From NCBI RefSeq assembly GCF_947179165.1, contig NC_077243.1, positions 51,071,001 through 51,135,000 of the forward strand: a stretch of 64,000 nucleotides of DNA. The letters are read 5' to 3'. The stretch's first letter is position 1; every line of letters starts with the position of its first letter. The notes beneath the pieces are model-generated. The model ran no database searches. It had not been told where the DNA came from and saw only the letters and a program-made list of their open reading frames with translations. Shown here one piece after another: positions 1-64,000 of this stretch. A program made the position numbers and the translations under genes. This stretch comes from Solanum dulcamara (taxonomy: Eukaryota > Streptophyta > Magnoliopsida > Solanales > Solanaceae).

Positions 1-1231
1 CCGCATCTCTTATTCACTTCTGAATGTCAAACTCTTGTAGAAAGTTGAATTACTTTTCTTGAACTCCATAAGTTGAGAAGTACTGGATGCATAAGCTCCT
101 TGTCCTAAGGACTATGTGACGATGGGTATCCCAAATTCTATGAACTGTTAGTATTACTTTAGTCCATGTCTAGGTTCCCCTATATCCTAAGTATTACTTT
201 AGAAGGCACTCGAGATGGCTACACTAATTATGACACCGAATCCTATAAATGGCTGAGTAAGGTATATAATGTTATGATGACACCGAGTCTCATAAAGGGC
301 CGGGTATGGTATATGATGATATAATGACACCGATTCCCATAAAGGGTCGGGTACGGTATATGATAAGTGGATCGGCCGAATGTTCCTCGGCATTACTATA
401 TGATACGTGGATCGGGCCGAACATTCCTCGGCATTACTATATGATACATGGATTAGGATGAACATTCCTCGGCATTACTATATGATATGTGGATCAAACC
501 GAACATTTCTCGACATTATTATATTATATGGAGATCGGGCCATATATTCCTCGACATTTACTTACTATACATATGGATCGGGCTGTATGTTCCACAGCGC
601 TAATAATATGTATGTGCTTATGATGACAGACTGATGTAGATGGTACACCGAGTTCCCTAACGGGCCGGGTACAGTACGTGATGGTAATATGTATGACTTT
701 ATTTTATACGATGTGAGTACGGTAAATGGTTAGATGTTATACTTGCCCCTACATCCCTACGCCAACTGTAATCTCCTTATGATGTCTATGCTTTACATAC
801 TCAGTACATATGTCATACTGATCCTCCTTTCTTTGGGGGGCTGCGTTCATACCCGCAGATACAGATACACACTTAGGGGATCTGTCAGCTTAGGAGTTCC
901 ACTTAGCAATTCAGAAGCGCTCCATTGTACTAGAGCCTAGTTTTGGTATTAACCTTTAATGTATATATTTATTTGTTCATGGGTACGGCGGGGCCCTGTC
1001 CCGCCTTATGTTACTGTTCTTACTCTTAGAGGTTTATGGACATGTATATGAATTGTATATGGGTTGTATATGCATGTATGTATAGTGGTGCCTATGATAA
1101 GCCTCGTCGACTTATATATTATCCTGCCTGTTGATGTGCTATAACTTAAATAGTGGACAGATTTACTTACAGATAGTAGGGATATATGCGAGTGCCTAGT
1201 TCGGGCACCTATCATGGCCTACAGGGTTGGG
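1..1231 (+). repeat. Family A LTR remnant (3' part), decayed
   Basis: This is the 3' portion of a long gypsy LTR, cut by the window edge. It shares with the other family A LTRs (G, B, N below) the block at about 790-870 (ACTCAGTACATAT, then a C-rich/G-rich pair and CTGCG) and the tail with GGCCTACAGGGTTGGGTC near 1211-1229. It also has the GGGCCGGGTA repeats typical of this LTR. The expected terminal GTGACA and primer-binding site are missing, so the end is broken. No coding potential is visible. Confidence 0.7.
357..593. repeat. 41-bp minisatellite inside family A LTR
   Basis: Units start at 397, 438, 479 and 520, a strict 41-bp period, with poorer units on either side, about 5.5 copies in all. 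Each unit reads roughly ATATGATACGTGGATCGGGC, then CGAACATTCCTCGGCATTACT. A different ~50-bp repeat with ACACCGAGT and GGGCCGGGTA lies just upstream at about 230-356 and has relatives in the N LTRs (about 38960-39350). Confidence 0.8.
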
Positions 1232-1309
1232 TCCGAAAATGAGTCATGAGGGGGGTATAGACACAGACGTTACCACTATGTCGTGGAGGGAGAGATATTT
1301 CTTAAAGAC

Positions 1310-2562
1310 TTTTAGCTCAAATGCAGCAAATTCAGGTACAAAAGAAAAGAAAATAGTGAAGAAAATATATCAGTTAACAAGTAAACAATGTAAAGTCTAT
1401 AAAAATGGAGCAAAAATAACGACAAAATAATGCAATAATTGCGAGAAATAAGACATAAATAAGAAATTGTATATTTATAGGTATAAAAAATAAAGTAAAT
1501 AAATGAAATAAAAAATATAGTGGGTTCCTTCATTTCTATGATTACTTCTTAAATACTGCGGTTTTCTCTACTCAATAAACGCTGGTACAAATTATTGAAA
1601 ATAATTATAATAATAATAAATATAAAAAAACAAGAACTACAATACTACAACTCGTACAATGACAAACATCTACAAACCTAAGTAAAATAAAAGTACACTA
1701 CTACTAACCTTCTACCCTAATATGTGTCCTTCACAGTCCACACCCCTTATCTAAGGTCATATCTTCGGTAATTTGAAGCTACGTCATATCCTATCTTTTA
1801 ACTCCTCTCCAATACTTATTTGACCTACCTCTACCTCTACCTCTCCTCTTATCCTTTATAACTAAATATTCGCACCTTTTCATTGGTGTGTCTACGCATC
1901 ACCTCTTCATATTCAAACTATTCTCTCATCTTGTTCACCATGGAGGTCACTCCCACCGTATCTCAAATATCTTTATATGTAATCCTATCACTCCTCTTAT
2001 GAAAACACATCTACTTTAACATCCTCATCTCCGCAACATGCATCTTCTGGATAGGGACACTTTTGACTGGCCAATTATACATCGCCTCATACAAAAATTT
2101 TGGTCTAACTACCACTCTATAGAACATATCTTTTAGTTTCAATGGTACCTTTTTATCGTACTAAACTTCATAGGAAAGCGTCTAATTCATCTACACCTCA
2201 CCAAAATGATATGTGATATCATTATTGGTGTCTCTGCTCTCCTAAATTATATCTCCAAGATACTTGAATCTATCTCTAAGGATATTTCATGTGTCAAGCC
2301 TCACTTCCACACCTACCTCAAGCATTGCATTACTAAATTTTCACTCTACATACTCTATCTTGGTCTTGCTCAACTTGAATCCTTTAGTTTTTAAAATTTA
2401 TCTTTATACAGCTAACTTAAATTTAACTTCATTGCATATCTCATTAATCAGTACTATGTCATCTATAAATAACATACACCAAGGCACCTTATCTTAAATG
2501 TCGCGCGTCAATTCGTCCATCACTAAGTTAAATAGAAATAGATTAAGAATTGATCCCTGATG
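1310..2562 (-). mobile_element. LINE (non-LTR retrotransposon) 3' half, broken
   Basis: Read on the minus strand from 2562, this is the C-terminal half of a LINE reverse transcriptase followed by an A-rich 3' region. Visible in frame is PWCMLFIDDIVLI at about 2450-2485, which holds the catalytic Asp-Asp of the RT palm. Downstream come GFKLSKTKIEY, VVVRP and MRMLK blocks typical of the RT thumb of plant LINEs. Several stops and frameshifts interrupt the frame. The 5' half (endonuclease and RT N-terminus) is absent, because the sequence ends exactly where the E1 LTR begins at 2563. The 3' boundary near 1310 is approximate. From memory it resembles a LINE common in Solanaceae genomes; the clade (RTE or L1) is left open. 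Confidence 0.75.
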
Positions 2563-4573
2563 TGTCACGATCCGACCTAGGACCTAGACGTAAAACAATG
2601 ATTAGAATTTTGAAGGACACCAACCAAGCCTCTTAGCATAATATTCAAGATCGTAAATAATAAATGAAAGGATCAAATATACAGAAGCATAATCTGAATA
2701 TAGAATATAAATCTCAATAATACGGAATAAGAGAAAACATAGATTCCATAAATATCTAACATGCCTCTACTAGTCTAGATGGGGATGTAAGACTACCTCT
2801 TAGCTCATCCAATACAAAAGGTAAAAGAATTTATAAACTCATACGAAGAAAATTTTCTCCTCCTCGGAACATGAGGACTCACTAACAGTACAATAGTGCT
2901 AACTCTAGCCACAAGTGAAAGGAGGATGAACATGATCGTCGGTTCCTACATTATGATACAATCTAAGCAAAAAGTATGCATTAGTACATGGAATGTAGTA
3001 AGTACAGGAGAAGATGCATGATCAATAAACATATGACATAATCAAAATGAATCATGGGATGCCAGACCAATATCTTTAAAACATGAATAAAGTCATGAAA
3101 ACATGAAATATTTATCTCATTGGTCAATGCATCAAATCTTATAACTGTCATAAGAACTGATAACTCTACTGAAAATAGTGTGTGATTGGACCTTTAACCG
3201 GAAAATAAGGTCATGCGAGCTAATACATGGAATCCAATGACTCTTGTATCAAGATAGAGGAGGCCACCTTTCCAGGGCATACTCCATAAATAACTCATCT
3301 AACTTTTCTAGGTGGATCCATATTGGCATTTGTAAACCTATGCAGGCAACGTAGTTGTGGGACAATGAAATCTTACTATGAGTTTGTTGCCTTAACTATA
3401 GGAGAGAACACCTATCCCAAGGTCTACTCAGTGCTTAGTCAATATCCCAATGAAACTCTCATAAAACATGATCATAAAAATCATTTAGAAAGATAAGAAT
3501 ATATATCAATCCATCTTTATAAAATAACGTAAGAATAGCTCATTTAGCTTCATCATAGTAGAATCATAGGATTAACTCATCTATCTTATAACTAATGTAA
3601 TGTGGGTGGTTGACCTTCCAACATTACATATCTTTACTCATAAAATATCTTTAGGTCTAAATTTCCCTATCATTAACTTTCTTGAAACATCATAGAATCA
3701 TCAATCATAAACTTCTTTGCATAAAGCATCTATAAACTCATTCGTAAGCATTTATTGAAATAACTTGGAAATCATGATCATGTCTCATGAATCATACTTG
3801 AAACTAGCATATAGCATGGGTCATTGAAATTTAACTTGAAATCATGCATTGTGATGTGAATTATGAATAATTACGCTAACGTTATTGAAGTATATCATAA
3901 TTGAGAAGACCCAATAAAACTCATAAAATTAGGGCTTTTAATTAAAGAAATTATACGAGAATTTGAGAAGAAATCTTTGGGATTCCATGGATGAAGTCCC
4001 ACATATCTTGACTTTTATGATCCCTAAATTGAATAGGATGGAAGCTTAACCTTGGAGAAATTATTTGAATTGCTTGAAGAAGAAGAAGACCCTTGATAGA
4101 AAACTTGGGTGAGAAGATTTTTGGATTTTTGGGGAATTATGGTGAGAATGAGAGTGTTAGGGGAATTTAGGTTAGTTAATAGGTAGGAATACAGTATCAA
4201 AAACCATTCATATGAATTAATTAAATATAGGGAAATGAATAAAATAACTCCAACTTAAACTAAATTCAGAAGGGCAATACGACCCGTGGGGTTCGTGCGT
4301 GGTGGAGGACTGGACTGGGTCCTAGGGAGGGTATCCACCACGGAGGGAATCACAGTTTGTGATGATCATCATGGACCATTGACCCTATTGTGGACCCTTT
4401 CCTGCATAGTCTGAGTTTCTGAACCACCACCACGGAAGCACACCATAAACCGTGGTGAGGAGTACAACCCATGATGGCCTTCCTGATAGTCACCTAGTGC
4501 CAAACGCTGCACTTTTCTAGAATTTCATATTTTGAACCTCGGTTTTGGACTTCTCAACTTTTGGGTTCTTACA
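2563..4573 (-). repeat. 3' LTR of E1
   Basis: On the minus strand it starts TGTAAGAACCC at 4573 and ends GGATCGTGACA at 2563, 2011 bp. An AG-rich tract (minus strand CCAAGAGGAGA) sits just inside the element at about 4577-4590 and serves as the polypurine tract. The outer flank is the LINE. No matching 5-bp duplication is found next to E2's LTR. Confidence 0.8.
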
Positions 4574-4849
4574 ATATTCTCCTCTTGGGAATATTCGTAC
4601 ATGAATGTAACTCAAGCTGGAATGATAGGAATAGGAAAGGGAGCATAGCATCTCAACATGAATGCAAAACATCTCAATATTGTATAGAACAGGAAATCTT
4701 TAATCTCAAGCTAAAACATGACTTTAAAACTCATTTCATGAACATGGATACATATGAAACAATGAGAACAACTAAAATGTATGTTTTGGGATGATTGGAT
4801 CATGAAGGAACTAATTACCTTAACTAGGAACGAAAGGAAAGAGATGAAG

Positions 4850-7619
4850 ATATCAGGACATCATATCGGCTTCGGCTTCCCACGTAGCAACTTCAACCTC
4901 TTGGTTCCTTCATAACACCTTAACTGAAGCTATTTCCTTGTTCTTCAATTTTTTCACTTGCCAGTACAAGATTTCAAGCAGAACTTCTTCATAAGAAAGA
5001 CTCTCCTTTATCTCAACTTTTTCCAATGACACAATGGAGCTAGGATCACCAACAAACTTCCTTAATAAGGGCACATGGAACACCGGATGCACCGATGCCA
5101 AATCAGAAGGCAAATCTAACTCATAAGCCACGTTACCAATTCGCCTCAAAATCTTATATTGTCCAACATAACGGGGACTTATCTTCCCTTTTTTACCAAA
5201 ATGCATCACACCCTTCATGGGTGAAAGTTTCAAGTAAACCCAATGATTAACCTCAAACTCAAGTTCTCTTCTTCTCATATCCGAATAAGACTTTTTCGGC
5301 TTTGGGCTATCTTTAATCAACCTCACTTTCTCCATAGCTTCAAATATCAACTCGAGTCCTATTAAAGAAACTTCACCAATCTCAAACCAATCGATAGGGG
5401 ATCTACACCTTCTACCATACACAGCCTCAAATAAAGCCATCTCAATACTAGAATGGTAATTGTTATTATAAGAAAACCCTATCAATGGCAAGTGATCATC
5501 CCAATTTCCTTTAAAATCAATAATATATCCTCTAATGCTTGAATGGTATGCTCAGCCTGACCATCTGTGTGTGGGTGAAAGGTTGTACTAAGCTTCACCT
5601 AAGTACCAAGTCCCTTTTGAAAAGACCTTCATAACGGTGATGTAAATTGAGTACCTTGATCTGAAATAATAGACAATGGAACCCCATGAAGCTTAACCAA
5701 CTATCGGATATACAATCTAGCATAATCCTCGGCTGAATATGAAGTCTTAATAGGAAAAAAATGAGTCAACTTAGTCATTCGGTCAACAATTACCCAAATA
5801 GAGTTATGTTTCCTACGTGTATGACGCAAACCACTAATAAAGTCTATATTTAAGGTTTTCCACTTCCAAGTAGGAATATTAATGTCTTGAGCTAAACCTC
5901 TGAGTTTTTGATGCTCAACCTTCACTTGTTGACAGTTAGGACATTTAGTCACAAATTCTGTAATATCTTTTTATATGCCATTCCACCAATAAACTTCCTC
6001 AGATCTTGATACGTCTTTTTAGAACTGCGATGTATAGAATACCGCAAATTATGAGTTTCGAACAATATTATATCTTAAAAATAATTAACATTTGGAACAC
6101 ACAATCGTCCTTGATATCTCAAAACACCATCTCCCCCTTGTTAGAAATCCTTAATGGCTTTTTTGGCAACCACTTTCTTCATTTCAACCAAAGTGGGATC
6201 ACTATCATAACATCAGACAAAAGTGATGATTTGGAACCATTTTGCACAATAATACCACCATTCTCGGAATAAACCAATTGAACTCCCAAATGCTTTAATC
6301 TATGCACATCCTGCTCTAGATCTTTTTTTCTCATCCTCAACATGGCCAACACTATTCATGGACAATCTACTAAGAACGTGAGCAACCATATTTACCTTAC
6401 CTGGATGGTATAGCACATTCATATCATAATTTTTCAACAACTCAAGTCATCTCCTTTGTAGAAGGTTAAAGTCTTTTTGAGTGAATACATATTGCAAACT
6501 CTTGTGATCGGTGAAAACATACACATAGACACCATAGGGATAGCGTCTCTACAACTTCAAAGCAAATACCACCACCACCAACTCCAAGTCGTGAGTTGGA
6601 TAATTCTTCTCATGTGCCTTGAGTTACCTTGAAGCATAAGCTATCACTTTACCATTCTGCATTAGAACACATCCAAGACCAACTCGTGAAGCATCATAAT
6701 AAAATAAGAAACTCATCAAAACCTTTTGGTAAAGTCAATACCGAAGTAGAGCTAAGCCTATACTTTAACACTTGGAAGCTTTTCTCAAATGCCTCAGACC
6801 ATTGGAACCTCACTTTCTTCTAAGTCAAAGTAGTCAAGGGAGATGCAATGGAAGAGAAACCTTCTAATAGCCATCTATAACAACCGGCTAAGCCCAAGAA
6901 ATTCCGAATATTGAAAGGATTCAAAGGTCTTGGCCAATTCTTAACCGCCTTTATCTTCTTAGGATCGATCCTAATTCCTTCTCCAAAAATGATTGGCCAA
7001 GGAAAGCAACTGAACTTAACCAAAATTTACATTTACTAATTTTTTCATACAACTAACAATCATTGAGAATTTGAAGCACAATTCTCAAATGATCGGTATG
7101 CTCTTTCTTACTCTGAGAGTAGATTAAAATATCATCAATGAAAATAATAACGAACATATCCAAGTATTGCTTGAAAATCCTATTTATCAAATCCATAAAA
7201 GTTGCAGGGGAATTTGTTATTCCAAAAGACATAGCCAAAAATTCAAAATAACCATACCGAGTTCTAAAATTCTTCTTCAGAATGTCACATTCCCTTACTC
7301 TAAGTTGATGATAACTTGATGGAAGATCACTCTTTGAAAAGTAGCTTGCTCCTTGAAGTTAATTGAACAAGTCCTCAGTCCTTGGGATGGGATACTTATT
7401 CTTAATTGTGACTTTGTTCAATTGCCAATAATCAGTATACATACGAAGAAAACTATCTTTCTTTCAGTCAAAGAGAACCGGAGCACCCCATGGAGAAATA
7501 CTTGATCTAATGAAACCTTTACTTAACAAATCTTTCAACTAATCCTTTAATTCTTTCAGTTTTATCGGGGCCATTCGATAAGGGGAAGTATAGGTAGGCT
7601 GAGTATCGGGGAGGAGATC
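4850..7619 (-). pseudogene. E1 pol remnant: RT, RNase H, integrase, chromodomain-like tail
   Basis: Read from 7619 down, the domains are in gypsy order. RT at about 7619-6830 includes the catalytic FIDDILIYS box near 7100-7130 and a GLAGCYRWL block near 6880. A decayed RNase H follows at about 6800-6300. Integrase spans about 6000-4950 with CPNCQQVKVEH of the zinc domain near 5930, NIDFISGL near 5850, DRMTKL near 5780 and a DGQAE box near 5560. The tail near 4910-5000 reads KEIASVKVL, the start of the chromodomain-like end of chromoviruses. Longest open pieces are 4910-5491 (193 codons) and 5701-5952. Many stops and frameshifts separate them, so it is inactive. The FIDD catalytic pair itself is intact. 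Confidence 0.85.
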
Positions 7620-8224
7620 TGTAACACCCCCTAAAAATACTGTATATGGTGTTCCGATTCTCGATGAAAATGATATTGCTTCTGTATTTTGGACATAACT
7701 TTTCATATTATGGTCTAAATTAGGTGATTCAAATTTCAGAATTACCCCAACATAATTACCTACAATTTTCATGAATACCTTATGATTCATAGGCTAAGTA
7801 GGTCAAATAAATTAACCATTTTAAGACATGATGCTGTGACAAAATGGAGTAATTGTAGAAGAAAAATCTTATCTCACTGTAGGATGCTCCAAATTAGTTG
7901 ATTCTTGAACTAAATGAAAGAAGACTTCTAGAGCTACAAATCATATATGAAATCAAATAATAATTAGGAACTTATCTGTTTCAAACATATCTCTGAAAAA
8001 GGGTGTTTCATAAAAAGAAGATTCATCTCACCAAGCATAGAAGATCTAGATCCATTTGACATCACTCATGGTATCACAATCCGCTATTAAATTTTCAAAT
8101 TTTTCTCTATAATTATTTTAATTATTGTTAGGTCCTTTCTTCACACCTATAAATACCCACCTTAGTTCATCATTTTATTCATCAATCTGTCTCAAGCAAC
8201 TCTTCTCAACATCGTTTAAAACAT
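7620..8224 (+). repeat. LTR fragment X1 (5' part)
   Basis: It begins with a clean plus-strand LTR start, TGTAACACCCCCTAAAAATA, exactly at the break in E1 pol. It contains a promoter-like CTATAAATA at 8147-8155. It is homologous to X2 over about 7893-8215. It ends where the minus-strand integrase fragment begins, so the rest of this LTR copy is missing. Confidence 0.7.
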
Positions 8225-9145
8225 ATTTCATAATTTTGCAAGCATATGACAAGAAAAGTTGAGATGTAAAGATTTCAAGTAATTGAGCAAGGACAACTTA
8301 ATACCTTTGGTTTGGGTAGAGGGGAAAAGATGAGGGTATCTCTTAATCATATCCGCTTCTGCTTCCCATGTTGCACTTTCTATTTGTCGATTCCTCCAAA
8401 GGACTTTAACAGATGCAACTTCTTTGTTCCTTAATCTCTTAACTTGCTGGTCCAAAATTTCCACAGGAACTTCTTTATAGGTCAAGTTTTCTTCAACATT
8501 CACTACTCCCATAGGTACAATAGAACTAGGATCACCCACATATTTTTTCAACATAGACACGTGAAACACCGGATGAACCATGGCTATTTCCAATGGTAAT
8601 TCCAACTCATATGCAACCTTACCAACACGTCTCACGATTCTATAAGGCCCTACATATCTAGGGATCAATTTCCCTTTCTTACCAAATCGAACCATACCTT
8701 TCATGGGTGAAACCTTTAGATATACCCAATCATCCATATTAAACTCAATATCCCTTCTTCTAGTGTCAGAATAGGACTTTTGACGACTTTGAGCCATCTT
8801 CAACCTTTCTCTAATGATCTTGACCTTTTCTAAAGTATCAAGTACAAAATTGGGGCCCAGTAAGGTCATCTCACCTACTTTGAACCAACCAACCGGTGAT
8901 CTACATTGTCTTCCATACAAAGCCTCAAACGACGCTATCTCAATACTTGAGTGGTAACTATTATTATTGGCAAACTAGATGAGAGGTAGATGATCATCCT
9001 AATTCCCTTTAAACTCCAACACACAAGCCCTTAACATATCCTCTAGTGTTTGAATCGTTCTTTCGGCTTGCCCATCCGTTTGAGGATGGAATGCTGTGCT
9101 CGACTTTACCTTAGTACCGAGGCCTTTTTGAAATGATCTCCAGGA
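8225..9145 (-). pseudogene. Integrase / chromodomain-like fragment between X1 and X2
   Basis: Minus strand, with an open frame of 230 codons at 8228-8920 that continues upstream with stops to about 9145. The pieces in order are SFQKGLGTKV with TDGQAERTIQ (end of the integrase catalytic core), [21 protein letters not shown], then the SH3-like DDWVYLKVSPMKGM, PRYVGPYRIVRR, HPVFHVSMLKKYVGDPS and finally KEVASVKVLWRN with a TWEAEADM..YPHLF tail, which is the chromovirus C-terminal region. It belongs to the same lineage as D. It lies opposite to the LTR fragments on either side, so it is not the interior of an element made of X1 and X2. It is one of the best-preserved coding pieces in the window but lacks the integrase zinc domain and the first catalytic residues. 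Confidence 0.85.
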
Positions 9146-11186
9146 TTCTTGAACGATATGAAACTAGAATTCTATATCTACAATTCTTATGAAGACACCA
9201 AATCCTAATAAGGAATTTATCTTATTCAAACGCAGCTCTGAAAAAGAGTATTCTGTTAAAAAGAACTCATCTCACCTACCATAGAAAGATCTAGATACAT
9301 TTGACATCACTCATGACATAAATTGTCCTCCATTTAACATCATCCATGACATCAATATATTCCATTAAATGTTTAGATTTTTCTTTATAATTATTTTATT
9401 TATTGTTAGGTCCCTCTTTCCCACCTATAAATACCCACCTTATTTCCTCATTTTATTCATCAAGCTTTCTCTAGCAAGTCTTCTCTCTATACACTTTTTT
9501 ACTCATTCTCAAATATAGTTTTAGCTCTTAGTAGTAAAGAAATACTATTCCGGTGATTCATATACTCCGGGTAGTACACAAAACGTTCCGGCGAGGAGAA
9601 AAGCTAGGACTCAAGAGTATTCATTAAGTCTTTCGGTTCCGACTAAAGCTTCAGATTCCAGGTATGTAAGGCTTCAATGAGAGTATTCTTTCCACTCTCA
9701 TGTCTAAATTATTTTGATTATATGATAAATTATATTTATTTTCTTTAAGCTCTACTCTAAGTTATGTGGGTGTTTATCCATGGGTTCTTCCACCCATGCA
9801 GTCCAAAAAAACTCTTTCAATTAAGTCTCTTGATTTCAAGTAATATTTTCTTATGGTAATTCTTAATTTTATTTAATACTATGAATCATGGTTAAACTAA
9901 TGATTATTTCTCTATTTTGATGCAACATAATTTCATATGTATGAATTGATGATTTACAAGTAATTTCTCTATTTATCTATTTAAAGGTTCTTGAAATTTA
10001 TGGTGGGTTGTGTAAAGCATGATATTTAATTAATGGATTTCAAAGTATTTATGCATATTATTTACATACATGTTTGCAAGTTTAAATGATTTGAACCCAC
10101 TTAGTTTTACTACATCTTCAAAGAAGTTTGACTTGAAAGCCTTGACTCCAAATAAATATTTATGAAAGCAATATCTATGATCAAAAGGGAGTCTTATGAA
10201 ATGAAAGAATGATGAAATGATATAAATAATGGATTCTTTATGCAATAAGGACAATTCTTGCATATTTGAATTACTAAATGTTGTAATGAGCTATTCTACC
10301 GAATATCATATTTGAATTCTCAAGTTATATGCTATGAATATTTTGAAGTATTAAACTATTCTGTGGGATTGACTTAGCACCGAATGGGGCATTGAGGTGG
10401 GATTCGGTAAGGGAATCCTAGTACCAACCCCTTGTCTCATTAACTATGTGCCAATATAGGAGACCTTGTAGGCTTAGGCTAATGGATCCATAAATAGCCC
10501 TTAAAGTTAAAGTTAAAGAAATGAATGAAGTTGACGGAGTTCTACCTGGCAAGTAGTCTCCCCGGCCAACATAGGGGGTTATGTTGGATTCCATGTAATA
10601 GCTCGCATGGTCTTAAATGTCGGTTATGGTTATTTTCCCACAAAATGAATATTTTAAAGGATATCCATATGATTTATTATGCATGTATTACATTATGTTC
10701 CATATTACATAAATGCTATAATGTTTCCTCAATGTTCATGCATCCTTACATACTTAGTACATTCAAAGTAGTAACGCATACTCTTTTGCCTACATGATAT
10801 CACCTTGTAGGGATCGGTGCTCCTCCTCGTTCTCCTCCACGTGGATAGTTGAGACTTCGTCTGAAGACTACTTTTGGTGAGTTCCCATGTTCCGGGAATA
10901 ATACTCCTTTATATTTCTAGCTTATGATATGTTGAGATATTTTACTATGATATTTCTTCTATTATGATTAAGGGTGAGCTAGGGACTTGTCTTAGCCCCG
11001 TTAAATCTAATAGTTAGAGGTATTGTTGGATATATGTAAGTTGAATATTTACTATTATGATTTCCACTTCTTCATTTATCGTCATTACCTATGAAAGGCT
11101 AAAACAATGCTAAGAGGCTTGTTTGAGGTACTTTTGGCTTCCTCATTCGCCATGTCACGTCTAGGTCTTAGGCTTGGGTCATGACA
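9146..11186 (+). repeat. LTR X2, 5'-truncated
   Basis: This is the same LTR family as X1, missing roughly the first 275 bp. It holds a promoter-like CTATAAATA at 9425-9433 and the block at 10790-10880 (CACGTGGATAGTTGAGACTT, TTTTGGTGAGTTCCC), which is also found reversed in the D LTR. It ends GGCTTGGGTCATGACA at 11186. No primer-binding site follows. A decayed family A LTR begins immediately afterwards. Confidence 0.75.
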
Positions 11187-11874
11187 GATGATATGGTGAT
11201 ATGGTAATATGATGAAATAATTATGATACCAGGTTCCTTAGCGAGACGAGCACAACGTATGATGATGTATATGACTACGTGTCTTAAGGTGCAGGTACAT
11301 TAATTTGTTAATTATTACACTTATCCCCTGCATCCTTGTTTCAATTATGGTCTCAGCTATGATGTGTTATGGTTTACATACTCAGTACATATATCATACT
11401 GACCTCCTTTTCTTCGGGAAGAGGGGGCATTGTTTCATGACCACAGGTACAAATACTTACTTTAGAGATCCGCTAGATTAGAACTCCCACTCAGCTATGT
11501 CAGAAGTGTTCCACTATTCTGGAGCTTAGCTTTTGGTGCTAATCGTATAATGTATATAGTTGTTTATTTAGGGATACGGCGGGGGCCCTGTTCCGCCATA
11601 TGTCACTGTTAATATTCTTAGAGGTTTGTATACATATGTAGGTGGGTTGTTTACGAGTTTGATTCAGTTGTTCCTATATGGCATATTATGAATATTATTA
11701 TGTTAAGGAAACCTTATCGGCCCTTGCATGACATGGTGCAAATAAAAGAGGCTATGTGCAGATGAATTTTCTATCACCCTCTAGATTCTTGTGTATAGTT
11801 TTTATAGTTGAGATTTATGTATATGGGGGTCCAGGTTAGACCACAGTCACGCCCTACAGAGTTGGGTCGTGACA
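11187..11874 (+). repeat. Family A LTR remnant (last ~690 bp)
   Basis: This matches the 3' end of the family A LTRs: CATACTCAGTACATATATC at about 11377, the GGGATACGGCGGGGGCCCTG block near 11573 and the end GTTGGGTCGTGACA at 11874. Its left part is cut off by X2. The sequence after it lacks a primer-binding site, so it was either a 3' LTR or a solo piece. Confidence 0.75.
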
Positions 11875-14270
11875 TCTAAGCCTTTTTCCAGTGACACTTT
11901 CTTTTTAGTCTTGATGGTGATGTTGAACATACTAGTTGAGTTATGGAAAATAGAAGAGAGTAGGGGTTCCTTATTATGATAGTTGTTGTGTTCTATTCCC
12001 ATTTAAGTTTATAAATGCAAAGGAGGATCAAGATGAGTTTTTTATATGTTCAACAAATAGGTAAGAGTATATTAGTGTGCCTTTTGGAAGGTTTTGATTT
12101 AATTACAGGTATAGAGGTGGTAAGATTTACATGAAAATTTTTAAGAGATATTGACTTCAAAGAAACTATAAAGTGATTAGAATAATTGGCTTGAATGGGT
12201 GGTTGTCGATATGTGAGTGATTTCAGTAGGCTAGAGATGTCCTCGTGTTAATGGTTTCATGTAACTGTTTCTGAGTAGTTATAGAACTAGGATTGAATGT
12301 GGTATTGATGGCATATGGATGAATGCATGAGGAATTTGGTGTTTCTTGAATTGGACTCAAGGTTTGTCGAATGTGATGGTAAGGAGTAGTACTCTTAGGA
12401 TTAAACTCCCTATAGAGGTATAGAATATGAAGCTTGTGGTTTAGATAGCATGGTCAACATATGTTTAGTAAGTACGGTGTGACTTAGCGCTAGACTTGAA
12501 CATAGTAAGAGCATGTAGTTATACTCTAGACCTTGGTAGAAGTAGTCTTATGCATCCTTGTAGGAGCTAGGAGTTGCAATTGATGTAGTGTTGTATGAAG
12601 AAAGAAGAGTATAGTTGAGAAGTGTTGCAAGGCTTAAAAGCAATCAGTTGTATTGCTTAATATATAGTATCCCTATCCTTATTTACATGCCCTATATATC
12701 CATGTTCCTTGTCAAATAGCTTCAGATAGAGTATGACTTCTTTTCAAATCAAAATCGTTCATGCTTTATGAATCCATATAAGTTGACTCAGATGCTCAAA
12801 CCTTATAAGTACTTCATAGTCAGAAAGCTCTGGCAAACCATGCGTGTAATTCCTTTTCCAGGAAATTTTGGAGGATCTTGATAAAACTATTTGAGATTAT
12901 AGATATGGGTTACTTAGTGAATGATTAGAGTGATGTTGCATCAATTGAGATCAAAATCTCTACTTCAATTTCATAGACTGAGTGTATAGAAAAAATAGTT
13001 ATGATACGACTACTACAACGATACCGATGCTTACTTGGTTAAAGTTATGGAGTATTTTCTTCTTCTATTGATCTGGTCTATGAGAGGGTGCATACCGCTT
13101 TAGGTGGGAGACTGAATGCCTTTGGTAATGTATTGTAGTTACATAATGGGTAGGAAGGTGTAGACTGTCTGGGTATGATTTTTTAGATGGGTATGATGTG
13201 TTCTAGTGGTGGATCTACCAAACTTTCATGGAGTGGTACTAATGGTATATAGAAATAGATACATCGATTGTCAAGTTCGAATTCTAACTATTCAAAGAGT
13301 TATCAGTTGTATCACATGCTAGTATAATAAGATTTGATATTGCATTCACATTTGAGAAATCAACTAGTTTGTTACTACAGACGCTTGAATTAAGCAATGA
13401 TTATAAGAAAGATTTTAGTGGTGGATCTTTGGTACAATTAATATGTTTAGGTTGTTAAGTACATCATGAGGATTCTAAATGAGGACTTATAATTTCATTG
13501 TAAACTCCAAGGGAGTGCATCAATATCAAAATGAAAAGCTTACGGGTAAAGAAAGTCCAAACGAGTATACTTGTGTGAAGACAGTTGAAGAGTATAGTAA
13601 GAAAGTGCATATAAAATTGGGTTAGTATTTTTAATTTGGTTGGTTAAATAAGTTGAATTCAATATGATGGAAATGGCTACTGAGCATAATGGTAAAAAGA
13701 GTTCATAATGGATTATGATCAGGATATAGCCATAGGATATTTGGTTAAATGGATTCGATATGATAATAATGACATGTAGGTATCTAAATTGAGATTTTCT
13801 ACTATTCAGTGAGTAGCGTGGTCGTATGAAAAGTTGTAGAATGTATTGAGACACTGCTCGAATAGAATTGAAAAAATGCTAGAGTCATAAATGGAAAGAA
13901 TTAGTGGAATGTAGTTTAGACTTTAGAAAGAAGCGAGAACAATGATATTTACTTTGATTCCAAAGTTCAATGATTTAACCTCAAGGATGTTGGAAAGTTT
14001 GATTTGGAAACACCACTTCATCTACTCGCTCTATTTATAATAATAGTATACGTTGTTTGTCAGTCAGGTTAAGTATGCTTCGACAGTGGAGTCCACGACA
14101 TTCGACTCTAGTGTTGTGGAAAGTCCTATAGTAATTTCAAATTTGGTGACTGGCATGGTTTGGGTTCCTAATGAGGGGCATGGTAAGATCGATGGATAGG
14201 TGTTTGATGATAAGCTAACGTATTTGATTTCATAAAATCTTCAAGTTATGGGCTAATGTCGATTGATAAG
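11875..14270. other. Unrecognised decayed DNA between LTR pieces
   Basis: About 2.4 kb with no open frame above about 100 codons and no protein motif I can name on either strand. The right end, about 14100-14270, may be badly decayed RT of E2: GCTTATCATCAA near 14215 on the minus strand could be the YHQ motif. The rest is probably old retroelement sequence, but that is inference from context only. Confidence 0.4.
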
Positions 14271-14279
14271 AGGATTGGA

Positions 14280-15100
14280 TAAATGTTTTTTATGGTGACC
14301 TTATTTAATTGCGGTAGTCTATACACATTCAGAGTGACCCATCTTTCTTTCTAACAAATAATACATGAACACCCCATGGTAAAATACTTGGCCTTATAAA
14401 ACCCTTATCCAACAAATCCTACAATTGCTTTTTCAACTTCTTAAGATCCACCGGAGCCATACGGTAAGGAGGAATAGAAATAGGTTTGGTATCGGAAAGG
14501 AGATCTATGCCAAAGTGAATTTCCCTTTCTGAAGGACTACCAGACAAGTCATCGGAAACACATCGAGAAACTCATTAACTATAAGGACCGACTCAAGAGT
14601 AGGAGTTTCAGAATCAACATCCTTAACTCAAACAATATGATAAATTCACTCTTTGGAAATCATTTTTCGGGCCTTAAGATAAGATACGAATCGACTCTTA
14701 ACCACCAAATCATTACCCTTCCATTCAAGAATAGGCTCATTAGGAAATTAAAACTTAACCACACTGGTCCTACAACATTTAGATGCATAAGAGGCATGTA
14801 ACCAATACATACTAAGAATGATTTCAAAATCAGTCATGTCAAGTTCAACAAGATCACATGAAATAACTTTGTGCAAAATCAACACGGGACAATTTCTCTA
14901 AGCCCTCTTGGCTAATATCGAATCACTAACAGGAGTATAAACTGAGAAAGATTCTAACAACACTACAGGGAACACATCAAATCTCATAGAAAGGTAAGGA
15001 GTAACAAAAGACAAGTTAGAACCCAGATCAAATAATGCATAAACATCAAAGATAAAGAGCCGTAACATACCTATGACCATATCAGCATCCTCATCCATGT
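14280..15100 (-). pseudogene. E2 protease and RT N-terminus
   Basis: An open frame at 14898-15098 contains ALFDLGSNLSFVTP, the gypsy aspartic protease active site with Asp retained and the usual Ser/Thr-Gly context altered. Further left are decayed linker sequence and the RT start: near 14460 the frame reads [12 protein letters not shown], near 14360 [11 protein letters not shown], and near 14300 NKVTIKN, each interrupted by stops. Catalytic RT residues are not recoverable, because the sequence degenerates before 14200. It is broken and certainly inactive. Confidence 0.75.
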
Positions 15101-15129
15101 CTTGCCTAGCATGAAAAGCATAGAATCGA

Positions 15130-16188
15130 TTGTTGTATTGGTCACCCTTAGATTGAACTTGGGAACCTTATTTCACTCGGCCTCCTTGAGAAAAACCTTC
15201 TCCACATTTTTTGGCAACATAAGGGAACTCGGATTGCATATGGCCTATCTTGCCACATACATAGCAAGAACTCATTCCCATCAAGCATTTCCTTCTATGA
15301 TTCTTTCCACACTTTGCACACTTAGGAAAAGAAGGGATACTAGCATTCACACCTCCTCTTCCTTGAACATTAGGGTATGGGACCTTATATTTTGCAAACT
15401 TCTTCTTCGAACCTTGTCCTTGTTGAGAGAGGCCACTAATACCACCACCAGTCCTAGCATTGGAGAATCCACCTTCATTCCGAGCCCTATTAAAATCCCC
15501 CATGCTCATCTCCTCAAGATTTTCTCCTTGAATTTGAATGGTGAAAGACATAAGCTGAGATATATCCATTTTTTTCACAAGCACAAAAGTACTACATTCC
15601 TTGGAAACCAAGTTGGACACCCCCAATATTAATTAGCTTATTCGGGCATGTGGATCGATAACCAATAAAGGAGCATACTTGGATAGCTTAGTCGCATACT
15701 CCCTCATTCCCATATTGCCTTGTTGAAGATTAATGAGCTCCAATAGTTTAGCTTCAGTTAGTTCAAGAAGGAAAAAGATATCAAGGAAAGTAAGTATGAA
15801 GGCTTCCCATTCCATAGGACTTTTATCTACGCTCTCCAACTTCTATTGAGTGTACCAAACTTGATAGCACCCTTGAGTTGGTAAGCCGCCAACTTCGTGT
15901 TCTCTTCCAAATTAACCCCCATGATGCTTGCTATTTTGTAAACTTTATCAATGAACTCTTAGGGGTCCTCATTGACTTTTGAACCATGGAACTCAAGAGG
16001 ATTCATTCGTCTAAAGTCCCTCACTCTAGAAGTCGGAGTAGGAATATTAGCAGGAGTCACAATCCCTTGGTTGGCCGCTACTTGGGCTATCCTAGTAAAA
16101 GAGGTCTGGAACTCCGCATGTGTCACTTGTTCGGGCAAAGGGCCATCGAATTATTTCCCCTTGGCAATGGGTGTCTTCTTGGAGGCAT
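15130..16188 (-). pseudogene. E2 gag (capsid and zinc knuckle), frameshifted
   Basis: The start ATG at 16188 reads MPPRR, a common start for this gag family, but a stop soon follows. Homology continues in another frame with RRMNPLEFHGSKVNEDP near 16000, then WEAFILTFLDIFF and NLQQGNMGMREYATKLSKY at 15700-15800 (retrotransposon gag domain). After a further break comes KECSTFVLVKKMDISQLM at 15540-15600 and the nucleocapsid part at 15170-15330: CAKCGKNHRRKC, then CYVCGKIGHMQSEFP. In this second knuckle the last Cys of CCHC is Phe. Several stops and a frame break at about 15630 make it inactive. Confidence 0.8.
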
Positions 16189-16390
16189 GTTTCTGAAACT
16201 CGCAAAAGAAGAATGTTAGGGAAATGAAGTCTTAAGGTAAACTCTATAGCATCATATAGATAATCAAAGAAGTGAGAATTTCCTAAAATATCTTATAGAT
16301 TTCTACTCATAGATATGGCGCACTTCACAAAATGAATAATACTCTACTTGACGCAGCACGTTGGACACCATAGGACATCTTAAACCTTGT

Positions 16391-16402
16391 TCTCTAATAC
16401 CA
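16391..16402 (-). other. E2 primer-binding site (tRNA-iMet type)
   Basis: Minus strand TGGTATTAGAGA, four bases inside the 5' LTR end. It differs from the standard initiator-Met site TGGTATCAGAGC at two positions. Confidence 0.75.
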
Positions 16403-16406
16403 AATT

Positions 16407-18644
16407 TGTCACGACCTGACTTAGGGCCTAGTCATAATATGACAATTAAAATCCCAAAGAGATCCAACCAAGCCTCTTGACATAACATAAAGCATGCATA
16501 AGGTAAAGTAAATGCCTAAATATCATAAGAGAGTCTAAACCATGGTTCATAAAGAAGAATGTAACTTTATAATATAGACTAAAATATTTCTCCAATTATT
16601 GCCTCTAATCGTGAACATGGGTGGGGGATAAGGCATGTTCCTAGATCACCCTCAATATAAAGGAAATAAACGTCTTTGGAAGTAAGAGAAAAACAACTCA
16701 TACCTATTCCTCGATAAATGAGGACTCACCAAAACTCCTTTGATAAGAAAGCTCAACTAGCCACGTGGATGGATACAGTCCTCAACCTCAACCCTTATAA
16801 TATAAGATAATATAGGAAATAATATCTGTTAATACGTTTTAATATACTAAGTATGTGAGAATGAAATACAATATAAATCATAAAATGCAAAGATTAAGAA
16901 TATACATGATAAAAAAGATAAGTAAACCATGAGGAATACCATAATGATCAAAGAATTTTAAAGACATAGTTGAAGATCATAAAATAACATAATACTTATA
17001 TACATATGTGGGATAGAAACCATAACCGACAATCAGACCATATGAGCTATAACATGGAATCATGTTGTCTCCCCACACAATGAAGAAAAGGGGAATCTAC
17101 TTCCCAAGGTAGACACTACCAGCTAGGTGGGTCATGTACATATACTCTATGTGAATCCACTATCTAATTCATAAATGCAACCCATAGTGGCACATAGTTT
17201 AAGAGACATGAGGATGCTACTAAGTCTTTTGGTAGGGCCCCCACCTCAAGTCTACTCAGTGCTAAGTTAAATCCCACGGAATACATATCATAATATAGTA
17301 ATCATAGTTAACATATATCCTAGACATGATCATAGATTTGAAATTCATAGAGTAGCTCATTTCATAACACAAGTGCAATGTGAGTATTGACCTTCCACAT
17401 TACAATTCAAACTTGCATAATTTATGTCGTTAGGTCCTAGATCACCACATAGGGCCCTAAGTAACCTTTCTACATAACTTGCATGAAAATCATAACATAC
17501 CTGTAATTCATGATGATCATAGTTCATTCTTGAATTTAGATTAAAACTCATATACATAATCAATTTTATTGAAAATCATAAGAATATCTTGAAAACATTG
17601 GACTTAAAAATCATAATGCACATAATTTATCATAGAAAATAGCTTCATGCATGGACATTCATAATTCAACTTGAAAACATATAATTTAAGTATAAACATA
17701 CTTATAATGATCATAAATAATGATTAAGAATGAAATTGAATTATCCTAAATTAATTTATCAAAATTGAAGTTTAAAAGTAATGAAATTTTATGAGATTTT
17801 TTAAATAAACCTTGGACTCCATGAGTGGAAGGGACTCATGAATCAATCCACACATACCTTTATTAAAACTATACTTGAATTTGATAAAGGAGACTTGATC
17901 TTGAAGAAACCCTAATCAAATCTTGATTAACTCTTGAGGAACCTTGAGAGAGAAGTGTAGAATTTGTTTGGGAAATAATGAGGGAATAAAAAAATTAGGA
18001 GTATTTAGGATACTATTTTTAATGAGTCTAGTCCTTAAAAACGTCCACATACATTATTAGAATGTAGAAAAAATACCAAACTACCCCTCATTAAAATTCT
18101 AATCGGGCAGTTCTACGACTTGCCTCGATGGTCTGTAGAAGCAGTGACGAGTCTTCAATATAACTCGTCCTGTAGGTCTTGAGAAAAAATAGAAAATTGA
18201 GTCTCTTAACTTTCATTATGGGATATGGTTATGACTCATCACCGTCTTTACGAGTCCTCAAACTGAACTATCTTGCAGGTTTGAAAAACCTGCAAGTTGA
18301 TGGTCTCTAAAGTTTTACCACGACTCTTTTCTCTTAGTTGTAAACTTCTATAGAACTCGTCCTACTGAGTCGTAGATGAAGTCCTGAGGGTAATACCTAA
18401 AGTTCATCCTACTTTTCCTCGATGACTTATTTCTATGAGTCGTCATTTCCTCTATGGGTCATCAAAGGACTCGTCAACCCCACTTTTGCCTTAGCTAACT
18501 TTCCAATTTAGAACTCATGTTTACGACCCTGTTCTACAGCCCGTACAAGTCCCTACGAGTCGTAGATCAACTCATAGACTTGGGGTCAATAGTCTTTCAT
18601 GAGATTTTACCTTTGTTCAACTTTTTATTTTATGGGTTTTTACA
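16407..18644 (-). repeat. 5' LTR of E2
   Basis: Minus strand start TGTAAAAACCC at 18644 and end GGTCGTGACA at 16407, 2238 bp. Direct and inverted GAGTCGTAG-type motifs fill about 18100-18600, as in D's LTR (53390-53710), so E2 and D are related subfamilies. It differs markedly from E1's LTR in the same region. Flanks: TAGGT at 18645-18649 on the right, with no partner found. Confidence 0.75.
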
Positions 18645-19275
18645 TAGGTAGTGCCTCCAGATCTTAAGCGTGAAAACTACCAATGACAACTCAAACTCAT
18701 GGGGGTAGTTGCACTCATGTAGCTTAATCTGATTCAATGCATAAGCAAAATCCCAGCCCAGCTTCATCAACATACAACCTAAACCAATTCCGTACGCATC
18801 ACAATATACCGTGAATCCTTCACCCTCATATGAAAGAGTCAAAAAATGAGCAGTAGTAAGTAACTCCTTGAGCCTCCATAAGCTTATGTCACACTCCTCC
18901 GACCATAAAAAGGAACATCTTGGTGATTCAATCGAGTCAACGGGGCTGCAATAGTAGAAAAGCCTTTAACAAACAATAGTAACTCACTAATCTGATGAAG
19001 CTATGAACCTCAATAACAAAAGTAGGCCTATCCTAATATCGAATAGACTCAATATTCATTGGATCAACTATGATACCCTCTTTGTACACCACGTTCCCCA
19101 AGAATACTACAGACTTAAGCTAATAATCGTACTTTAAGAACTTGGCATAAAGCCACTGATCTCTCAAAGTCTGGAGCACTATCCTCAAATGCTCATTCCA
19201 GCTCCACGAGTGTACCAATTGGCATCAATGATGAAAATTGCAAAATAATCAAGATATGACTTGAAAACTCAAGTC
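18645..19275 (-). pseudogene. Gypsy RT (3' part) and RNase H fragment
   Basis: Minus strand. An open frame at 18630-18842 reads [20 protein letters not shown], then KIWRHYL, the RNase H domain of a gypsy polyprotein with the first catalytic Asp in YCDAYG. To the right, decayed RT remains: [20 protein letters not shown] near 18870-18930, and near 19230-19260 SYLDYFAIFIIDA where the catalytic FIDD would be, reading IIDA. It is cut at 18645 by the E2 LTR. The [10 protein letters not shown] type differs from the D and C lineages, so it is a separate, older element. Confidence 0.75.
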
Positions 19276-20084
19276 ATCAAGCTGAAACTGACCTTGCTAT
19301 GGCGGAGAGTAGACCTCGTGATAGCGATGACCAAAAAGGTCAACGTGAATCAATTCCTCTTCATGATTGTGCGAGGAGACCCTTGCAATTGCAACCAAAG
19401 GCCTTGTGAATGCGAAGGGTAGTAAGGCCTGAAACATTAGTTGTTGCATCAGTTGAGTTGGCCATTCCAAAATCTTTGACAAGGAGCTCGGGACTCATTC
19501 CAAATCCTCTACAAACAAACGAGATATGCTACCCCACCAAATTCAACATTGTAAACTCAATGGTGCATTGAAAATATCCATATGAGCTCATTTTAATTAA
19601 AATTGGGTCTTACACCCAAATATCATTTTAAGGAAACAACCACAACAGACCTCGAGATTACACTAACATCCTCGAAAAGCGTATGAAGGTTCATTCTAGA
19701 CATAACTCGACATTCTAGAACTAACCACATATACCAAAATTTTCAACCAAGTGCGTTTTTCAAGGATGTTAACCAGAGTGAATCTTAGTCCAAATTTTAA
19801 AGGCTAAAGAACCAACCGATCTCAAACTCCCAGTAATTGTCTCAATACTCATACTAACTATGGTACCAACCTAATTTTACTATTTTAGAGCTGATGGAAC
19901 TGTTTAAATTCTGTTCTATGGTCGTTTACTTGAAGTAATGACCAAAACCAACTTTTTAAGTTATAAAAATTCCAAAAATAGGGAAATTGGCCTAAAATCC
20001 AAATGAACGACCAGGCGACTGAACAGTCAGCGCAAGCAAGTGATAAATGACTTAAGGTCGCTACAGGAACGCTCTAAATAAAGA
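19276..20084. other. Non-coding LTR-like sequence, unassigned
   Basis: A minus-strand LTR-type start, TGTAAGACCC, occurs at about 19615 and may head an LTR piece running left to about 19280 that contains repeated CGC/GCG-rich words. The part from 19616 to 20084 is AT-rich and without motifs. There is no convincing coding sequence. The 61-codon frame in here has no recognisable domain. Confidence 0.35.
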
Positions 20085-20227
20085 AAAGGAAGCATTAAGG
20101 GAAAAATGCCCTTGAGAATCATTATAGAGTACCATTCTTTAAAATTAAATAAAGGATTATTTTGTTGTTAATAATAATGAAAAAAATTAAGTTTATTTAA
20201 AAAAAATACAAAAGGAAAAAAATAAAG

Positions 20228-20286
<59 letters not shown>

Positions 20287-21077
20287 AATTTTTATTCCAA
20301 AGTGTCAAGGTAATTATTCTCTTCCTTTCCACTAAACTTTTATGTGATTATGAACATATCTTTAGGTTATATTTATAGAGAAATAATGATGAAATAATAA
20401 AATATGGCCTTAGATTTCTTAGCATAAAATCTTGATTTGGAGGTCAAATAACGACCCGTTTTAGCTGAAATTTGATGTATAAGTTTGTTTTATTATGGGT
20501 GAATATAATCTGAGAGAAAATTTTATATTCAAATTTGGGGTGACTTTTTGACTTGATTTTTGAGTCAAAAATAAATATAGTAATATGGGCATCATTGAAT
20601 TCATATTCTTATAAAGGTTATGTATTTAGACAGATTTTGATCATTTGAAAGCGTTATGAAAGGTTCAAGTTTTGAAGTGATTGTTCAATTATTTAAGGCA
20701 AGTGGACTTCTTGACCCTTGTTAAGTGTATAAAATTATGTATTTTCGGTTGTTTGTGTAGGGGAGTAATGAGACTTGGTGATGGGTTGACCTGTTCATAG
20801 TGAATGATCTTAATGATGAAAAATGGATAATAATAGGAAACTTGCTTATATATTGATGTGTGATATCTTAATAATGGGTTGGAAGGCCTATTGATTTATT
20901 GATGTTGTATCATGATTGTGTTGTTTGAATTGTGAAGTGTTATGAAAATGGTCACTCCTCATTATTTGTGTAAACATGCCTATTTGGATTTGTTTTGAGA
21001 CAAGATTATGAAAAGTGTTATATGAACTGAGGGAGTATAATCAATCAAAAAGGATGTAATATTTTGAGGGTCATGCC
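20085..21077 (+). repeat. LTR-like remnant of family F
   Basis: The stretch at 20290-20375 (CCAAAGTGTCAAGGTAATTA, TTATGTGATTATGAACAT) matches the LTR at the right window edge (63919-63995), so this is an older copy of that LTR in the same orientation. The start is not clear. It ends at about 21077 where a CACTA-like terminus begins. No coding capacity is visible. Confidence 0.55.
20231..20282. repeat. (TA)n microsatellite
   Basis: About 26 perfect TA dinucleotides in the family F LTR remnant. The LTR copy at the right edge of the window has an A-rich tract instead, so the repeat expanded after insertion. Confidence 0.95.
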
Positions 21078-21597
21078 ACACACTACTAGAAATTGAGCCT
21101 ACGACAATAGTTTTTTAAACAACGAATCTCAAACTGTTGCTATAGAGAGTCTATTGCAATAGTTTAAATTATCCCCAAAAGTATTGGATGTTGTTGTTAT
21201 AATTTAGCCATAAAACCATTGCAACTCTATTAAAAACATTGCTATAAACTTAGCTATAGCAACGATTATGTAAACTATTGCGTAAAGCCTTTATGACAAC
21301 ATTCTATAAAATAATTTATGTATAAGAACAGTTATTTACTCCCTCCATAATTTCCCCCGCTTATTTTTCATAGCCCACAAATGAGATATTTATATTTTTT
21401 TCTTTAATAAAAAAACACACAACTTCAGACAAATCCAGAACACACAAACCTTTTCTCACTTCTCTCTTTAGACAAACTCAATTTTCTCTCCATTGGTTTT
21501 AGAAATATCCATCATTTTTGTTCACTTTTTAAACAACTATGTTGAAATATTGTTGGAGAATGACTGGAGGATAAAAAAGATCATTTTAGTAGTGTGT
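21078..21597. mobile_element. CACTA-like transposon terminus or small non-autonomous copy
   Basis: It starts CACTACTAGAAATT at 21081. Subterminal copies of GTTGCTATAG / CTATAGCAAC / ATTGCAATAG in both orientations run from about 21105 to 21290, as in plant CACTA (En/Spm) elements. A matching inverted end, TAGTAGTGTGT, lies at 21587-21597 and pairs perfectly over 11 bp with ACACACTACTA at 21078-21088, giving a candidate element of about 0.5 kb. The usual 3-bp direct duplication is not seen, so the right end is uncertain. No transposase is present. Confidence 0.55.
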
Positions 21598-21746
21598 TTA
21601 AGATTCTAGTGAATTAGGTTTTGCTTCTCTGTGATTTTTGCCAAAGTGAGAAATCTTTGAGGTTTTCTTCTTTAATCTCTTCTTTTCTCTTTAATCTTTG
21701 AGGTGTATTCGTAGAACTTTCATAGCTCGTGTGCAACTTAAATGCT

Positions 21747-23160
21747 ATGAATACTCGTGTGCAACTTAAATGCTGAAAAGTCAGGGATGGTTGATATTCG
21801 TATTACTTTCATGTTAAATAGGTTCAAGAGACGATGAGGCAAACGTTTTAAGAGTAATCCGTAAGAGGTATGTAAAGCTAACGTTTCCTTCTTTTCACAT
21901 GTTTTTGGCATAAGTATGTAAGGCTTAGACTTTCTTTTGGCATGTCTTCCGCATAAGTGTATTAAGCTAATCTTACTTTTTGGCATGGTTTTTATGAAGC
22001 AAGTATATGACTTTTATATGATTTCAAGAAAGTTCCTATTCGTAGAGCCGCTAGGATGGATAACTTTTTGATTTCCAAAATATATTTTATTACGCTTTGA
22101 TATGAGTATAAAATTCCAGAAGTTCTATTTGGATATAACCTATAGTAACTTTTAAAAGGTACTTGATATGACTCTTGTCTTGATTTTTGAATAATAACTC
22201 ATTTTGTTAACTCAATCGAGTATCAAACATGATTTAAAGTGCATTTAGTTTCTCACTACTCCACTCGTGGATTCCTCAATGCTTCCTTCACCGAGCCCAA
22301 GTCAGGTTTTGTTAATATATTGACTTCTCTGCATTATTCGTCATGCCCCGACATGAGGGAATAGGTACGACCTATACATGGGTTTGATTTGTGGAGTTAT
22401 GATGTGCCATGTACACCTATGATATGATATGATCTGATATGACCATATGATATGATATGACATGTTACAGAGATATTCCCTACTCTGGAGTTATGATGTG
22501 CTGTGGCGCCAGTGAAGAGGCGGCGACCACATTTTGTATTTGTTCACTGAGTCCCATAATGGGGTCGGATATGACATATGTTTTTCTACATACATTATAT
22601 GTGGTTATGAAAAGCATTTTGATATTCTGGATATTTTGCTCACTTTTGTACCTTCTGTTATTGTAATGGCTTTACTTGTTACGGTCCATGTTTTACATAC
22701 TCAGTACATATATCGTACTGACCTTCTGTTCTCCGGGGGGCTGCATTTCATGCCCACAGGTACATATATTAATTTTATAGATCCGCCAGCTTAGGGTTTC
22801 CACTCAGCAATATTGGAAGTGCTCTGCTGTTCTAGAGCCTAACTTTTGATATTGGTCATTTGATATATATATTTGTTTATTCAGGGGTACAACGGGGCCC
22901 TGTCCCGTCATATGACTAGGCTAGCATTCTGTAGAGGTCTGTAGACTTGTGATGTGGGTTGTGTATATATGTTTTGGGCTTTGTGTTCCGTGATGGCCTT
23001 AACGGCCCTCATGTGCTACATCTGTTCTCATGTGCTCTCTAGTGGCCCCTATTTTGATTTCTACTTTTATTTATTCTGCTAACACGCTAAGTGGGGCTAA
23101 GGCTATGTATGGGTGTCCAACTCGAGCACCAGTCATGGCCTATGGAGTTGGGTTGTGATA
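21747..23160 (+). repeat. 5' LTR of G, 5'-truncated
   Basis: Homologous to the G 3' LTR from about 26246 to its end. It contains the conserved block at 22697-22745 (TCAGTACATATATCGTACTG) and ends GGGTTGTGATA (CA changed to TA). At the left break, a 21-bp word CTCGTGTGCAACTTAAATGC + T occurs twice, at 21726 and 21754, which marks the junction. Confidence 0.8.
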
Positions 23161-23164
23161 AAAG

Positions 23165-23176
23165 TGGTATCAGAGC
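23165..23176 (+). other. G primer-binding site (tRNA-iMet)
   Basis: TGGTATCAGAGC, a perfect initiator-Met site, four bases after the LTR end. The downstream leader CAGTTCGTCCTTGGAGTGTC is shared with B and N. Confidence 0.9.
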
Positions 23177-24261
23177 AGTTCGTCCTTGGAGTGTCTATAG
23201 ACTGTGTCTAGTAGAGTCTTGTTTACCGGTGTGTTGTGCACCACATCAATAAATAGGAGGCTGCAGGACATTTATGATGCTACCTTTCTTTCATATCTAA
23301 GATCGTACAATAGAGCCAAGTCATAAGGAATGAAATTCCTCATACTAACTTGTGATTTTAGTAGAAGGACAACATCGATAGAAGAAATTAACTGACGATA
23401 TTGGAGGTTACAAGGCACGAAGCTAAGCAAAGGCACGAAAGATATACGTCAGGTGAGGTATTGAAGTATGATTGACATATAAAGTTAAAAATGGAAAGTA
23501 AAAGTAGACAGGCCAGGGTAACAGATGCAGTTTAAGTTGGGCAGATGAGGTAAGTCCATCATTTTTTTACTATTTTTGATATTGGGTGCCCTGTGTGGTT
23601 GCGGTATGATATGATATGAATATATATGTTGGCCCTATGAGGCATTATTGTCATTTTCTACATCCAGGTGTTGAGATAGTAAGAAATATAGAGGAAACTC
23701 TATCCAAATTTTCCTAGAAATAAAAAGAGAAGGAGATACAAGGTTGTGGTATGCCTTGTCCATAATAAGAATGAGATTTGACTAAACTATGAGTAAGGCT
23801 GACCATGAGAAATAAGTTAATGACTAAAGTGATGGTAATAGTAACAAGGAGGTCAATATGGGTATGGAAAAAGAATCTGGAAAAGACTGGTGAGACTAGG
23901 GGATGATTTCAAGATGACACCTAGATCTTGATATAACGAGATATTAAGGCACCAACTGAGTTGATACACCAGGATTAACGGTGCCAAGCTAATTACTGAT
24001 TGGGATGAATGGAATGTGGCTTTAAATGCACTGCTACATTAAGGATATTACTCGAGTACTAGTGTTCAAACTAGAGTTGGTACTGTATATTGAGGATTCT
24101 AAGTACCTCATGATTGTATTAAGGTTTCATACATGGGTAACCTAAAGTATAGGTGATGTAAAGGAAGATATGTAAATAGTATAGTATACTAAATAGGTTG
24201 GAAAGGACTCATATGCATTTGGAAAGTTAGGAATAAATAGACAATGACATGGATACACCCT

Positions 24262-24273
24262 AAAGGGGGGAAG
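24262..24273 (+). other. Internal polypurine tract of G
   Basis: AAAGGGGGGAAG preceded by ATACACCCT. It nearly duplicates the terminal tract but lies about 400 bp inside the element. The same motif with the same lead-in occurs in B and N. Confidence 0.6.
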
Positions 24274-24367
24274 TGGACAAGAGAAGTACAAGAGTAAGAG
24301 AAAATCAACTGATGCTACCATATGTAAATGGTAACGCTTAAAATTCAAACGAGATCCCATAAGGGAT

Positions 24368-24467
24368 GGATGTGATCATACCAGCACTAATGCACCAGAA
24401 CCCTCAGAACTCTAAAGTTAAGCATGCTTTGGCGAGAGGAGTACTAGGATGGGTGACCCCCAAGAAG
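24368..24467 (+). ncRNA. 5S rRNA-derived segment in element G (truncated)
   Basis: Roughly 100 nt align along nearly the whole plant 5S rRNA, in sense with the element: GATCATACCAGCACTAATGC near the 5' end, then CAGAACTC, AAGTTAAGC in the A-box and GTACTAGGATGGGTGACC in the C-box. By hand against the plant 5S consensus from memory I count about 12 differences (about 88% identity). The last ~18-20 nt, the closing 3' stem strand, are missing, so this is not a functional 5S gene. Both internal Pol III promoter boxes are largely kept. A homologous segment occurs in N at the same relative place. It is typed ncRNA because it is a partial 5S copy within a retroelement, not an rRNA gene. Confidence 0.85.
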
Positions 24468-24656
24468 CGAAAGAGGAAAGGAAACACAAGTATCCGTACC
24501 TATTCCCTACGTCTACAAGTAATCCTAACCTTTGGAACTCTGATATTGATTGCTCGATGAAAGTATATGTTATGGAAGCAAGATAGAGGAACTCTCCATA
24601 TAGTTGGTATAAAATCCGGAGGAAGGTCTTGGTTCACATTCGAGGATGAATGCTCT

Positions 24657-24670
24657 AAAGGGGGGAAGGA
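24657..24670 (+). other. Terminal polypurine tract of G
   Basis: AAAGGGGGGAAGGA directly before the 3' LTR start TGTTAC at 24671. Standard plus-strand priming site. Confidence 0.85.
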
Positions 24671-27666
24671 TGTTACACACAGTACTTTGGTACCTTGGGA
24701 CACTTTTTAAGTTTCTGGAAAGGCTCTTAAGTTTCTTTGAAGTCATCATGTGAGTCGGGTAATCTATAACGCTATCAAATAATTCTAAGTAAAGGAGAAG
24801 GAGATACTCCATAAGAGAGAAGATTGGAAATAGGGTTATAAGAATCCAAAAGAGGTTGAAGGTTAAGTAGTGAGTCGTAGGACTCAACTTACTTGTGAAA
24901 GCTATTACTTGTGAAATTGTACATACTAAGATACTTGAGTACACGTCGATCTTAAGTAGCAAGGTTACATAGGCTCTTGAGGTAAGATAAGATTATGAGC
25001 TCATGAAAGAGAAATAAGAAAACTACGCGCCTAATCGAAGAAAGTAAGTGATGAACCTACTTGGAAAAGTAGGTGATTCTCCTACTTAGGGTCAACTAGG
25101 TGATGCAGCAGCTTGGGTGGACCCCACGCTGCCACATGGCAGCCAATAATTGGAGGCATGATTGAGGTGGAGCCCTAAGGGTCTGCCACGTGTCACCCCT
25201 AGGGGTCTGTTATGTGGCACCTTCTAAGGATGCCTATATATATGTATGGATGACTAAGGATTCATTTTCAGCTATGGACTTGGCCAAAAATCGAAAGCAA
25301 AAATGTGAGAACAAGAGAGAGGCAGCCATGGGTTGCTCCAATTTAAGGTAAGCCCTACGATTTCGTTCCGTGAATTAATTATTTAAGGTATGCCACGGAT
25401 ACATTAAGGGGATTAATAGATTAAAATTACTCTTTGGGGAATAAAATAAGGGACACGAACAGTCCGCAACTTTCAGCATGTTAAGGAGTTTCCGAATTTA
25501 ATTTTCAGCAAGTTTGGGAAGCCGTTTGTTAAGGTATGGCTTGGTTCACTTATCCCACGTTTTGGTAAGGGTTTGGACATGATATTAAGGTGTTAATAAT
25601 ATAAACTTATGGCTTGTAGAAGCACAAGATGGATAGGAAAAAACACAACATTTCAGCCACAATTAAGGAACTTTCAGGTTAGTTTTTACAAGCTTTGGCC
25701 AATTTCGGGTAAGGTGAGGTCTTTTCTTTCAATTTGAAGTTTATGGTGTGTTTAGGGAGTGTATTACACGCCTTTGTTATGGATTTAAGTATAAAAATTC
25801 CATATAGGTGCTTGACATTCGAAACAAACTAAATTGGAGTCACTATAGTTAAATTATAGATGAGGCAAGGTGTTGTGCTTGTGGTGTGCTTCTGCAGGTG
25901 TGTGGTGGTGTGTTGAAGGCCCTAAAAGTATTCTAAAATATGTGTGGGGGCTTATGGTTGCATCCACACGACCCCTCATTTCATATAATTAAAGGTTTTG
26001 CGAAATAAAGACTAGAAACCCTATTTTTGTATCATAATTTTCAGCAACTTGTTTGGAGCTTATGTTGTGTAATGTTGCCATGTTTTATTTGTATATGAGA
26101 TGAAGGTTTTTGTTTTTGGTTGGCTGTAGTGATTATGTATCTAATTGGAAATTCGTATAGGGCATGTTATAGGGGAGGTGCTCTCCGATTTTCGTTAACT
26201 CCTTAACTATCTAAAGAACTAGTCGAGAAGAAGAGCGAAGAAATGAGTTCTATGAATACTCGTGTACAACTTAAGATTATGAAAAGTCAGGGATGGTTGA
26301 TGTTCGTATTACTTTCATGTTAAATAGGTTCAAGAGATGATGAGGCAAATGTATTAAGAGTAATCTGTAAGAGGTATGTAAAGCTAACGTTTCCTTCTTT
26401 TGGCATGGTTTTTGCATAAGTATGTAAGGCTTAGACTTTCTTTTGGCATTTCTTTGGCATAAGTGTATTAAGATAATCTTCCTTTTTGGCATGGTTTTTG
26501 ATGAAGCAAGTATATGACTTTTATATAATTTCAAGGAAGTTCCTATTCGTAGAGCTTCTAGGATGGGCAACCTTTTAATTTCCAAAAGATATTTTATTAC
26601 GCTTTGATACAGAGTATAAGATTCCAAAAGTTCTATTTTGATATAACCCATAGTAACTTTTAAAAGGTACTTGATACGACTCTTGTCTTGAATTTTGAAC
26701 AATAGCTCATTTTGTTAACTCCATCTAGTTTCAAACATGATTTAAAGTGAATTTAGTTTCTCACTACTCCACTCATGGATGCCTCAATTCTTGCTTCACT
26801 GAGCCCAGGTCAGTTTTTGTTATCGTGCATACTTCTCTTCATTGTTCGCCATGCCCCGGCATGAGGGGCAGGTACGACCTGTACATGGGTTTGATTTATG
26901 GAGTTATGATTTGCCATGTACACCTATGATATGATATGATCTGATATGACCATTTGAAATGATATTATCTGTTATAGAGATATTCCCTACTCTGGAGTTA
27001 TGATGTGCTGTGGCACCAGTGAAGGGGCGGCGACCACATTTTGTATTTGTTCACTGAGTCCCATAATGGGGCCAGATATGGCATATGTTTTTCTGCATAC
27101 ATTATATGTGGTTATGAAAAACATTTTGATATTCTAGATATTTTGCTCCCTTTTGCACCTTCTGTTCTTGCAATGGCTTTACTTGTTACGGTCCATGTTT
27201 TATATACTCAGTACATATATTGTACTGACCCTCTGTTCTCCGAGGGGCTGCATTTCATGCCCGCAGGTACATATATTAATTTTGTAGATCCGCCAGCTTA
27301 GGGTTTCCACTCAGCGATGTTGTAAGTGCTCCACTATTCCGAAGCCTAACTTTTGATACTGGTCATTTGATATATATATTTATTTATTTAGGGGTACGAT
27401 GTGGCCCTGTCCCGTCATATGACTAGGCTAGCATTCTGTAGAGGTCTGTAGACTTGTGATGTGGGTTGTGTAGATATGTTTTAAGCTTTGTGTTCCTTGA
27501 TGTCCTTAACGGCCCTCGTGTGATACATCTGTCCTCATGCGCTCTCTAGCGACACCTTTTCAATTTCTACTTATGTTTATTCTGCGAATACGCTAAGTTG
27601 GGCTAAGGGTATATATAGGTGCCTAACTCGGGCACTAGTCATGGCCTACAAAGGTGGGTCATGACA
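24671..27666 (+). repeat. 3' LTR of G
   Basis: Start TGTTACACACAG, end GGTGGGTCATGACA, 2996 bp. It contains a palindromic array (about 25048-25116), CACGTG at 25187-25192, a TATA stretch at 25235-25247, the donor-like AAGGTAAG at 25345-25352 and the conserved TCAGTAC hairpin block near 27210. The homologous 5' LTR part differs by several percent by eye, so the insertion is not recent. Confidence 0.85.
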
Positions 27667-28891
27667 CTCTAGTAGTCTTTGTTAGAAAGAAGGATGGTTT
27701 TATCCGTATTTGAACTGACAACCATCTATTGACCAAGGTCACAATTAAGAATAAGTATCCCATTCCAAGGATTGATGGCTTATTCTATCAATTTCAAAGA
27801 GCAACCTACTTTTCAAAGATTGATCTTCGATCAGGTTATCATCAACTCCGAGTAAGGAAATGTGACATTATGAAGATGGCTTTTAGAACTCGGTATGGTC
27901 ACTTTGAATTCTTGGTTATGTCTTTTGGACTAATGAATTCTCCTACAGCTTTTATGAATTTGATTAACATGTTATTCAAGAAATATTTGGATACATTTGT
28001 AATTGTTTTCATTAATGATATTTTAATTTATTCTTGGAGTGAGGAAAAGCATACCGATGATTTAAAGATTGTCTTTAAAATTTTGAAGGATTGCCAGTTG
28101 TTTGCTAAGTTTAGCAAGTGTGAATTTTGATTGAGGTTAGTTGCTTTCCTTGACCATATTATCTCCGATGAAGGTATTATGGTTGATCCAAAGAAGACCA
28201 AAGAGGCTAATAATTGTCCTAGACTATTATCCCCTTCCGATATTTGAAGTTTCTTGGGCCTAGCTATTATTATAGAAGGTTTGTGTAAGGTTTCTCTTCC
28301 ATTGAATCGCCCTTTACTACTTTCACTCAAAATAAGTTGAAATTATAATGGTCCGAGGCATGTGATAAGATATTCAAGAGTTGAAGGATAGACTTAAGTC
28401 TGATTCGGTGTTGACCTTTCCAGAAGGTTTTGATGGGTTTATTGTATATTTTGATACTTCACGAGTTGGTCTTAGTTGTGTGCTAATCTAGAATGGTAAA
28501 GTGATAGCCTATGCTTCTAGACAACTCAAGGTTCACGCAAAGAATTACCCAACCCATGACTTGGAGTTATCGACTGTGGTATTTTCCTTGAATTTATGGA
28601 GACACTACTTGTATGGTGTCCATGTGGATATATTCACCAATCATAAGAGTTTGCAATATGTGTTCACTTAAAAGGACTAGAATCTTCGACAAAGGAGAAA
28701 ACTTGAATTGTTGAAGGATTATGACACGAGTGTGATATACCATTTGGGTAAGGAAAATGTGGTTGTTGTCGCTCTTAGTAAATTATCCATGGACAGTGTT
28801 TCCCATATTAAGGATTAGAAGAAAGAGTGAGTTTGGGATGTTCATAGATTAGCCTGTTTGGGTGTTTAATTTGTTGACTCCAAGGATGTGG
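27667..28891 (+). pseudogene. C pol part 1: RT and RNase H
   Basis: The frame opens with VVFVRKKDGF and runs openly over 27729-28130 (133 codons): [35 protein letters not shown] (first catalytic Asp kept), [12 protein letters not shown] and then [12 protein letters not shown]. Here the catalytic FIDD is FIND, with the first Asp changed to Asn by the codon at 28014-28016. After a stop at 28129, RT thumb and RNase H continue in shifting frames (DPKKTKEANN, and a decayed RNase H at about 28430-28620). The piece stops at 28891 exactly at B's LTR. It is inactive both by stops and by the catalytic change. Confidence 0.85.
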
Positions 28892-31880
28892 TGTTACACC
28901 CCACACTCCTGAGCTCAAAATGTCTTTTAAGCTTCTTAGAAGTTAGCATGTGAGCCAGATAATCTACGACACTATCAAACGACTCTAAGGCAAGAAGAAT
29001 GTGATACCCCATAGTAGAGAAGGTTGGAAATAAAGTCATAAGAATCTGAAAGGAATTGAAAGCCAAGTAATGAGTCGTAGGACATGATTTACCTACGTAA
29101 GATACTAACTTAGAAGTCTTACATACCTAAGCTACTTGAGGATGTACCAATCTTACGAAGCACGGATTGCATAGGATCTTAAAATAAGACGATATTATGA
29201 GCTCACGAAAGAGAAATAAGGAAAAGACGTGCCTACTCGAAGCAAATAGGTGATGCACCTACTTGGACAAGCAGGTGATGCACCTACTTAGGGTCAAGTA
29301 GGTGATGCAGAAGTTTGGGGTGGACCCCATTGCCACGTGGCAGCATGTGAGGGGATGCATAGGCTGAGATGGTGCTCTAGGAGTCTGCCACATGTCACCC
29401 CTGAGATATACTTCATTTTCAGCATGTTCTCTTTGGAAAAGAGAAGAGGAAAACGTTGACGGCAAGAGAGGGAAGCCACGGGTTGGCTCAATTTAAGGTA
29501 AGGTTTTTGAATTCGTTCCGTGAATTAATTACTTAAGATATCCTACGGTGATATAACGGTGTTTAATAACGAAAAATTTCTATTTGAGGCAGCGAAGAAG
29601 CGACACAAACAGCCCACAACTTTTCAGCATACTAAGAGAACTTCCGAGACAAGTTTTAGTAAGTTTTAGCAAGGTCTGGCTTGGTTCTCTTCTTCCACAT
29701 TTTTGTAAGTATTTGTACAGGTTATGAGAGTGTTAATGATATAAATTTATGGTTTGGAGCAGCACAAAATGGATAGCAAGCAGCCACGAAATTTCAGCAC
29801 GTTTAGAGAAGTTCTGAGGCACAATTTTGGTGAGTTTTTGCCAATTTCGGGTAAGATAAGGTCTTTTGTTCCAATTTGAAGTTTATGTTGTTATTATAGG
29901 GTGTATTAAGAACCTTTTATGCTGATGGAAGTGTAAAAATGTCATAGAAATGTTTAACATTCGAAGCAAACTAAATTGGAGTCGCTATAGTTAAATTGTA
30001 GTCGAAGCAAGGTGTTGTGCTTGTGGTGTGCTGCTGAAGGTGTGTGGTGGTGTGTTGAAGGGCCTAAATGTATTCTAAAAGTGGTGTGGGGGATGCTGGT
30101 TTCATCCACATGACCCCTCGTATCGCACAATTAAAGGTTTTGCATAATAAAGACTAGAATCCCTATTATGGTATCGTAATTTTCAGCAAGTTGTTTGGAG
30201 CTAATATTGTGTAATGTTGCCATGTTTTTGTTGTATATGAGCTGCAGATTTTTGTTTTTGGTTGGATGTAGTGATTATAGATCTAATTGGAAATTCGGAT
30301 AGGGCATTTTATAGGGGAGGTGCTGCCCGATTTCCGTTAACTCCTTAACTAACTAAGGAAATAGTTGAGAAGGCGAGCGAAGAGATGACTTCTATGAATA
30401 CTCATATGTAACTTAAGATGCTGGAAAGTCGAGGGTTGTTGATACTCATATTTCTTTCATATTATATAGGTTCAAGAGACGACTAGGCGAATGTGTTAAG
30501 AGTAATCCGTAAGAGGTATGTAAAGCTAACGTTTCCTTCTTTTGGCATGTTTCTGACATAAGTATGTAAGGCTTAGACTTTGTTTTGGCATGCCTTCTGC
30601 ATAAGTGTATTAAGCTTATTCTATCTCTTGGTATGTTTTGGGCACATATATGTAAAGCTAATCTTCCTTGTTGACATGGTTTTTATAAAGCAAGTATATG
30701 AGTTTTATATGATCCCAAGGAAGTTCCTATTCATAGAGCCGCTAGGATGGCCAACTTCTTGATTTTCCAAAAGATATTTGTTATGCCTTGTATGTCTATA
30801 TGATTCCCAAAAGTTCTATTTTGATATAACCTATAGTAACTTTCAAAAGGTACTTGATATGCCTCTTGTCTTGATTTTGAATGATAACTCATTTTGATTA
30901 TTCCATCGAGTCTCAAATATGATTTAAATTATATATAGTTTCTCACTAATCTATTCGTAGATGCCTCAATGCTTCCTTCATCGAGCCTGGGTCAGGTTTT
31001 ATTATTGTGCGTACTTCTTTGCATTGTTCGTCGTGCCCCAACGTGAGGAGGCAGGTACAACCTGTACATGGGATTTGTGGAGTTATGATGTGCCATGTAC
31101 ACATATGATATGATATGATCTTATATGACCATCTGATATTATATGATCTGTTATGGAGATATTTATTCCCTACTCTAGAGTTATGATATGTTGTAGCGCC
31201 AATGACGGGGCAGCGACCACAATTTATTCACTGAATCCCATAATGGGGCCGGATATGGCATATGTTTTTCTGCATACCTTATCTGTGGTTATGATAAACA
31301 TTTTGATATTTCTGGACACCTTGCTCATTTTTGCACATTCTACTTTGGTAATGACTTTACTTATTACAGTCCATGCTCTATATACTCATTACATATATCG
31401 TACTGACCCCCCTTTCTTCAGGGGCTGTATTTCATGCGCGTAGGTACATATGTTAATTTTGGAGATCCGCTAGCTTAGGATTTCCACTCAGCGATGTTGG
31501 AAGTACTCCATTGTTCTGGAGCCTAACTTTTGATAATGGTCATTTTATATATATTTGTTTGTTTATTCAGTGGTACGGCGGGGGCCCTATTCCATCATAT
31601 GTTACCATTACTATTTATAGAGGTATGTAGACATGTGTATGTGGGTAATGTGTGAGTTTTGTGTGATTATGGTCATACAATGAGTTATAAATGTTATTAT
31701 GCTATGCAGCCTTGATGGCTTGCTTGACCTTTCATTACATGATGCAAATGAAAGAGGTTATACGTGTATGAAAATTTTATCACCCACTAGGTTCATATAT
31801 ATAGTTCTTATATCTGATAGATACATATACAGGGATCCAGGTCGGACCCCAATCGTGGCCCACGGGGTTGGGTCGTGACT
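28892..31880 (+). repeat. 5' LTR of B
   Basis: Start TGTTACACCCCACACTCC, end GGGTCGTGACT (CA changed to CT), 2989 bp. Compared with the 3' LTR it has lost a stretch of the G-box/TATA promoter region near 29390-29410: the sequence goes from CATGTCACCCCTGA directly to GATATACTTCA. Donor-like AAGGTAAG at 29495-29502. Confidence 0.85.
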
Positions 31881-31884
31881 GAAA

Positions 31885-31896
31885 TGGTATCAGAGC
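31885..31896 (+). other. B primer-binding site (tRNA-iMet)
   Basis: TGGTATCAGAGC, perfect, four bases after the LTR end and followed by the family leader CAGTTCGTCCTTAGAGTGTC. Confidence 0.9.
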
Positions 31897-33084
31897 AGTT
31901 CGTCCTTAGAGTGTCTATAGACCGTGTCTAGTAGAGTCTTGTTTATCGGTGTGTTATGCACCACATCCATAAACAGGAGGCTACAGGATATTTAGGATGC
32001 TACTTTCTTTCATATCTAAGATCGTGCGAAAGAGCCGAGTAATAGGGAATAAAATTCCTCCTACTAACCTATGCTTTCAACAGAAGGGAAACATCGATAG
32101 AAGAAAGTAACTAACGATACTGGAAGTTACATGGTACACAGGTAAGCAAAGGCACGAAGGACATATGTTAGGTAAGATGTTGAAATACGAATGACATACA
32201 AAGTGAAAGGAAAAGTAACCAGGAAAGCTTAACAGGTGCACTTTGAGTTGGTCACATTAGGTAAGTCTATTATTTTATACTTTCACTGATATTGGGCACC
32301 CTATGTGGCTGCGATATGAGATGATATGACTATATATATATGTGCCCTGTGAGGCACTATTGGCATTTTCTACGTGCAGGTGTTGAGATAGTAAGAAATA
32401 CAGAGGAAAATCTGCCCAAATTTTCTTAGAAATAAGAAGAGAATGATATATAGGGCTGTAGTATGTCTTAAAAGGTTGTGCCCATAACAATGATGATATT
32501 TGACTAAAAGAGTATGGTTGACCTCAAGAAATGAGTTAATTACTGAATTAATGGCAACAGAAACTAGAAGGTTGATACTGGTATAGTAGAACGAAGTTGG
32601 AAAAGACCTATAAGCCAATAAAGATGATTTAGAGAAGATTAATAGATCAGGATAAAATGATATAGTGAGGTATTGCCTGAATTGATTCATAGGGATAAAC
32701 TATGCTGAGTTATAGTTGAAAGAAGTAATAGTATGATTAAAAAAAAGTGCAAGGGAAAAAGAATTGTGATGGAAGTGAAGTATTAATAAGACAGTTTGTG
32801 AGATATTAAGGATAAGACTAGCTAAGAAGGGTAAGTAACCCATAGTAAAAATTGTGAAGAAGGTCAAGCAGTGTTAGACTATGGGACTAAATGTGAACAG
32901 GATACCATATGAATACAATGAAGGTCGTTATGAGAATAAGTAAAGCTTAGTAAGGAAGATAGACATAGGTAACTGAATATGAGGAAGGAATGAAAGTAGA
33001 AGGTATGGTCATAGATTTAAAGAAATAGTACAACAACGTGGTGCTAAGGTAGAACACAAACAGATAATGATATGGGTACATCCT

Positions 33085-33096
33085 AAAGGGGGGAAG
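33085..33096 (+). other. Internal polypurine tract of B
   Basis: AAAGGGGGGAAG with lead-in GGGTACATCCT, the counterpart of the internal tracts in G and N. No 5S-like segment follows here. Confidence 0.6.
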
Positions 33097-34029
33097 TGGC
33101 TTCAAGTAAGATCCCACACTGGCATGAATTAACAAGATCGAAAAGCCAGTAATGAACGGATAGAAGCCATAACGCCAAAGATAGTGTTGAGAAATATTAG
33201 TAAGGACCTTAAATAGAATAACATCAAAGAATGGGTACATATAAAGGGGATGAATACAACAAGGGAATCACAATGAGAACTTAAAGATATTGTAAGGGAT
33301 AGCCAGGCTACACTTGACTGAAGGTCAAGATGTTGGTAAAAGAGTTACTGGCCACAGGCATTGTGAGATACAAGTAGCCAAAGAGAAGGGATAAAGAAAC
33401 CTCTTCGATATTAGAATATGATAAGACTTAAGAGTAAGTGAACGAAGCAAAAAAAGTATGAAAAAAGAGACTATAAGTGTGTGTTAGTACAATGACACGT
33501 GTAGAGAAAAGTAAGCCAAGAGCAGAAAAGACTATGACTAAAATGAAACGCATTTCATGTAAGTTGCACAAGAATAGTTGTGCAGCCTGCGAACATTCAT
33601 ATACTAAGACTAAGATCAAGTGATTACATGATAAAAAGAAGGTGGTAATAACAATGTAATTGCCATATTTAGAATCTATTAAAGAAAAGTGTATGATGGT
33701 TCGAGGCAGAACTAGTAAGATATAATTAGTATTAAGGACAAAAGCCATAGTGGAGTCCTGACCTCGACTAAAGGAGGTAAGACATTGGTATAGCGACGCT
33801 AAGACATTCTCTAGTCTGCTTTAAGTACCTACACACATTGGTGTAAGGATTACAATATGATGTGTGGTAAGACAATAGGAGAGAAGATTTGAGTAAAAAC
33901 GTAGGATAGCATGCCTAAAGGTTTACAAGTTGGATTAAGAAGAATGGTACAATAGCTTAAACAAAAATTTAGCACCAGAGGCTTGATAGCCTATTACAGG
34001 GGTGGGAAACCCGACTCAGAAATGGAAAG

Positions 34030-34620
34030 TAGCCAATATTTATTATAGTACGGGCTGACCTCGCATTCTAAGGAACAATGAATTCATAAGAGTTATGGAG
34101 GATAGGCTGACGGAATCAACCCATTTCCTGCCAGTTAGGAAGGCATGTTCAGCTGAGGGTTATGTGAGATGACATAGCGAGGGTATAATGAGACTTCATG
34201 GAGTTCCCACACCTATTATCTCAGACAGGGAAGTTCAATTTATCGCTAACTGCTGGAGATCATTCTGGAAGGGATTGGGAATATAGATGACTCTTAGTAC
34301 GACATTTTTCCCTTTGATTAATGGATAGGCCCAGAGGGGATCCAACAATTTATTGATGAAGTAAATCTTATTTAAGAAAAAAATAGCTATTAACAGCCTA
34401 GAGTTAACAAAATTCATACGCAGATAGTCGATGTCAACCTTTCGAGTTGAAATAGATGAATGAGTGTTTGTGAAAGCATCACCAAGGCAAGGTTTAATAA
34501 AATTCGACAAGAAAGGGATAAATTGGTCCTTATCGTACATTTCGTAGAATAGGCAAAGTTGCCTATACATTGGACCTACCATCCGATTGGAAGCAATACA
34601 TTCAGTTTTCATGGATCAAT
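34030..34620 (+). pseudogene. B integrase fossil
   Basis: Plus strand, mixed frames: DRLTESTHFLPVRKA near 34110, then LHGVP and IISDREVQF near 34190-34240 (second catalytic Asp kept), WRSFWKGLGI and, near 34320-34340, a box where the catalytic Glu should follow. The codon there (34332-34334) is CAG, Gln, and the preceding Gln is a TAG stop. The integrase zinc domain and all of gag-RT are absent. It is inactive, and the Glu to Gln change is shared with N. Confidence 0.75.
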
Positions 34621-34952
34621 GCTCTGCAAATATATAAGTGACCCTCCTAGAATATTCTTTATGGATGAAGTCTACATAATAGAGGATTTATCCTACGAGG
34701 ATTGACCTATCTCCATCTTGGGTCGGTAAATTAGAAGGTTGCAAACTAACGACGTGGCTCCCATCAAAGCATGTGATGAGACAAAGATAGAGAAGAAATA
34801 TTCGTATGGAACCCTACGTCTATAGGTAATCTAAACTCCTAAATCATTGATGTTGAAGAGTAGGAGGCCTATGGGTGACAACTGGTATAGAGAATCCCCA
34901 AAGTCCCAGTGAGACCTTATAAGATTAAATAATATTCGACGACGAATGTTCT

Positions 34953-34966
34953 AAAGGAGGGAAAGA
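34953..34966 (+). other. Terminal polypurine tract of B
   Basis: AAAGGAGGGAAAGA immediately before the 3' LTR start at 34967. Confidence 0.85.
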
Positions 34967-36529
34967 TGTTACACCCCATACTCTTGAGCTCAGAATGTCT
35001 TTTAAGATTCTTAGAAGTTAGCATGTGAGTCGGATAATCTAAGACACTATCAAACGACTCTAAGGCAGGGAGAATGTGATACCCCATAGTAGAGAAGGTT
35101 GGAAATATAGTCATAAGAATCCGGAAGGAATTGAAGGCCAAGTAATGAGTCGTAGGACTCGATTTACCTACGTAAGCTACTAACTTAGAATTTTTACATA
35201 CCTAAGCTACTTAAGGATGTACCAAGATTATGAAGCATAGATTACATAGGGTCTTAAAATAAGATGAGATTACGAGCTCACGAAAGAGAAATAAAAAAAT
35301 GACGCGCCTACTTGAAGCAAGTAAATGATGCACCTACTTGGAAAAGCAGGTGATGCACCTACTTAGGGTCAAGTAGGTGATGCAACAGCTTGGGGTGGAT
35401 CCCACTGCCACATGGCAGCGTGTGAATGGTTGCATGGGTTGAGGTGGCGCACTTGGATGCTGCCACGTGTCACCTCTAAGGGTATGCCACGTGGAAGCTT
35501 CTAAGGAGGTGCATATATATATTATGCTGATATATACTTCATTTTCAGCATGTTCTCTTTAGAAAAAAGAAGAGGAAAACGTTGAAGGCAAGAGAGGGCA
35601 GCCACAGGTTCGCTCAATTTAAGGTAAGGTTTCCGACTTCGTTCCATAAATTAATTATTTAAGGTATCCTACGGTGATATAGCAGTGTTTCATAACGAAA
35701 AATTTCTATTTGATGCAGCGAAGAAGCGACACAAACAGCCCACTACTTTTCATCATACTAAGAGAACTTCCGAGACAAGTTTTAGTAAGTTTTAGCAAGG
35801 TATGGCTTGGTTCTCTTCTCCCATATTTGGTAAGGGTTTTTACAGGTTATGAGAGTGTTGATGATGTAAATTTATGGTTTGGAGAAGCACCAAATGGATA
35901 GCAAGAAGCCACGAAATTTCAGCACGTTTAGAGAAGTTTTGAGGCATAATTTTGGCGCATTTTGTCCAATTTCGGGTAAGGTAAGGTATTTTCTTCCAAT
36001 TTGAAGTTTATGGTGTTGTTATAGGGTGTATTACACACCTTATATGCTGCTATAAGTGTAAAAATGTCATAGAAATATTTAACGTTCGAAACAAATTAAA
36101 TTGAAGTCGCTATAGTTAAATTGTAGTCGAAGCTAGGTGTTGTGGTTGTGGTGTGCTGCTGAAGGTGTGTGGTGGTGTGTTTCAGGGCCTAAAATTATTC
36201 TAAAATATGTGTGAGGTATTTTGTTTGTAGACACACGACCCCTCATTTCATACAATTAAAGGATTTGTGAAATAAAGACTAGAAACCCTATTTTGGTATC
36301 GTAATTTTAAGCAAGTTTTGTGGAGCTTATATTGTGTATTGTTGCCATATTTTAGTTGTATATGAGATGGAGATTGTTGGTGTCATTTTTCTGTAGTGAT
36401 TAGGGATCTAATTGAAAATTCAGATAGGGCATGTTATAGGGGAGCTGCTGCCCGATTTCCGTTGACTCCTTAACTAACTAAGGAACGAGTCGAGAAAGTG
36501 AGCGAAGAGATGACTTCTATGAATACTCG
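34967..36529 (+). repeat. 3' LTR of B, left part
   Basis: Starts TGTTACACCCCATACTC. It carries the palindromic array (about 35322-35383), CACGTG at 35464-35469 and 35488-35493, TATA near 35513-35523 and AAGGTAAG at 35621-35628. It is interrupted at 36529 by N and continues at 47169. Confidence 0.9.
36525..36529. repeat. Target-site duplication of N (left copy)
   Basis: ACTCG directly before the N 5' LTR. The identical ACTCG follows the N 3' LTR at 47164-47168. A 5-bp duplication is the gypsy norm. Removing N and one copy restores the continuity seen in B's 5' LTR near 30395-30410. Confidence 0.9.
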
Positions 36530-36909
36530 TGTTACACCCCGCACTCTTGAGCTCGGAACGTCTTCTTAAGTTCCTTAGACACTATCATGTGAGCCGGATA
36601 AGCTACGATACTATCAAACAACTCTAAGGAAAGAAGATTGTGATACCTCGCGAGAAGGGAGGTTGGAGATAGAGTCATAAGAATCCGGAAAGAGTTGGAG
36701 GCTAAGAAATGAGTCATAGGACTCGATTTACTTACGTAAGAAACTAAGTTAAGAGTCTTATACACTTAAGTTGCTTAAGTATATATCAAGCTTACGTAGT
36801 ATGGATTATATAGGCTCTTAAAGTGAGACGAAATTACGAACCCGCGAGGAAGGGAAAAAGACGACGCATGGCAGCCAATAGAGGAGCGACACGTGGAAGC
36901 ACCTCAATC

Positions 36910-36957
36910 AAGCAGGTGATGCACCTACTTAGGGTCAAGTAGGTGATGCAGCTGCTT
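36910..36957. repeat. Palindromic array in N 5' LTR
   Basis: Two 21-bp near-palindromes, AAGCAGGTG-ATG-CACCTACTT and AAGTAGGTG-ATG-CAGCTGCTT, separated by AGGGTC. The two units are also inverse to each other, so a long imperfect hairpin is possible. Counterparts occur in G (25048-25116), B (29233-29306 and 35322-35383) and the N 3' LTR (44053-44100). Confidence 0.8.
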
Positions 36958-36975
36958 GGGGGAGGTGGACCCCTC

Positions 36976-37070
36976 TGCCACGTGGCAGCCCCTAATTGGA
37001 AGCATGACACGGTGGCCAATCATGGCTTGACACGTGTCACCCCTTGGGACCACATATATGTATGTATATT
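36976..37070 (+). promoter_or_regulatory. N 5' LTR promoter: G-boxes and TATA
   Basis: TGCCACGTGGCA at 36976-36987 and TGACACGTGTCA at 37028-37039 are perfect 12-bp palindromes around CACGTG, the plant G-box/ABRE core bound by bZIP and bHLH factors. A TATA-rich stretch, ATATATGTATGTATATTA, follows at about 37054-37071. Activity is inferred only. Confidence 0.65.
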
Positions 37071-37191
37071 ATGGATATAATTCAGTATTGGGTATTCAAA
37101 CTTCAGTTTATTCATCAAATTTCCAGCAAGAAACGTGAACAAAGAACCCTAAAGCTAAGGAGAGAAAATTGCGATGGCTTGGGAAAAAAAT

Positions 37192-37286
37192 AAGGTAAGT
37201 CCCATTTTCGTTTCGTAAATTAATTAAGTAGTGTATAATACAATGATATGGAAGTATTAGTAGTATAAAATTAGGATTTTGTGCAG
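37192..37286 (+). other. Candidate intron in LTR leader
   Basis: AAG|GTAAGT with GT at 37195 and a possible acceptor TTTTGTGCAG ending at 37286, 92 bp apart. The ATG at 37174 opens a seven-codon stretch ending at the donor. The donor word AAGGTAAG is kept in all five LTRs that cover this point, and the acceptor in four of them. Confidence 0.45.
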
Positions 37287-40002
37287 CAAAAATCAGACAG
37301 CAAGCTGCCACAATGATTCAGCACGTAAATAAAATTCCGAGGCACGATTTCGGCAAGTTTTAGTCAATTTCGGGAAAGGTATGTGCTTACCCTCTAATTT
37401 AAAGTTTATGAAGTTAAATTAGGGTGTATTAAACACCTTAGAGTCTGCTGGAAGTTGGGGAAAAGGTTCGAAAAGTTCAGCGTTCGGAATAAACGAATTT
37501 GGAATCGCTATAGTTAAGTTGTTGTCGAAATAAGGTGTTGTACGCGTAGGGGCTGCTGCTGGTTGTGTTGTGGCGTGTTGAAGGGTCTAAAAGTTATCTA
37601 AATTAGGTGTGGGAGCTGCTGTTTTCATCCACATGACCCTCCGCTTTGCAATTAAAGAATTCGCGAAAGAAAGATTAAAAACTCTAGTTTTGGTATCTTA
37701 GTTTCGAGTGAATTGTTGGGGGTTTATATTGTGCAGTTTTGGTCATAATATATATATGTATGGGCTGCTGGTTGCATTGTTGGTTGGCTGCAGGTGCTAA
37801 GGACATGGTTGGTAATTTAGATAGGGCACATTATAGGGGAGGTGCTGCCCGATTTTCGTTAACGCCTTAACTAGTTAAGGAACTAGTCAAGAAGGCGAGC
37901 AAAGGGATGAATGTTATGACTACTCGTGGGTAGTCTAAGTTGTGGAAAAGTCCAAGGTTGTTAATACTTACTTTACTTTTATGTTAAATAGGTTTCGAGG
38001 ACAATGATGTGGACGTGATTAAGAGAAGTCCATACAAGGTATGTGAAGCTTTCCTTTGGCGTGTTTTTGGAATAGATATGTAGAGCTATTCTTCTTTTCT
38101 TTTGGCATGTCTTAGATATAGGCTATAAATGATATGTATATGATATTTGGGATTCAATCCATTCGTAAAGCCCTGAGTATGAGTCGAGACTCTTGTTTAC
38201 TTCTTGGTATTAGAACTTCTGCAATAGCTGAGTCATTGCCTTTTTGTCTTCTATGTGATGAAAACTAGTACATGTAAAGCCTATTTCTTCTTTCCTTTGG
38301 AATGGCTTAACTTTAAGTGAAATGGTATATGATATAGGTTGAGAGGTAATTCCATTTATGAGCTCTGATTGTAACTCGTGACTTGTAGTCACTCCTAAAC
38401 ATTAAAAGTCTGAAAGTAGTCAAACTACTATTCTCGAGCCTGCTATATAATGAATAGAAAGTAGAGGTACCAGCTCCTCTCTTTTTAAAGGCTCTAAAAT
38501 GGTAAATGCGTCTGATTTGCATAAGTTGAGTCTTTGACTAGATAACTGTGTCTCTGATTGCATAACTGTGTCTCTGATTGCATAAACCATGTTTCTGATT
38601 GCATAAATTGTGTGGCATTATTCTGATGCATGTTTGTGATCCCTGAAGTCCCAACTGATGTAAGCCCTAGTGACATCTAAAGGGATACCTCGGATAATTA
38701 CTCCCCTAGTATTCAGGTGACGGTTCACTTGACTATTTCATCGAGTCTCAGATAATGACTTAGTTGCATATGGTTTCTCACTACTCTACTCGTGCATACT
38801 GTAACCCATCCTTCCTCGAGTCCCACAATGGGCCGGGATATGTTATCGTGCACAGTATTACTACTTCTTTCACCGCATCCCAGGCCAGATGTGTATAGTT
38901 CCACGCACGAGGAGACGATGCCGTACGTGAGGTGTGATATATGTTATATGTTATGACGATACGATTATTCACCGAGTCCCGGGCCGGCTGTAATATGATA
39001 GTATATGTGGTGAAATAAGGAAGGAACACCGAGTCCCTCCTTAGAGGGCCGGGTACATATGTATATTATGATGGTACGCTATAGACGTACACCACTTCAT
39101 TCACCGAGTCCCTCACTAAAGGGCCGGATACTTTATGTAGGCATGCATATGAGATTAAAGCAATACATTGTGACCCTGAGCCCCGCAGTGAACTGGGTGT
39201 GATACGATGATATACATGATAAGATGATACCATATACGATGGTATGATACCGTATATGATGATATGATGAAATGAAATGCATTATGATATGATGAGATGT
39301 GATTATGAAGAAGTGATTATAACACCGAGTTCACTAGAGGGCCGGGCACAGCATATGATGATGTGTATGATTTACGTGTCCTAAGGTGCAGGTATAGTAA
39401 TTGATTTAGTTATTATACTTTTCCCCTGCATCCCTATTTCAGTTATGATCTCAGTTACGATGTGTTATGCTTTACATACTCAGTACATATATCGTACTAA
39501 CCCCCTTTTCTCGGGGGGCTGCGTTTCATGCCCGCAGGTATAGATGTTTATTCTGGAGATCCATCAGCGTAGGAGTTCCTCTTAGCTGTGTCGGAAGTGC
39601 TTCACTGTTTTGGAGCCTAAATTTTGATGCTGGTCACTTAATGTATATATTTGTACATTCAGGGGTACGGCGGAGGTCTTGTCCCGCCATATGTTAATGT
39701 TACTATTCTTAGAGGTCTGTAGATATGTGTATATGTGGGTTGTTTGTGAGTCAGTTTCGATGTTGCCTATTCGATATGTTGTGAATGTTTTTGTTATAGC
39801 AGCCTTGTCGGCTCGCGTGCCCTTTCATGATATGAAACAAATGAAAGAGTCTACATGTACATGAAAAAGTTTTAAACTATAGAGGTTTTTGTATATAGTA
39901 TCACATCACACACGGTTCAACTTAAGTGTAGTTGATAAATACGCATAAGAGGGTCCAGGTCGGACTCCAGTTGCGGTCTACGGGGTTGGGTTGTGACAGA
40001 AG

Positions 40003-40014
40003 TGGTATCAAAGT
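40003..40014 (+). other. N primer-binding site (tRNA-iMet, two changes)
   Basis: TGGTATCAAAGT four bases after the 5' LTR end, with two transitions from TGGTATCAGAGC. The same leader follows as in B and G. Confidence 0.85.
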
Positions 40015-41985
40015 AGTTCGTCCTTGGAGTGTCTACAGACCGTGTCTAGTAGAGTCTTGTTTATCGGTGTGTTGTGCACCACATCTATAGACAGGAGGCT
40101 ACAGGACAGTTAGGATGTTACTTTCTTTCATATCTAAGATCGTGCGATAGAGCCGATCTATAGGAAATGAAATTCCTCATACTAACCTGCAAGTTTAGTA
40201 GGAAGACAATGCCGATAGAAGAAAGTAACTGACAATATTGGATGTTACGAAGCACGCAGGTAAGCAAATGCACGAAAGCCCTATGTCAGGTAAGGTATTG
40301 AAATGTGATTGACAGATACAATTGAAAAGTGAAAGGAAAGGTAAACAGGAAAGTATAACAGGTGCAGCTCGAGTGGACATAACAGGTAATTTCATTTCCA
40401 TATTGTTAATTATGGGCGCCTTGTGCGGCTGCGATATGAGATGATATGACTATATATGTGTGCCCTGTGTGGCTGAGATGTTATACAATATGAATGTATA
40501 TATGTGTGCCCTGTGAGGCATTGTTGGTATTTTTTGCGTGCAGGTGTTGAGATAGTAAGAAATACAGAGGAAACTCTGCCCAAATTTTCCTAGAAATAAA
40601 AAGAGAATGAGATACAGGGATATAGTATGTCTTGAAAGGTTGTCCTCGCAACAATGATGAGATTTGACTAAACAAGTATGGCTGACCTCGAGAAATAAGT
40701 TAATTGCTGAGTTAATGGCAATAGAAACTAGGAAGACGATACTAGAATAGTAGAATAAGTTAGAAAGGACCTATAAGCCAAAGAAAATGATTCAGAGAGG
40801 AATGATATATCGGGATAAAATGATATAGTAAGGCATTGCCTAAATTGATACATAGGGATAAACTACGACAAGTGATAGTTGAAGGAAGTAACAGTATGGT
40901 TAAGACAAGAGTAAGACAAGAGTACAAAGGGAAAAGAATTGTGACGGATATGAAGTGTTAATAAGATAGCTTGTGAGACATTAAGGACAAGACTAGCTAA
41001 GAAGGGTAAGTAACCCATAGTAAGAATCGTGAAGAAAGCCAAGCGGTATTATACTATGGGTCTGAATGCGAACAAGGTACCAGGTGAACATAACAAAAAC
41101 CATTATTAGAATAAGCAAAACTTAGTAAGGAATTAACTAGAAGGTATGATGTGGTCCATGTAAATGGAATGTAAAGATAGGTGTGGAATGGAAAAGCAAG
41201 CTATGGAACAAATAAGGAAGATTTATCAAGTTCCATAAGGAAAGTTTCGAATAAAGGTTATATGATGACGAAAAGGATGGCTAGTGCAAGGAAATAAAGG
41301 GTAATATGGAATTCCTTACGCCCAACCAAAAATGGAAATGAGTTGAAGGAATAATACAGAAGTTCTAATAGAGGCACTCAAGATAGATGCGATTAATTAA
41401 GTATAAGTATCGAACAAAAAGAGAAATAGACAGTTACGAACTGGAGGTATAGTACGATGAAAAAGTATTAAGACAAGGCCACTACTACCACAAAGTTGAT
41501 GTGGTTTTAAGCAGGATTAGAAATGAGCCTTAGGCACACAACAAAGGTGCAAGCTCAGTAGGCGTAAAGAAGTATGGTGTACATGTGACTCCACTCTAAT
41601 GATTAATGGTATCCACCGGAATAAAGTTAGTATAATGACGAAGCTCGAAACATGAGTCATTAAAGTATAAGTACACTCGAGTGGGGAATGTGCACCAATT
41701 ATGAGCCCTCGCTAATTACTGATTGGGATTAATGGAATGTAGCTTTGAGTGCACTACTACATTACGGATACTACTCGAGTATCAATCATTAGATGAGATT
41801 CGATTCAAGATATTCCAAATATTACAGCACCCTACGATTGTGCTAAGGTTTCCTAGAAAGGCAACCTAACGTGGGGATGATTTAACAGAAGATGTAGATA
41901 TGGTGCAGCCCGTTAAATATGTTGGAATAGAATCATTCGCGTGTAAATAGCTGAAAATAAACAAAGGATGACATGGGTACACCCT
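40015..41985 (+). other. N leader and non-coding interior
   Basis: No open frame or domain is visible. Parts align with B (31897-33080) and G (23177-24260), for example ATTTTCCTAGAAATAAAAAG near 40577 and GCTAATTACTGATTGGGATT near 41709. Stretches around 41140-41700 are absent from B. This space would hold gag and RT in an autonomous relative. Confidence 0.6.
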
Positions 41986-41998
41986 AAAAGGGGGGAAG
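41986..41998 (+). other. Internal polypurine tract of N
   Basis: AAAAGGGGGGAAG with lead-in GGGTACACCCT, about 1.7 kb before the terminal tract and about 95 bp before the 5S-like segment. Confidence 0.6.
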
Positions 41999-42092
41999 TG
42001 GACAAAAGAAGTACAAGAGTAAAAGAAAATCAACTGATGCTATCGCATATAAATGGGGACGCTTAAACGTCAAACGATACCCCATAAGGGAT

Positions 42093-42195
42093 GGACGTGA
42101 TCATACACAAATTGATGCACCGGATTCCGTCAAAACTCCGAAGTTAAGCGTGCTCAAATGAGAATAGCACTAGGATGGGTGACCCCCTAGGAAGT
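42093..42195 (+). ncRNA. 5S rRNA-derived segment in element N (truncated)
   Basis: Collinear with plant 5S rRNA over about 103 nt: GTGATCATAC, ATGCACCGGATTCC, AACTCCGAAGTTAAGCGTGC (A-box) and CACTAGGATGGGTGACCCCC (C-box), then TAGGAAGT. By hand there are about 19 differences, many C-to-T or G-to-A, clustered in two patches (42106-42114 and 42155-42170). The final ~15-18 nt are absent. The upstream context CCCATAAGGGATGGA is shared with G, so both copies descend from one capture. B lacks it. Confidence 0.85.
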
Positions 42196-42819
42196 GAGAA
42201 AGAGAACAAAACAAGTATGACAAAAAGAGATTATAAAGGCGTGTTGGTACAATGACAAATATATAATAGAGTAACCCAAGAGCAGAAAAGATTATGACTG
42301 AAAGACAATGCACCTCGTGAAAATGGCACAAGAATAGTTGTGCAACCTATGAATATTGGCATACTAAGAGCGAGGTCAAATGATTACTCGATAAAAGAAA
42401 GTCAGTAATAACAATGTGATTGCCATATTTAGAATCTATTCAAGAAAAGTGTAAGATGGTTCGAGGCAGAACTATTCAGATATAATCGGTATTAAGGACA
42501 AGAGCCATAGTGGAGCCCTGACCTCGACTAAAGGAGGTAAGCCACTAGTATAGAAATGCTAAGGAATTTTCTGGACTGCTCTATGTCCGTACACACGTTT
42601 ATGTAAGGATTACAATGTGATGTATGGTAAGAAAACTGAAGAAAAGATCTGAGTAAAAGAGAAAGATAGCATACCTAAGGTATTACAAGTTGGATTAAGA
42701 GGAGTTGTACAATAGCTTAAGTTAAAAGAAGCATCAGTAGTCTGATAGCTTATCTCAGGGAATGGAAACCCCGACTCAGAGGTGGAAAGCAGTAATATGT
42801 ATTATAGTACGAGCTGACC

Positions 42820-43535
42820 TCACATTCTAAGGAAACTGGGAGTTCATACGGGCTATGGTAGATGGGCTGACAGAATCAACCTGTTCCCCTCCAGTTAGAA
42901 AGGCATATTCAACTGAGGGTTCTGCGAAATGACATAGTAGGGAAACAATAAGATTTCACGGAGTCCCCATATCTATTATCTCAGATAGAAAAGTTCAATT
43001 TACAGCTAACTGTTGGAAATCATTTCGAAAGGGATTGAGGAACCCAGATGAATCTTAGTATGACATTTTTCCCTTCGATTAAGGGACAGGCCCAGATGTG
43101 ATCCACTAAATTATTGATGAAGTAAACCTTATTCTTGGACAAGATATCGATTAGCAGCCTAAAGTCAGCAAGAAGGGGATACATTGATCTTTCGCAGGGC
43201 ATTTTTAGAATAGATAAAGCTGCCTATGAGTGGGACCTACCGTCCGATTTGAAACAATATATTCAGTTTTCACAGATCAATGCTCCGTAAGAATGGGAAC
43301 GACGCTCCCAGAATATTTCCCGTGGAGGAGGTCCACATAACAGGGAGTTATCCTACGAGGGGCAACCTATCTCCATCTGGAATCAGCAGATTAAACGGGT
43401 TGCGAACTAAGGACATAGCTTCCGTCAAGATACTGTGGCGGAATAAGAATCGTGAAGGCATAACCTGGGAGGTTGAAAAGGACATGAAACACAGGTGTCC
43501 GTACCTATTCTCGATATCTACAGATAGCCTCTAGT
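42820..43535 (+). pseudogene. N integrase and chromodomain-like fossil
   Basis: Plus strand, several frames. The integrase core appears as HGVPISIISDRK near 42960-42990 with the second catalytic Asp kept, a WKSFRKGL block near 43015, and near 43081-43095 the stretch KGQAQ, where the expected catalytic Glu is Gln (codon 43093-43095). An open frame at 43280-43534 ends SVKILWRNKNREGITWEVEK and CPYLF, the chromodomain-like C-terminus of chromovirus integrases. Stops and frame changes elsewhere make it inactive. The same Glu to Gln change is found in B, so the ancestor of this family already carried it. Confidence 0.75.
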
Positions 43536-43658
43536 CTTGGAACTCGTATATTAATTACTTGGATGAAAATGTATGTCATTCCAGTAGAAAGGAATCTCCT
43601 TATGATCCGTATAAAGTCTTAAAGAAAGATTTATTCAACATTCGGGGACGAATGTTCT

Positions 43659-43672
43659 AAAGGGAGGAAGGA
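43659..43672 (+). other. Terminal polypurine tract of N
   Basis: AAAGGGAGGAAGGA directly before the 3' LTR start at 43673. Confidence 0.9.
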
Positions 43673-46600
43673 TGTTACACCCCGCACTCTTGAGCTCGGA
43701 ACGTCTTCTTAAGTTCCTTAGACACTATCATGTGAGCCGGATAAGCTACGACACTATCAAACAACTCTAAGGAAAGAAGATTGTGATACCTCGCGAGAAG
43801 GGAGGTTGGAGATAGAGTCATAAGAATACGGAAAGAGTAGGAGGCTAAGAAATGAGTTATAGGACTCGATTTACTTACGTAAGACACTAAGTTAAGAGTC
43901 TTATACACTTAAGTTGCTTAAGTATATATCAACCTTACGTAGTATGGATTACATAGGCTCTTAAAGTGAGACGAAATTACGAACCCGCGAGGAAGGGAAA
44001 AAGACGACGCGTGGCAGCCAATAGAGGAGCGACACGTGGAAGAACCTCAATCAAGCAGGTGATGCACCTACTTAGGGTCAATTAGGTGATGCAGCTGCTT
44101 GGGGGAGGTGGACCCCGCTGCCACGTGGCAGCCCCTAATTGGAAGCATGACATGGTGGCCAATCATGGATTGACACGTGTCATCCTTAGGGGCTGACACG
44201 TGTCACCCCTTGGGACCACATATATGTATGTATATTATGGATATACTTCAGTATTGGGTCTTCAAACTTCAGCTTATTCATCAAATTTCCAGCAAGAAAC
44301 GTGAACAAAGAACCCTAAAGCTAAGGAGAGAAAATTGCGACGGCTTGGGAAACAAATAAGGTAAGTCCCGTTTTCGTTTCGTAAATTAATTAATTAGCAT
44401 ATAATACAATGATATGGAAGTATTAGTAGTATAAAATTAGGATTTTGTGCAGCAAAAATCAGACAGCAAGCTGCCACAACGATTCAGCACGTAAATAAAA
44501 TTCGGAGGCGCAATTTCGGCAAGTTTTAGTCAATTTCGGAAAAGGTAAGTGCTTCCCCTCTAATTTGAAGGTTATGAAGTTAAATTAGGGTGTATTACAG
44601 ACCTTATAGTCTGCTGGAAGTTGGGGAAAAGGTTCGAAAAGTTCAGCGTTCGGAATAAACGAATTTGGAATCGCTATAGTTAAGTTGTTGTCGAAATAAG
44701 GTGTTGTACGCGTAGGGGCTGCTGCTGGTTGTGTTGTGGCGTGTTGCAGGGTCTAAAAGTTATCTAAATTAGGTGTGGGAGCTGATGTTTTCATCCACAT
44801 GACCCTCCGCTTTGCAATTAAAGAATTCGCGAAAGAAAGATTAAAAACTCTAGTTTTGGTATCTTAGTTTCGAGTGAATTGTTGGGGGTTTATATTGTGC
44901 AATTTTGGTCGTAATGTGTATATGTATGGTCTTCTGGTTGCATTTTTGGTTGGCTGCAGGTGCTAAGGACATGGTTGGTAATTCGGATAGGGCACATTAT
45001 AGGGGAGGTGCTGCCCGATTTTCGTTAACGCCTTAACTAGTTAAGGAACTAGTCAAGAAGGCGAGCAAAGGGATGAATGTTATGAATACTCGTGGGTAGT
45101 CTAAGTTGTGGAAAATTCCAAGGTTGTTAATACTTACTTTACTTTTATGTTAAATAGGTTTCGAGGACAATGATGTGGACGTGATTAAGAGAAGTCCATA
45201 TAAGGTATGTGAAGCTTTCCTTTGGCGTATTTTTGGAATAGATATGTAGAGCTATTCTTCTTTTCTTTTGGCATGTCTTAGATATAGGCTATAAATGATA
45301 TGTATATGATATTTGGGATTCAATCCATTCGTAAAGCCCTGAGTATGAGTCGAGACTCTTGTTTACTTCTTGGTATTAGAACTTCTGCAATAGCTGAGTC
45401 ATTGCCTTTTTGTCTTCTATGTGATGAAAACTAGTACATGTAAAGCCTATTTATTCTTTCCTTTGGAATGGTTTAACTTTAAGTGAAATGGTATATGATA
45501 TAGGTTTAGAGGTAATTCCATTTATGAGCTCTGATTGTAATTCGTGACTTGTAGTCACTCCTGAATATTAAGAGTCTGAACGTAGTCAAACTACTATTCT
45601 CGAGCCTGCTATATAATGAATAGAAAATAGAGGTACCAGCTCCTCTCTTTTTAAAGGCTCTAAAATGGTAAATGCGTCTGATTTGCATAAGTTGAGTCTT
45701 TGACTAGATAATTGTTTCTCTGATTGCATAACTGTGTCTCTGATTGCATAAACCATGTTTCTGATTGCATAAATTGTGTGGCATTATTCTGATGCATGTT
45801 TGTGATCCCTGAAGCCCCAACTGATGTAAGCCCTAGTGACATCTAAAGGGATACCTCGTATAATTACTCCCCTAGTCTTCAGGTGACGGTTCACTTGACT
45901 ATTTCATCGAGTCTCAGATAATGACTTAGTTGCATATGGTTTCTCACTACTCTACTCGTGCATACTGTAACCCATCCATCCTCGAGTCCTATGATGGGCC
46001 GGGATATGTTATCGTGCACAGTGTTACTGCTTATTTCACCGCATCCCGGGCCGGATGTGTATAGTTCCACGCACGAGAAGACGATGCCGTACGTGAGGTG
46101 TGATATATGTTATATGTTATGACGATACGATTATTCACCGAGTCCCGGGCCGACTATAATATGATAGTATATGTGGTGAAATAAGGAAGGAACACCGAGT
46201 CCCTCCTTAGAGGGCCGGGTACATATGTATATTATGATGGTACGCTATAGACGTACACCACTCCATTCACCGAGTCCCTCACTAAAGGGCCGGATACTTT
46301 ATGTAGGCATGCATATGAGATTAAAGAAATACATTATGACCCTGAGCCCCGCAGTGAACCGGGTGTGATACGATGATATATATGATAAGATGATACCGTA
46401 TACGATGGTATGATACCGTATACGATGATATGATGAAATGATATGCATTATGATATGATGAGATGTGATTATGAAGAAGTGATTATAACACCGAGTTCAC
46501 TAGAGGGCCGGGCACAGCATATGATGATGTGTATGATTTACGTGTCCTAAGGTGCAGGTCAGTAATTGATTTAGCTATTATACTTTTCCCCTACATCCCT

Positions 46601-47163
46601 ATTTTAGTTATGATCTCAGTTACGATGTGTTATGCTTTACATACTCAGTACATATATCGTACTGACCCCCTTTTCTCGGGGGGCTGCATTTCATGCCCGC
46701 AGGTATAGATGTTTATTCTGGAGATCCATCAGCGTAGGAGTTCCTCTCAGCTATGTCGGAAGTGCTTCACTGTTCTGGAGCCTAAATTTTGATGCTGGTC
46801 ACTTAATGTATATATTTGTACATTCAGGGGTACGGCGGAGTACTTGTCCCGCCATATGTTATTGTTACTATTCTTAGAGGTCTGTAGACATGTGTATATG
46901 TGGGTTGTTTGTGAGTCAGTTTCAATGTTGCCTATTCGATATGTTGTGAATGTTTTTGTTATAGCAGCCTTGTCGGCTCGCGTGCCCTTTCATGATATGA
47001 AACAAATGAAAGAGGCTACATGTACATGAAAAAGTTTTAAACTATTGAGGCTTTTGTATATAGTATCACATCACACACGGTTCAACTTAAGTGTAGTTGA
47101 TAAATACGCATAAGAGGGTCCAGGTCGGACCCCAGTTGCGGCCTACGGGGTTGGGTTGTGATA
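43673..47163 (+). repeat. 3' LTR of N
   Basis: Start TGTTACACCCCGCACTC, end GGGTTGTGATA, 3491 bp, 22 bp longer than the 5' LTR. The extra length lies at the G-box unit: TGACACGTGTCA occurs twice, at 44171-44182 and 44194-44205, against once in the 5' LTR. TGCCACGTGGCA at 44119-44130, donor GTAAGT at 44361 and acceptor GCAG ending at 44452 are kept. The leader ATG is ACG here. Confidence 0.95.
46645..46683 (+). other. Two adjacent hairpins in LTR 3' region
   Basis: TCAGTAC-N7-GTACTGA (46645-46665) followed at once by CCCCC-N7-GGGGGG (46666-46683). The block recurs in all eight family A LTR pieces in the window, with decay in the older ones. It lies about 500 bp before the LTR end. Confidence 0.6.
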
Positions 47164-47168
47164 ACTCG
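47164..47168. repeat. Target-site duplication of N (right copy)
   Basis: ACTCG, identical to 36525-36529. Confidence 0.9.
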
Positions 47169-48626
47169 TATGTAACTTAAGATGCTGGAAAGTTGAGGTT
47201 TGTTGATGCTCATATTGCTTTCATGGTAAATAGTTTCTAGAGACGATGAGGCGAATATATTAAAAGTAATCCGTAAGAGGTATGTAAAGCTAACGTTTCC
47301 TTCTTTTGGCATTTTTTGACATAAGTATGTAAGGCTTAAACTTTCTTTTGGCATGTCTTTGGCATAAGTGTATTAAGCTTATTCTATCTCTTGGCATGTT
47401 TTGGGCACAAATATGTAAATTTAATCTTCCTTGTTGACATGGTTTCTATGACGCAAGTATATGACTTTTAGATGATCCCAAGGAAGTTCCTATTCTCAAA
47501 GCCGCTAGGATGGCCAACTTCTTGATTTTCCAAAAGATATTTGTTATGCCTTGATATGTGTATATGATTCCCAAAAGTTCTATTTTGATATAACCCATAG
47601 TAACTTTTAAAAGATACTTGATATGACTCTTGTCTTGATTTTTAATGATAGCTCATTTTGATTATTCCATCGAGTCTCAAATATAATTTAAATTACATAT
47701 TGTTTCTCAGTACTCCATTCGTGGATGCCTCAATGTTTTCTTTACCGAGCCCAGGTCAGGTTTTGTTATCGTGCGTACTTCTTTGCATTGTTTGTCGTGT
47801 CCCAACGTGAAGGGGAAGGTATGACCTGTACATGAGATTTGTAGAGTTATGACATGCCATGTACACATCTGATATGATATGATATGTTACAAAGATATTC
47901 CCTACTCTAGAGTTATGATGTGCTATGGCGCCAGTGAGAAGCGGTGACCACGATTTGTTCACCGAATCCCATAATGCAGCCGGATATGGCATATATTTTT
48001 CTGTATACCTTATTTGTGGTTATGATAAGCATTTTGATATTTCTGGATACCTTACTCATTTTTTCACATTCTTCTCTGGTAATGACTTTACTTATTACAG
48101 TCCATGGTTTATATACTCAGTACATATATCGTATTGACCCCTCTTTCTTTGGAGGGCTGCGTTTTATGATCGCAAGTATATATGTTCAATTTGGAGATCC
48201 GACAGCTTAGGGATTCCACTCAGCGATGTTGGAAGTGCTCCACTATTCCGGAGCCTAGCTTTTGATACTAGTCATTTGATATATATATATATATATATAT
48301 GTTTGTTTATTCAATGGTACGGCTGGGGCTATGTCCCTCCATAAGTTACCATTACTATTCTTAGAGGTCTGTAGACATGTGTATATGGATAATATGTGAG
48401 TTTTGTGAGATTATGGTCATACGATGAGTTGTAAATATTATTATGCTATGGCAGCCTTATCGGCTTACTTGCCCTTTCATAACATGATGCAAATGAAAGA
48501 GGCTACACGTGTATAAAAATTTTATCACCTGCTGGGGTTCATATGTATAGTTCTTATATCTGATAGATACATATACGGGGGTCTAGGTCCGACCCCAGTC
48601 GTAGCCCATGGGGATGGGTCTTGACA
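47169..48626 (+). repeat. 3' LTR of B, right part
   Basis: Continues B's 3' LTR after N. It aligns with B's 5' LTR from about 30406 on. It has a short TA tract near 48280-48300 and ends GGGATGGGTCTTGACA at 48626. Combined length with the left part is about 3.02 kb. Confidence 0.9.
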
Positions 48627-50110
48627 GGTGGTGTTATTGTGTAAAATGCTTCTGCATCATTGCTTGTGGTGGATGTTAAGTCCAAGCAACATAGTGATCC
48701 TTCTTTGGTTGAGTTGAAGAAAATGGTTTCTGAAAAAAAGACCATTAAGGCTTTTTCCCAAAGGGGAGATGGTGTCTTGAGGTATCAAGGATGATTATGT
48801 TTGCCTGATATTAATAGCTTGAGGAAAATGATTTTTTTAAGGCTCATAGTTCACGATATTCTATTCATCCATGTTGCATGAATATGTATCGTAATTTGAG
48901 AAAAGTGTATTGGTGGAATGTCATGAAGAGAGATATTGCGCAGTTTGTGGCTAATTTTCCTATTGTCAACAAGTGAAACTTGAGCATCAAAAATCGAGAG
49001 ATTTGTCTTAAAATATTAAGATTCGTACACGAAAGTGGGAAGCCTAGAATATGGACTTCATTACATGTTTTCCTTGTAATCGTAGGTAACATGATTCAGT
49101 TTGTGTAATTGTTGACCAAATGACTAAGTTGGCTTGTTTTCTTCTTGTTAAGACCTCATATTCAGCCGATGACTATGCTAAGTTGTATATTCGATACTTG
49201 GTTAAGCTTCATGGTGTCCCATTGTCTATCATATTAGATCGAGGTGCTCAGTTTATATCTCAGTTTTTTAGATCTTTCCAAAAGGGTCTTGGTACTCAAG
49301 TTAAGCTTAGTACAACTTTTCACCCTTAGATAGATGGTCAGGCTGAGTGAACCATTCAGACCATAAATGACATGTTGAGAGCCTGTGTCATTGATTTCAA
49401 AGGAAATTGGGTTGATATTTTGCCATTGATAGAGTTTGCATATAACAACAGTTATCATTCGAGCATTAAGATGGCTCATTTTCAGGTCTTATTTTATAGG
49501 AGGTGTAGGTTTCCTATCGATTGGTTTGAGTTTGTAAAGTTGCCCTGATAGGGCCTGAGTTTATACATGAAGCTATGGAGAAGGTGAGATTGATTAGACA
49601 AAGATTGAAGATAACCCAGAGTTGACAAAATTCCTATTCAAATATGAGGAGAAGACAGGTTGAATTTGAGATTAATGATTGGGTTTAATTGAGAATTTTA
49701 CTCATGAAGGGTGTGATCCATTTTTGTAAGATAGGGAAGCTAATTCCATTCTATGTTGGCCCATATCAGATTTTGAGGTGGATTGGCAAGGTGGCATATG
49801 ATTTAGTTTTGCCTTCAGATATGGAATTTGTGTATCTGGTGTTTCATGTCACCTTGTTGTGAAGGTTTGTTGGTGATACTAACTATATTGTGATATTGGA
49901 CAAAACTGATATTAAGGAGAGTCTCTCTTATGAGAAAGTCCTAGTTGAGATCCTAAACCAGCAAGTTAGGAAGTTAAGAATCAAGAAAGTAGCTTCAATC
50001 AAGGTTTTATGGAGGAACCAAGTGGTTGAGAGTGCTATTTGGGAAGACGAAGCCATTATAATGTCTTGATATCCTCATATCTTTCCTTCCGTGCCTAGTT
50101 GAGGTATTGA
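48627..50110 (+). pseudogene. C pol part 2: integrase and chromodomain-like tail
   Basis: Resumes C pol after B with SLVVDVKSKQHSDPSLVELK (linker after RNase H). Integrase follows: KVYWWN near 48910 (zinc domain), DQMTKLACFLLVKTSYSADD at 49113-49175, ILDRGAQFISQFF near 49235 (second catalytic Asp kept), IDGQAE near 49335 (Glu kept), [15 protein letters not shown] near 49440. Then SH3-like and chromodomain-like parts: MRRRQVEFEINDWV near 49640-49685, KEKVLVEILNQQVRKL-type sequence near 49940 and KVLWRNQVVESAIWEDEA near 50000-50060. Numerous stops and at least two frame changes occur. Inactive. Confidence 0.85.
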
Positions 50111-50343
50111 GTTCCTTCATTATTCATTTAACCTAAATCAAGTGTATCAGTCATTCTCATATTTTGACATGTATTCATGTTCATGAAATAAGTTTTATAT
50201 CATGTTTTAACTTGGGATTGAATATTCCATATTTTATACATTCGAGATGTTTTGCATTCATGTTTTCCAGCTATGTTCCTTTCATATTCCATTCATGCTA
50301 GTTGAGTCCCATTCGAGGATGAATGTTCCCAAGGGGGAGATAT
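50111..50343 (+). other. C 3' untranslated region and polypurine tract
   Basis: Non-coding. It ends with AAGGGGGAGATAT just before the LTR, the plus-strand primer tract. Confidence 0.6.
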
Positions 50344-51698
50344 TGTAAGACCCCAAAAGTTGGAAAGTCAGAAATATGAGGTACAAAGGAAGTTTGTCAA
50401 AATATCTCATCTTTTGGAAATAGATGGTCCTTCATGGCCGTAGTGCTCTCCACAAGCCATGGAGAGTTACTGTGAATATCACCACTTAAAGGGAAAAATT
50501 ATGAGGAGGGACCATAGATATCTTCAATTCTTGTGGTGTGTTCTGTGAAGTCCACTCCTCAAACTCCTCTTTAGGATGTGCCCCCGTAGAGGTCACCCTA
50601 ACAACCCTAATTTCCCTGAGCTCAAGCCTGTCACCATGACCACCACCATCAGCCGTGGTGAGGTTCACACACCATAGTGGGTCCCTGATCTAGTTATAGT
50701 TTAACTTTTAAGTTTGGGGTAGTTTGGTCATTCCCTATGCTTTTAGTAATGAATGTAAATGGTTTTGGGGGATTTATTCTAACCTATTAACTTCCCTAAT
50801 CCCTTCTAACCCTCTCATTCTCACCCTAACACTCTAAATCAAAAAATTTCTCTCCAAAAGTATTCTCTCCAAGTCTTCTTCTACCTCAAGTAAATTCTAA
50901 GGATTTCTTCATGGCCAAACTTCCATTATCTGCAATTTAGGGCTTATAAAGGTCAAAGGAATTTGGGAATTCATCCTTGGTCCTGGGCCCTTTCACAATG
51001 GAATCTTAAAGATTTCTTCTCAAAATCTCTTATGAATTCTTCTTCTAGAATCCCTAATTTCATGATTTGCATTAGGCTCTTCTTAACTTTGATATATTTC
51101 AATGTTATTAGCTTAATTATGTATAATTCATATTAAATTGCATTATTTCAAGATGAATGTCAAAGACCTATGCTATATAATAGTTTCAAGTTTGATTTAT
51201 GAGTTTTGATCTTGGTTTTCAAGTTATTTCAATAAAAGTTTTATAAATGATGTTCATAGATGCTTTAAGTAAGAAATTATGAATGATGTTTCAATGATGC
51301 TATAAGAAAAGAAGTTATAGTGCAATAAGTAGAATTTTTGCATAATCATGTTAAAGAAGTTAAGGGTTGTGATGGAATTTCCTCATATATTCATGATGAA
51401 GTTGATAGATCAACTACTCTTATGTTATTTTATAAAGATGGATTAGTATCTATTATGACCTTTTCGAATGATGTTAATTACTATGTGTTCATGAGAGTTT
51501 TGTTAGGACAAATACTTAGCACAAAGAGGACTTTAAGGTGGGCTTCATTCCGGTAGCTATTGTAGCTACCCAAGCGATCTTGTGGAACCACATTTAGAAA
51601 AAGTTAAAGAGAGTAAATTGATAGAGTATAGCCTAGTAAGGCAGCCTCCCTATTCTCGATGTGGGGATAATTGAATTCCATGTAATAGCTCATATATG
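50344..51698 (+). repeat. 3' LTR of C, cut by D
   Basis: Start TGTAAGACCCCAAAAGTTGG. It runs to 51698 where D's LTR begins. The last part (AATTGAATTCCATGTAATAG) matches X2 near 10580. The remaining 3' end of this LTR is not found right of D, so D's far side has been deleted or rearranged. Confidence 0.8.
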
Positions 51699-53771
51699 TG
51701 TCACGACCCAAGCCTAGGGCCTAGATGTGACAGGTCGAATGAGGAACCCAGAGGTACCTCACCCAAGTCTCTTTGAATTCATTTAGCTTTTAATAGGTAA
51801 TGACATTCAATAACAAGTGGAAATAAAAGGGGAAAGAGGGACTAAGGGAAACATCATCGAATAAGAGTCGCTATCCACTTTAGATCATCATACATTTATG
51901 TCCAAACATACCTTTGCTAAAAGACATGGCGAGGGTTAAGACATGTTCCTAGCTCACCCTCAATTGAAATGGAAAAATAAATACCATAAAAGGTATCCAA
52001 ACGTCTTTACATATCATAAGCTAGAAAGGAAAAGAATGTTGTTCCCAAAACATCGAAACTCACCAAAATAGTAGCCTTCAATGAATCCAACAAACCACGT
52101 GGAGGTAAGTATGGAGACACATCGGTCCCTACATGGTGACATCATGTAGGCAATAGATTATGCATTAGGACTTTGAATGTAATAAGTATGTAGGCATGCA
52201 TTAATAATGAAGAAACATTAATCATTATATAGAGTGGAACATAATGGAATGCATACATGATCAATCAATAAATAGCATTTGAAATATTCATTTAAGAAAA
52301 ATAACCATAACCAATATTTAAGACCATGCGAGCTATTACAAGAAATCCAACATAACCCCCTGCGTTGGAACGGGGAGTCTACTTACCGGGTAGAACTCCA
52401 TTACTTCATTCATTTTTTTAGCTTTAACTTTAAGGGCTTTTGTGTATCCACAAGCCCAAAGCGTACAAGGGCTCCTATGTTGGCATATAGTTATATCACA
52501 CAAGGGGTTTCTACTAAGATTCCCTTACCAAACTCTACCTCAATGCCTCATTCGGTGTTAAGTCAAATCCTACAAAATGATACATATCATAGAATCATAA
52601 ACATACATATGCTTTGAGACATCAATTCATCATTCGGTAGAATAGGTCATTAAAACTTGATGACTCAAATGTGAGAATTGTCCTTATCACATAGAATACA
52701 TTCTCTGGCTAAGATTCTATTTCATTATCATTCAATCATTCTTTTAAATACCATCACATTCATAGTAAATAAACCTTTGTAAACATTAGGTTAAAACCCA
52801 TTTCAATCAATTCAACATTTCTTTAAAAGTAATGGTAAAACATGGTGGGTTTACCCAATTCAACTTCAAAGCATTTATATCAATTTTAAACATACTTGAA
52901 AAAACCCACCAATTCACTTTAAAACCCCTTTCATGCTTCACATAAGGACCTTTGTTAAATCATCAATTCCATGAAATTAATAGCCAATATAAGCGAAGAT
53001 AGGTAAATAGACTTAAAGTATTCATTAATCTATGCATTTGAAAATCATGATATGAAAACCCATAAAATTCACAACTGAAATTGAGTTGTTAAGTTAGAAA
53101 AATACTTGGGCTCCATGGGTGGAAGAACCCATTAATGATACCCCCATACCTTGGGGGATAAAGGCCTAATGAAAGCTTAAAAATGAAGACTTGAAGACTT
53201 GGAATGAAACCCTAACTTCCCTTGGTGAAGAAGAAGACCTTGAGAGGAGGAAGGGTTTTGTGAGGGACTTAATATGAGAAATGAGAGACTTGGAAAGGAT
53301 TAGGGTCCTTAGATAGGGTGGATTTCAATCCCAAAATGACAATACTTCAATATTAAAACATAAAAAGGACTAAAATGCCTCTTTTAAAAAGCCTAACGGA
53401 CTGACCCTATGAGTGGTCCTTACGAGTTGTAGACCCTTCTACCACTTGTAGAGAGGACTCACACTGCAGATTCTGAGAAAGACCTTAAGAATTGACCTTA
53501 TGAACTTCCTCTATGATGCATTCTTACGAGTCATTAACTTGAAGATGAGTCATAGACTCAAGTTGTTGTACAGGTTTGGACAACCTGCAAATCTATGCCT
53601 CTCAACTTATAAACTTGCCCCTCACTTGGTCCAATTTCCTTTTCCCCAGCACCCTCTCTACGAAGCGACTCGTAGAGGTACCTATGACTCATAGGTGGAC
53701 TCGTAGACTTGGGGGCAGTTCACTTTTTAGATTCTCTTTCATTTTGACTTTTTAACTTACGGGGTCTTACA
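51699..53771 (-). repeat. 3' LTR of D
   Basis: Minus strand start TGTAAGACCCC at 53771, end GGGTCGTGACA at 51699, 2073 bp. Polypurine tract CCAAGAGAGAGATAT (minus strand) just outside, at about 53772-53786. Shares CACGTGG and TTTTGGTGAGTTT-type words with X2. Confidence 0.85.
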
Positions 53772-54039
53772 ATATCTCTCTCTTGGGAATATTTATCCTC
53801 GAATGAGATTTAACTAGCATAGAAATGACAGGAATTGAAGACTAGCAACCCAACATGAACTACAATGACATTTTGAAATTCATAGAACATGAGATCTTTA
53901 AACTTAGCATACAACATGACTTTAAAACTTTAACTTCATGAACATGCATGCATATGAAAGACTCGAGAAAATCTGAAACGTAAGAGTCTTAACAATTGAG
54001 CATGAATAATTTAGAACCTTAGGCTTGAGTAAAATGAAA

Positions 54040-55660
54040 AAGATGAGAGTATTACTTCATTATATCCCCTTCCGCTTCCCATGTAGCACTTTCGACTTGT
54101 TTATTTCTTCAAAAGACCTTAACGGATGCAACTGCCTTGTTCCTCAATCTCTTAACTTGTCGGTCCAATATTTCAACTGGAACCTCTTCATAGGTCAAGT
54201 TTTCTTCAATATTCACCACTTCCAAAGGTATAATGAAACTTGGATTTCCCACATATTTCCTCAACATCGCTAAATGAAATACCTAATGAAGCATGACAAT
54301 TTCTAATAGAAACTCAAAATCATAAGTAGCCTTACCAACATGTCTCAAGATTCTATACTGCCATACATGTCTAGGACTCAACTTTCTTTTTTTATCAAAT
54401 CAAACTACACCCTTCATGGGTGAAACCTTCAAGTATACCTAATCATCTACACTAAACTCAAGATCTCTTCTCCTATTATTGAAATATGACATTTGGCGAC
54501 TTTGAGCCATAACCTTTCTCTAATGACTCTCACCTTTTCCATAGAACCAAGCACCAAATTTAGACCCAATAAGGTTATCTCACCTACTTCAAACCAACCA
54601 ATCGGAGACTTGCGTCATCTCTCATACAAAGCCTCAAATGGTGCCATCTCAATACTTGAGTGGTACCTATTGTTCTATGCGAACTCAATGAGCAATAGAT
54701 TGTCATCCCAACTCCCTTTGAACGCCAACACACAAGCCCTTAACATATCCTCTAGTGTTTGAATTGTCTGTTCAGCTTGCCCATTGGTTTCGGGATGGAA
54801 TGTTGTACTTAGCTTCACATTGATACCTAGTACCCTTTGAAATGATTTCCAAAAATGAGAAGTAAATTAGGTACCACATCCAAAATAATTGGCAAAGGTA
54901 CACTATGCAACCTTACCAATTCCCAAATATACAACTTCGCATAATCTTCGGTGTTATAAGATGTCTTGACTAGTAGGAAGTGAGCCAACTTTGTCATTCT
55001 ATCAATAATCACCTAAATTGATTCATGATATTTTCGAGTTTGAGGAAAATTCACTACAAAGTTCATGTTCAGATCTTCCGACTTCCAAGTGAGTATTTCA
55101 ATGTCTTGAGCTAGGCCACTCGACTTTTGATGTTCGGCCTTAACTTGTTGGCAATTTGGAAATTCATCCACGAACCTTGCTATGTCATTTTTCATACCAC
55201 TCCACCAATAAATCTCCTTTAAGTCTCGGTAAATTTTTGTCAAACTAGGGGGAGTAGAATATGAACAATTATTAGCCTCCTTTAAGATCAAACCCCTTAG
55301 AAAATATACATATGGAACATTAACTGGTCTTGGAAATGAAGTAACCCATCTCCTCCTTGTGAAAATACTTCTACTTTCTTTTCTTTCACCAATTTCTTTA
55401 ACTCCACCAACGTCAGGTCAAAGTCTTGTTTTGACTTCACATTACTATCAAAGATGATTCAGAATCATTATGCACAAACACACCACCATTATCGGAATCG
55501 CTCAACTTTGACCCCAATCTAGACAACCAGTGAACTTTCTTTACCAACTCTCTCTTCCCTTCATCAACTTGAGCCACACTCTCCATAAATACCCTACTAA
55601 GTGCATCAGCAATAACATTGGCTTTACGTGGATAATAATGCACACTCATTTAATAATCCT
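54040..55660 (-). pseudogene. D integrase and chromodomain-like tail (with end of RNase H linker)
   Basis: Minus strand. The linker open at 55437-55649 reads YYPRKANVIADALSRV, end of RNase H. The integrase zinc domain at 55013-55291 reads KIYRDLKEIYWWSGM and DEFPNCQQVKAEH. Both His and the first Cys of the HHCC motif are changed (Asn or Cys, Pro, Phe). The catalytic core at 54827-55012 reads MIIDRMTKLAHFLLVKTSY but the second Asp box is frameshifted (IILDVVPNLL). SH3-like and chromodomain-like remains run down to about 54050, split by stops. Inactive. Confidence 0.8.
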
Positions 55661-56690
55661 TGAGGAGTTCAACCCACCACATTTGCCTTAGGTTGAGGTC
55701 TTTTTGGGTGAACACATATTGGAGACTTTTGTGATCCATATACACATCTACATGTACCCCATAGAGGCAATGCCACCAAATATTTAGAGAAAATACAACA
55801 GCCACAAACTCAAGATCATGGGTAGGGTAATTGCGCCCATGTACCTTTAATTGCCTAAAAGTATTAAGCTATAAACTTTTCGTTTTTAGTCAAGACATAA
55901 CCAAAACCAACCCTTGAAGATACTTTGCCTTCTGTTGGGTCAATTTCATCATAGGAGTGAGATAGAAGAGAATCCTTCAACGAACCTTCTATAATATCTA
56001 TCTAGGCCCAAGAACTTCTTAATGTACGAAGGAGTCAATGGTCTAGGCCAATTCCTCACCGCCTCCGTCTTCTTAGGATCAACCTTGATCCCATCACTGG
56101 ACACTATGTGACCAAGGAATGCCACCTCTTTCAACCAAAACTCACATTTTTTAAACTTGGAAAATAATTTCCTATCCCTCAAGTTTGGAGCATGATTCTC
56201 AAATGACCCATATATTCTTTCTCACCCCGAGAGTAAACCAAAATATTGTCAATGAAGACCACCACAAAAGTATCAAGATAGGGTTTAAATACCCTATTCA
56301 TTGATCCATTAACATCGCCGGTGCATTTTTCAATCCAAATGACATAACTTAAAATTCAAAGTGACCATACCTTGTACGAAATGCCATATTGGGAATGTCA
56401 CACTCCCTTACCTTTAATTGATGATAGCCAGACTGAGGGTCAATCTTTGAAAAATGACTTTTCCTTTGCAATTGGTCAAACAAATCACCTATCCTAGGAA
56501 GCAGATATTTGTTCTTAATGGTCACCTTTTTCAATTGATGGTAGTGTATGTACATCCGAAGTGATCCATCCTTCTTTCTCACAAACAACACGGGAGCACC
56601 CCATGAAGAGATACTTGGCCTTATAAATTCTTTTTCCAACAAGTCCTTTACTTGTTCCCTTAACTTCTTTAATTCTGTCGGGGCCATCCG
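55660..56690 (-). pseudogene. D reverse transcriptase and RNase H
   Basis: Minus strand. An open frame at 56349-56687 (112 codons) reads [32 protein letters not shown] and [19 protein letters not shown], with the first RT catalytic Asp kept. After a frameshift the palm box reads [12 protein letters not shown]: the catalytic FIDD is FIDN, through the codon at 56245-56247. A further open piece, 55949-56182, holds FLGHIVSSDGIKVDPKKTEA and FLGLDRYYRRFVEGFSSI. RNase H to the left is badly decayed. Confidence 0.85.
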
Positions 56691-56699
56691 ATAGGGAGG

Positions 56700-57330
56700 A
56701 ATAAAGATAGGTTAGGTATCGGGATGAAGATCGATACCAAAATCAACTTCCCTTTCAGGAGGGACACCGTGGAGGTCATGGGGAAAGACATAAGGAAATT
56801 CATTCACCACAGGAACCGACTCAAGAGAAGAAATTTTAGAGTTGACATCTCTAACCCTTACACTATGATAAATATAACCCTTAGCAATCAATTTTTAGGC
56901 CTTAAGACAAGAAATGAACCTACCCTTAACTATCGAATAATGACCATTCCATTCAAGAATAGGCTCACTTGGAAAATGAAACTTGACTTTACAAGTCCTA
57001 CAGTCTATAGTGGCATATGATGCATGTAACAAATCTAACCCAAGAGTAACATCAAAATCTAGCATGTGAACCTCAATGATATCACAAGGAACAACGTTTT
57101 TCAAAACAGACTCGGGAGAACCCTTATACTTTTCTAGCAACAACCAACTCTCCAATAGAGATAGACACCAAATAGGCTTCTAACAACATTTTCGGTACCA
57201 CATCAAACCTATTTGCAAGGAATGAAGTAACAAATAAAAAATTTGCACCCGAATCTAATAAGACATACACATCAAAAACAAAGACTTTTAATGTACCGGT
57301 AACAACATCAAGCCCTTCCTCAACCTCTTA
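56700..57330 (-). pseudogene. D protease region
   Basis: Minus strand. The frame around 57200-57290 reads DVYVLLDSGANFLFVTSFLA, a gypsy aspartic protease with the DSGA active site intact. The downstream part, open at 56895-57155, reads DFDVTLGLDLLHASYATIDC, the second conserved protease stretch. A frame break lies between the two. The sequence to 56700 is linker. Confidence 0.8.
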
Positions 57331-58440
57331 TCTCCCATAAAAGGCATCAAACTGACTGGTGCGTTGGACACTCCCTTGAGCTTGTTCACCATGATCAACT
57401 TGGCCTTGAGGCCTACCACCACCACATCTAAAATCTCTAGCTTGGTGGCCCATCTTACCACACTTGAAACATGCATTGGAGCTTGCTAAGTATTTCTCTT
57501 TGTTATTCTTCCCATACTTCTTGCAGGGGAAAGATTGAACACCCGCATTCTCCCTTGGTACCCTAGGATTTGCACCCTTGTCCTTGTTGAACCTTGAGGG
57601 GGATTATTGGTAGAACCTTGCCCAACAAATGGTTGCCTACTTTGACCTTTTCTACCACCACTATAACTGGAACTTTGGTTATTGAACCTTTCAACATCAA
57701 CTCTAGCCTTCTTGAACCATCTTGACCTCACCCTTATCTTCTCCTCTTCAATTTGTTCTATATAAGTCATAAGTTGGGAGATGTCCATATCATTCACCAA
57801 TATAGCTATTTTACACTCCTTGGACACCAAACTAGAAACATTGAAGATGAATTTTCTCATCCTTGCCCTTGGGTCGAAGATCATGAAAGGAGCATAATTA
57901 CATAATTTGGTGAACTTGAGGGCATACTACCTTACACTCATGCTCCCTTGTAGAAGCTTGATGAAATCTTGAATCTTTGTCTCCCTTAGCTCCAAAGGGA
58001 AGAACAATCTAGAAAGGTGCCCTTGAACTCTTTCCATCATATGGGTCCCATATCTTCACCCCTCTCAACAGCCCATTGCTCATACCACACCCTTTCTACA
58101 CCTTTAAATTGATAGGCCACTAGCTCAGCCTTTTCATTTGAAAGCATACCCATGATAACCATAATCATATAGACCTCCTTAATAAAGTCTATAGGGTCCT
58201 TATCTACCTTGGAACTATCAAATTTGGGTGGATTAATTCTCTTAATATCTTGAATCCTAGAAGCCAGAGTGGGAAATTTAGGTAAAGGAGGAGCAACGCC
58301 TTGATTGGTTTGGTTAGCTACAGTCACCCAATAATGTGATGATGTTTTAAAACTCTGCATGGGTAACTCCTTCCTTATAAGAAGCCTCAGAAACCAGAGG
58401 AATGGGGATCTCATTAGCATCTATTGCTCTAAGTAGAGAT
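57331..58440 (-). pseudogene. D gag (capsid and zinc knuckle), frameshifted
   Basis: Minus strand. The frame at 58037-58420 contains SRIQDIKRINPPKFDSSKVD, DPIDFIKEVYMIMVIMG and VAYQFKGVERVWYEQW, a retrotransposon gag domain. After a break, the frame at 57486-57884 carries RARMRKFIFNVSSLVSKECK and MDISQLMTYIEQIEEEK. The nucleocapsid knuckle near 57440-57480 reads CFKCGKMGHQARDF: the last Cys of CCHC is Phe, the same replacement seen in E2. A stop and two frame changes make it inactive. Confidence 0.8.
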
Positions 58441-58655
58441 GTTATTTCTTGAGGCATTATCTAGAGAGCACAAAATAATTTCTTAGTTAGAGGAAGTCTT
58501 ACGATAACTCTAGGGAATGAAATGAATCATGAAAGAAGGGATAACTTTCCTAAAGACTTATAGTCTCCTTTTATAGTTGTGGAGAACTTCATAACCACGA
58601 ATAAGAACCCATTTAACATGATATGTTGGACTCCGAGGACCATTCAAAACCTCGA

Positions 58656-58667
58656 GCTCTGATACCA
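58656..58667 (-). other. D primer-binding site (tRNA-iMet)
   Basis: Minus strand TGGTATCAGAGC, perfect, four bases after the LTR end TGACA at 58672. Confidence 0.9.
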
Positions 58668-58671
58668 AGTT

Positions 58672-58840
58672 TGTCATGACCCAAGCATAGGGCCTAGATG
58701 CGACATAACAAATGAGGAACCCAGAGTAACCTCACCCAAGACTTTTAGCATTCATTTGGATTTTCATAGGTAATGAAATTCAATTACAAGTGGAAATAAA
58801 AGGGTAAAGAGGGACTAAGGGAAACATCATAGAATAAGAG
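58672..58840 (-). repeat. 5' LTR stub of D
   Basis: Only the last ~170 bp of the LTR remain. They match 51699-51880 closely. Homology stops near 58840, where the Athila-like region begins. Confidence 0.8.
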
Positions 58841-58899
58841 TCTAATCTTGGGTGCATTTATGGATCTAATAGCAAATAAAACCCATAATTCATAATCAA

Positions 58900-60208
58900 G
58901 TGGAAAGAAAATTCTTATAGTTAAGTTCATATTTTAGCATATTTGTGTATTGTTGTAAACAATTAATATGATTAGACACTTAAGGACGTATTGAGGAAGA
59001 ATGGACATTCAAAATATGATTAGATTGAAAGTGGAGCTCTAAGGAGAACTTGGGAATAAATGCAGAGAAAATGCATCATTTTAGAATGTGTTCGCGTCGC
59101 ACACAGAGCTTCATTGATTTAATTCCAATACTTAGAATTTATTTGACATAATAGGGTGGTGCGCACCAGGTCCACGTCGCGGACCTGGTTCAAGATAGAA
59201 AAAAATTTCATTGACACAAATAACGCAATATTGTACTAAACTAAACCAAGTCCGCATCACGGAATTCAGTGCGGTTATTTTAACTCCTCATTTTTAGTGG
59301 TTATAAATAGCACCTATAGATATTTTGTTGTAGATCTAGATCAGATTGTCGGATTTGGACTAAAGGAGACGAAGGAAGAACTAATTTTGGGTGATATTTT
59401 ATTCTTTTCTTTCAATTGAATTCATGTTTTTATGTTATTAATGATTGATGTAATTATGTTATAAATTATGAGTGGCAAAATCCCCTTGTTCCTGAGTTGT
59501 ATACACAAGATAAAGATTTAAATCTTATTTGCTTTGGTTGAAAATGGGTTTTTGTATGTGATTACTCCTATATTTTTGTTTTGATTGTTTAAATGCTTGA
59601 TCATCATTAAAACAAATTTGTTGTCCACCTAGAACTCGGAAGATGGAAAGGGGATAAAATACTAGAATATAGGGAGCATGTTTGTCCTAGAATTTCCTAA
59701 AAGAATTCGTGTATAGAATGACCGTGACACATATCTATACACCATGTTTGGTTACTAAAAAGGATGATATGATTAATGCATTTTTGTTGGTTCATGCTAA
59801 TTCCTGCTCAACGATGTAGTTAAGCTGTCAACAAAAGTAGCCAATTAGAGATCGGAAGATTATAATTGTCAAATCAACCCTGTAAATCAGTAATCAAAAG
59901 ACCCATTGGATACCAAAGTAAAGGATGTCAGATCGGAAATCTATAAGCACTATAACCCTGTGACTCTTTCTTAAATTTATAAAATTTCTCTAATATCTTT
60001 GAATCATTTTCTTATATCATTTTGTTTGTATAATTATTTTATATATAAATAAACTCAACTATTTACTCACAAACATGAATAATTTGATTCATTGAAAACC
60101 TAACCAATGCCTAATACAACTTTCCTGTGGGTTCAAAATCCGACTCTCAAAAAGGGTCACTATATTATTTTTGAGACCGCGTACATTTGCGTATTCATTT
60201 GGATGCCA
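58900..60208 (+). repeat. Athila-like 5' LTR (start uncertain)
   Basis: It contains CGTCGCGGACCTGG-type words near 59170-59190 and 59250, a TATA box TTATAAATAG at 59301-59310 and ends near 60208, shortly before the primer site. The left end is not defined. Confidence 0.6.
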
Positions 60209-60216
60209 TAGGTTTT

Positions 60217-60233
60217 TGGCGCTATTGCCGGGG
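60217..60233 (+). other. Athila-type primer-binding site
   Basis: TGGCGCTATTGCCGGGG, close to the TGGCGCC-TTGCCGGGG site usual in Athila/Tat elements, attributed in the literature to tRNA-Asp. The attribution is from memory. Confidence 0.8.
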
Positions 60234-60349
60234 AAATTTTTAAAATTTGGCGATAGTTTTCTTTTTGAAGTTTCTTTATCATTTGTGTTAGTGTTAACAA
60301 CTTGATCTTAGCTGTTATTTCTTGTAGAAGAATTCAGAAAAGCACACTA

Positions 60350-61730
60350 GACAAAAGTGAGAACATTGTAGAGCCGCTAGCTGAGCCTAAAAGATTTTTG
60401 CATCAGCAAAGAAGGAGAGCACCTGCTATATATCCCATACCTTAGGTAAATGTGGGTGATACTAGTGAAGTGCCTGTAGAGGTCCCTATTGAAATGGCAT
60501 CAAGGACAGTACGTGATGTGGAAGTCCCACTCACAGCGAATGTCACCTCCAGCATTTAGAAACTGCCAGTTGGAGGAAGCTTTGAGGTGAAACAGAACAT
60601 GGTGCAGTTGTTGAACTCTAATGGGCAGTTTAACGATTTTTCTCATGAAGATACCCAGGTCCATATCCAAAACTTCTTGGGATTTTTGACACTAATACAC
60701 CTAATGGAGTATGTTTTGACTGTGTGAGCTTAACATTGTTTTCCTTTTATTTGTTAAGGGGAGATAATGAGGTTGAAGTCGGAACATCCAAACTCAATCA
60801 CTTCATGGAATGATTTAGCTCGCAAGTTTCTTATCAGGTTCTTTTCTTCGGGGAAGACAGCTAAGTTGAGGACTGAAATTTTACGCTTTAAACAAAATCT
60901 AGAGAAAAATTGTACCAATCTTGGGACAGGTTTAAATCTTTACTCAATAGTTGTCCTCACCATCATCAAGCTAATAAGGTGTTGGTCCAAACCTTCATAT
61001 AAGGGTTGGAACACAACACCAAAATTCTTCTTGACTCCGTAGCAAGTGGACAGGCACTAGAGAAAACATATGATGAGCTCTATGCATTGCTTAATCATAT
61101 ATCCCAAGAAAATCCTGAGTGGAACGGAGGAAACTCTAGACCTGCGATTCATAAACAAGCAGGTATGTTGGAAGTTGATGTGGTGAGAACATTTATGGCA
61201 CAGATGGTTGCGATGCAAAATATAATGAAAACGTATTTCAACACTTTAGCAAAAAAACAGAAGCAAGCTATGGTAAATATGCTTCAGTAGCAACACATTT
61301 GGTATGAGGTGTGTGGCAATAGTGAACATGTGGCAGAATACTGTGGAGCTAATCCTTAGTTGGTGAATTTCATGGGTAATGCACCTAAGGGTAGAGGCAA
61401 TCAAAACTATAGAAATACTTACAACCCAAATTAGAAAAACCATCCAAACTTCTCATGGGGTGGAAATTAGCAAAACTAACATCTAGGGAAGACACAATTT
61501 AGACCACAAGAAATTGGGAAATACTACAACAATCAAGGTCACGGTCCATATAGACCACAAGGAGAAGGCCAGCACTATAATCTGCAAGACTATAGTAGCC
61601 AATAAACAAGTAGTGCAAGAAACATGAATGTAGAAGACATGCTTAAAAAACTTATGAATGATCAAGGTATTTGGAATTTTCGTCATAGGAAGCATCTAAG
61701 AAATGATAGGAAATAAGACACCATGTATAT
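60350..61730 (+). pseudogene. Athila-like gag, broken
   Basis: Plus strand. The frame passes FEVKQNMVQLLNSNGQFNDF near 60580-60640 and HIQNFLGF, then after stops an open piece at 60767-61042 begins MRLKSEHPNSITSWNDLARK and continues FLIRFFSSGKTAKLRTEI, the retrotransposon gag domain. A frame change leads into 61006-61290: MEHNTKILLDSVASGQALEK, TYDELYALLNHIS. Near 61300-61350 is a Cys/His-like VCGNSEHVAEYCGANP, then a Gly/Asn-rich basic tail (RGNQNYRNTYNPN, HPNFSWGGN). At least five stops or frame changes. Inactive. Confidence 0.85.
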
Positions 61731-63616
61731 ATCCTTAGTTCAAAGTTGAAGATTGTACGAATTTTTGCCCTTGTGTTCAGATATGACTATACAATGCAGA
61801 TTGGTTCGACACAGGCTTATGAGGGATGTAACAATGACTTTTCTAAAGGTTTGGTTTTAGTTTGAATGACAAATAGTGAGGTGTCAAAGATTATGTGTTT
61901 TATGTAGGGTTAGACTCTCAAATTATGGTAGGTGACTTATGGATGCACTACAAGATGGGTAATAGTTATTCATGGTTAGTAAGGATTTTGAATTTGATTG
62001 ATACTACTCTATTGATGGGTTATACGAACTATTGTAATTTGTTACATAGGCACTAGAGGGTAAATAAAGGCTATGTGCTCATACTATATAGAATTATTCA
62101 GGTGACCAAGAATTTCTCTATGTTTAGGTATGGGGTATATGATAGTTTGAATGATAGTTAAAACTTGGTATATAAAAGATTGTGTGGAGTTGATATTGGG
62201 TCTGATTCAATATATTTACCTAGATGGAAAAGTACTATCTATTTTGAAATTAGCGTTATCAACTTTGGTTGTGACCCGTACCTATAATGGAATATTTAAA
62301 TGGAAAGACAGGATGCCATAGTTTGAAATATTTGAAGATGACAACTTGTAGCTAAGAAAACTTTGATACTAATAACGGTTTAATAGTAAGGTAAATGACT
62401 GGTGTGGCTATGATGTATTATTAGTATTAAGAGAGTTCATTTCAGTGGAATATTATGAGGAATATATGGGGTTTGATAAATCGAGTAGTATGTGCAATTG
62501 TAATGGAGAACAGACTGGTTGATTGTGGGTAGCTAAAAATCAAAGAGATGGAGTCACATGAATGAAAATATTTGATATAAGCACTATGGGAGGAGTATCT
62601 TGTGTTATTCGATCTTGATTTCGTACATTCTTATGTAACTACCTATTTTGTTTCGGACATGATTTGGAGTATGATTCTCTGCCTTTGCCCACTCGTATTT
62701 CTACTTCGGTGGATAGATCCCTAGTGGTTGATCGGTGTACCGATCCTGCGATGTCATTTTGGTAGGATAGGATGCTTTTGCAAACTTGGTTATTTCAGTT
62801 ATGATATATTTGGTGTTGTTAGGGATTGTTGAATTATAATAGTGATTTTACATGCACAATTTTTTTTATATAAGAATTTATAGAAGAGCAACCATGAATA
62901 ATTATAGTTGTCCGACAGTCTTAAGATTCATCTCTCATCGGGGTCTCGTTCTGGCTATGTATGGTAAAATATGGGGGGCCAATGTGTCTAATTGTACTGC
63001 TCTTAAGGATTGTTTACAATCACAACTACTGATCTACCATTTTCGATAGTGTTATTAGAAGTTTTGTATACTTGGGTGTATCGCTCTCTAGGAGGGTATT
63101 CGATCATTTCATTCTTTGGGTTAGATAAATCATATTCTCCAGTAATGAGTACCTAATTTCTAAAGATCAGATTTGTATAGCTTAAGCTCGTGGGAAGTTT
63201 TGGTAGTGAGAATGGAATCTTAACAAGATCTGTGATAGTCTATGCATGATGAGTGTGGTGACTGATTCAGGTTCACTTCTGGTTGTAGACAGTATTAGTC
63301 TAGAATTTTCTCATCGTTATGTGATGAAAGATTGTCCTGATAGTTATGATGTGGTTTAGAAGGTTTCGGTTCAGGTATGGTTCATGGGTTAATCTGTGAC
63401 GTCTAAATTATCCCTAATTTATAGATTTTTTCAAAGTTTGATTCGAAAGTTCAGTTCTTAGAAATTGATCTTAATGGAATAGTCTTAATGAGGAGCTCAC
63501 TTGGAGGAATGAACACCGACTCTTGAAGATTATAACTCAGGCATTTGGTAACGTTGGTTATTCTCCCTTCTCCTTCTTCATGTTTGAGGACGAACATGAT
63601 TTTTAGTGGTGGATAA
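61731..63616 (+). other. Decayed gypsy interior, mostly unrecognised
   Basis: About 1.9 kb without long open frames. At 62600-62760 a plus-strand frame shows LFDLDFVHSYVTTYFVSDMI, which resembles a gypsy protease active-site region with the Asp kept and Gly lost. Nothing else is nameable. The end (GTGGTGGATAA before 63617) serves as the polypurine tract of the LTR that follows, so this is the tail of element F, probably internally deleted. Confidence 0.45.
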
Positions 63617-64000
63617 TGTAACGACCTTATTTTGTGACTTTTATTGATTTTCCTATTTAACCCTTAACTTTTATAAATAATTTATGACTTGTGGGAATGA
63701 GTGGCATGATTTTTATATTAATGAAAAAGTTATTTATTGTTAAAAATAATTTTTTTAAAAAAAATAAAAAAAGAAGGAAATAAATAATAATTAAGCCATC
63801 AAATGTGAATATAAAGCAGCGGCGGCATAAACGAGAAAGCAGAAACTGGAAAAAAAATATGGAGGAAGAAAAAAAAAGGGAAAAAAATAAAGGAGAAGAC
63901 AAAAATAGGGATTTTCATTCCAAAGCGTCAAGGTAATTATTCTCATCCTTTCCATTAAATTTTTATATGATTATGAACATCTTTTTAGGGTATATTGGTG
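63617..64000 (+). repeat. LTR of family F, start
   Basis: Start TGTAACGACCTTATTTTGTG, cut by the window end. The part from about 63919 matches the older copy at 20300-20375. An A/T-rich low-complexity stretch lies at 63740-63905. Confidence 0.7.

Follow-up and report, generated by a model that had tools for sequence, protein, structure and literature searches.

Results

Elements G, E, and F in the Window

The window analyzed here is the whole 64,000-nucleotide stretch of contig NC_077243.1 of Solanum dulcamara from position 51,071,001 to 51,135,000 (forward strand). Three related LTR elements, denoted G, E, and F, were found to lie in it as close neighbors, and their features are collected in Table 1. 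Element F spans 36530-47163 and is ~10.6 kb in length, and element E spans 28892-48626 and is split by F. The 5′ LTR of G was determined to be truncated, with 21745-23160 alone remaining, which corrects the earlier outline of this element. The LTR divergences correspond to ages of ~1.4 (F), 4.0 (G), and 6.1 (E) million years at a rate that we take to be 1.3e-8. The arrangement is a three-level nest in which F, with the TSD ACTCG, resides inside E, and E interrupts a chromovirus coding region (27676-28896 and 48627 to about 50400, with the reverse transcriptase at 27714-28130).

Table 1. Features of Elements G, E, and F in the Window
Feature	Element	Position	Strand	Remarks
5′ LTR, truncated	G	21745-23160	+	90.4% to 26250-27659
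PBS	G	23165-23176	+	TGGTATCAGAGC
Internal (second) polypurine tract	G	24262-24273	+	106 bp upstream of 5S start
5S rRNA-derived piece	G	24368-24467	+	Rfam; alignment to host 5S
Chromodomain-like tail, directly 3′ of the 5S piece	G	24464-24505	+	EAKEERKHKYPYLF; 37% over 19 aa, E 9e-4
3′ polypurine tract	G	24657-24668	+	
3′ LTR	G	24671-27666	+	
Internal polypurine tract (no 5S piece)	E	33085-33096	+	best 5S score in E interior 26
TSD, 5 bp	F	36525-36529 and 47164-47168		ACTCG
5′ LTR	F	36530-39998	+	96.4% to its 3′ LTR
Internal polypurine tract	F	41987-41998	+	
Second 5S piece (5S 1-103)	F	42093-42195	+	80.6% to host 5S
Chromovirus integrase C-terminus/chromodomain remnant	F	43253-43531	+	40% over 81 aa, E 3e-17
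3′ LTR	F	43673-47163	+	

The PBS of both E and G is TGGTATCAGAGC, and that of F is degenerate (TGGTATCAAAGT). The second polypurine tract that the preliminary description had placed near the 5S sequence of G was located, and the same 12 letters, AAAGGGGGGAAG, form the internal polypurine tract of G, E, and F. A tract that is identical in three diverged elements could be a central polypurine tract. Element E has the internal polypurine tract and the later interior in common with the 5S-bearing elements but carries ~350 bp of other sequence (33097-33447) in place of their spacer and 5S sequence.

The longest plus-strand open stretch in the interiors of G, E, and F does not exceed 93 amino acids. 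Gag, protease, reverse transcriptase, and integrase core were not recognized in any of the three interiors. A Pfam scan of plus-strand interior pieces of at least 45 amino acids gave nothing meaningful in 10 of the 11 pieces scanned, and no domain was found by Pfam in the region of the integrase remnant of F. A chromovirus integrase ORF elsewhere in the window (8228-8974, minus strand) gave a Pfam match to the Tf2-type SH3 domain above the cut-off and to the chromodomain below it. Element E matches this ORF with 41% identity over 41 amino acids (E value 4e-8). Integrase C-terminal remnants were found in 29 of 30 F-type loci from the genome, and no integrase match was obtained for the G-type loci at an E value of 0.01. 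The assignment as gypsy derivatives is thus upheld for F and E by their integrase remnants and is likely for G, for which the 19-residue tail in Table 1 is the match. From sequence, the 5S-bearing elements look like non-coding derivatives of a Ty3/gypsy chromovirus.

The 5S rRNA-Derived Piece

The preliminary description had claimed that a segment of ~100 nucleotides in the interior of G is collinear with plant 5S rRNA in the sense orientation. Both parts of the claim hold. Nucleotides 24368-24461 align with positions 1-95 of the host 5S gene with 89.5% identity, and the rest of the piece, up to 24467, is a decayed form of the word GGGAAG. The piece is found between the PBS and the 3′ polypurine tract and LTR start, in the same direction as the element. 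In the 10-kb stretch 20000-30000, the Rfam 5S model RF00001 matches 24368-24502 (plus strand) with 39.8 bits against a cut-off of 38 (E value 1.6e-5); the 5S likeness itself ends at ~24467, and the match extends to 24502 only by way of a long insertion. Over the whole window, just two Rfam matches reached the cut-off, and both are 5S (element G, and 42101-42202 in F with 38.4 bits). In 256 segment-strand scans of the window with a typical plant 5S query, the local scores were 143 for G and 122 for F, and the next best was 28. The A-box and C-box words reported as largely intact in G are present as quoted (AAGTTAAGC and GGATGGGTGACC).

Copies across the Genome

The genome that was searched consists of 942 Mb in 32 contigs. 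There are 28,662 first-look candidates for host 5S genes, of which 47 were scored, and most of those scored lie in an array near 63.75 Mb of contig C7 with a spacing of 341 bp. The host 5S has C at position 24 and C at position 93; a typical plant 5S has T at both. A 221-bp query from G and a 231-bp query from F returned 3,956 and 1,816 loosely defined first-look candidates, respectively. The best 40 of the former are 89-100% identical over nearly the whole query, and the best 40 of the latter are 94-100% identical.

The genome was searched for LTR elements with interior 5S sequence, as had been suggested at the outset. The internal polypurine tract linked to the 5S start gave 714 exact matches, and the reversed control gave 0. 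Among the fetched copies, only 9 of the 30 G-type and 23 of the 30 F-type carry the linked pattern exactly, so that the true copy number is above 714. An exact 32-letter pattern from the tail occurs in 13 copies in the genome, and the pattern of the 5S/tail junction gave 0 matches in viral contigs.

Sixty copies were fetched, 30 per subfamily, picked by their likeness to the two window copies, which are included. The 5S piece is interior and in the sense orientation in these 60 copies. Of the 30 G-type copies, 29 match the 5S sequence from position 1 onward, as do 28 of the 30 F-type copies. The match stops at 101-103 in 28 of the G-type copies and at 95 in the other two (one of which is the window copy), and in the F-type it stops at 103 in all 30 copies. 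A functional 5S rRNA gene has 119-120 nucleotides and a closed helix I; none of the 60 copies aligns beyond position 103. The internal polypurine tract, with up to two mismatches, lies 105-106 bp upstream of the 5S sequence in 27 of 30 G-type and 29 of 30 F-type copies. In 26 of the 30 G-type copies, the 3′ polypurine tract and LTR start lie at +288 to +291, and another G-type copy has them at +194; the range for 29 of the 30 F-type copies is +1520 to +1582. A PBS was identified at -1265 to -1023 in 18 of the 30 G-type copies, and the fetched F-type stretches do not extend that far. No fetched stretch (~3.2 kb) carries a second 5S sequence, the second-best score being at most 31. The 5S pieces are 88.2-95.1% identical to the host 5S in the G-type (median 92.7) and 80.6-85.6% identical in the F-type (median 82.5), and the window copy of G is among the more decayed G-type copies. 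The interior 5S piece is a family trait with hundreds of copies in this genome.

Junctions of the 5S Piece

The 3′ edge of the 5S piece falls on GGGAAG or TGGGAAG, a word that also occurs in the codons of the integrase chromodomain. In the host 5S, TGGGAAG occupies positions 96-102, and the chromovirus ORF at 8228-8974 reads ACA TGG GAA GCA at the Trp-Glu of the chromodomain. The G-type frame past ~102 of the 5S, (W/R)EAKEE(M/R)KHKYPYLF, resembles the end of the chromovirus chromodomain, WEAEADMIKRYPHLF, and the frame through the junction word reaches YLF in 22 of the 24 G-type copies in which the word was found. In 6 of 30 G-type copies, including the one in the window, the word is unrecognizable. 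Of the 30 F-type copies, 24 have kept CCTGGGAAG unaltered; only one of the 30 G-type copies has done so, mostly through loss of the T. The junction word therefore has six shared bases in G and seven in F, and we infer the heptamer TGGGAAG for the ancestor because the T is mostly gone in G-type copies. For random pairs of points, at least six shared bases were obtained in 0.15% and at least seven in 0.09%. The integrase ORF and 5S have 10 words of seven or eight letters in common, so that sharing a word of this length is unremarkable by itself; the relevant point is that the junction coincides with one. The partner word need not be that of the chromodomain, since GGGAAG is also found in polypurine tracts.

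At the other edge, the upstream flank is no more similar to the host 5S spacer than shuffled sequences are (P = 0.84 and 0.86, for one copy per subfamily). The three bases before 5S +1 equal the host spacer in most copies, and the gapless match to the host spacer is 0.40-0.45 over -30 to -1 versus 0.14-0.17 over -60 to -31. Farther downstream, F is like G until ~27 bases past the 5S sequence and is then like E, with the meeting point at AAGTAT.

Insertion at the DNA level from a 5S array was considered and is disfavored, because the upstream flank resembles the spacer no more than shuffles do. The raised match over -30 to -1 is a small doubt, and together with the spacer match near +1 it gives a DNA donor a small probability.

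Discussion

The junctions suggest that the 5S piece originated by a jump of reverse transcriptase onto packaged 5S rRNA. This reading follows from three features, namely similarity that begins at 5S +1, a 3′ edge within the 5S that coincides with a word common to 5S and element, and coding sequence of the element directly behind that edge. A template-switch accident had been listed in the preliminary description as one option among several, and it is the option favored by the 5S start and the shared word. We regard it as probable that the 5S piece is a reverse-transcription scar left by a jump onto host 5S rRNA and that it was then amplified mostly as a passenger.

In the proposed mechanism, the RNA of a Ty3/gypsy chromovirus-like element would have been undergoing reverse transcription when the enzyme departed at the Trp-Glu codons of the chromodomain. 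The nascent end would have paired with (T)GGGAAG of a co-packaged host 5S rRNA (positions 96-102), the 5S rRNA would have been copied to its 5′ end, and the reverse transcriptase would then have gone back to the element RNA further upstream. The 5S sequence would bridge the resulting internal deletion, and the non-coding element so formed may have been mobilized in trans and amplified, with the 5S sequence carried along mostly as a passenger. The F subfamily would be a recombinant of a G-like part and an E-like 3′ part, joined at AAGTAT. We infer that the donor was RNA, that the jumps occurred in this order, that deletion and capture were one event, that F arose by recombination, and that 5S rRNA is packaged in plant particles. 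The uncaptured parent element was not found, and the bridged deletion is accordingly a proposal. The packaging of 5S rRNA in MLV particles is described in the available text of PMC4997597, as is "patch repair", in which junctions between non-homologous sequences can be splinted by host RNAs through fortuitous microhomology.

An alternative is that the 5S piece has been kept as a putative Pol III promoter or TFIIIA/TFIIIC site that aids the element, either through a short internal RNA that would begin with the 5S sequence and end at the T-run that follows (~260 nucleotides in the G-type and 474 in the F-type) or through a chromatin mark. We consider this rather unlikely. When changes from the host are scored on the commonest state in each subfamily, the G lineage differs at 2 of 103 sites (C47T and the loss of T96) and F at 16 of 103 (P = 0.0013). 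This near-identity of the G lineage to the host exceeds the expectation for a pure passenger, and the unequal change may point to constraint on the G-lineage 5S or to its refreshment, although the relatedness of the copies and the biased picking weaken this indication. In F, where helix II is lost, 2 of the 16 changes fall in the A box (positions 50-64) and C box (80-97), which make up 33 of the 103 sites (P = 0.057), and 3 of 16 fall in these boxes plus the IE (67-72; P = 0.072); the sparing of the boxes is not significant, and T96 was left out of the F changes as an artifact of the gapped reference, the P values being 0.13 and 0.14 when it is counted (17 changes). The segment from the internal polypurine tract to the 5S sequence is the least diverged between the subfamilies, with 8 of 106 sites differing versus 76 of 274 further upstream. 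However, 18 of 103 sites differ within the 5S sequence, and protection is thus strongest in the spacer and its polypurine tract rather than in the 5S piece. Within the subfamilies, the 5S sequence is not more conserved than its immediate flanks in copies that were picked by that very segment. The first TTTT is found at 259-261 in 26 of 30 G-type and at 473-475 in 24 of 30 F-type copies, but that of the window copy of G is inside the 3′ LTR. Similarity to the host upstream promoter region is not above that of shuffles, and a start within the element cannot yield full-length RNA. Judged from the sequences, a passenger is the preferred reading of the 5S piece, with use by Pol III possible. The wider proposal is that 5S rRNA served as the splint that founded a non-autonomous gypsy lineage and was then kept as a putative internal Pol III promoter or TFIIIC site aiding the spread of one lineage to hundreds of copies; this combination is unlikely.

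It is improbable that the 5S sequence was instead brought in by another mobile element, such as a Cassandra-like LTR or a SINE3 headed by 5S. LTRs begin with TG, and in 56 of 60 copies the internal polypurine tract AAAGGGGGGAAG is followed by TG, with the 5S sequence 106 bp on, which resembles a polypurine tract and an LTR start. Cassandra and Ajax both have 5S sequence in their LTRs, according to the accessible portion of PMC10886601. Against such a source, E has the internal polypurine tract without 5S, and the tract must therefore be older than, or independent of, the 5S sequence. Each fetched stretch holds one 5S sequence only, and what follows it in G appears to be a chromodomain-like tail rather than a LINE tail or the end of an LTR.

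It was also proposed that the 5S sequence provides a putative RNA fold for packaging or for L5/TFIIIA binding, and this we find very improbable. The pairs of helix III are mostly kept in both subfamilies, and pair 34-41 (42126 and 42133 in the window) is changed on both sides in F, from C-G to T-A, as the single pair of this kind. However, none of the 60 copies has the 3′ strand of helix I, and nearly every F copy has lost the helix II pairs 14-65, 17-61, and 18-60. The predicted folds of the two window pieces are no better than those of shuffles (z = -0.14 and 0.20), and the same is true of the 103-nucleotide piece of the host. A fold as the function was rejected on the basis of these helix losses and fold energies. 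Chance likeness or an assembly artifact has practically no probability as the source of the match, given the Rfam matches, the local scores, the alignment to the host 5S, and the recurrence of the linked pattern throughout the genome with an empty reversed control.

Plants contain many non-autonomous LTR families, and how these arose can seldom be read from their sequences. In the present family, the two ends of an apparently captured host RNA can be seen, and they suggest a route from a coding element to a successful non-coding one. If the box region of the 5S sequence is used, 5S promoters would have been recruited by LTR elements outside the LTR, and this would be a third way, besides Cassandra and Ajax, for such elements to use 5S. 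For the Solanum dulcamara genome, 5S annotation and copy-number work must separate hundreds of interior pieces from the true 5S genes.

Comparison with Known Systems

The presence of 5S sequence in LTRs is already known from Cassandra and Ajax, and the interior 5S piece is a variant arrangement that was not met in the searched literature; among the titles and abstracts of the open-access papers searched, there is no report of 5S sequence inside a large gypsy element. Cassandra is a TRIM, a plant mini-LTR element with 5S sequence in its LTRs, as outlined in the accessible parts of PMC10886601, PMC10853983, and PMC7215508. The present elements resemble it as plant non-autonomous LTR elements with a sense 5S that includes the A box, IE, and C box. 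In contrast, their 5S sequence is single, interior, and truncated at its 3′ end at 102/103, and their LTRs are ~3-3.5 kb, compared with a whole element of <1 kb. The small-RNA promoter of Cassandra and TRIMp3 is in the LTRs of elements of <1 kb; the 5S sequence here is between the PBS and the 3′ polypurine tract, and F is ~10.6 kb. Ajax, a nemertean TRIM, has a partial 5S in its LTR and is unable to make 5S rRNA (PMC10886601, available text). It is similar in having a partial 5S without the capacity to make 5S rRNA and differs in being LTR-borne and from an animal, in keeping the promoter part only, and in being thought to derive from SINE3. A SINE3 has a 5S head, a LINE-derived tail, and a TSD of its own; in the G-type copies, the 5S piece is followed by a chromodomain-like tail.

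LARDs are defined by long LTRs without coding capacity and are presumed to be mobilized in trans (PMC7215508, in the text available), and G, E, and F share the long LTRs and the lack of coding capacity and may likewise have been mobilized in trans. None of the three has a plus-strand open stretch of >93 amino acids. The LTR pair, TSD, PBS, and polypurine tract are represented by the 96.4% identical LTRs, the ACTCG duplication, and the polypurine tract of F, and by the PBS TGGTATCAGAGC of E and G. No LARD with a 5S piece is reported in the open-access literature searched, as far as the accessible text extends.

The Ty3/gypsy chromoviruses (Tekay/Del-like) are a further known system close to G, E, and F. 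The likeness consists of the integrase C-terminal remnant (81 amino acids in F, 41 in E, and only the 19-residue tail in G) and the PBS word TGGTATCAGAGC, and the difference is that no gag, protease, reverse transcriptase, or integrase core was recognized in the interiors. An origin by abnormal template switching has been described for the long form of the cereal Veju, for BARE-2, and for complex insertions (PMC13317346 and PMC1950507, in the portions available). This is the same kind of origin as that proposed here, but those events involved other element RNAs or unknown DNA and not 5S rRNA. Retroviral patch repair is similar in that a host non-coding RNA is copied into cDNA at a microhomology; according to the accessible part of PMC4997597, those cases are mostly experimental or sporadic, whereas the putative patch described here has multiplied in a plant genome and reached hundreds of copies.
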